Position numbers and translations under genes: made by a program
Notes under the pieces: model-generated
Seen by the model: the letters and a program-made list of their open reading frames with translations, nothing else
What the model was told of the DNA's origin: nothing
Database searches by the model: none
Origin: Anaerolineae bacterium
GTDB taxonomy: Bacteria; Chloroflexota; Anaerolineae; J102
NCBI GenBank assembly: GCA_027002405.1
Contig: JALWZT010000343.1
Span: 1-33,490, forward strand
DNA length: 33,490 nucleotides
Direction of reading: 5' to 3'
In this document: positions 1 to 33,490 of the stretch, piece by piece
Numbering within the stretch: position 1 is the stretch's first letter
How the letters are laid out: every line of letters begins with the position of its first letter

Positions 1-7
1 TAGCATG

Positions 8-70
8 GATAGCACCTCAATGGATGAAGTTTTGGCGAACTGATTTTACCAGCCATTGGTGGTGCTATCC
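8..70. repeat. Imperfect inverted repeat next to truncated drmC
   Basis: The arms GGATAGCACCTCAATGG (8-24) and CCATTGGTGGTGCTATCC (53-70) are reverse complements apart from the CTC/CCAC stretch, with a 28-nt loop. There is no T-run, so it is not a typical intrinsic terminator. It lies about 85 bp beyond the early stop of drmC and could be the end of an insertion element or MITE that continues outside the window. On the minus strand a short frame starts at 56 and stays open to the window edge, but it is too short to identify. Confidence 0.55.
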
Positions 71-153
71 TATTTCTAATTCGCTTTACTTTGTTGCTTA
101 GCTCGGCATGTCTGGCCCTCGAATTGTTAACATAACGTTATTCCCGATAATGT

Positions 154-438
154 CTAATACAATTCAAAGAAAGGATAAATAGATTGGAGTCTCTGTAATT
201 CCTGGATGACGTTTTCCGGCTGCGTATGAAGTCGGTTTACGATCATCTGTATGCTGACCCCCCGATCCAACACCTTGTTCCATGTGCCAAAGATTCTATC
301 CGAGGTATTGCCGATTGAATATGCCGTTATCAATACTTCTCTTCGGGCCTGGTCTAACAGTTCGTTAATCGTAGATTCAATTGAACGTCTGCCCGACCCC
401 ATCCAGGCAAGACCTGAGACAATCACTTCCACAGTCAC
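154..438 (-). pseudogene. drmC: DrmC-like phospholipase D family protein, C-terminally truncated
   Basis: This is the last gene of the DISARM-type operon. It starts at a GTG that overlaps the drmB stop codon by 4 nt (GTGA), so it is translationally coupled. The 94 residues match the N-terminal part of the PLD-like DrmC fold: a helix (STINELLDQARREVLITAYSI) and then a strand-rich stretch ending in FFELY. DrmC proteins are normally well over 200 residues and carry an HxKxxxxD (HKD) phosphodiesterase motif. Here a TAG stop occurs before any HKD motif. I read all three minus-strand frames down to position 1 and found no continuation. The gene is therefore cut off, probably by an insertion or deletion near 150. 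In Bacillus DISARM the PLD component is reported to be dispensable, so the rest could still work. Assignment rests on position and weak sequence character. Confidence 0.7.
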
Positions 439-2213
439 GGCATATTCTCCAGCAACAGGTTCCTGTCAAGCCGCATATTCCGATGTTCACAAGACGTTTC
501 GGAGATCAGCGTGCAGGCGTAGCAGGCAGCGCCGTTATATTTCCCTTGACCGAAATGCTCTTCTCCACAAAGCGGATCATTGGAGCAGACATCGATATCT
601 TGCAGAGCATTCTCCAGAACGCGTTCAAATTCAGGCACCAGCGCAATCAATCCACCCAGGGTGCCATCGCCACCAGGCTGTGAAGTGAAGAGAAGAACGC
701 CGCCGGTTGCCTCTCCGCTTTGTTCATCAAAATCAATATATACCCTTTCCCGAATGGCGGCTGAGGAATAACCCGAATCGATGGAAAGCGCATTGATAAG
801 GCGGTGGGAGAGTGTGTGCCACCAGACGAATTCAGGATGAAACTGGTGGCGGTTGAAATCCTGAAGGGAAATGGCTGATACAGTGTATTCTGAGGGATGA
901 TTCCAGGCATGCAACCATCGTCCTGTTTCAGTACCATGCAATTGTAGTTTTTCTCCTGGCGGCAAATCAACAAAAATACCCTCCCCAAATAATTCCACCC
1001 CTGGATACCAGACACGGCCATCTTTTTCAAATGAGACAGGAACCAGTTCGGAATCCATGAGATTGCCAGCGGGTGCACGCCGGTAGCCCTTCTGCACCAT
1101 AACCACGCGGAGTCTGTTCACCGGCGTTATTCGCAATCGCCTGCCTGTGGCGGTGGTGATAATACGAACCTGGTTCTGGATGACCTCAAACTGAGGTGGA
1201 TATCCCGGAGCGTTTGGAGGGATGGTTCGTCCATGACTGGCTGCATTTTTCAGAGCAGTCAGTTCTTGATTTCTGAGTTTGAAAGGGTCGTCCGGTAGAT
1301 CCTGAAGCACGTCGGCAATGGCATTGGTGACCGTCTGATCACCAAAGGAATTGATCTCGTCAATCACTGATGAAGCCAGCAATCCTTCCTTAACAAGCCG
1401 CTGAAGCATGGTTATCAATTCGTCTTTTGATGATGGAAGAGTGGCAACCAATACACCGTAGATGAGTGAACGTTCAAGAATGCGATGTAAGACAGTATCG
1501 CTTTCCGGGATGGTCAGGGAGGTAACGATCTCAGCGATGCGAAGATTCGAAGCTCCGCGCTGAACAATACGGGAAGCGTGAGAGCAATTGCCAGGGCGAT
1601 AGGCGTTGTATCCAGACTCCTGTTCGGGAAACCTCCCGGAACATTGCCAGTCCCGGCTGTAGGCAAGCCCAAGATTGATAGAGGCGCCACAATTTGGACA
1701 CTCGATCCGTATATTCCGCAGTGACCCCCCACCTCCTTTCCATCGCAAATAGGACGGTTTGCAGTTTCGTTGCGTGTGTGGGATCATACCAATCCAGTCC
1801 ACATCATCCAGATGTCCGGCAGGACAGGCACGCACAAAACGCACCGCTTCCCTGTTGGCTTTGTCCCAGTTGGGTTCTTCTCCATTTTCGTTCCGACACC
1901 TGGGGCAATCTTTTCCTTTATACAAAATACCATGCCGGGTGCACAACGACCATTGAGGAAAGGGTTTCGTTTTGTAAATCCATTCTGCCTCTGGTTTACC
2001 CAGTTCCGCATTGGAAGGAATGCGTACGATTCCGGCTCCATCCAGCAATGCTTTCGAAAGACGCCGATCGGTAATCTCAAATTGCGTGGGAGATCGATGG
2101 TCGAAAAGGCCGGAATATTCCAGGGAGGGGATCATGCGAGGTCCATGAGGTCCTTCCAGAATAGCGCCCGGTCCATAGGTGGTAATGAATTGGGAACGTC
2201 TGATCTGAGTCAT
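435..2213 (-). CDS. drmB: DrmB-like DUF1998 protein, DISARM core
   Basis: DrmB is the DUF1998 partner of the DrmA helicase. In described DISARM systems DrmA and DrmB form the DNA-sensing complex that blocks incoming phage DNA. The 592-residue length is usual for the family. The N-terminus (SQFITTYGPGAI, residues about 8-19) is characteristic. Cysteine clusters follow at about residues 91-106 (CTRHGILYKGKDCPRC), 128 (CPAGH) and 170 (CPNC). The C-terminal DUF1998 region holds the WWHTLSHRLINAL segment and a final cysteine set (CSNDPLC, CYAC, C) expected to bind zinc. The ATG lies 6 nt after the drmA stop with GGAGA upstream, and the 3' end overlaps drmC. Family assignment is firm; the role in this hybrid system is inferred from the neighbours. 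Confidence 0.9.
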   Translation of the reverse strand: MTQIRRSQFITTYGPGAILEGPHGPRMIPSLEYSGLFDHRSPTQFEITDRRLSKALLDGAGIVRIPSNAELGKPEAEWIYKTKPFPQWSLCTRHGILYKGKDCPRCRNENGEEPNWDKANREAVRFVRACPAGHLDDVDWIGMIPHTQRNCKPSYLRWKGGGGSLRNIRIECPNCGASINLGLAYSRDWQCSGRFPEQESGYNAYRPGNCSHASRIVQRGASNLRIAEIVTSLTIPESDTVLHRILERSLIYGVLVATLPSSKDELITMLQRLVKEGLLASSVIDEINSFGDQTVTNAIADVLQDLPDDPFKLRNQELTALKNAASHGRTIPPNAPGYPPQFEVIQNQVRIITTATGRRLRITPVNRLRVVMVQKGYRRAPAGNLMDSELVPVSFEKDGRVWYPGVELFGEGIFVDLPPGEKLQLHGTETGRWLHAWNHPSEYTVSAISLQDFNRHQFHPEFVWWHTLSHRLINALSIDSGYSSAAIRERVYIDFDEQSGEATGGVLLFTSQPGGDGTLGGLIALVPEFERVLENALQDIDVCSNDPLCGEEHFGQGKYNGAACYACTLISETSCEHRNMRLDRNLLLENMP

Positions 2214-2219
2214 AACAGT

Positions 2220-5200
2220 TTATCTCCGGTCTTTAAATCCAGTGGTTTCTTCCACATCGCGCAGTGAATTGGGTGCGTTCTCAAAGGCCTCATCAAACCC
2301 ACTGTTGCGATGTTGGGCGTCGCCCAAGACGACGTGGCGTTGGGGTTGTTGCAGCATGGCATATTCGTAATACACAAACTCATCTGGATCGGGATGGCGT
2401 TGAGCGATATGGTGCCAGCGATCCAGCTCAGAAGCCGTTTCCTGGCTGGTCAGCCCGGGCGGAGGTCTTCGCCCGTCGGGCTGGTCAGCAGCACGATTTT
2501 CGAACAGATCCGGAAGGACATCCACCTCCTGTGAATGTCGGAGGTCCTTCATGATATATGCGTGGGCGTGGTATTTCCCGGACAAACGTTGCTGAACCCG
2601 CCACTCCTCGCTGATCGAGATGCCATGGATCTCCCGGGCCTGGCGCAAGAGAATCACGGTCAGAGGCCCGAGCCCCCGATCGCGAGCGCGAGGCGAGAAA
2701 GGAGCCACCGTCACTGGCTCCACATACCGGTAAAGGGCGCCATGATAACCGGTGAAAAATTCATAGTGGTCCAGATCGCGAGGTCGGGTTGCCCGAAAGA
2801 ACGTAACCACAAGCCCATTGGTATGTCTGCCAACGCGGCCGGTGGACTGAATGTAGGAAGCCGTGGTCTTTGGCTGGCCGTGCACTACCATCAGGCTCAG
2901 ACGGGAGACATCAACCCCTGTTCCGAACATGGAGGTAGCGAACACGGCATCCAGGGCGGAAGGAAGCGGATCGCCGACGCGTTTCAGCATGGCAGGCAGA
3001 TCCGTGGAACTGGCTCGGCTGGAAAGCTCCAGCCTGCTATATTCATCCAGTTCTCTGGTATCATTCCCTGCTCGATGTCGTAACCACTGAGGAATATCCT
3101 GGCGATAAAGGGAAAGGGCGCCAGCGAGTTCGCGGACAGCGTTGAAATAACCCACCAGAGTCCAGAAAGGATCAAGCTCTTGATCCGAAACCTGACCGCG
3201 AAGCTCCTGCGCCCGTTGCAATAAAGAAGCCCAGATGCGAACAATAGGGGTTTGCGCTCCCTTACCTGGAGCGCAGATGCCCACATACAGACGCCCCGGA
3301 CGATCGGTGTCCAGCGGATGAACGATATCGTCCGTGGCAAAGAAACGATCATCCGCGGTCAGGGCCGAAGGCGGGAACTGAAACAACCTTCGGGCGAACA
3401 ATGACTGCACCTGCGCATCCGCTTTCCGGACGGTCGCTGTCGAGGCGATGTATTTGGGGATGATTGTTTCTTCCCCGTCCCGTCGTTGACTCAGCAAATC
3501 GATGGCGGTTTCATAAAGGCCTACCATGCTGCCGAGGGGGCCTTCGATAAGATGCAGCTCATCCTGGAGAATCAGATCGGGAGGAGTGAAGGGCCTTACC
3601 TCGCGGGACAGACCGGACATTGGGGGGTGTGGCTGAAATTCTTTTTTATTACGATTGATCTCAGGAGGACAGCCCTCGCGATAGTACCCAAAACGGCTGT
3701 GATAATGGGTGACATTCCCAAAAAGCGAGGCCGCTTTCTCTTCAAAGGCCAGACGGGCGAATTTGTCCACTGTGGCGATGACCAGGGATGGCGCCCGGCG
3801 GTAAACCTGATCATCCACCGTGAAGGCGGGGATCGGAATGGCCCTTGCCCGGTGTTGAAAGTTTTCTTCCCGGAAAGGTTCCGGAATATCCTGCCAGTCT
3901 TCATCGAATGTCGCCACCAATCCTGGCTCCCGGTTTTCTTGCAGACCCAATGCCGCCTGACGTACCTGACGACGGCGTCCTCCTCTGGCATTTCTTCTCA
4001 GGGGGACGACTTCTGCCCAGACATGCTGGTTCAATTCGCAGGATGGATTGGGGCAATAAATCTCAAAATCGGCCTCTTTTTCTCTACCGTTTTGTTGTGG
4101 ATAGCTGAGGATGAAATAGCCAGGACGGGAGGCCCGGACTGCAGCCAGCCTGGCTTCGTTTCGTCCATCGATAAGCAGGGGGGCCACATCATCCTGCCAC
4201 CATGTATCCAGCCTCGCCGCAGAGATCCGCTTCTGAGCGGGAATCCGAAGGGTTATCGATAAGGTTTTGTATCCGCGGGCATGGAGAGAGATGGAGGCGT
4301 CAAGAACCTGACTGGTATCTGTTGGAGCGGGAATTACCGAAGGGATGATGGCGCTTCTTCCCCCCGAATACAGGAAGTGCAGTGTGATATCCCCCTCCCT
4401 CAATCCTTCAGATGGCACCGCCAGCACGCTGCCACACGCCGGACAGTGCGTCACCTGTGCTGGTTCGCCTTCCCCAATGATTTGATTATCGCGGGCGATA
4501 CGGACAAGTCTGTTGTCATGTCCCTGATAGCCGGAATGCAGTCCTTTGAGGATATCCAGTGCACCTGCAAAATACAGATATTTGCCACCCGAGGCAGGGG
4601 GAATGGGACCAAAGCTCTGTAGCCGATTGGGTGTGACGCCTCCACCCACCCAAAGCCCGGCGGAGAATCGAGTTTTTCCCCACAGAAATCTTTCTCTGGA
4701 TGAATATCCTTTTGGACGCCAGCCCGCGGGCTGCCCCTCCTTCAAGCCCTGCACCCGCAGATATTCGCAGGCGGTGATGACGCCCAGCGCCCGCCGAAAC
4801 TGCTGGATGGTCAGCAGGCGCAGGGTGTACCTGGAGATGACGCTGACGCCGCCCCCGGTCACATCATGCTCATCGCCACCACGAACGATGGCCCTTCGAC
4901 GCCGCAGCGCCAGGGTGAAAGCGGTAAGCCCGAGATAGGCTTCGGTCTTGCCGCCGCCGGTGGGGAACCAGAGCAAATCACAGAATTTACGATCCCCGTG
5001 ATGCGGCTGGATCAGCGCGGGCAGGTTGAGAAGGATAAAGGCAAGCTGGAAAGGACGCCATTTGAAATCGGCTCCCGTCTTACCCTGCTGTTGGTTTCGC
5101 CATTGAGCCTGCGTGTCGATGGCTTTGTTGGCAAAGCAAAATGCCAGCCGGGCCTGCCTGTCGCTGGCAAGCAAATCAATGGCCTCCTGCATCCGATTTG

Positions 5201-6353
5201 CAGCCAGATGGCATTGATCGAGGTTGGCTCGGGCGACCGATTGGAATCTGTTGTCGAGTTCAGTGATTCTGCCTTCCTGTTCCTCAATCCATTTTCGATA
5301 TCCATCTACCAGGGGTTGTAATGCCTGGCGCAACGCTTCCGGTTCCCAGAGTTCAGCCAGTTCCGCGGGACGGAGTTCGGGCTCCGAACCATACCTGTCA
5401 TTCCAGCCCATTTCAGGCGCCTGGATGGGGTAGATGGGCGTCAGTTCAGTGCGGACATCCGGGGCTGCGAAACGGCTGCGTGCAGACTCAGGAACGATTT
5501 CCGCATCAGTCCAGATGAATGGCGCTGACTGAGGTCTCTGTGCTTCATCGATGAAGGGGCGTTCGGGATCGATGTCTTTCCATATGGCTCCACACATATG
5601 CCCGCGGGCCATGGCCCGGTGTTCCCGATACAGCATGGACAGATTGCGATTTTCCCTGACTTCAGGATTATCGAAGTCCTCACCCGCCACTTCCCGCACG
5701 ATCTCTACCGGCACCAGCTTCGTTTGCGCCCCGAGATTCACCCGGATTTGTGGCTGGAAGACATAGCTTGAGGTGGGAGGACGTTTTTTGGGATCATCGA
5801 CAGGGGTGCGGTTGACCAGAAAAACCGAAACACGCCAGGCATCACCGGGTAATCGTCTGGTTCGAAGAAACAACTCAACATGAGGGTCGGGTTCAGGATG
5901 CCAGTTTCTTCGGTCGGCAGTGATGGCTATCTTGGAAGAGAGAAAATGATAAGGATGCCTGCACCATCCCTCCTCATCACGATAACGCGCCCAGGTGGCG
6001 CAGATTTCGATTTCGGGCGTCTGTCCCTCCGGCGCTTCCACCGTAAAAGAAAGCCCAATGGAATGCGCCAGAGAACGGGGGTCCAGAGCAGGAGAGAAGA
6101 TACCCGGCAGGACTGCAAATCCCTCGCTATGCTGATCCTCCTCGCTGCTGGACTCCTCAATGACCATATCCACGCTGTCCTCAATGCGATCTTCCAGCCT
6201 CAGGCCGGCCAGGGACTCCGTGGGTGGCTGGAGCACGCCTGTGATATATTCGGAGAAGGGATCATGGTCTGACGGCAGGCATTCGCATGGGCCTTCACGG
6301 GGGCCCAACACTTCTTTGACCAGGGCAACCAGCATTTCATTGCGTACGTTCAT
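2220..6353 (-). CDS. drmA: DrmA-like superfamily 2 helicase, DISARM core
   Basis: This is a large helicase of about 1377 residues. Walker A is PTGGGKTEAY (about residue 465), the DEAH-like box is QDELHLIEG (about 928), motif III is ASTATV, and motifs V/VI are FGTGVDVSRL and QSTGRVGR (about 1130-1170). Cysteine pairs near 640-650 and 760-770 look like zinc knuckles inside the helicase insert, as in other DrmA/MrfA-type enzymes. The ORF track starts at 6371, but the ATG at 6353 has a good ribosome binding site (AGAGGA, 8 nt upstream) and is preferred. It overlaps the end of the glycosylase gene. Known DrmA pairs with DrmB, loads on DNA ends and hydrolyses ATP. Here the drmA-drmB-drmC order is the same as in both DISARM classes, which is the main reason to call the locus DISARM. 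Confidence 0.92.
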   Translation of the reverse strand: MNVRNEMLVALVKEVLGPREGPCECLPSDHDPFSEYITGVLQPPTESLAGLRLEDRIEDSVDMVIEESSSEEDQHSEGFAVLPGIFSPALDPRSLAHSIGLSFTVEAPEGQTPEIEICATWARYRDEEGWCRHPYHFLSSKIAITADRRNWHPEPDPHVELFLRTRRLPGDAWRVSVFLVNRTPVDDPKKRPPTSSYVFQPQIRVNLGAQTKLVPVEIVREVAGEDFDNPEVRENRNLSMLYREHRAMARGHMCGAIWKDIDPERPFIDEAQRPQSAPFIWTDAEIVPESARSRFAAPDVRTELTPIYPIQAPEMGWNDRYGSEPELRPAELAELWEPEALRQALQPLVDGYRKWIEEQEGRITELDNRFQSVARANLDQCHLAANRMQEAIDLLASDRQARLAFCFANKAIDTQAQWRNQQQGKTGADFKWRPFQLAFILLNLPALIQPHHGDRKFCDLLWFPTGGGKTEAYLGLTAFTLALRRRRAIVRGGDEHDVTGGGVSVISRYTLRLLTIQQFRRALGVITACEYLRVQGLKEGQPAGWRPKGYSSRERFLWGKTRFSAGLWVGGGVTPNRLQSFGPIPPASGGKYLYFAGALDILKGLHSGYQGHDNRLVRIARDNQIIGEGEPAQVTHCPACGSVLAVPSEGLREGDITLHFLYSGGRSAIIPSVIPAPTDTSQVLDASISLHARGYKTLSITLRIPAQKRISAARLDTWWQDDVAPLLIDGRNEARLAAVRASRPGYFILSYPQQNGREKEADFEIYCPNPSCELNQHVWAEVVPLRRNARGGRRRQVRQAALGLQENREPGLVATFDEDWQDIPEPFREENFQHRARAIPIPAFTVDDQVYRRAPSLVIATVDKFARLAFEEKAASLFGNVTHYHSRFGYYREGCPPEINRNKKEFQPHPPMSGLSREVRPFTPPDLILQDELHLIEGPLGSMVGLYETAIDLLSQRRDGEETIIPKYIASTATVRKADAQVQSLFARRLFQFPPSALTADDRFFATDDIVHPLDTDRPGRLYVGICAPGKGAQTPIVRIWASLLQRAQELRGQVSDQELDPFWTLVGYFNAVRELAGALSLYRQDIPQWLRHRAGNDTRELDEYSRLELSSRASSTDLPAMLKRVGDPLPSALDAVFATSMFGTGVDVSRLSLMVVHGQPKTTASYIQSTGRVGRHTNGLVVTFFRATRPRDLDHYEFFTGYHGALYRYVEPVTVAPFSPRARDRGLGPLTVILLRQAREIHGISISEEWRVQQRLSGKYHAHAYIMKDLRHSQEVDVLPDLFENRAADQPDGRRPPPGLTSQETASELDRWHHIAQRHPDPDEFVYYEYAMLQQPQRHVVLGDAQHRNSGFDEAFENAPNSLRDVEETTGFKDRR

Positions 6354-7035
6354 GCGACAATTCCTCTTCATGTTTGGAGAAGTGGCACCATGACAACAAC
6401 GGACAGGTGTTGCAATGGGGCGGTTTGCGTTTCAGGCAGACCAGATGGGCCAGGTCCAGAAGAGCATAGTTGAAAGCCCGGGGTTCTTCGTGATCGAGCA
6501 GAGCGGCCAGGGCCTTCTGGAACCGTTTGCTGCGTCGCGAGGAATCTTTGACCTCCCAGCCAAGCAGCCTGCCTGTGACCCGAACCGTGTTGGTGTCCAT
6601 AAGGACTTCCGGCTTATTCCAGGCAAAACAGCGAACAGCCCCGGCGATGTACTCACTGACACCGGGCAAAGTCAGCAGGTCTTTTTTATTGTGAGGGATC
6701 TGTCCGCCAAAATCCTGTTCAATGCGTTGAGCCATTTCATAGAGGAGATCCACGCGCCAGCGCAGCCCCAGAGAATAAAGCGCCTCATGCAGGCTTTCTT
6801 TATCCGCCTGCGCCAGTGTATGGATGTTGGGATACCTGGCGATGAACGACTCATACACCGGTTTCATCTGCTTCACCTGTGTGCGATGAAGCAAGATTTC
6901 TGCTACCAGAATGCGATAGGGATCAGTGGTAAGTCGCCAGGGAAATGGTCGAAAATGTTTTTTCCCCCAGGAGATCAGATTCTGACGAACCTGCTGGATT
7001 TCGGATGATGACAGAGGGATGACCAGGGATTTCAT
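6337..7035 (-). CDS. HhH-GPD DNA glycosylase, probable T/G mismatch (Mig-like) repair enzyme
   Basis: This 232-residue protein belongs to the Nth/MutY superfamily. The motif FPWR...DPYRILVAEILL is near residues 31-49, the helix-hairpin-helix is LPGVSEYIAGAV (123-134), the catalytic aspartate is D147 in MDTNTVRV, and a C-terminal Fe-S loop has Cys 200, 208, 211 and 217. The residue at the position of the lysine of endonuclease III (serine in MutY) is Tyr129, exactly 18 residues before the aspartate. Tyrosine at this position is the signature of Mig.Mth, the thymine glycosylase that accompanies a C5 methyltransferase in Methanothermobacter. The first Cys spacing is 7 rather than the usual 6. 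The ATG at 7035 overlaps the methyltransferase stop (ATGA), so I reject the upstream start at 7110. Inferred role: repair of 5-methylcytosine that has deaminated to thymine. Confidence 0.85.
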   Translation of the reverse strand: MKSLVIPLSSSEIQQVRQNLISWGKKHFRPFPWRLTTDPYRILVAEILLHRTQVKQMKPVYESFIARYPNIHTLAQADKESLHEALYSLGLRWRVDLLYEMAQRIEQDFGGQIPHNKKDLLTLPGVSEYIAGAVRCFAWNKPEVLMDTNTVRVTGRLLGWEVKDSSRRSKRFQKALAALLDHEEPRAFNYALLDLAHLVCLKRKPPHCNTCPLLSWCHFSKHEEELSHERTQ

Positions 7036-8048
7036 CTGGTTCTCTTCCCGGATTCCTGTTCTCCTGCTGATGTAAGCGCCCGAATGATGGCCGTCATCAC
7101 AGGCGGGCACACTGCATTGCCCAGCAGGTGAATTTTCTGTCTCCGATTGCCATGTTCAAGCCTGAATTCAGGCGGAAACCCCATGGCGGTCTGGAGTTCA
7201 GGCGGTTGCAACATGCGCATCATGTGGCCGCCATTGCCATCTGGCTTCACCAGAGCAAACCTGTCCAGAGTGGTGATGGTGCGCAAAGGAGCTTCCAATC
7301 GCTGCCATCCGCCCGAGCCGTCTGAGCCATAATATACCAGCAGAAAGGGCGACTCCTTACCCAGGACCTGGAAAGCTCGCTCCGCCCTTGCCAGCGTCGA
7401 TTTCGCCCGTTTCGGTGTGACCAGAGGCGAGTATCGATAGTGACCGTTCAGATCGACAGCCTGCAACGCGGGGGGTGGTGAAGCGCACAGGGGGTGTATT
7501 TCAGGGGGTTCCTGCTCCCGATCGCAGACTATGTACAGGCGCCTGCGCTTTTGCGGCACATTAAAATCACTGGCTGTCAGAAATTGTTCCCGGCAATGGT
7601 AGCGCAGCGAGATGGAAGCCCGTCGTCGGGGGTGAGTCCCTCGCAGAATCTGCAGAAAGTCCTGATAATAGTCCCACTTCGTCATGGCGACGACATTCTC
7701 GATGACGAGCCATCGAGGCTGAAACACCTCGGCAAACCGCCAGACATTCCAGGACAACCGCAGACTGGCTTTTTCTCTCGCTCGCGCACCGCGAGCCACG
7801 CTGTGACTGGTGCATTCCGGAGACGCCAGAATCAGGTCGATATCACCGATTTCATCTTTAATTTCGCGGATGCGCTGGCGCGAGAGAGAGGCCAGGTCGA
7901 CGGGAAAGAACTTCGCTTCGGGGAAGTTATCCCGATACACCTGGCCAGCCAGCTCCCATTTGTCGAAGCCAGCCACGATCTCGACGCCGGCCGCGCGCGC
8001 CCCCCAGGAGTTGCCGCCGATGCCGGAAAAAAGATCAATGGCTTTCAT
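7032..8048 (-). CDS. drmMII: C5-cytosine DNA methyltransferase, DrmMII-like
   Basis: This 338-residue protein has the full order of C5 methyltransferase motifs: I DLFSGIGG (residues 5-12), IV SPECTSHS with catalytic Cys79, VI IENVV (116-120), VIII QKRRRLYIV (166-174), a short target-recognition region, IX RTITT (about 258) and X GNAVCPPV (about 316). The PEC form of motif IV, rather than PPC, fits DISARM DrmMII proteins as I remember them. It would modify host DNA so that the DrmAB machinery spares it. It lies 19 nt after the 675-residue membrane protein gene and overlaps the glycosylase gene by 4 nt, so both are probably made together. The ribosome binding site is weak. The target sequence cannot be predicted from here. 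Confidence 0.9.
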   Translation of the reverse strand: MKAIDLFSGIGGNSWGARAAGVEIVAGFDKWELAGQVYRDNFPEAKFFPVDLASLSRQRIREIKDEIGDIDLILASPECTSHSVARGARAREKASLRLSWNVWRFAEVFQPRWLVIENVVAMTKWDYYQDFLQILRGTHPRRRASISLRYHCREQFLTASDFNVPQKRRRLYIVCDREQEPPEIHPLCASPPPALQAVDLNGHYRYSPLVTPKRAKSTLARAERAFQVLGKESPFLLVYYGSDGSGGWQRLEAPLRTITTLDRFALVKPDGNGGHMMRMLQPPELQTAMGFPPEFRLEHGNRRQKIHLLGNAVCPPVMTAIIRALTSAGEQESGKRTR

Positions 8049-8067
8049 GATGAAGGCTTAAATCTGT

Positions 8068-10095
8068 TTAAGACTGATGGTTGCGGAAGAAATTCTTTAT
8101 CAGCAAAAAGGTGGACAGCGCAAGCGTAATCAGGGAAATTACCATGAGAACAAATGCAAGGCCCGTGCCAGTCCAGTTCAGGGTCAAGAGATAAGAGGCA
8201 AGCAAACCAGGGGTCACGGTCCTGTCTAACTGATGTAAGTCAGCCCAAAAGGAAGGGAGCATTAGCAAAACTAGAACCATTGACAGGCTTGCAAATGCAA
8301 TGGATGTAAAGAAATTCAGTTTGTCTTGTTTCGATGTAGAGTCTGCCAGAAAAAGTTCATCCATGTGCTCAACGAGTGCATTTAAGTTGGCAATGTTTTC
8401 TGATGCATGTTGCAGCGATAGTGGAATCGCACAGGACTCTAGAAGATAGGAAGCCTTTGTTAGCGCGAATTCCACACGACTCCATGTTACAGGATTGTTA
8501 AGCGTTTGTGCAATAGCAAGCAGCCGACTGAGATTCGCTGTTTGAGAGATAATCTCATTAAACTCAAAAAGCAGATCTTCTGTTCTCTGTTCATCAACAA
8601 TGCCTCTTCGCTTTTGGTGCATCAAATCCACACAGCCCTGGAGTAATTGCGAGCTGGAATGTTCGATGAGTTGGGCAAGCACGCGAATTTCAGCAACAAA
8701 TTCAATGAGTCGCTCAATAGCCTCCCAGTATTGCAGATATTTCACACGGCTGGTTTCAATTTCAGAAGGCATGGTTGAGATAAATAGATCGCATTCCCTG
8801 GCATCCTGCGAAGGCATGATCAGAGCGACCCGAGAGTTCATAACACAAAGTTCATCATGCCAGCTTGCGAGATTGTTTTCTCTGAGAGAATCAAGCATGT
8901 CATCTCGCAGGTGAGGGAAAAACCGCCCACTTCCCGAGGGATTGCCGGAAGCAGATGGAGATCTCCCAGGCTTACGTAAAAGAGAACCCTCCAGGAGATT
9001 CAACAGTTTTCTGCGTACAGTGATGGAACCATACAAATCATCAATTGTTACAGGGACAACTCGTCTGAAAGTGCGCCCTTTTTTCTCCTTCTGTTTATCT
9101 GTTTCCTGATTCATCTCCGTGTTGCTGGATTCTTCATTACGTTGCCTTTCCGGGCTTTTTTTGTTTGAAGGTTTGTCTTCTGTCTTTTCCTTTTCTGAGT
9201 CTCTTTTCTCCGCCTGTTCGCGATAGGATGGTAAAAGATGAGGACTGGCATAAAGATCATCAATATGGTAGATGACATAGGAATCGTGGAGGGGATAAGA
9301 CAGTTGCGGAGGGGGTTCGACCAGATGAATGATTCGATCCCCAACCTGGATCTGATAATTTGCTGCCTTTACAAATGCTTTTCCCACTTCCATGGCAAGT
9401 TGCCATTGTGCTGGAGAATACTTGACTGTCCCTTCGATGTTTTCTTCACCACTCAGCCAGTCTTCTCCTCCCAGCCAGCGTAACAACTCTTCTACCGATT
9501 GTCTTTTTTCCTCAAGCAGGATATCATCATCTGCAAGTTTTTTCGAAAGTTGATCCAGCCAGTGAATTGCGCTTGGAATGTCAAATGGGGTCTGCAGGCG
9601 GGCGACGTCGGAAGCAAGCTGCTCCAATGGCGTTGCCTGATGATATTTTCTGACAAGTTGGATGACAAGCATCCCGAAAACAGAAGGACGAACAAAAATA
9701 TCCCAACTCTTCCAGATGGGAAGAAATATCTTTTTGAACTGGAAATTTGTTCGCATTGTATGGGGAAACTCATGATAATAAGCTTTCTTATTGAATCGAT
9801 AGACTGGCCCAATAAACGTCTCCAGTAAGTTTTGACGAAAAATCCCCGTAGCGAATCCTGCTTCCGCCGTGGTCATTCCTTCCTGAATGTCAGGGTAATA
9901 GAAACTATTCTCAGCAGGAAGAAACCAAACGCTCTTTAAAATTTGGGGATAAAGTTGATCTCGAAGGGCCTTGCGATAATCATCTGTGCCACGTAATGAA
10001 TGGAAAGCTTCTCTGTCTTCCTCCCTTACAAAGCGATTGAGGTTCATCACCATAATGACATTGGTGTGGCCGCGGGCGGATACGATGGCTGGCAT
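8068..10095 (-). CDS. Unknown 675-residue protein with C-terminal membrane helices inside the defence operon
   Basis: I do not recognise this family. The start has a strong ribosome binding site (AGGAG, 8 nt from ATG) and lies 29 nt after the methyltransferase stop. Residues 1-290 form a globular, aromatic-rich domain (for example SFYYPDIQEGMTTAEAGFAT). Residues about 295-345 are a charged Lys/Glu/Ser-rich linker. Residues about 345-590 look mainly helical. The C-terminus has hydrophobic segments near 592-612 (TSIAFASLSMVLVLLML) and at about 635-668, ending in a short basic tail. No helicase, nuclease or methyltransferase motif is visible. It is not obviously DrmE, the only class-specific DISARM protein of unknown fold. 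It may tether the system to the membrane or act as a membrane-directed effector. Both are guesses from topology and position. Confidence 0.8.
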   Translation of the reverse strand: MPAIVSARGHTNVIMVMNLNRFVREEDREAFHSLRGTDDYRKALRDQLYPQILKSVWFLPAENSFYYPDIQEGMTTAEAGFATGIFRQNLLETFIGPVYRFNKKAYYHEFPHTMRTNFQFKKIFLPIWKSWDIFVRPSVFGMLVIQLVRKYHQATPLEQLASDVARLQTPFDIPSAIHWLDQLSKKLADDDILLEEKRQSVEELLRWLGGEDWLSGEENIEGTVKYSPAQWQLAMEVGKAFVKAANYQIQVGDRIIHLVEPPPQLSYPLHDSYVIYHIDDLYASPHLLPSYREQAEKRDSEKEKTEDKPSNKKSPERQRNEESSNTEMNQETDKQKEKKGRTFRRVVPVTIDDLYGSITVRRKLLNLLEGSLLRKPGRSPSASGNPSGSGRFFPHLRDDMLDSLRENNLASWHDELCVMNSRVALIMPSQDARECDLFISTMPSEIETSRVKYLQYWEAIERLIEFVAEIRVLAQLIEHSSSQLLQGCVDLMHQKRRGIVDEQRTEDLLFEFNEIISQTANLSRLLAIAQTLNNPVTWSRVEFALTKASYLLESCAIPLSLQHASENIANLNALVEHMDELFLADSTSKQDKLNFFTSIAFASLSMVLVLLMLPSFWADLHQLDRTVTPGLLASYLLTLNWTGTGLAFVLMVISLITLALSTFLLIKNFFRNHQS

Positions 10096-10124
10096 GATAG
10101 ATACTCCTGAAAGTTGTGGCCAAA

Positions 10125-12947
10125 TCAGGTGATGTCATAAACCTTCAACACCTCATCACCATAATGGTTGATGACTTTGATGGCGATTTTGCCCGTGGAG
10201 GGTTTGGGGAAGGGGCGGCTGACGGTGCGGTAGAGGCTTTGCCAGGCCTCTTCGTTGATTTCCGCCTTCAGCACCCGCTGGAGTTGTTTGTAGGGCGATT
10301 TCATGCCGCTGAAGTACGCATGACGCACGAAGAAGCTCTCTTCATTATAATCGGTGTCGATGAACCAGCAGGCGATGTCGTCCACGGAACTGGCCCGGAT
10401 TTCGCCCGTGGTCGGGTCGTAAATATCCAGCCCCCGGATTTCAACTTCGATCTGATCGTCGCCCACGTCCCGGACTTCGATATCCGGCTCGCCGAAGATC
10501 ATGAACAGGTTGCCCGAGCCCGTCTTCTTGAGCAGGGCCTCGCCCATGGCCAGGTCCGGATTCATCCGCACGGGAAGCACTTCCAGCCTGCCGTAGCGCT
10601 TCGCCTCCTCTGAAACGTGGGGGTCAAAGGCGAAACCGCAAACCAGAAGCAGATCGAAGCCGACTCCGCGCACCGCTTCTTTGGCCGCCTCTTTGACCAG
10701 TTGCGGCCCGACCGTGCCGAATTCCGGCCCGATGGCCACGGCCACCCGTTTGATTTCGCCATCCTTCGTGGTGTATTCGCCCTCGGCCTGAATCCATGTG
10801 CCCGCAAATGGCTCCAGCATGTCGAACTTCAGGCGCTCCCCTTTCTTGGTGTTTTGCACGCCCGCGCGCCGCAGGTTGGCGAGAATGGTCTCGATGAATA
10901 TCTCCGCATTCTCCTCTTCCGCAGCCCGTTCGCTGGCCGGACGTTCCATGTCGGGGCTGATGATGCGGTAGGGGCTCAGGCTCTCCACAGTGAAAGGCCC
11001 GGTCACGCGAATGCGCTTTTTATCTTCATACGGCTGGTCGTAAAGGATTTCCTGGCCCGCGTTGCGGGCGATGGAGTCGTCGATCTCCTGCTGGCGCTGG
11101 CGGCGCAGGCTCCACCAGGCTTCCAGCTTCTTCCAGGCGTCGGAGTCGGGCGTAATGCCCTGGTCGGCCAGGGCCTTTTCGGTGGCCTGACGCTCTTTTT
11201 CCGTCTGGTAGGGGGAGGGCAGTCGCGGGATTTCCCACTCCTCCCAGTGCTGGCCCGTCAGCGCATTGATCTCCGCCCGCAGCTGATCCAGCTCGGGTTG
11301 GTAGCGTGCGTGGATAGCGTCGATTTCTTCGTTGTTGGCAACATCCTTTAGTTTGATATGTGGAACAGAGTGATAAACGAAACTTCTACGCACATCGAGG
11401 CCAAAGGAGGGAGGAATAGCGTCCGGGGGGATGCGTCCCAGTTCCTTTTGCTTTTTGAAGCCTTCGGGGGAGTCCGCCAGCAGATAGTAAGGGAATTTTG
11501 CCCCCATGAGCCGGGCCCGGGCCAGGGTCACCGCCACCCGCGAGGTATCGATGGTGATCCACCGCCTCCCCCACAGCTCGGCCACGTAGGCGGTGGTGCC
11601 GCTACCACAGGTTGGATCTAGAACAATATCGCCTGGATCTGTGGACATTAACAGACATCGTTCAATAATTTTGCTATTGGTTTGAACAACGTACAGCATA
11701 TCCGGAATTTTGCCAGCCGTATCTTCCCACCAATTTGTAATCTCAATAACAGGCGAGTCATCAGGAAGATAAAACTTATAGCCCAAGCCTTTTGGCGTCT
11801 TGGTTATACGTCCACTTTTTTTGAGCCGTTCCATTTGAATTTCATCCCCCTTCCATTGTCTCAAATAAGTTTCACCTTCGAAATAGAACTCAAAAGGGCC
11901 ATTAGAACCGCTGATTTTATCGACCCGATAAACCCGCACTCCTTCTGGAAGCAACCAGGGAGCGCGTTTTTCCTCGGAAGTCAATGCTCTCGAAATCCCA
12001 TCAGGAGATTCACAGCGCAAAGCAAGCTTGCGGGGGTCTTCTGTAGAACCCTCATTGATCGCTCGTTCTCTAAATATCTTTTTTGATTTACAGAGTGATT
12101 CATCTTTGGCATACCACAAAATATAATTAAACGCATTCATTATGTGTTTTGCCTGAGGTGAACCCTTTTTCCAAACAAGCGTAGAAATATGATTTTCGCT
12201 TCCAAACACTTCATCCATTACAGAACGAACCAAATGAACATTTTCATTGGATATTTGGACAAAGATACTTCCATTTTCATTCAACAATTCCCTGGCCACC
12301 ACAAACCGATCCCGCAGATAGCTGAGATAGGAGTGGACGCCTTTCTCCCAGGTGTCGCGAAAGGCCTTGATCTGCTCCGGCTGGCGCACCACGTCCTCCA
12401 CTTTGCCATCTTCCACCTGGCGGCGGTCGATGCGCACCTGCCAGTTGGACCCGAATTTGATGCCATAGGGCGGGTCGATGTAGATCATCTGCACCCGGCC
12501 CTTTAATCCCTCCTTCTCGGCCAGCGAGACCATCACCTGCAGCGAATCCCCCAGGATCAGGCGGTTGCTCCAGCGTTGTTCGTGCTGATAGAACTCGATG
12601 AGCTCTTCGAATTCGATGCCGTTGAAGTCATCAAACAGGTCGAGCTGTTGCGGCGCGTCCCCCTGATGCGCCCGCAGGTCCTCGATGATGGCCTGCGGCT
12701 GGATCTTCTCCTGAATGTAGATGGGCGGGACGGGAACGGCCAGGGGGTCCAGGTCTTCCTCATCCTTGCCCTGCCACACCAGTTGCGGGTCCAGTGACGG
12801 GTCGCGCGGATAGAGCATGGTGCGGGGCTGCTGTTCATCCTCAGCCACAAAATCCCGCAGCTCCTCGGTGGGGATGTTTTTGCGCGTCTCATCGTGAGAG
12901 AGATGGGTGACTTCTTTGGGGGATTGGGGTTTGCGTTTTCGGGCCAT
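10125..12947 (-). CDS. Site-specific adenine DNA methyltransferase, type III Mod-like
   Basis: A beta-class N6-adenine or N4-cytosine methyltransferase of about 940 residues. Motif IV DPPYG is at about residues 158-162, in the context GRVQMIYIDPPYG. The SAM-binding motif I, DPTCGSGTTAYVAELWG, comes later (about 450), the order seen in type III Mod subunits. A roughly 400-residue C-terminal extension follows, longer than in classical Mod proteins, with a helical segment and a region (GTWIQAEGEY) that may bind the partner. The ORF track start at 13064 would overlap the Res gene by more than 100 nt; the ATG at 12947 follows the Res stop by 5 nt with GGAGG upstream and is preferred. With the Res-like gene it forms a BPTD_3080-type restriction-modification pair, taking the place that drmMI has in class 1 DISARM. 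Confidence 0.88.
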   Translation of the reverse strand: MARKRKPQSPKEVTHLSHDETRKNIPTEELRDFVAEDEQQPRTMLYPRDPSLDPQLVWQGKDEEDLDPLAVPVPPIYIQEKIQPQAIIEDLRAHQGDAPQQLDLFDDFNGIEFEELIEFYQHEQRWSNRLILGDSLQVMVSLAEKEGLKGRVQMIYIDPPYGIKFGSNWQVRIDRRQVEDGKVEDVVRQPEQIKAFRDTWEKGVHSYLSYLRDRFVVARELLNENGSIFVQISNENVHLVRSVMDEVFGSENHISTLVWKKGSPQAKHIMNAFNYILWYAKDESLCKSKKIFRERAINEGSTEDPRKLALRCESPDGISRALTSEEKRAPWLLPEGVRVYRVDKISGSNGPFEFYFEGETYLRQWKGDEIQMERLKKSGRITKTPKGLGYKFYLPDDSPVIEITNWWEDTAGKIPDMLYVVQTNSKIIERCLLMSTDPGDIVLDPTCGSGTTAYVAELWGRRWITIDTSRVAVTLARARLMGAKFPYYLLADSPEGFKKQKELGRIPPDAIPPSFGLDVRRSFVYHSVPHIKLKDVANNEEIDAIHARYQPELDQLRAEINALTGQHWEEWEIPRLPSPYQTEKERQATEKALADQGITPDSDAWKKLEAWWSLRRQRQQEIDDSIARNAGQEILYDQPYEDKKRIRVTGPFTVESLSPYRIISPDMERPASERAAEEENAEIFIETILANLRRAGVQNTKKGERLKFDMLEPFAGTWIQAEGEYTTKDGEIKRVAVAIGPEFGTVGPQLVKEAAKEAVRGVGFDLLLVCGFAFDPHVSEEAKRYGRLEVLPVRMNPDLAMGEALLKKTGSGNLFMIFGEPDIEVRDVGDDQIEVEIRGLDIYDPTTGEIRASSVDDIACWFIDTDYNEESFFVRHAYFSGMKSPYKQLQRVLKAEINEEAWQSLYRTVSRPFPKPSTGKIAIKVINHYGDEVLKVYDIT

Positions 12948-12952
12948 GGACT

Positions 12953-15900
12953 TTACTCCTCCCGGAGAAACTCGCGGATAAGATTTTTCGCATTCCAGGG
13001 GTCTTTGATTTCCAGGAACGCCCAGCGGCCAAAACCGCCATGGTTGTTGATGGCGGGAACCCACAGGTTTCGGGCTGCGGCCACCTTCGCGGCCTTGTCC
13101 GCACGGGCCTGGCCGGAAACTTCGATGATCAGTTGCAGAGGATCATCCTCACCATGACCGTCATCGAGATGGACAATGAAGTCGGGCGTATAACGTTTCT
13201 CCCTCCCTTCAAAGGTGTAGGGAATGGTGAACCCGAGGTTATGGTTTTTGACGTAACGCAGCACTTCTGGCATTTCCTCCAGAGCCTGCGCCATCTTTTG
13301 CTCCCATGAGCCGGTGTCAGCCACCACATGCGAGACATGACATTTGGTTTGATCGGTGCGCCACACCGGGCGGGTGGTGTTGAAATCCACATGCCGGGTG
13401 CTGCCGATGGGATCATACGGCTGCAACCGCGGCAGCAGGCGAGGCGTTCCGCTTTCTGATTGCGCAATGGCCTGATAGATCTTCTCCGCCGCCCGATCTT
13501 TGAGCTGCCCGATCAACAGCATCTGAACAAAGGCGTTATCTTTGATGATGAGCTGCTTTTGGCGCCACGTCCGGACGATGTTCAACAGATCGGGGAACAA
13601 CCAGGGACGGATGGCGCCGCCGTCATCCTGAAAATAGCGTTCCAGCAGGCGCTTCGCCAGCTCAAATTCCACTTCCTGCACCCGTCGCATACGCAAATCA
13701 TAAAGCGTGTGCTCCGCAGTCTCGCCCACGATGGGAGCTGTCTCCACGCGGGTGGGGATGTCAAGCGTGGAGAGGGGCATCTCTGAATCTGGCGTGAATT
13801 TCGCGGTCAGCCGCTCAGGCGGAAGCTCGTAGCGATAGCCTGCCACCCGTGGGAAGGTGATCTCACAGGCGATGCGCGATTCCAGCGCCCGCACCCGCGT
13901 GGGGCGGCGGGGCGGCGGCGCGGGCTTGGGCGCTTCCCGGGTGGGGATGAAGGAAAATGGCACGCCGTACACCTCGGCATATTCCACTGGAAAGGCCTCG
14001 ATGGTGACGGGCTCGCCCTCCACCTCGACAGTAAGGGGTTGCGTTTCGTAACTGATGCGGCGCAATCCCCTGCCCACCACCTGCTCGCACAGCAGTTGCG
14101 TGCCAAAAGCCCGCACTCCCAGGATATGGGTGACGGTGTTGGCGTCCCAACCCTCAGTCAGCATGGAGACGGAGACCACGCATTTGATGCTCTCTCCCAG
14201 CCTGCCAGGTTTGCCCACCGTGTTCATCACCTCGCGCAGCAGGTCTTCGTCGGTGAGTTTTTCAGGATCGCGGCCAGGGAATCGTTGTCGGAATTCCTCC
14301 TTGAAGCGAGCGATCTCGGCCGCCGCAGCCTTTTTGAAATCACTGCTCATGCCCTCGCCCGATTCCAACTGGCGACTGTCCACCAGAATCGTCACAGGCT
14401 TTGGGCTCCAGCGATTGCCGCCAGCGCTGGATATCACATTGCTGAACAGGGGAAGTTTTCCTGGCACGAGCACGGTCCTGCCATCGGGCAATGTCTTTTC
14501 CCAGCCAGCGATGTAATCGTAAATCATCTTCGAAACATTGGTGTTATTGGCCACCACGATGAACACGGGCGGGGGCATGTCAGGTTCGGCCTGCTTTTCC
14601 CATACTTCATGGTATTTACGGTAATTGTTGTAGAGACTGTGCAGTGCGCTCTCCAGTTTGCCCGGAAGTCGGGGCTCCCGGCTGACGTCCTCAGCCTTTC
14701 GGCCCTTTTTGGGCAGTTCGTCCTTGATGTGGGGCCACAGATGTCGATAGATGGGATAATCTCCCAGCATGGAGTTATCATCGATGGGAACCCGCGGCAC
14801 CTTCACCAGACCTGATTCGATGGCGTCCAGCAGGGAGAAGTCCGACACCACCCAGGGGAACAGCGTGCCCTCGCGATAACCAGACCCTCTCAGGAAAAAC
14901 GGTGTGGCCGAAAGATCGTACACCACACGGATGCCGATCTTCTTCTTCACGGCCTCCAGACCCGATATCCACACCCGGGCCTCTTTTTCATGCTCCTTCA
15001 CTTCATCCCGCTCATCCTTGCTCAGACCGGTCTTCGTCGCCTCTGGTTTATGTCGGTAGCAATGATGGGCCTCGTCATTGATGACAATGATATTCTTTTT
15101 GTTGCCCAAACCGCGGCACACGCGACGCACCATCTGGTCTGCCGTTTCGGTAAAGGGGCTGGTCTTATCGTTTCCCAGGAGCTCCTTCGCCAGCTTTGAG
15201 GTTTTCACGCGCTCTCGCAGTTGAAAGGCGTGATAGTTGGTGATGACAATTCGGGCCTGATTCAACTCTGACATGCGATCCGGGGGCAGCAGATCAAACA
15301 CCCGATAGTAGTTGTCCGGATCGGCTGGCAGCAACACTCGCAGACGGTCTTTGATGGTGATACCGGGCGTGACGATGAGAAAGGCGTCACCAAACCGATT
15401 ATCCTGCGGATTGGCCCGCTTGTTGAGCACATGCCAGACAATGATCATGGCCATCACAACAGTCTTGCCTGTCCCCGTCGCCATCTTGAAAGCCATCCGA
15501 AACAAATCGGGATTGGCTTCCCGGTTTCCCTCGCGCAATTGCTCGCGTATCCAGCCATCATTCACCTTGTGCGCCACCTCGGTCAGATAAATGACCGTTT
15601 CCAGCGCCTCAATCTGAGCAAAAAACAAACGTTTTTCCCGATCTTCTCTCTGCCAGTATTCCAGCAATCCCCGCGTGGTGCGGGTTACGCCCATATAATT
15701 CCCCTGCCGCCAGAACGACACCCGTTCTCGAATCTGATTGATGAGCTGATTCTCTTCCAGCCTGTCCGCAGTCCACTCCTCAAATTCGATGGAGAGTTGC
15801 TGCGCCTTCTTTTTCTTCGGCCCGGGAATGGGAACGAAATAGGCGCTTTTACGTCGCCGCGGCACAATGATGCTGGTAATCCCTTCGTCTGTGAACTTGA

Positions 15901-15964
15901 AATGCCGCTTGGGCTCCTCGAACGGCGAATTGATGACGGGATTGCTGATTGTATCGTTACTCAT
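12953..15964 (-). CDS. Type III restriction Res-like helicase/nuclease (BPTD_3080-like)
   Basis: First gene of the defence operon, 1003 residues. Superfamily 2 helicase motifs are visible: MATGTGKT (about 166-173), INDEAHH (DEAH box, about 299), DLSATPFF (about 356), TEGWD and EQVVGRGLRR (about 625-660). The C-terminus carries a PD-(D/E)XK-type nuclease: YTPDFIVHL followed by LIIEVSGQ, then a conserved tail (WVPAINNHGGFGRWAF) that I associate with the BPTD_3080 family of restriction endonucleases. At the position of the active-site lysine (E-x-K) there is Ser (EVS), so cleavage activity is uncertain. It occupies the place of DrmD, but its motifs are of Res type rather than SNF2 type. It should act with the methyltransferase gene that starts 5 nt after its stop. 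Confidence 0.88.
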   Translation of the reverse strand: MSNDTISNPVINSPFEEPKRHFKFTDEGITSIIVPRRRKSAYFVPIPGPKKKKAQQLSIEFEEWTADRLEENQLINQIRERVSFWRQGNYMGVTRTTRGLLEYWQREDREKRLFFAQIEALETVIYLTEVAHKVNDGWIREQLREGNREANPDLFRMAFKMATGTGKTVVMAMIIVWHVLNKRANPQDNRFGDAFLIVTPGITIKDRLRVLLPADPDNYYRVFDLLPPDRMSELNQARIVITNYHAFQLRERVKTSKLAKELLGNDKTSPFTETADQMVRRVCRGLGNKKNIIVINDEAHHCYRHKPEATKTGLSKDERDEVKEHEKEARVWISGLEAVKKKIGIRVVYDLSATPFFLRGSGYREGTLFPWVVSDFSLLDAIESGLVKVPRVPIDDNSMLGDYPIYRHLWPHIKDELPKKGRKAEDVSREPRLPGKLESALHSLYNNYRKYHEVWEKQAEPDMPPPVFIVVANNTNVSKMIYDYIAGWEKTLPDGRTVLVPGKLPLFSNVISSAGGNRWSPKPVTILVDSRQLESGEGMSSDFKKAAAAEIARFKEEFRQRFPGRDPEKLTDEDLLREVMNTVGKPGRLGESIKCVVSVSMLTEGWDANTVTHILGVRAFGTQLLCEQVVGRGLRRISYETQPLTVEVEGEPVTIEAFPVEYAEVYGVPFSFIPTREAPKPAPPPRRPTRVRALESRIACEITFPRVAGYRYELPPERLTAKFTPDSEMPLSTLDIPTRVETAPIVGETAEHTLYDLRMRRVQEVEFELAKRLLERYFQDDGGAIRPWLFPDLLNIVRTWRQKQLIIKDNAFVQMLLIGQLKDRAAEKIYQAIAQSESGTPRLLPRLQPYDPIGSTRHVDFNTTRPVWRTDQTKCHVSHVVADTGSWEQKMAQALEEMPEVLRYVKNHNLGFTIPYTFEGREKRYTPDFIVHLDDGHGEDDPLQLIIEVSGQARADKAAKVAAARNLWVPAINNHGGFGRWAFLEIKDPWNAKNLIREFLREE

Positions 15965-16033
15965 AGAACAGCCAGGATTATTTTTGCCCCTGAATCAGGA
16001 AGAGAGATTGCTGATGGTCTGTTAGATGGTCCA

Positions 16034-16051
16034 GCCATTCATCTGAATGGC
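16034..16051. promoter_or_regulatory. Perfect palindrome in the defence operon leader, possible operator
   Basis: GCCATTCA-TC-TGAATGGC is an exact inverted repeat with 8-bp arms. It lies between the candidate -10 box and the first gene of the defence operon. Directly beside it, GATGGTC occurs twice (about 16013 and 16025). The symmetry and position fit a dimeric repressor site. No regulator gene sits within the operon, so the binding protein is unknown. Confidence 0.4.
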
Positions 16052-16105
16052 GTTTATTCAAATGACGACCAGAATGCAAGCTGTCACCCCTGTCGTCAAT
16101 GTCCT

Positions 16106-16111
16106 ATTGTA
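16106..16111 (-). promoter_or_regulatory. Candidate -10 box of the defence operon
   Basis: On the minus strand this reads GCTACAATAGG, a good -10 (TACAAT). No convincing -35 is visible at 16-18 bp, so the promoter may need an activator. It would give a leader of about 135 nt that contains the palindrome at 16034-16051. Confidence 0.3.
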
Positions 16112-16218
16112 GCACAATGGTCAAAAGAAAACAGACCCTGACTGGTACGAATTGGAGGGTAGCCACGCACACCAGAAGAGATTTTCTGAGGGACAAGTCC
16201 TGGTATCCGCACAAATGT

Positions 16219-16308
16219 TTGCTTCTCATACCTCTTTTGATATACTATCCCCACGGCCCGCAAAGGCCCGAGCAAAAGACCAGACGCATTCCCCGCGTCC
16301 TGGTCTTT
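16219..16308 (+). promoter_or_regulatory. Promoter plus terminator-like hairpin leader, copy 1
   Basis: TTGCTT, a 16-bp spacer and TATACT (16241-16246) form a sigma-70-type promoter. About 30 nt downstream AAAAGACCAGACGC pairs with GCGTCCTGGTCTTTT (one bulge) and is followed by a T-run, so most transcripts should stop there. The unit is nearly the same as the one at 18349-18440 but leads only to a nine-codon remnant. The rest of the 577-bp gap between 15965 and 16541 contains only the operon promoter region described separately. Confidence 0.6.
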
Positions 16309-16352
16309 TTCCTTTTCCCGTCCTTTCCTGTCGCCCCATCTTCATACCCATC

Positions 16353-16382
16353 ATGAAACCGAAGCCCCTCACTGAGCTTTGA
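16353..16382 (+). pseudogene. Nine-codon remnant of a tandem-HTH regulator gene
   Basis: After leader copy 1 the sequence ATGAAACCGAAGCCCCTCAC begins an ORF that stops after MKPKPLTEL. The intact gene at 18483 begins MKPQTLT after a closely similar leader. The upstream unit was therefore duplicated and its coding part lost, or the short peptide is itself functional as a leader peptide. I favour a decayed copy. Confidence 0.5.
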
Positions 16383-16541
16383 ACGCCTCCCCCCACAGAA
16401 GACGACGCAGGTCGCGGTTCAATCTCGCGCCAGCAATTGAATGCCATAGTGCGCTAGAACAATCATGTGATCAAATCAGTCAAGAAAGAAAAATGGTCGA
16501 TTGGTATATTGAAAGCGGCATTGAAAAAGCCAGGACACAAG

Positions 16542-18116
16542 TCAATCATGTTCATCGCTTGTAGGACCGTATCTCAGCCAGCCAATCGCGATGATCACAA
16601 AACTTACGAGCAACAATAATACATACATGAAGTCCGACTTTGTTTCTAAAACCGCCGAGGCTGTTGACATGTTTTGCGATTGCACTGGCTCTTGTAAGAC
16701 CGAATTATCAACAGTGGGAGAATCGCTTTTTGCAATTTGGCGAGTTTCCTCAGTCTGTCTCATCCTACGGCGGTCGTCCCATGCAGCCACAAGCAGCGAG
16801 GTTAAAATCGCAATTAAGCCAGCGATAATAGCCGCGCGAATTTCTGGCGACTCGTTTTCCCACCGGTTTCGAACTAATTCTTCACCATTTACTATCAGGC
16901 TCGTGGTTAGACCAGCACTTGAAAGCAGTGGTTGTTGATGCAATTCCCCCATTTCGTTCACTATGAACTCACCTGCCCAGCGAAGATTAGGCTGGTTAAT
17001 GAATGACATCCGAATTGATGAAAGCTCATCAGTCGTGATGGTATCAAGTCCTACCGCCAGCTTACCAACCGTACCTTCAACTTCAATCATTCCAGAATTT
17101 GGATTAATTTCTAACAGCGGAGCATCAGAGGCAAGTCCAAAATCGGTGTCTACTGGAGATAATCTCAAAAATACTTCTTCAGACTGAGGGCGAGCATCGA
17201 AATGTAAAACTCCATCCACCGCTTGCAGGAACACGAGATATTTTTCCCCTGAATCCTCGATCTTTGGCATGTCATCAGCCCACAGAGAAAATGACTGAGG
17301 TATAATTAATGCCGACCTCTTTTCTTCGGGTGTATCGTAAATCCGAAAAATGACGTTTGATTCGGCATCGAGGAGTTCTGCTGCGGGATAAGGAAATGCA
17401 CGATTATTTGGGCATTTCTCAACTGCGTAAATTCTATTGAGTGAGTTTGACAGTGGATCATAATTCAGGGAAAAAGTCTCTTTGCATCCTCCCCTCATAT
17501 TCCATCCAAAGACCGAGTCAGGGCTGTTCGATAGAATATCCAGGATCGATGGAATCCGCAAACAGCAATTTCTGTTCTCGGGTGTTTCAATTATCAACGT
17601 CTCAGGTGATTTAGAGCTATAAGCAACATTCCCAAGCAGTTCTTCTGGAATTTTATTAAATGGAGGACGATATTCAACCATCTCAAAGGGGGGTTCCCTC
17701 CAAAGTTTAATAAAATACCTTCTGGTAGAGGTATCGAAATCCATGCCTACATTCCAGGACTCAATATCAATAACTGTAATCTCTACATTCTTAACATTAA
17801 CCCGCATAGAGCCGGTCAATGTAGTAGGAGGTTCAGGATATCCCAGTACGCGCATTGATAAATACTGCGTAGTCCCTTCGACTGTGCCAGCTCCTGTCAT
17901 ATTTGCGATGTGTCCCTCTCTTGGATGATGATCTTCATATAGATCCGTGGTGAAACGTAATGTTCGCCACGAACGTGCCTGCATCCGCATTTCCTGGGCT
18001 TGAGTAACGAAAAAGTAGAGATTTATCCACATACCCAGCGATACGATGACCAGAGCAATTAAAAAATAGGAGAGTATCTGAATATAATGAAGATAGTGAA
18101 GATTAGGTCTTTTCAT
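16542..18116 (-). CDS. Unknown membrane protein, 524 residues
   Basis: I do not recognise this family. An N-terminal membrane helix (residues about 10-35, ILSYFLIALVIVSLGMWINLYFF) is followed by a roughly 390-residue region, probably extracytoplasmic, rich in beta-strand-type sequence. Two more hydrophobic segments follow near 438-455 (AAIIAGLIAILTSLLVAAW) and 498-515. It is more AT-rich than the flanking genes, which suggests a different origin. It reads in the same direction as the defence operon but is separated from it by 577 bp holding an opposite-strand promoter, so it is not part of that operon. The start ATG at 18116 has only a weak ribosome binding site. The 18117-18348 gap upstream has no other gene that I can support. 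Confidence 0.75.
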   Translation of the reverse strand: MKRPNLHYLHYIQILSYFLIALVIVSLGMWINLYFFVTQAQEMRMQARSWRTLRFTTDLYEDHHPREGHIANMTGAGTVEGTTQYLSMRVLGYPEPPTTLTGSMRVNVKNVEITVIDIESWNVGMDFDTSTRRYFIKLWREPPFEMVEYRPPFNKIPEELLGNVAYSSKSPETLIIETPENRNCCLRIPSILDILSNSPDSVFGWNMRGGCKETFSLNYDPLSNSLNRIYAVEKCPNNRAFPYPAAELLDAESNVIFRIYDTPEEKRSALIIPQSFSLWADDMPKIEDSGEKYLVFLQAVDGVLHFDARPQSEEVFLRLSPVDTDFGLASDAPLLEINPNSGMIEVEGTVGKLAVGLDTITTDELSSIRMSFINQPNLRWAGEFIVNEMGELHQQPLLSSAGLTTSLIVNGEELVRNRWENESPEIRAAIIAGLIAILTSLLVAAWDDRRRMRQTEETRQIAKSDSPTVDNSVLQEPVQSQNMSTASAVLETKSDFMYVLLLLVSFVIIAIGWLRYGPTSDEHD

Positions 18117-18348
18117 TTGTTTTCAAGAGGGAAAGATAGCAGAATGAACTGTTATGCTCAAAAGCAACGCCCATCCGTTTTTTGCTGAGTTAGAATGGTT
18201 GCGATAGACACCCTTTCTAACTTTGATGAGAAAACTATGATGATCCTTGACATTCTATCACGATTTCGCTTCCTCAACGAAAGTCAATTTCCCCCTGGTC
18301 AATCCGAAAGCTGAACGGCGATTGGAGGCATGATGGCAATCAGAACAT

Positions 18349-18440
18349 TTGTCCTCATCTCTCTTCTTTTGATATACTACCCCCACGGCCCGCAGCGGCT
18401 CGAGCGAAAGACCAGACGCAATGGCGCGTCCTGGTCTTTT
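18349..18440 (+). promoter_or_regulatory. Promoter plus terminator-like hairpin leader, copy 2, before tandem-HTH gene
   Basis: TTGTCC, an 18-bp spacer and TATACT (18373-18378) precede CCCCACGGCCCGCAGCGGCT. Then AAAGACCAGACGC pairs with GCGTCCTGGTCTTT (18407-18440), followed by TTTTTTCTTTTT. The hairpin lies 43 nt before the regulator's start codon, so full-length transcription needs readthrough. This fits attenuation, or a short stable RNA. Confidence 0.65.
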
Positions 18441-18482
18441 TTCTTTTTCACCCATTCCCTGTCACCCCATATCCAGAACAAC

Positions 18483-18968
18483 ATGAAACCGCAGACCCTC
18501 ACCTATCGCCAATGGCAGGCGCTGCAGGCGGTCATCGATGCGCCCAACCTCTCCCACGCGGACCGCGCCCGCGGCATCGGCATCGCCGAGCACACCTTCC
18601 GCAGCCACCTGCGCCACGCCTACCGCGCCCTGGGCGTCCACTCCCTCACCGGCGCATTGGTCAAAGCCATGCGCCTGGGCCTGGTGCGGGTGCGCCCCCT
18701 GCACGAACCGCCCACGCCCGCGCTCTTCCGCCTGTCCACGCCCCGCCGCAAACAGGTATTGCAATCCCTCATCGACCAGCCCGAGCTCAACCTGGCCGCC
18801 CGCGCCCGCTATCTGGGCATGTCACCCCACACCCTGGACAATCACCTGCGCTTCATCTACGACGTGCTGGACGTGAACAACCTCAACGCCGCCCTGATCA
18901 TGGCCGTGCGGCTGGGCGTAATCACCGTGCCGCAGGATGAGGAATCGGAGTGGCGTGTCGCCGCATAG
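18483..18968 (+). CDS. Tandem LuxR/GerE-like helix-turn-helix protein
   Basis: The 161-residue protein consists of two similar halves. Residues about 5-70 (LTYRQWQALQ...AIVKAMRLGLV type) and 84-148 (LSTPRRKQVLQ...ALIMAVRLGVI type) each end in the same MRLGL/VRLGV helix and contain an HTH of the LuxR (GerE) kind (for example IAEHTFRSHLRHAYRALGV and MSPHTLDNHLRFIYDVLDV). There is no receiver or ligand domain. It probably binds DNA through both halves and regulates nearby genes. The ORF track start at 18330 is rejected because it would run through the promoter and hairpin; ATG 18483 matches the remnant copy at 16353. It is GC-rich, unlike the gene to its left. Confidence 0.75.
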   Translation: MKPQTLTYRQWQALQAVIDAPNLSHADRARGIGIAEHTFRSHLRHAYRALGVHSLTGALVKAMRLGLVRVRPLHEPPTPALFRLSTPRRKQVLQSLIDQPELNLAARARYLGMSPHTLDNHLRFIYDVLDVNNLNAALIMAVRLGVITVPQDEESEWRVAA

Positions 18969-19051
18969 TTCTGAATGGTCTCAAGATTCGGACATTTCTG
19001 CTCCCATCTATCTTGTGCTAAAATACCTCTGAAACCCACATCCATTTCTTG

Positions 19052-19306
19052 ATGAGCCTTATGACCACGAACCGCATCCACTGGCAAAATCACATTGAAG
19101 TGTCGCCCGATTTGCATCACGGCGATCCTTGCATCAAAGGCACGCGCATTCCAGTCAAAATCATCATCGGCAGCCTGGCCGATGGCATGACCCCGGAAGA
19201 GGTGATGGCCGCCTATCCGCAACTGACCCGCGAGGATATTTTGGCTGCGCTGGCTTACGCCGCGGATATGCTCCATGATGATGTTCTCCTGCCTCTGGCA
19301 GCGTAA
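19052..19306 (+). CDS. DUF433 antitoxin
   Basis: The 84-residue protein carries the DUF433 signature HHGDPCIKGTRIPV (about residues 22-35), followed by an ADGMTPEEVMAAYPQLTREDI segment typical of the family. DUF433 proteins are VapB-like antitoxins with an HTH. The next gene, 12 nt downstream, encodes a DUF5615 PIN-like protein, the standard partner. The start could also be the ATG at 19061; neither has a clear ribosome binding site. TAAAAT, about 35 nt upstream, may be the -10 box. Confidence 0.88.
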   Translation: MSLMTTNRIHWQNHIEVSPDLHHGDPCIKGTRIPVKIIIGSLADGMTPEEVMAAYPQLTREDILAALAYAADMLHDDVLLPLAA

Positions 19307-19318
19307 GGAAGATTGACA

Positions 19319-19684
19319 ATGCGCATCAAGGTAGATGAAGATCTGCCTCTGGTCGTGGCCAGGTTGCTCAGGGGCGCTGGATACGACGCGGAAACAGTGC
19401 GTGAAGAGGGACTGGGAGGGTACAAAGACCCAGACCTGTGGGAAGTCGTGCAGGCGGAAGAACGTTTTCTGGTGACTGCCGACAAGGGCTTCGGGGATAT
19501 CCGCGCTTTCCCGCCTGGAACTCATGCGGGCGTACTCTTGTTGCGATCTGATGAAGATGGTATCCAACCGCTCATCGAACTGATGAAGCAAGTCATGGCC
19601 TCTTACGATTTGGCCTTGTTAGCAGGTTTGTTGGTGGTGGCCACGCCAAGAGGCGTGCGCATTCGGGGCAGAAGGCGGGAATAA
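19319..19684 (+). CDS. DUF5615 PIN-like toxin
   Basis: The 121-residue protein begins MRIKVDEDLP and has LVTADKGFGDIR at about residues 51-62, the two acidic motifs of the DUF5615 (Mut7-C/PIN-like) family. It is predicted to be a ribonuclease toxin neutralised by the DUF433 protein encoded just upstream. ATG 19319 with AAGGA upstream is preferred over the TTG at 19313. It ends 6 bp from the convergent recombinase gene. Such pairs often help to keep mobile regions in place. Confidence 0.87.
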   Translation: MRIKVDEDLPLVVARLLRGAGYDAETVREEGLGGYKDPDLWEVVQAEERFLVTADKGFGDIRAFPPGTHAGVLLLRSDEDGIQPLIELMKQVMASYDLALLAGLLVVATPRGVRIRGRRRE

Positions 19685-19690
19685 TTTTCT

Positions 19691-20587
19691 TTACTCCACC
19701 CGCTCCATACGACCGGCTAGATCTTCCAATCGCGGTTCGGTATACACCAGGATTGTGTTCAAATTGCTATGCCCGAGCAGCGCAGCCAGGCCCCGCAGGT
19801 CGCCCGGATTCGCAGCCAGGTAGCGGGTGGCGAAGGTATGACGCAGTACGTGCGGGCCAAAGGGTTTAACGCCCGCACGACGGGCATATTTGGCCAGCAT
19901 CCGGTTCACGGCACTGCGATCGGTCAGCGGCCCGCGCTGGCCCCACCACAGGGAAGCGTTGGGATCACCGGCCTGGGGATGCACCTCCAGCCAGACGGCC
20001 AGGGCCTGGCGCACGGACGCGGTCAGGGGCACGGTGCGATAGCCGCGATGCTTGCCGCGGCGAATCACCACCTGGCCCGAGCGCTCGCCCAGGGTCGCGT
20101 CCCCCACCCTCAAGGCCAGCAATTCGCCCACCCGCAGGCCCGCGCCGACCAGCAATGCCACCATCGCGATATCGCGAAGGTTGCCGCCCGCGTCCACGTC
20201 CCGCAGGAAGCGACGCAGGTCGCGATCGGTCAGGCTCTTGGGCTGGCGGGCCTCGGGCCGGATGCCGGAGACGCCCGCGGCGGGGTTGCCCGCGAGGAGG
20301 CCCTGCCCGCTGGCCCAGGCCAGGAAGCGGGAGAGCGCGGTCAGACGCTGGTTGATGGTGGCGGGCCTGGCTTTCTCGGAGGTCTGCTGGTGCGCCTGCC
20401 AGTCCGCAATGTCGCGGGGCAGCAGCTCGTCCAGTTGAGGCAGGGCGTCGTAGGTGGCCTCATACCAGCGGGCGAAATGGGCCAGGGCGCGGTGGTAGGC
20501 GGCACGGGTGTGCGGGCTTTTGCCCTGGGCTTCCAGGTGGGCCAGCCACTGATTTTGGGCGGTGATGGAGTCGGTTTCGGCGGTCAT
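19691..20587 (-). CDS. Xer-type tyrosine recombinase
   Basis: The 298-residue protein has the two-domain plan of XerC/XerD-like enzymes. The N-terminal SAM-like domain spans about residues 10-100. The catalytic residues are visible in order: R in GAGLRVGEL, K in RRGKHRG, H and R in HVLRHTFATRY, H in LLGHSNLNT and the nucleophile Y in LVYTEP. Start: ATG 20587 (MTAETD); the ORF track start at 20692 would run through the recombination-like sites described below and is less likely. It is very GC-rich. It is convergent with the toxin gene. It could be the recombinase of an integrated element or a single-recombinase Xer system; the dif-like site just upstream supports a self-contained unit. Confidence 0.88.
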   Translation of the reverse strand: MTAETDSITAQNQWLAHLEAQGKSPHTRAAYHRALAHFARWYEATYDALPQLDELLPRDIADWQAHQQTSEKARPATINQRLTALSRFLAWASGQGLLAGNPAAGVSGIRPEARQPKSLTDRDLRRFLRDVDAGGNLRDIAMVALLVGAGLRVGELLALRVGDATLGERSGQVVIRRGKHRGYRTVPLTASVRQALAVWLEVHPQAGDPNASLWWGQRGPLTDRSAVNRMLAKYARRAGVKPFGPHVLRHTFATRYLAANPGDLRGLAALLGHSNLNTILVYTEPRLEDLAGRMERVE

Positions 20588-20592
20588 CACGA

Positions 20593-20612
20593 TTATGTTG
20601 CCACTTTTTCGG
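20593..20612 (+). repeat. Direct repeat of the dif-like half-site
   Basis: TTATGTTGCCACTTTTTCGG (20593-20612) matches TTATGTTGCTACTTTATGG (20701-20719) closely. The two are 108 bp apart, one directly before the recombinase start codon and one inside the dif-like site. They may both bind the recombinase, for control of its own gene or for excision. Confidence 0.45.
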
Positions 20613-20683
20613 GCGTTATCGGTTGAGAACGGGTGGGTTTCAGGACATTTCGACGCCCCAAGTATAGCATTTTCTGCAATCGT

Positions 20684-20711
20684 GCGCCACATAATACACG
20701 TTATGTTGCTA
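20684..20711. other. dif-like recombination site next to recombinase gene
   Basis: GCGCCACATAA-TACACG-TTATGTTGCTA has the 11-6-11 layout of XerC/XerD binding sites. The inner halves ACATAA and TTATGT are exact inverses. The right half shares TTATGTT with the E. coli dif XerD arm. It sits about 100 bp upstream of the recombinase gene, as with XerS/difSL and XerH/difH pairs. Function is inferred from form and position. Confidence 0.5.
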
Positions 20712-20763
20712 CTTTATGGCCATCATCAAGCATGCCCCACTTCCCGTCTTCATTTTTTCTATA

Positions 20764-20885
20764 TTGACAAAATCACTGAATTCGAGTATGATATAGATGC
20801 CAGTGGACGAAACTCGGCTCCATGCCGTGTGGTTGTCGGACTGTGGTCTGACAACCCTATATCCCTGGCTATTTTTATTTTTGAT
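20764..20885 (+). ncRNA. Candidate short transcript with strong promoter and hairpin
   Basis: TTGACA, a 17-bp spacer and TATGAT (20787-20792) is a near-consensus sigma-70 promoter. No ORF with a credible start follows. At 20831-20856, GGTTGTCGGAC pairs with GTCTGACAACC around a 4-nt loop, and a T-rich stretch (ATTTTTATTTTTG) follows about 17 nt later. A transcript of about 80-90 nt would run antisense to the last codons of the DUF3800 gene. The distance from hairpin to T-run is longer than in a canonical terminator. Confidence 0.4.
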
Positions 20886-21714
20886 GGGTAATGCGTCCCT
20901 TTAGCGCCTCAAGGGTCAGGGGTTTCTTCCGCGTGTAGTACATCCCATAACGGGCGTTACGCGTGTCGTCGATGTCATGGATGAAGCGGAAAGCTGGCTG
21001 GAGATAGAGAACGTACCGATCTTCGCCTCGTTCATACAAGCGTTGGAGCGCCCAGAGAAAATAATCGGCTACCTGGAGTCCACCTGTTTGGGCCGGCGTG
21101 CTGGGAATGATATGAATGGTAGGGTCATGTGAAACGCCCCATTGTTCTGCAAAACGCCGCCTTGCTGTTTGTAACGCAGTCTGGAGCGCCTTTGTCCTGT
21201 CCGATTTGCCCCGTGTCGCAAAGAAGATATCGTATTCGTCTTCCTTGTGAAGCATATTTTTGAAAAGTCTTCTCACCATGTAGTCGTATAACTCATTCGG
21301 ATGATAGCGATAAGCCGAATCATTCTCATTGCGCTGCAGAACGTAAGACAACACTTCGCGCTTGTCGCGAATGACGGCCAAAAAACGTATCTTATCGCTG
21401 TGACGGCGTAATATCTTGAATACTTCCCACCTCACTTCAGGGATGTCATCTTTGGCATGAAAATAGAGCGCAGTTTTGCGGCGGTGAGGCTGCATTGAGG
21501 GGATAGTCTTAAAATAAGGATCGGCAAGCAATTCCTGTCGCAACTGCTCTAATTCCCCGGTAATGATGGATGGATCAAGAAGATCAACAAAACCCAGCAT
21601 GAAAAACCTGGAACACCCCTCCTGGCCGATAATAATTTTGCCTCGGCGACTAAAGAGAGTGCCGTCTCCAGCTTCATCAACGAAATAATATCGTTTTGAT
21701 ACGGATAGTTTCAT
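20875..21714 (-). CDS. DUF3800 protein
   Basis: The 279-residue protein has the DUF3800 signature FVDEAGD near residue 11-17 and the C-terminal GLQVADYFLWALQR stretch. The fold is thought to be RNase H-like, with these acidic residues in the active site. DUF3800 genes are common in mobile and defence-rich regions; their biochemical role is not settled. The ATG at 21714 has AAGGA at 7 nt and is preferred over the ATG at 21720, which is too close to it. Its gene stands alone on the minus strand. Confidence 0.82.
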   Translation of the reverse strand: MKLSVSKRYYFVDEAGDGTLFSRRGKIIIGQEGCSRFFMLGFVDLLDPSIITGELEQLRQELLADPYFKTIPSMQPHRRKTALYFHAKDDIPEVRWEVFKILRRHSDKIRFLAVIRDKREVLSYVLQRNENDSAYRYHPNELYDYMVRRLFKNMLHKEDEYDIFFATRGKSDRTKALQTALQTARRRFAEQWGVSHDPTIHIIPSTPAQTGGLQVADYFLWALQRLYERGEDRYVLYLQPAFRFIHDIDDTRNARYGMYYTRKKPLTLEALKGRITHQK

Positions 21715-21760
21715 TGCCATTTCCTTTGAAGTGATAGCAATAATTTTACCACATCTGTTC

Positions 21761-21928
21761 TAAAATAGCCCAACCCCGCCATTGTCGGCCCGGCGCTTCC
21801 CTGTCAGAATGAGGGCAGGTTGCTAGATGGCAACCGTTGACTTCCCACCTCCCCTCCTTCTCGCTCCCTTCTCTTCTCCCACCTCCGCTCCCCGAAAAGG
21901 CCTCGCATAGAACCGTGCGGGGCCTTTT
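21761..21928 (+). promoter_or_regulatory. Leader with terminator hairpin, copy 3
   Basis: TAAAAT (21761-21766, weak -35) is followed by CAACCCCGCCATTG and GGCCCGGCGC, a small hairpin (GTTGC-TAGATG-GCAAC) and a pyrimidine-rich run. Then comes a strong stem, AAAAGGCCTCGCA with TGCGGGGCCTTTT (21895-21928). The 5' part resembles the leader at 24461. It lies 80 nt before the start of the 22009 gene. No gene is seen in 21715-22008. Confidence 0.5.
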
Positions 21929-21938
21929 CCGTGTCGGG

Positions 21939-21997
21939 GACGATAGACCATGGACGGGGGACGATGCCGTCTATCGTCAATCGTCCGTCGTCTCCGC
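21939..21997. repeat. GACGAT-type dispersed intergenic repeat, copy 1
   Basis: GGACGATAGACCATGGACGG is followed by CCGTCTATCGTCAATCGTCC, an imperfect inverted repeat of GACGAT units. A related copy with CCGTCCATGGTCAATCG is at 29479-29538. Both lie directly before genes for single-helix envelope proteins. Confidence 0.45.
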
Positions 21998-22008
21998 CTG
22001 ACTGCATT

Positions 22009-22629
22009 ATGGAAGTCAATCTCCGAACCCTCCTCAAAGAAGTCGCTGTCATCGCCCTGCTGGGCGCGCTGGCCCTGGGCCTGTACGCGTTTATCACCCG
22101 CGAACGAACGTCGCCGCCCGAAACGACAGCAACGCCAATGGCTCCGGCTGCATCCACGCCCGCACCAGTCACCCTGCACGACGACGCCAGCGCCTGGAAC
22201 GCCGAGCTGACCTATCCCGACGCCCTGACCGAGATCATCGATGCTCCCGCCTTCCAGAAGCGCTTCCCCAAGGGCCTGACCGTCACCCTCATCGCCGACG
22301 CCCGCGCGCCCGAAGCCCTGCGCGGCGAGTATGACGATGATCCCTTCGCCCTGCGCTTCGGCGCGGTCTGGCCCGAGCCCCAACCCGGCCAGACCATCAA
22401 GCCCGAGATGGAGGCCTGGGCTGACTGCGTGCGGGATTTCGAGCTCGGCCCCAGCGACGCACTCCGCTGCTATCTCTTCGCCCGCGGCGAACCGGGCGAG
22501 ACCCTCGACCGCCTTGCATCCTCCGCCCTGCACCAGGCCCTGCGCTACGCACTCACCGGCCGCATGATCCCCAATCCATCATGGACGCCCGACGACGCCT
22601 TTCTCTCGCTCTCCCCCTCCTCGCCCTGA
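22009..22629 (+). CDS. Unknown membrane-anchored protein
   Basis: The 206-residue protein starts MEVNLRTLLKE and has one membrane helix (about residues 12-30, VAVIALLGALALGLYAF), then a Pro/Thr/Ala-rich linker and an extracytoplasmic domain. I do not recognise the domain. The start at 21931 in the ORF track would include the intergenic repeat and is rejected. Its 3' end overlaps the next gene by 49 nt in another frame, so the two are likely co-expressed. It belongs to the set of envelope proteins around the HerA-like ATPase and may be a structural part of the same apparatus. Confidence 0.65.
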   Translation: MEVNLRTLLKEVAVIALLGALALGLYAFITRERTSPPETTATPMAPAASTPAPVTLHDDASAWNAELTYPDALTEIIDAPAFQKRFPKGLTVTLIADARAPEALRGEYDDDPFALRFGAVWPEPQPGQTIKPEMEAWADCVRDFELGPSDALRCYLFARGEPGETLDRLASSALHQALRYALTGRMIPNPSWTPDDAFLSLSPSSP

Positions 22630-23549
22630 CCCTGGCCCTGCTCGGGCTTTTCCTCCTGCGCTCGGGCGGGAGCCAGTCCGCCTGCGCCACCGGCAACTGC
22701 CAGGCCTGGTACTGCGACCGGGTCATCGCCGGACAGTGCTACCAGCGCAACGGCGACGGCAGCTACTCCCCCACCAACCCCGTGGGCTGCGTGGGCAACT
22801 GCTCCGGCGGCTCGGGCGAGTGCAGCTTGGGCACCTGTCCTTCTGGCAAGGGATACAAGTGCTGCGCCCAGTCAGGCCAAGGGGGCTGCGGGCCGATCCT
22901 GATGGGCGTGCGCGGCTCCGACTGCTGCGGGGGCAACGGCGAACGCACGCCGCAGCCCACAGCCACGCCCACCCCGCCCGCGTGCAGCGGCACGCGCGTA
23001 AACGTCACCAAACCGAGGGGCAGCTATGAGCAAGAGCCCAAGCACGTCATCGTGGTGGGGCAAGATCCCTCGGTGCGGGGCTTCACGCTGAAGCTGGATT
23101 TGCACGGCGGCCGGGCCGAGAAGTGGGAGCTGGAATCGAAGCAGATCTGCACCCGCGTCGTGGGCGCCTATCCCGACGACTGTCCCTCCGGCCCCTGGCG
23201 CTGGACCTGCGCATGGACCCGCATCGAGCGCCACAACGACCCCATCGTCAAGGTGGAGATCGCCATGCGGCTGCACGAGTCCACCATCGCCTGGATCGAT
23301 GGGGATCTGGCGGCCCGGTATCCGGGCGTGCATCGCACCGAGCCGTTGCCCAAGGTGTTCACCGTGTGGCAGGGCCGGGCCATGCGGGTGCGGGAGGACT
23401 GGCATTACCTGCCCTCGGATCCGGGCGTGCATGGCGGGCGCATCCTCATCACCACCGCGGGCACGGCCATCAATCCGCCGCAGCACGTGAGCATCCCCTT
23501 CGAGGTGAAGGTGTACCTGAAGGACACGACGCTGTGGGAAGGGGAGTGA
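22581..23549 (+). CDS. Unknown secreted cysteine-rich protein
   Basis: The 322-residue protein begins with a signal or anchor sequence (about residues 5-27, LSLALPLLALTLALLGLFLL). Next is a cysteine-dense segment (about 34-120, more than a dozen Cys with CC pairs) that probably forms disulfides outside the cell. A PTATPTPP linker leads to a roughly 190-residue beta-rich domain. The TPTP-type linker is common in Chloroflexota secreted proteins. It overlaps the preceding gene. No family is recognised. Confidence 0.65.
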   Translation: MDARRRLSLALPLLALTLALLGLFLLRSGGSQSACATGNCQAWYCDRVIAGQCYQRNGDGSYSPTNPVGCVGNCSGGSGECSLGTCPSGKGYKCCAQSGQGGCGPILMGVRGSDCCGGNGERTPQPTATPTPPACSGTRVNVTKPRGSYEQEPKHVIVVGQDPSVRGFTLKLDLHGGRAEKWELESKQICTRVVGAYPDDCPSGPWRWTCAWTRIERHNDPIVKVEIAMRLHESTIAWIDGDLAARYPGVHRTEPLPKVFTVWQGRAMRVREDWHYLPSDPGVHGGRILITTAGTAINPPQHVSIPFEVKVYLKDTTLWEGE

Positions 23550-23774
23550 GGGTTATACAAAATTATCCCACAAAAATGGGAGTTTCATTCTCGGGTTTGG
23601 AAGAAACTATTGGTGAACAGTGATTGAGAAAATTCTCTTGGGTGAGTTTGTCAACTAAGGTATTATGATCTAGAATTTCACATATAAACTGCAAAAGTTG
23701 TGACCAAACATTCGCGTTAGAGATTGTTTGGAAATATCCCTCATCTACCGTCTGTTGCTGGTGACCTGAAAATT

Positions 23775-24425
23775 ATGAAAAACCCTGCAAACGTAGAATA
23801 TGTGTCGCAATTTTTATTGGCTGAGTTTAATTCCCTTCAAGATAGGGCTCGCGCTTACGAAGAAATTAAATCAAGTCGTGTCAATTTTTTCTTACTGATT
23901 GTCGCTGCATTTGGTGCCGTTTTTTCAACAATTCTAGACATTTCGTTCATGGCTAGTTTTGTTTATGAGGCATTAGCTATAACTGCATTGATCATTTTCC
24001 TTCTGGGAATAGCAACACTTAAAACTCTAATTGACTATTCCGTAGCAATCGTGATTTTTTATAGAAAAGCAGGACGAATCAGAAAATGGTTTGTCAACTT
24101 AGACTCCGAAATTGAAAAATACATTGCTTTTGATGCTACTGATGAAAAACCAAGATTTATAGTAAGAAAGGGATTGATACATTGGCGTGGTGGTGAACTA
24201 ATACTATTACTTATAAACTGTTTCTCTGCTTCTCTTTTTGCTGTTATGAGCATTTCCTACATTTTTTATATTCCCATCATAATTCAGTTATGTCTTTGGG
24301 TTATCGCTGTTGTGTTGTTTTGGAATATTCAGGTATCTTATATTAAAAGAAAGATGATAAATGCGGAAAATTCAAATTGGTCCCAAAGAGAAAGTCACTT
24401 CAGGATCATCGAGTTCACAAAATAG
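23775..24425 (+). CDS. Unknown four-helix membrane protein, paralogue of the 32416 gene
   Basis: The 216-residue protein has two membrane segments (about 37-55 and 63-85), a soluble loop with IFYRKAGRIRKWFV and EKYIAF.ATDEKP, and two more segments (about 150-190). The gene at 32416 shares this loop almost residue by residue (IYYRRAGRIRQWFV, EKYIPF.VTDERP) and the N-terminal VAQYLVSELE/VSQFLLAEFN motif. The layout recalls small pore-forming effectors such as SLATT proteins, but I cannot confirm that. It is strikingly AT-rich between GC-rich genes, a sign of transfer. ATG 23775 is preferred over the ORF-track start at 23724 because the family match begins after it. The 23550-23774 gap holds nothing I recognise. 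Confidence 0.65.
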   Translation: MKNPANVEYVSQFLLAEFNSLQDRARAYEEIKSSRVNFFLLIVAAFGAVFSTILDISFMASFVYEALAITALIIFLLGIATLKTLIDYSVAIVIFYRKAGRIRKWFVNLDSEIEKYIAFDATDEKPRFIVRKGLIHWRGGELILLLINCFSASLFAVMSISYIFYIPIIIQLCLWVIAVVLFWNIQVSYIKRKMINAENSNWSQRESHFRIIEFTK

Positions 24426-24460
24426 TTGTCTGGGAACTCGATGTTAAGTCGAAGACGCTA

Positions 24461-24585
24461 TACAATCGACATACAACCCCGCCATTGCGCCAGGCCCGAG
24501 CATCTGCCAAACTGAAACGTAATCCTCGCATCTCCTGACGCCCGAGAAAGACGCCACGTTCATCGTGAGCGTCTTTCTGTTTTTA
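24461..24585 (+). promoter_or_regulatory. Leader with terminator hairpin, copy 4
   Basis: TATACAAT (about 24461) and CATACAACCCCGCCATTG are followed by CCAGGCCCGAGC, matching AGGCCCGAGC of copy 1 and CCCCGCCATTG of copy 3. At 24545-24578, AGAAAGACGC pairs with GCGTCTTTCT, with an inner CACG/CGTG stem, followed by GTTTTTAG: a textbook intrinsic terminator. The next start codon is about 140 nt downstream. Between them GACGTTTGACG occurs twice (about 24666-24691). Confidence 0.55.
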
Positions 24586-24723
24586 GGGCAACCTTCGTCC
24601 TGACATTTGTGGCGAGTTTCGGCTGCGCCAAGCGTAAAACGTCGGGATTGGCTCACAGAGAAATGACGTTTGACGTCTTGACGTTTGACGATCTCCACAA
24701 ACCGCGCCACTTTCAGTTCCCTC

Positions 24724-25311
24724 ATGCTCGACTTTCTCCACACCCTCCTCATCTACGAGGCCAACGGTTTCCTGGCCCTCATGTACGTTTTCTGGGAGCA
24801 TCTGGCTGGCATTTTGGTGCTGGCCAGCTTCAGCTTCTTCACGGCCCGCGCGCCCGCGGGGCAGCGGGCCTGGACCGTCGGCGCGGGGATGCTGGCGCTG
24901 CTGGCCGCGTTCCTGGCTCCCACGCCCGCGCCCTTCTTGCTGGCGGCCATGAGCCTGGCGGGTGTGGCCGCAGTGCTGCTGGACAAATTCAATCCCGACG
25001 CGCTGCGCTGGCGCATCACCGGCGGGCTCACCCTGTACGCGCTGGCGGCCCTGGCCCACCTGGGATATCAGGCCTACCTTGCCGGGGTGGACGCAGCAGC
25101 GTGGGCGCAGGCCATCGGCGGGCAGGGGGAGGCGTCCGCGGCGCTGGCCCAGGGCCGGGCCTTTGTGGAAACCCTGGCCACCTGGGGCCTGTGGCTGATC
25201 CTGCCGCTGGGATATTTCTCCCTCCTGGCCCAGGTGCTGCTGGCGCATCCGCCGTTGAGCGCCAGGCCCGATGAGATCATCACGGCGGTGCGGACGCGGG
25301 AGAAACATTAG
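24724..25311 (+). CDS. Unknown polytopic membrane protein
   Basis: The 195-residue protein has four or five hydrophobic segments (residues about 13-38, 48-65, 66-82, 97-115 and 155-178) with short loops. It ends 95 nt before the HerA/VirB4-like ATPase gene, same strand. By size and position it could be the membrane channel component for that ATPase, comparable in role to VirB6 or TrbL proteins, but no sequence signature supports that. The start ATG 24724 is the first Met of the hydrophobic protein; the earlier start at 24685 would add a non-conserved stretch. Confidence 0.65.
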   Translation: MLDFLHTLLIYEANGFLALMYVFWEHLAGILVLASFSFFTARAPAGQRAWTVGAGMLALLAAFLAPTPAPFLLAAMSLAGVAAVLLDKFNPDALRWRITGGLTLYALAALAHLGYQAYLAGVDAAAWAQAIGGQGEASAALAQGRAFVETLATWGLWLILPLGYFSLLAQVLLAHPPLSARPDEIITAVRTREKH

Positions 25312-25402
25312 AACGCAGATAACGCTGATGCACGCAGATCATCGCAGATAAAAAATCAGAAAAAATCTGCGGAAATCAGCAGTTATCTGCGCTATCTGCG
25401 TT
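25312..25402. repeat. ATCTGCG palindromic intergenic repeat
   Basis: AACGCAGAT (25312-25320) and ATCTGCGTT (25394-25402) are exact reverse complements. Between them further CGCAGAT units on the left and ATCTGCG units on the right build a long imperfect hairpin. Such CGCAGAT/ATCTGCG repeats are dispersed in many bacterial genomes. It fills the gap before the ATPase gene. Confidence 0.75.
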
Positions 25403-25406
25403 CCCC

Positions 25407-28400
25407 ATGCAAACCACGCCCGAATTCACCATCCTCGATGACGCCCTCACCTTCCATGATGGTGTGTTCGCACACGCGCTGTTTCTGCTGGATGATCATC
25501 GCACCGGCCAGCGGGTGTACCGGGCGGTGATGCTGAAGGAGCTGGCCTACGTGCCCATCGAGGCGCGGGAGAATCCTGACGTGCTGGGCAAGCAGTGGAT
25601 GGCGGTGCGGGGCCTGTACAACGCGGCCGTCGATTTCTCCTACGTGGCCTTGGGCGCGTTCCAGCCGACACCCCTGGGCGTGGCCCAGTTCTATGGCGCC
25701 CAGGCCGAGGCCCACACGGAAGCCGCGGCCCTGCGAGAGGCGGCCCGGCGCATGGACGCGGTCACGGGGGTGCTCGCCAACTTCCCCCACTCCCGGCTAC
25801 GGGACCCCGACATCGAGCGGGTGCAGCTCCTGCTGGAGCGGATGCGCTCGTTGCCCCACATCCTGGCCATCCTGGGGCATCCCGACCCGCGGCAGGCGGA
25901 GAAGGGCATGGGGCGAGACGGCAGCCTGGGCGCGCAGGATGAGGAGCTGGCCAGCCAGCAGGGGGAGATGCTGCTGCGGGGCCTGGCCAAGCTGCGAAGC
26001 GATTTCGTGTTCGCGGTGACCGCGGCCCACATCGCCCGCGGGGATTTGTCCAAAGCGCTGGTGAAGATGGCGCGGGTGGCGAGCCAGGTGGCCTCGCGGC
26101 AGCGGGGCGCGATCAACGCGGCCTTCTCCATGGCCATTCCCCTGGCCGCGGCGCTCTCCAACAGTTATGCTGCGCAGCACAGCCAATCCCACGGGCTGGC
26201 GCACTCCCACGCGGATGGCGTGAGCGAGGGCTGGGGCGCGGGGGAGAGCCGCAGTTGGGGGCACAGCGTGTCCCACGGGGAGACGCGGGGCGAGGCGGTT
26301 ACCGAGAGCGTGGCCGTGACCGATGGCGTGGCCCATTCGCAGATGCACGGGATCAGCCACGGGGTGGCGGACAGCTCGACGTGGGGGCATACGGATTCGA
26401 CCGCGCACACCAGCAGTCACGGGCATTCTGTATCCCAGAGCCAGGGGACGAGCTGGAGCCAGGCACACACCGAGGGCGTGGCGCACGGGACGAGTCATAC
26501 GTCGGGCACCAGCCACAGCGTGTCGGATGGCACGTCCACCAACTGGTCACAGGGACACACCACGGGCACGAGTCAGAGCACGTCGCACACCAGCGGCTCC
26601 AGCTGGAGCACGGGCCAGAGCTCGGGGGTGTCGGGTAGCGAATCGTCGGGCTGGAGCCAGAGCGCCAGCGCCGGGCAGTCGGGGAGCGTGAGCCAGGGCA
26701 GCAACTGGAGCGCGTCCCACAGCCAAAACGTCTCCGCGGGCTACGGCGTGGCCCAGAGCGAGAGCGTGGGCGTGAACCAGTCCGCGTCCGCCAGCGTGAG
26801 CCAATCCGCGGCCCACACGGACACGGCGTCGAATACGCTGGGAGCCAACGCCAATGTGGGGGCCAGCGTCTCGGGCAACCTGTCCACCGGCGCCATCCCC
26901 GGCGGCAATCTCGGCGGGGGCCTGGAGACGGGCGTGGGCGTGTCGGGCAGCCACAGTTGGGGCAGTGCGGACTCCACGGCCAGTAGCGCCTCGCAGAGCG
27001 CAGGCATCGCCGTGAGCCAGGGCGCGGCCGCATCCCAAAGCGCCAGCGTGGGGGTGAGCGAAGGAACGTCCCAATCGGTGGGAGGCAGCGCTTCCACGAC
27101 CAGTGGCTGGAGCGCGTCCCAGAGCGCGGGCGTATCGGGGAGTCAGAGCAGCGGCTGGAACCAGGGAGTGAGCAGCTCGCAAGGGGGCTTTTCCAGCGAT
27201 TCTCACAGCAGCGGCTCTTTCTCAAGTCAGTCGAGTTCGGTGGGAGGAGGCACCTCCCACGTGGTCAGCAACGGCTCTTTCAACTCCACCTCGAACAGCA
27301 CGGTGCATTCCTCCTCGGACACGACCTCGCACGGCGGGTTTGCCTCCACCACCCGCGGGGAGAGCTGGGGAACCGCGGATACCGTAGGCAGTGCCGACAG
27401 CATTGGCGGCGGACACACGGTGTCCTCGGGAACCAGCCAGGCCTGGGGCGTGACCCGATCCCATTCGGTGACCCGCGGCCAGGCGCACACCGTCTCGCGG
27501 GCGGAGAGCATCGGCGAGAGTTTCTCGGAGGGACGGGCCGTGACTCGCTCGCACCAGACCGCCCGCTCCCACAGCGAGGGGCAGGCCGCGAGCCGGGCCA
27601 TCGCCCTGGGCGGAGGTCGAGCCTTCATGGGCGGGCTCTCCGCAGGCATCATCCCCGGCTTCTCGGTGGGGCGCTCCTGGCAGACCGAGGATCACGTGGC
27701 CATGCGCCTGACCGAGATCGTCAACGGATTGCAGAGTCTTTTGAATCATGCCACCGCGGAGGGGGGCTTTCTCACCAGCGCCATGCTCCTGGTGGACGCG
27801 AAGGGCGCGGCCGCGGCCGAATCCCTGGTGCCCCAGGCCTTTCACGGCCCCAACGCGCCCACGCCCGTGATGACGGTGATGGCGGGGGAGGTCCTGCGGC
27901 CCCACGTCCTGGCCCTGCGCCCTTCCCTGGACCGGGCCGCGTCCGCCCCCTTCGACGTGGGCCTGTGGACGCGCTGGGGCACGTTGCACACGCCGGAGAT
28001 GGTGGCGGCCCTGACCGCGCCCAATCTCTTCGAGGAGGGCTTGGCCGTGACCGTTCAGGAGCGCATCCCCGCCGGCCTCGCCTTCTATCCCGACGCCTCG
28101 GGCGACGTGACGCTGGGGCATCAGGTCTCGCCCGAGACAGGCGACCTCACCGCCGTGCCCCTGAAACTGAGCCGGGAGCGGCATTTCCACACCGCGTTCA
28201 TCGGCGACACCGGCTACGGCAAGTCGGTGGCCGCGGTGCGCCTGGCCCTGGAGACCACCGTCAAATGGAAGATGCGCACCCTGGTGCTCGATTTCGGCGC
28301 AGGCTGGCGACAATTGCTGAATGCGCCTGGCCTGGATGGGCGGGTGGATATCCGCCAGCTTTCGCCGGGCGGGGTGCGGCCCCTGCGCTGGAATCCCTTG

Positions 28401-29459
28401 CAGATCGGGCGGCACATCCTGCCCGAGGTGCAGTGGCGCGCGTTCTGCGATATCTTCGGCGCGGTGGCGCGGCTGGGTGTGCGGCGACAGGTGGCGGAGC
28501 TGCGGGAGGCCCTGCGTCGCGTCTATCTGGCCGCAGGCGTGCTGGTGGATGACCCGGAGTTGCCGGGCGAGTGGGCGGTGGTGCGAAAGGGCGAAGGCGC
28601 GACCGTGGGCGTTCCCCTGGCCGATCTCCCGCCCGATGAGCGCCAGCGCATCGCGGTGCAGCGGTCGAAGACCGTGGGCCTGGCCGAGCTGTATGCCGAA
28701 ATCGAGAACAAACTCAGTCTGATTCCGCCGCGGGACACGATGCTGCGGGGCGTACTGGAGGGCATCCTGTTTCGACTGCATCCCCTGGTGCAGGGCGCAG
28801 CCGCCAGGCAGTATGCCGCAGGCCCGGATGCGGTGGATATCAATGAGGTGGCGCCGGGCGGTTGGGGCGTGGCTATTTTGGAGGGCGGCGCGTTCCTGGA
28901 CGAGTTCTCCAAGGCGTTTCTGCTGGGCTGGACCGCCTGGCATATCTACAACGACGCGGTGGTGCAGCGCATGCGGCGGGCGCGATCGGAGCCTGCGCAC
29001 ATCCAGATCGTGTTCGAGGAGGCCAACAAGATTTTGTCGGGCGTGGACGCGGGCGAGGAGGAGGGCGGGGCCGCGTCCACCGCGGAGCAGTTCGCGGCCA
29101 TGTGGCGGGACTCCCGCAAGTATGGCATCTGGCTGCATCTCATCACGCAGTCGCCCTCGCTGATCCCGCCCGGCATCCTGTCGTCGTGCAACAATGTGTT
29201 TGCGGGCCAGGTCAAGAACCGGCGGGACCAGGACGTGGTCATCGGCATGCTGCACAAGTCGCCGGTGGGCTTCACGGATGAGGTGTGGCGGCGGTTCCTG
29301 GCGTCGCTGCCCGTGGCCCGATCTGTGGTCAAGCTGGGCTACGCCTTCGACCGGGCGCTGCTGGAGCCGGTCTACGTGCAGCCCCTCATCGTGCGGGCGC
29401 GGGAGCCGGATGATGAGGAGATCGTGGAGAGATTGGGACGCGGAGGGAGTGTTCAGTGA
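25407..29459 (+). CDS. HerA/VirB4-type ATPase with giant Ser/Gly/His-rich repetitive segment
   Basis: The 1350-residue protein has three parts. Residues 1-250 form a helical N-terminal domain. Residues about 252-735 are a low-complexity stretch of Ser, Gly, His, Ala and Gln with short repeats of the type SHSxGxSxS, His-rich first and Ala-rich later. Residues about 760-1350 form a HerA/VirB4/FtsK-like motor: Walker A GDTGYGKS (about 932), a LVLDFGAG strand, Walker B IVFEEA (about 1199), then a sensor region (YGIWLHLITQSPS) as in conjugation ATPases. It is likely a hexameric pump for DNA or protein at the membrane. The surrounding membrane and secreted proteins support this. The ATG lies right after the ATCTGCG repeat with no clear ribosome binding site. 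The repetitive insert is far longer than anything in ordinary VirB4. Confidence 0.82.
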   Translation: MQTTPEFTILDDALTFHDGVFAHALFLLDDHRTGQRVYRAVMLKELAYVPIEARENPDVLGKQWMAVRGLYNAAVDFSYVALGAFQPTPLGVAQFYGAQAEAHTEAAALREAARRMDAVTGVLANFPHSRLRDPDIERVQLLLERMRSLPHILAILGHPDPRQAEKGMGRDGSLGAQDEELASQQGEMLLRGLAKLRSDFVFAVTAAHIARGDLSKALVKMARVASQVASRQRGAINAAFSMAIPLAAALSNSYAAQHSQSHGLAHSHADGVSEGWGAGESRSWGHSVSHGETRGEAVTESVAVTDGVAHSQMHGISHGVADSSTWGHTDSTAHTSSHGHSVSQSQGTSWSQAHTEGVAHGTSHTSGTSHSVSDGTSTNWSQGHTTGTSQSTSHTSGSSWSTGQSSGVSGSESSGWSQSASAGQSGSVSQGSNWSASHSQNVSAGYGVAQSESVGVNQSASASVSQSAAHTDTASNTLGANANVGASVSGNLSTGAIPGGNLGGGLETGVGVSGSHSWGSADSTASSASQSAGIAVSQGAAASQSASVGVSEGTSQSVGGSASTTSGWSASQSAGVSGSQSSGWNQGVSSSQGGFSSDSHSSGSFSSQSSSVGGGTSHVVSNGSFNSTSNSTVHSSSDTTSHGGFASTTRGESWGTADTVGSADSIGGGHTVSSGTSQAWGVTRSHSVTRGQAHTVSRAESIGESFSEGRAVTRSHQTARSHSEGQAASRAIALGGGRAFMGGLSAGIIPGFSVGRSWQTEDHVAMRLTEIVNGLQSLLNHATAEGGFLTSAMLLVDAKGAAAAESLVPQAFHGPNAPTPVMTVMAGEVLRPHVLALRPSLDRAASAPFDVGLWTRWGTLHTPEMVAALTAPNLFEEGLAVTVQERIPAGLAFYPDASGDVTLGHQVSPETGDLTAVPLKLSRERHFHTAFIGDTGYGKSVAAVRLALETTVKWKMRTLVLDFGAGWRQLLNAPGLDGRVDIRQLSPGGVRPLRWNPLQIGRHILPEVQWRAFCDIFGAVARLGVRRQVAELREALRRVYLAAGVLVDDPELPGEWAVVRKGEGATVGVPLADLPPDERQRIAVQRSKTVGLAELYAEIENKLSLIPPRDTMLRGVLEGILFRLHPLVQGAAARQYAAGPDAVDINEVAPGGWGVAILEGGAFLDEFSKAFLLGWTAWHIYNDAVVQRMRRARSEPAHIQIVFEEANKILSGVDAGEEEGGAASTAEQFAAMWRDSRKYGIWLHLITQSPSLIPPGILSSCNNVFAGQVKNRRDQDVVIGMLHKSPVGFTDEVWRRFLASLPVARSVVKLGYAFDRALLEPVYVQPLIVRAREPDDEEIVERLGRGGSVQ

Positions 29460-29478
29460 GTCAGTGTTCAGTTTTCAG

Positions 29479-29538
29479 TGGACGATGGACGACAGACGAT
29501 GCTGAACGAAATCGTCTTCCGTCCATGGTCAATCGCCC
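29479..29538. repeat. GACGAT-type dispersed intergenic repeat, copy 2
   Basis: GGACGATGGACGACAGACGATG and CGTCTTCCGTCCATGG form an imperfect inverted repeat related to copy 1 at 21939, in the 88-bp gap between the ATPase gene and the next gene. Confidence 0.4.
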
Positions 29539-29547
29539 AAACAGCTT

Positions 29548-30123
29548 ATGAAACCCAGGCATTTTCTACCCCTCACCCTTTTCATCATCGCCGTGACGTT
29601 GATGGCCGCAATCGCTCTTCGCCACGCGCCCATGCCCGCGCTGCCCGTCATCGCCCAAACGACGCCGCTGCCCACTGTTACGCCTACCGCTACCCCAACG
29701 CCTGGCTGGTGGGATGAGGCCGATTTCGCCACGCCGACGCTGCCGACGCTGCCGGGCGTGAAGAAGCCTGCCTTCTCGGGCGGCGTGGGCGGGCAGGAGC
29801 CGGGTCAGCCTGTGCCCTTTACGACGCTCTCCTGCCCCACCGCGGGCGCGAAGATCACCGAGATTCGCACCGCGGGCGGGCCGTGGTGGCATATCTTCGG
29901 CGTGGCCGATATCCCGGAGCTGTGGTATTGGAAGGCGGAGGCGTCGGTGGATGGGGAGCACTGGGCCATGCTCTATCGGAGCGAGCGGGCGGCCTCGGGC
30001 CTGCTGCTGCGCCTGAACCTGACGACTGTGCCGGGCGGGCCACTGCTCCTCCGCCTGACAGCGGTGGACCGGACGGGGAATTATCCCGGGCCGTGTGTGG
30101 TGCGGGCAGAAAATAAAAGTTGA
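29548..30123 (+). CDS. Unknown secreted protein
   Basis: The 191-residue protein has a signal peptide or anchor (residues about 6-25, FLPLTLFIIAVTLMAAIAL), a PLPTVTPTATPTPGWW linker (about 41-56) and a compact beta-rich domain, about 90-185, with two cysteines (C95 and C183, approximate) that may bond. It follows the ATPase gene by 88 nt and shares the linker style with the 22581 protein. It is probably an envelope component of the same apparatus. No family is recognised. Confidence 0.65.
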   Translation: MKPRHFLPLTLFIIAVTLMAAIALRHAPMPALPVIAQTTPLPTVTPTATPTPGWWDEADFATPTLPTLPGVKKPAFSGGVGGQEPGQPVPFTTLSCPTAGAKITEIRTAGGPWWHIFGVADIPELWYWKAEASVDGEHWAMLYRSERAASGLLLRLNLTTVPGGPLLLRLTAVDRTGNYPGPCVVRAENKS

Positions 30124-30507
30124 TTACGTGGCAATCTTCGTGAGGGTTTCCTGAGGATAGGACGTTCAATCATCTAAATGCGGTTATTGCCCAAATTTCG
30201 AGAGAAGTCACCACACCGGGGCTGGTTGTCCGGTTTGAGGCCAAGGTGATAAACTGAGGTTTGGGCGGCGAAATTGGCGCATGGTCTGGCAAATCGGCAA
30301 TCGGTCGGGACCACTTGTCGGCAGACAGGCGCTCAGCTCCCACTACATTTTTACAATTTACCCACCAACGTGCTATTTCTCGCGCGGGGCCGTGGCTCGG
30401 ACGTTTTGCGCATTCATTGCCAACACTGCACTCTGGCAGGACTGACTACCCCTTGCCTGTCAAGCAGCGCGGCTTCGGCTTCGAAAATTAGACGAAAGAG
30501 AGACATT
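30124..30507. other. Intergenic stretch without a supported gene
   Basis: An ORF reads through part of it, but it has no credible start or conserved character. The end holds GCGCGGCTTCGGCTTCG, a small GC-rich hairpin-prone stretch, and GAAAGAGAG as ribosome binding site for the next gene. I see no promoter consensus. Confidence 0.5.
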
Positions 30508-31434
30508 TTGAAACAGCGTGATTATAGCAAGCAATCGAAAAAACTTCTGTTTACCACCTTCAACTGCGCAAAATCGCAACTAATTCCGTTGCAAACCATG
30601 CAGGAAATGCGTAATGACGATTTGATCATGGCATTGACTGGTCTTGCCGGCGGTATTTTGAATAATGGTTCAACCTGCGGTGTTGTGATTGGTGGCGCGA
30701 TTAGTTCCGCTATGATCAGGGACAAAGAATTGGGCGGTCAGTGGACGCTCGAAGATGAAATTCAACTCCTGGATGAGATCAGGAGGGATGTCACCTGGTT
30801 TGAGGATCGCTTTGGCACTTCGTTATGCCGTGAAAGAGCAGGACTCAATTATGAAAGAATCACGGTGCTTGGATTGCTTAATCCCCGAAAGGCCAAGGGA
30901 TGCGTTGCCCGGGCCGGGGCGAACATGACCTATTTCGTAGAAAAATATGAGAATGCAGAGCAAGCCAGGGACAATCTCCCCATGCACGAATTTCACAAGC
31001 ACCCAGCGGAAGCCGCCGAACATTGCGCCCCCAAAATACTCAGGGAGATCCGAGATAAAACCGGAATTGGCAACGACTCACTGGAACAAATCTCTGTCGC
31101 TTTGGATGGTGGCCTGGGATTATCCGGAGGCGGATGCGGCGCTCTTTCAGGGGCGCTTATGGCGCTGGGTCTCAAGTATGCTCTGGATCCCCAAAAAACA
31201 GACCCCCGCAAACTGAGAAATATCTACAGAGCGATGGATTCCGAGTTCTTCAGGATGGCCAAAATCCTGGTCAGTGCGTTTATCGAAGAATTCGAGTATA
31301 TTGAGTGTTCGAGGATTACGGCCCGAAAATTCAACGACTGGGGTGAATTCAGTAAATTCAGAAATACATCCTCCTGTGATGCAATCAATCAATTCCTCGT
31401 CGATAAAACGGTTGAGATTATCAATGACCGGTAA
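30508..31434 (+). CDS. Tandem C_GCxxG_C_C family redox protein
   Basis: The 308-residue protein looks like two copies of the C_GCxxG_C_C domain (PF09719, putative redox-active). First copy: [25 protein letters not shown] and GCVARAG. Second copy: [33 protein letters not shown] and SSCDAI. Single-domain members of about 150 residues are the norm, so this is a duplication. The family is thought to use the cysteines for metal or disulfide chemistry; it is often found in anaerobes. The TTG start at 30508 (LKQRDYSK in the ORF track) has GAAAGAGAG upstream and is preferred over the long upstream extension. Its 3' end overlaps the integrase remnant on the other strand by 14 nt. Confidence 0.72.
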
Positions 31435-31765
31435 ACTGGGTGTAGATCATGGTGGTGCGGACGTCTTTGTGGCTGAGGAGTTCCTGGACGGTGCGGATGT
31501 CGTAGCCGGCTTCGAGGAGATGGGTGGCGAAAGAGTGACGGTAGATGTGAAGGGAGACGCGTTTGGGGATGTCCGCGCGTTTGGCGGCATACCGCAAGGC
31601 TTTTTGCACCACGCTGGGATCGAGATGGTGGCGGTGCCGGACACCGGAGCGGGGATCGGCTGAGATGCGGGTGGCGGGAAAGACCCATTGTCTGCACCAT
31701 TCACGAGCGGCATCGAGGTATTTGCGGGCAAGGGTGTCTTTCACTTGCATTGTCATTCCAATCAT
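31421..31765 (-). pseudogene. intI: Integron-type integrase (IntI-like) C-terminal remnant
   Basis: The 114-residue frame matches the C-terminal half of integron integrases: [59 protein letters not shown] (H and R of the active site), LLSHKDV and MIYTQF with the nucleophile Tyr. The N-terminal domain and the first catalytic Arg are absent, and the usual tail after the Tyr is replaced by TGH-stop at the junction with the redox gene. It must be inactive as an integrase. It points away from the cassette-like genes at 32.4-33.5 kb, the orientation expected of an integrase relative to its array. Confidence 0.78.
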
Positions 31766-32271
31766 ACAAACCTTCGAAAAAGGTAAAAATGCCTTGCTGC
31801 TTTAAATGCAACACTTATCATATCAGGGAATGCCCCAAAGAAACATCAACTGAATAGCTCGCACTTCTTCAGCCGTCGAGAATTTCTTCATCATGACCTT
31901 GAAGCCATGTCTACTGGATGTTCCTACTTACCTGCCAAAAATTGTACAGAATTTGAACGTAGCGTAAATATGTTCCTAGTTATCCTAGATCTCAAGTGTC
32001 CAATCCACGGCAGGGGATGAGTCCATCCGGCGAAGTCATAATTTCCTAGTAGGGGTTCACGCTCCATAGTTAAGAGCTGATCAACTTATTGAAGGTCGAA
32101 ATCAATCTGATTGACGGGCGAGTTGTGCAGGCGGGCCGGGCGTTGTAGAATGGAATGAACGATGACGATGATCCGCAGCTGTGAGCGGCGTCCTCTCGGG
32201 TGGCGGGCGTGACCAGTCTGCCGGCCTTTCCAGCATCTTTCTTCACCCCACCATCATCATCCAACCCCGGC
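31766..32271. other. Intergenic stretch between integrase remnant and attC-like site
   Basis: This stretch of about 500 bp has no ORF of credible length. Several stops occur in all frames. I see no strong promoter and no clear attI. It probably is eroded sequence between the lost 5' part of the integrase gene and the first cassette. Confidence 0.5.
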
Positions 32272-32401
32272 GGCGCTAACATTTGCGTGCAGGGGATAGG
32301 CTCCCGCCCGCGGTTCCAGCCCGCGCCTGCGGGTACTGCCACGACTCGGGCCTCGATCCTTGGCCGGAAGTGCCGTCTGCGCCTGACGCGGGCCGTTAAG
32401 T
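32272..32401 (+). other. attC-like cassette recombination site
   Basis: From the outside in, GCTAAC pairs with GTTAAGT over the essential AAC/GTT. Unpaired spacers follow (ATTT on the left, GGGCC on the right). Then GCGT-G-CAGG (32285-32293) pairs with CCTG-ACGC (32382-32389), leaving one extrahelical G. This is the R box, spacer and L box plan of integron attC sites. GTTAAGT fits GTTRRRY; CGCTAAC deviates in the first base from RYYYAAC. The inner part can form further GC-rich stems. A ribosome binding site and ATG follow within 20 nt, as at the start of a cassette. Confidence 0.5.
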
Positions 32402-32415
32402 GCGAGGAATCGACT

Positions 32416-33084
32416 ATGACTCAAAGATTACAAGACAACGAACTGAGCAGAGAAGTTGTTGCCCAATACCTGGTATCAGAATTAGAAATGTTACATCAAC
32501 GCGCTGAAGCGAGTGAGCAGTTTGTCGCAAACAAAACTAACTTTTTTGTTGCGCTTACTACAGCAATCGTTGGTGGATTATTATTTCTTTTCAAAGAACA
32601 CGCCGATGAAAGCACGACCATCTTAGTTGTTGTCTTTGCATTGGGCTTTCTGCTGGTCATGGGATGGGTGGTGTTCAAGCAAAGTGTAGATATGGTAGCA
32701 TCTGCTGCTATTTATTACCGTAGAGCAGGCCGGATTCGGCAATGGTTTGTAGATAATGCTCCTACCGTAGAGAAATATATACCTTTTACCGTTACAGATG
32801 AAAGACCACCTCTATACGTGCCCCATGCTCCACTGCGGGATTTCAATACCATAGTGGCGAGTTTGAACGCTGGTTTGGTATCAATTTTGGCGGGATATCT
32901 GTTTTTTATTTCATCACAAACGAGACTTTCCCCAATTTCACGGACAAGGCTAGTTGTGGTGCTTGCGGGAAGTTTATTCGTGATAATGTTTTATGTACAA
33001 TTCAGGATTTATAAGAATCATTTAATGGCAAAGGAAAAAAGCGAAAAAGAACAAGGGAAGGTGCATTTCCCGCGCCCGAACTAG
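32416..33084 (+). CDS. Unknown four-helix membrane protein, cassette-like, paralogue of the 23775 gene
   Basis: The 222-residue protein has membrane segments near residues 45-60, 70-90, 153-170 and 181-200, and the loop motif IYYRRAGRIRQWFVDN with EKYIPFTVTDERPP, shared with the 23775 protein. The start ATG 32416 has GAGGA upstream and lies right behind the attC-like site; the ORF track start at 32200 runs through that site and is rejected. The stop is followed after 13 nt by GCCTAAC, which fits the attC opening consensus, so the gene looks like an integron cassette. AT-rich relative to the ATPase region. Function unknown; membrane effector of a defence system is one possibility. Confidence 0.68.
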   Translation: MTQRLQDNELSREVVAQYLVSELEMLHQRAEASEQFVANKTNFFVALTTAIVGGLLFLFKEHADESTTILVVVFALGFLLVMGWVVFKQSVDMVASAAIYYRRAGRIRQWFVDNAPTVEKYIPFTVTDERPPLYVPHAPLRDFNTIVASLNAGLVSILAGYLFFISSQTRLSPISRTRLVVVLAGSLFVIMFYVQFRIYKNHLMAKEKSEKEQGKVHFPRPN

Positions 33085-33097
33085 TGTTTCATTGCGC

Positions 33098-33104
33098 CTA
33101 ACTC
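33098..33104 (+). other. Possible start (R'' box) of a second attC site
   Basis: GCCTAAC fits the attC opening consensus RYYYAAC and lies 13 nt after the stop of the cassette-like gene. I could not find a matching GTTAGGC-type end or paired L boxes before the next start codon. Separately, CACTA...CCGCC pairs with GGCGG..TAGTG (about 33159-33210), a structured stretch of unknown role. Confidence 0.3.
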
Positions 33105-33230
33105 CGACTACGGCGGAAAGCGGGCGCTATGAGCCAAGATTGGTTATGGTTTATACTGCACTAGAGCAAACCCGCCGCTGCGCCTGAGCCCCTCATTGGG
33201 CGGAATAGTGGACTTCTAAAGGGTGTTCAT

Positions 33231-33490
33231 ATGCAAAAAATCTTTCGGCTATTTTTAGATAAGTGGCTTTCTTCCCGGACCCTCGCTGTAGGTTTATTGA
33301 TTATTGCTATAGGTTTGGTAGTGGGAAGCAAAGTGAACAGGAATAGTATAGTTCAAGACTATATTCCAAATATTGTTACTGAGATTATTAGCATTGCTGT
33401 TACTGTTTTGATAATTGATTCTCTAAATGAAAGACGTTCACGGAAAGAATTAAAAGACCGCTTGAAGAGGCAAATATGGAGTAAAGATCA
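33231..33490 (+). CDS. Unknown two-helix membrane protein, 5' part only
   Basis: An open frame from ATG 33231 (AAAGGG upstream) runs to the window end, 86 codons, and is not in the ORF track because it has no stop. It begins MQKIFRLFLDKWLSSR, has a first helix (about residues 18-33, LAVGLLIIAIGLVVG) and a second (about 50-63, IISIAVTVLIIDSL), then a charged NERRSRKELKDRLKRQ segment. Proteins with two helices followed by such a basic helix are a recurring kind of small membrane protein in accessory regions; function unknown. Confidence 0.65.
   Translation, partial: MQKIFRLFLDKWLSSRTLAVGLLIIAIGLVVGSKVNRNSIVQDYIPNIVTEIISIAVTVLIIDSLNERRSRKELKDRLKRQIWSKD

Follow-up and report, generated by a model that had tools for sequence, protein, structure and literature searches.

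Gene F0 and its family

The DNA analysed here (the window, a stretch of 33,490 nucleotides from an Anaerolineae bacterium) carries at positions 25407–29459 (+) a reading frame that is open throughout, without a stop or frame loss. It encodes a serine-rich HerA-type ATPase of 1350 residues, designated F0. By profile comparison, F0 is a member of the NCBIfam family NF033849 (ser_rich_anae_1, 'serine-rich protein'), with a score of 1136 bits over most of a model that spans both the serine-rich region and the motor (the curated cut-off is 650 bits). The family name gives neither function nor structure, and the entry contains nothing of the hairpin anatomy, Tad operon or mobile-element setting described below. 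A literature search found no paper that mentions the accession with the name 'serine-rich protein'. What is new in the present analysis is the anatomy of the F0 insert.

The N-terminal domain (residues 1–235; 26111 is its last position, from 25407, +) is conserved in the family, with 39% mean column identity in the alignment and dN/dS values of 0.12–0.19; a structure search returned no solved relative for it. In the first-pass annotation this domain was described as split from the motor by an insert of about 480 residues with continuous short repeats and without frame loss. The single frame of 1350 residues and the location of the insert between both domains (residues ~245–750) bear this out; the insert is huge, as stated, with a size of rather 490–505 residues. 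Homologues lacking the insert at the same locus were sought and none was found: all full-length homologues examined contain one, of about 150–580 residues. An assembly artefact, named beforehand as grounds for rejecting the insert, can be ruled out, as independent relatives carry it and its dN/dS between relatives is 0.15–0.43. Nor is it a DNA-level repeat, since TRF detected a single 46-bp array in the F0 gene and the serine codons of the insert come from both families (61 TCN and 71 AGY). No relatives of F0 were found in viral and phage collections.

Two genes of the same strand precede F0. F2 (22581–23549, +) encodes a secreted protein of 322 residues and is a conserved upstream operon member, while F6 (24685–25311, +), directly upstream of F0, encodes a multi-pass membrane protein of 208 residues; the F6 profile finds matches in the window and in most homologous loci that have upstream sequence. 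Directly downstream of F0 lies a gene (29548–30123, +) for a 191-residue protein whose N-terminus carries a hydrophobic, signal-like stretch, which is also found 3' of F0 in a sister genome (L069; 87.6% DNA identity over 611 bp).

Composition and periodicity of the insert

The insert (residues ~244–736) consists of 27% Ser, 15–16% Gly, 11% Ala and 6% His, and is devoid of Lys and Cys. Positions occupied by Ser or Gly alternate strongly with others: through lag 40, even lags give z scores of about +6 to +10 and odd lags of −6 to −8, relative to composition shuffles. The sequence is built of strict X-[S/G/A/T] dipeptides, with one register kept across 240 dipeptides and S/G/A/T at 220 of the 240 positions on one face. 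The SHSxGxS and WSxSxS repeats noticed earlier are present, but are local variants of this dipeptide pattern. A grade from His-rich to Ala-rich parts, also suggested earlier, is not supported, as the composition is mirror-symmetric family-wide, being rich in charged residues and His at both bases and poor in them at the centre. Smoothed single-residue mirror symmetry between the two halves is weak (r 0.0–0.16), and clearer for charged residues plus His (0.35).

The insert is bordered by two base strands. The first (residues 236–250, INAAFSMAIPLAAAL; 26112–26156, +) is hydrophobic at every second position; family-wide, the hydrophobic fraction at positions −7 to +1 around the conserved Pro 245 is 0.75–1.00 on one parity and 0.00–0.03 on the other. 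The second (residues 744–756; 27636–27674, +) has alternating hydrophobics around the conserved Pro 750. Because the hydrophobic pattern alternates, these flanks are read as beta strands and not as helices. Transmembrane helices beside the insert were considered and rejected, as hydropathy reaches just 1.3–1.8 and varies among members. A hydrophobic maximum lies at 0.4–0.6 of the insert in 26 of 32 homologues.

A predicted giant beta-hairpin

Between the base strands, three segments can be distinguished: arm 1 (residues 251–488; 26157–26870, +), with strict X-[S/G/A/T] dipeptides and cross-arm covariation; a putative tip or turn (residues 489–504, centred on residue 496; 26871–26918, +); and arm 2 (residues 505–743; 26919–27635, +), the predicted antiparallel partner of arm 1. 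The tip is placed at the centre of the covariation register, in agreement with the inserts of homologues, which show a single phase slip at a central position (0.46–0.54 of their length). This central slip was predicted in advance and then borne out on further homologues. The hydrophobic maximum noted above fits the same placement of the tip. Across homologues the two arms are equally long (r=0.984) while ranging from 80 to 297 residues among members, and indels in one arm are offset by indels at mirror positions in the other. Short members are those of Pontibacillus, with ~80 residues in each arm, and G113, with ~109. The arms also covary at one register, in which residue i of F0 is opposite residue 992−i (1-based): Gly is avoided opposite Gly and lies across from Ser, Thr is found opposite Ala, and acidic residues pair with His or Arg. 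The observed/expected ratio of G:G pairs is 0.13 at this one offset and at least 0.86 at 101 other offsets. Pairing of acidic residues with His across the arms has a z score of 9.4, and cross-arm charge pairing amounts to 89 versus −23 ± 12 for the null, a signal that vanishes once arms are swapped among homologues.

On the basis of the central phase slip, the equal arms, the mirrored compensating indels and the covariation at one register, the F0 insert is predicted with high confidence to be one antiparallel two-stranded beta-hairpin. Each arm would very probably comprise ~250 residues and, with 0.33 nm for each residue, measure ~80 nm. An earlier suggestion of a 'flexible or fibrous arm' thus survives in its second term; flexibility does not fit arms whose covariation is that of a rigidly registered ladder of antiparallel beta strands. 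As His tends to face acidic residues on the opposite arm, metal binding is superfluous as an explanation for the His content. A search of solved structures returned none resembling the insert, and AlphaFold2 runs without a usable alignment gave uninformative pLDDT values of 36 and 31 (insert alone, and motor with one close relative). A sister clade has an insert of similar size with a charge-complementarity peak, but without the S/G face or code.

In beta-hairpin pore formers the hairpin strands alternate, show one small polar face and are hydrophobic at their ends; oligomers of these proteins form barrels. An alternating hairpin with a hydrophobic outer belt, as in these proteins, is also seen in F0 at the level of sequence pattern. 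The F0-family arms differ in their length (80–297 residues) and in lying within a motor protein, and an oligomeric barrel would be an extrapolation for F0.

The motor module

Residues 757–1350 (27675–29456, +) form a HerA-type P-loop NTPase module, whose alignment columns average 45% identity across the family. Its best PDB profile matches are HerA hexamers (best E 5.6e-16), and Pfam DUF87/HerA is matched in 7 of 19 homologues. F0 has the hallmarks of the HerA/FtsK superfamily: next to the HerA profile match, these are the P-loop with Walker A motif GDTGYGKS (residues 933–940; 28203–28226, +), an acidic Walker B region IVFEEANK (residues 1201–1208; 29007–29030, +) and the RKYG...LITQS motif (residues 1237–1249; 29115–29153, +). 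The initial assignment as a HerA/VirB4 motor can be retained for HerA, given the PDB profiles, but not for VirB4, as no VirB4 Pfam profile (CagE/TrbE/VirB) matched F0 or the 19 homologues, and AAA_10/TraG matches were weak. F0 stays far below the equivalog-level score of archaeal repair-type HerA (16 bits with NF040819, cut-off 970) and below the cut-off for antiphage HerA (35 bits, cut-off 800).

The P-loop motor, Walker A, EE Walker B and RKYG..ITQ motifs are shared with HerA/FtsK translocases including HerA and TdtA of Thermus (ICETh1), whereas the insert of F0 has no counterpart in solved relatives. TdtA is a HerA-like hexamer required for DNA donation and is encoded on a tRNA-inserted ICE-like element (PMC5365140). 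The tdtA gene adjoins a nurA-family gene, while F0 homologues adjoin Tad genes.

Association with Tad pilus genes

Among homologous loci a recurrent gene order F2-F6-F0-CpaB-TadZ-CpaF-TadB-TadC is found, and Tad genes (CpaF, TadZ, TadB/C, CpaB) adjoin F0 in 30 of 42 loci. Most of the other loci end at contig ends; in five with downstream room (the window, G734, G738, G596 and Pontibacillus) Tad genes were not found nearby. In the genome of the window, the operon appears split between two contigs, with F2-F6-F0 on one (C343) and CpaB-TadZ on another (C350). A search of this genome for an operon-type CpaF gave as sole match a CpaF of 34% identity on contig C56, adjoining other pilus genes. TadZ-CpaF-TadB/C also lie downstream of F0 on two clostridial megaplasmids. 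Flp-type pilins were identified in three loci (G161a, G161b and G058) and are annotated in Alkaliphilus as well; they were not found at the other loci.

Mobile-element setting

In a complete Chloroflexota genome (G045), the F0 homologue lies within a 153-kb insertion at a tRNA-Leu gene, flanked by 65-bp perfect direct repeats, and the same site is empty in four congeners (G169, G138, G077 and G104). With its integrase, direct repeats at a tRNA and empty site in relatives, this insertion is an integrative element, a status established for the copy in G045 rather than for that in the window. Other F0 homologues reside on clostridial megaplasmids, and integrase, ParA, DnaB and DnaA_N proteins are encoded near homologous loci. 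The window itself contains a tyrosine recombinase gene (19691–20692, −; Pfam Phage_integrase), similar to the integrases of G161a, G161b, G113, G045 and G213 (phmmer E 2e-48 to 5e-19), which is a possible trace of a mobile element. No att repeats were found near the G213 element. A VirD4-type coupling protein was not found in the elements (PF02534 was matched in 2 of 10 genomes, weakly and away from F0). Neither a clear relaxase nor an oriT came up, the sole candidate being a sub-threshold Replic_Relax match. The neighbours of F0 are Tad pilus genes, some on mobile elements or plasmids, rather than genes for VirB/D4 type IV secretion.

Proposed function and alternatives

As relatives of F0 adjoin pilus genes, some of them on mobile elements, F0 may belong to a hitherto undescribed apparatus for cell-to-cell DNA movement. 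On balance, we favour a model in which F0 serves as HerA-type DNA translocase in a transfer system that is linked to the Tad pilus and borne on mobile elements, with the hairpin insert pointing away from the motor; the label 'conjugation ATPase' given to it at first may then be apt. Sequence data support the motor family, the operon, the mobility of one element, and the pairing and register of the hairpin; DNA transfer, and the hairpins acting as a tube or as rods, are what we infer. Since HerA-type motors are hexamers, six hairpins would project from one F0 ring. Their small S/G/A/T faces could pack into one long beta fibre or tube along the motor axis, with the hydrophobic strands at hairpin base and tip touching membranes. 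The Tad pilus would draw cells together, and the motor would drive DNA outward, either alongside the assembled hairpins or through them. In a bolder version, which we consider fairly improbable, the six hairpins close into a beta-barrel tube tens of nm long, with its base in the donor membrane and its tip in the partner membrane, and the motor pumps DNA through its own extension; this would amount to a Tad pilus with a self-built needle, unrelated to VirB/D4 type IV secretion.

The tight Gly:Ser pairing could equally fit a packed rod without a lumen. The hairpins might be solid rods or tethers, i.e. face-to-face packed beta ribbons that serve as ruler or clamp and extend from the motor as far as the membrane, nucleoid or pilus base, with neither a lumen nor DNA inside. 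Gly almost never opposite Gly, and Ala opposite Thr, is the volume complementarity expected of tight packing; a tether could tolerate the spread in arm length among members, and the sister-clade insert retains size and charge complementarity without the S/G face. Alternating hydrophobic base strands and a small, never hydrophobic opposite face nevertheless resemble a membrane-spanning beta belt, for which a simple tether has no need, and we regard the rod or tether reading as possible though somewhat unlikely. Serine-rich stalks also use alternating Ser, and the profile of ClfA, an SD-repeat adhesin, weakly matches F0, but it is hardly conceivable that the insert is just a disordered linker of low complexity or a stalk bearing O-glycans, comparable to serine-rich adhesin repeats: covariation between the arms, phase slips at the centre and indels that compensate each other at mirror positions would be meaningless in a disordered or single-stranded stalk. 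F0 also has no strongly hydrophobic N-terminal segment and ends in a motor domain, by which a serine-rich repeat adhesin (SRRP/MSCRAMM), a secreted type with signal peptide and wall anchor, was rejected.

The pilus genes, being the most constant neighbours of F0, could also mean that F0 regulates the Tad pilus itself or acts as its second motor (e.g. a retraction or secretion ATPase) rather than as a DNA pump, carried since adhesion helps mobile elements to spread; in Cutibacterium, tad loci on plasmids have been interpreted as adhesins (PMC5696575). Given that the F0 motor resembles HerA DNA translocases most, and that no VirD4-type DNA motor was found in the elements, we consider this unlikely. 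Contact-dependent killing, in which pilus and hairpin assembly would attack neighbours instead of transferring DNA, is suggested by analogy with the Kil Tad system of Myxococcus. Tad pili are reported to be able to serve in such killing (PMC12075869), and the G045 element also encodes a large RHS-repeat protein; the replication and partition genes, on the other hand, suggest a self-moving element, and no conserved effector/immunity pair was seen beside F0 among homologous loci, which makes killing very improbable.

The favoured DNA-transfer model has parallels in systems known by description. Archaeal Ced/Ted DNA transfer combines a HerA/VirB4-like ATPase, a multi-pass membrane protein and a pilus (PMC9905601), a logic shared with the F0 loci without implying homology; the Ced/Ted pilus is T4SS-derived, in contrast to Tad at the F0 loci, and no hairpin insert has been described there. 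Linear plasmids of Cutibacterium acnes, apparently conjugative, have a Tad/Flp locus beside DNA-translocase genes, the functional link being left open (PMC5696575); their ATPases are described as FtsK/TraB- and VirB4-like, and the likeness to F0, again by description, is the Tad locus beside translocase genes.

The continuous two-stranded beta ladder predicted in the F0 family would comprise up to ~290 residue pairs. We know of no precedent for so long a ladder with a simple cross-strand code. This code, in which Ser is the partner of Gly, Thr that of Ala, and His or Arg that of acidic residues, is legible from sequence alone and could help in the design of long beta ribbons. For Chloroflexota and Clostridia, integrative elements and megaplasmids that combine a HerA-type motor and a Tad pilus offer a concrete, testable proposal for DNA transfer, by a machine that would operate on elements where a VirD4-type coupling protein was not found.

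The serine-rich ATPase and its insert

The serine-rich ATPase F0 (25407–29459, + strand) is encoded by one open frame of 1350 residues, uninterrupted as the first-pass annotation had stated, and matches the NCBIfam family NF033849 with 1136 bits. A VirB4 affiliation, proposed in that annotation, was not upheld: a profile of the motor matched HerA proteins in the PDB (best 5.6e-16), not VirB4, and sequence similarity supports a HerA-type motor. Within Chloroflexota, homologues have a scattered distribution (10 of 400 genomes drawn from the phylum, 38 of 396 drawn from the class), and three megaplasmids of Bacillota also carry them. The insert between N-terminal domain and motor occupies the same place in all full-length homologues, with a length of about 150–580 residues, and none of those examined lacks it.

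The F0 insert (residues ~245–750) contains 27% Ser and 15–16% Gly, but neither Lys nor Cys. The alternation of S/G positions is phase-coherent to a lag of at least 40, and the insert can be read as 240 X-[S/G/A/T] dipeptides with zero slips. The 'inner' face carries S, G, A or T at 220 of 240 positions, and the opposite face V, H, Q, A, T, S, E, W, D and R. Both Ser codon families are in use (61 TCN, 71 AGY) and dN/dS in the insert is 0.15–0.43, indicating purifying selection; the insert is thus selected as protein, and not as a DNA repeat.

Evidence for pairing of the insert halves

The suggestion in the first-pass annotation of a fibrous arm is supported, in the form of a very probable hairpin: phase slips, arm lengths, mirror indels and cross-arm covariation together support pairing of the two insert halves (arms). 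Slips were located with a two-state phase model, with emissions derived from the window. Ten of the first 21 homologues have no slip, and eight have exactly one, at 0.47–0.54 of the insert. A central slip was then predicted on record before 20 further homologues were retrieved, and all ten single-slip members among these have it at 0.46–0.54; of these ten, three hardly differ from a member already in the first set and another is a relative scoring below the cut-off, and the six independent ones have the slip at 0.50–0.51. Two homologues (from genomes G531 and G667) each have two slips, near-symmetric around the insert centre. Slip-based lengths of the two arms are correlated (r=0.984, n=15) over a more than twofold range of total insert length, in homologues that, as throughout these statistics, share ancestry. 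Insert indels in eight compared pairs are almost all of even length (30 versus 4 odd), and compensating indels occur as pairs at mirror positions, e.g. -36 residues at 0.13–0.14 and -36 at 0.86 (window versus G011), or +10 at 0.20 and +10 at 0.83 (G045 versus G213).

Pairing offsets were counted relative to two conserved prolines at the insert bases (Pro 245 and Pro 750), and the arms show residue covariation at a single register. At offset -3, Gly:Gly pairs are strongly depleted (15 observed versus 118 expected, ratio 0.13), in almost all of the proteins and at every depth to a maximum of 290 residues, whereas the ratio is always at least 0.86 at the remaining 101 odd offsets (-101 to 101); the window alone has 0 such pairs versus 9.2 expected. 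Across the arms Gly partners with Ser and Ala with Thr (270 A:T, 15 A:A and 43 T:T pairs), acid:His pairs number 185 versus 57 +/- 14, and like charges are disfavoured. Cross-arm charge pairing amounts to 89, versus -23 +/- 12 in block permutations, and is lost on replacing the second arm with that of a different homologue (500 trials, none above 20), so that it reflects coupling within each protein instead of shared composition. Acid:base pairing is likewise found at offset -5, where the window has 14 opposite and 0 like pairs (His taken as basic); this could reflect either diagonal contacts within a twisted ladder or contacts between subunits. AlphaFold2 predictions made without homologues gave no information on the F0 fold.

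The strand bases of both arms have hydrophobic residues on alternate positions, with an opposite face that is almost never hydrophobic, and in 26 of the 32 homologues outer-face hydrophobicity has a central maximum (against a mean of 8.4 and at most 16 under the null). A sister clade below the NF033849 cut-off (G530, G596 and G686) has a polar insert of similar size lacking the S/G code. Its charge complementarity across the arms peaks at +3, the best of 161 offsets (39 opposite versus 12 like), and the hairpin may therefore be older than the S/G code.

Association with Tad genes

A recurrent gene order was identified, i.e. F2 (secreted protein), F6 (multi-pass membrane protein), F0, CpaB, TadZ, CpaF, TadB and TadC, the last five being Tad pilus components. 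Tad genes adjoin F0 in 30 of 42 loci, supporting, from gene order, that F0 is part of a recurrent operon with them, and Flp pilins are present in three loci. Seven of the other 12 loci end at contig ends; in five (the window, G734, G738, G596 and Pontibacillus) Tad genes are absent near F0 despite room. CpaB and TadZ of matching type are located on another contig of the window's genome (C350), so that either operon or assembly is split there, and this CpaB is 93% identical to the one following F0 in the sister genome.

Between F2 and F6 lies a 233-residue gene without family match (23724–24425, +), which with a GC content of ~37% in surroundings of 65–70% is perhaps a recent insertion. A 65-bp stretch upstream of F6 (24626–24690) has an 88% match in the sister genome, in the sequence preceding CpaB (L069, 3738–3801), and may be a shared promoter-like element.

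Mobility and neighbouring genes

In G045, a complete genome, the locus has a tRNA-Leu gene on one side and, on the other, perfect 65-bp copies of the 3' end of that gene (2156385 and 2175736), and in four congeners without F0 the same flanks are joined at an intact tRNA-Leu, supporting mobility of this element on comparative genomic grounds. A second insertion of 19 kb (G045:C1:2156385–2175800) lies in tandem on the same repeats. Cargo of the G045 element includes a giant RHS-repeat/Ig-like protein of 3121 residues (L076:1–8093). Integrase, ParA, DnaB and a DnaA_N protein are among the genes flanking this or related loci, and on the clostridial megaplasmid pRUMAL01 the locus adjoins dnaE and ssb; no VirD4-type protein was found within the elements. 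DnaE also occurs near F0 in G011 and G058, with RecA-like and IMS polymerase genes (L050:766–6294, L053, L040). On G161:C1 (L080/L061/L062/L081, concatenated 60954–61395), a 41-bp direct repeat occurs three times with 139-bp spacing; the copies contain the 3' end of a tRNA-Arg, adjoin that tRNA, and make up an array of integration-like sites.

In the window, a cluster of genes for DNA modification and restriction encodes a C5 methylase, an N4/N6 methylase and a ResIII helicase with a weakly TnsA-like end (7032–15964, -). It lies directly beside an HhH-GPD glycosylase and resembles a defence island, situated upstream of the integrase. A 592-residue protein with MrfA Zn-binding domain is encoded beside a 1383-residue helicase-C protein (435–6371, -). 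The locus is followed by genes for a redox protein of the C_GCAxxG_C_C type, matched in two stretches (30274–31434, +), and an 8xMP-family membrane protein (32200–33084, +).

Possible mode of action

NF033849 is already named, yet uncharacterised, and no description of the hairpin, the pairing code or the Tad-linked element was found in the literature searched, which lay outside subscription papers and preprints. Motor and pilus are each of a known kind; for the hairpin we know of no parallel.

From knowledge of its family, F0 would be a hexameric DNA translocase, like TdtA of Thermus, which is required for DNA donation (PMC5365140). The six hairpins of a ring would, judging from their anatomy, join through their small faces, and the G:S and A:T code would be equally compatible with a tube with a lumen and with a packed rod. 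RcpC, a CpaB relative, is a 12-mer with overall C6 symmetry and a ~5-nm pore (PMC12307814), an architecture compatible with a coaxial arrangement, though not evidence for it. Finally, the alternating hydrophobic residues at base and tip would favour membrane contact at both ends of the hairpin.
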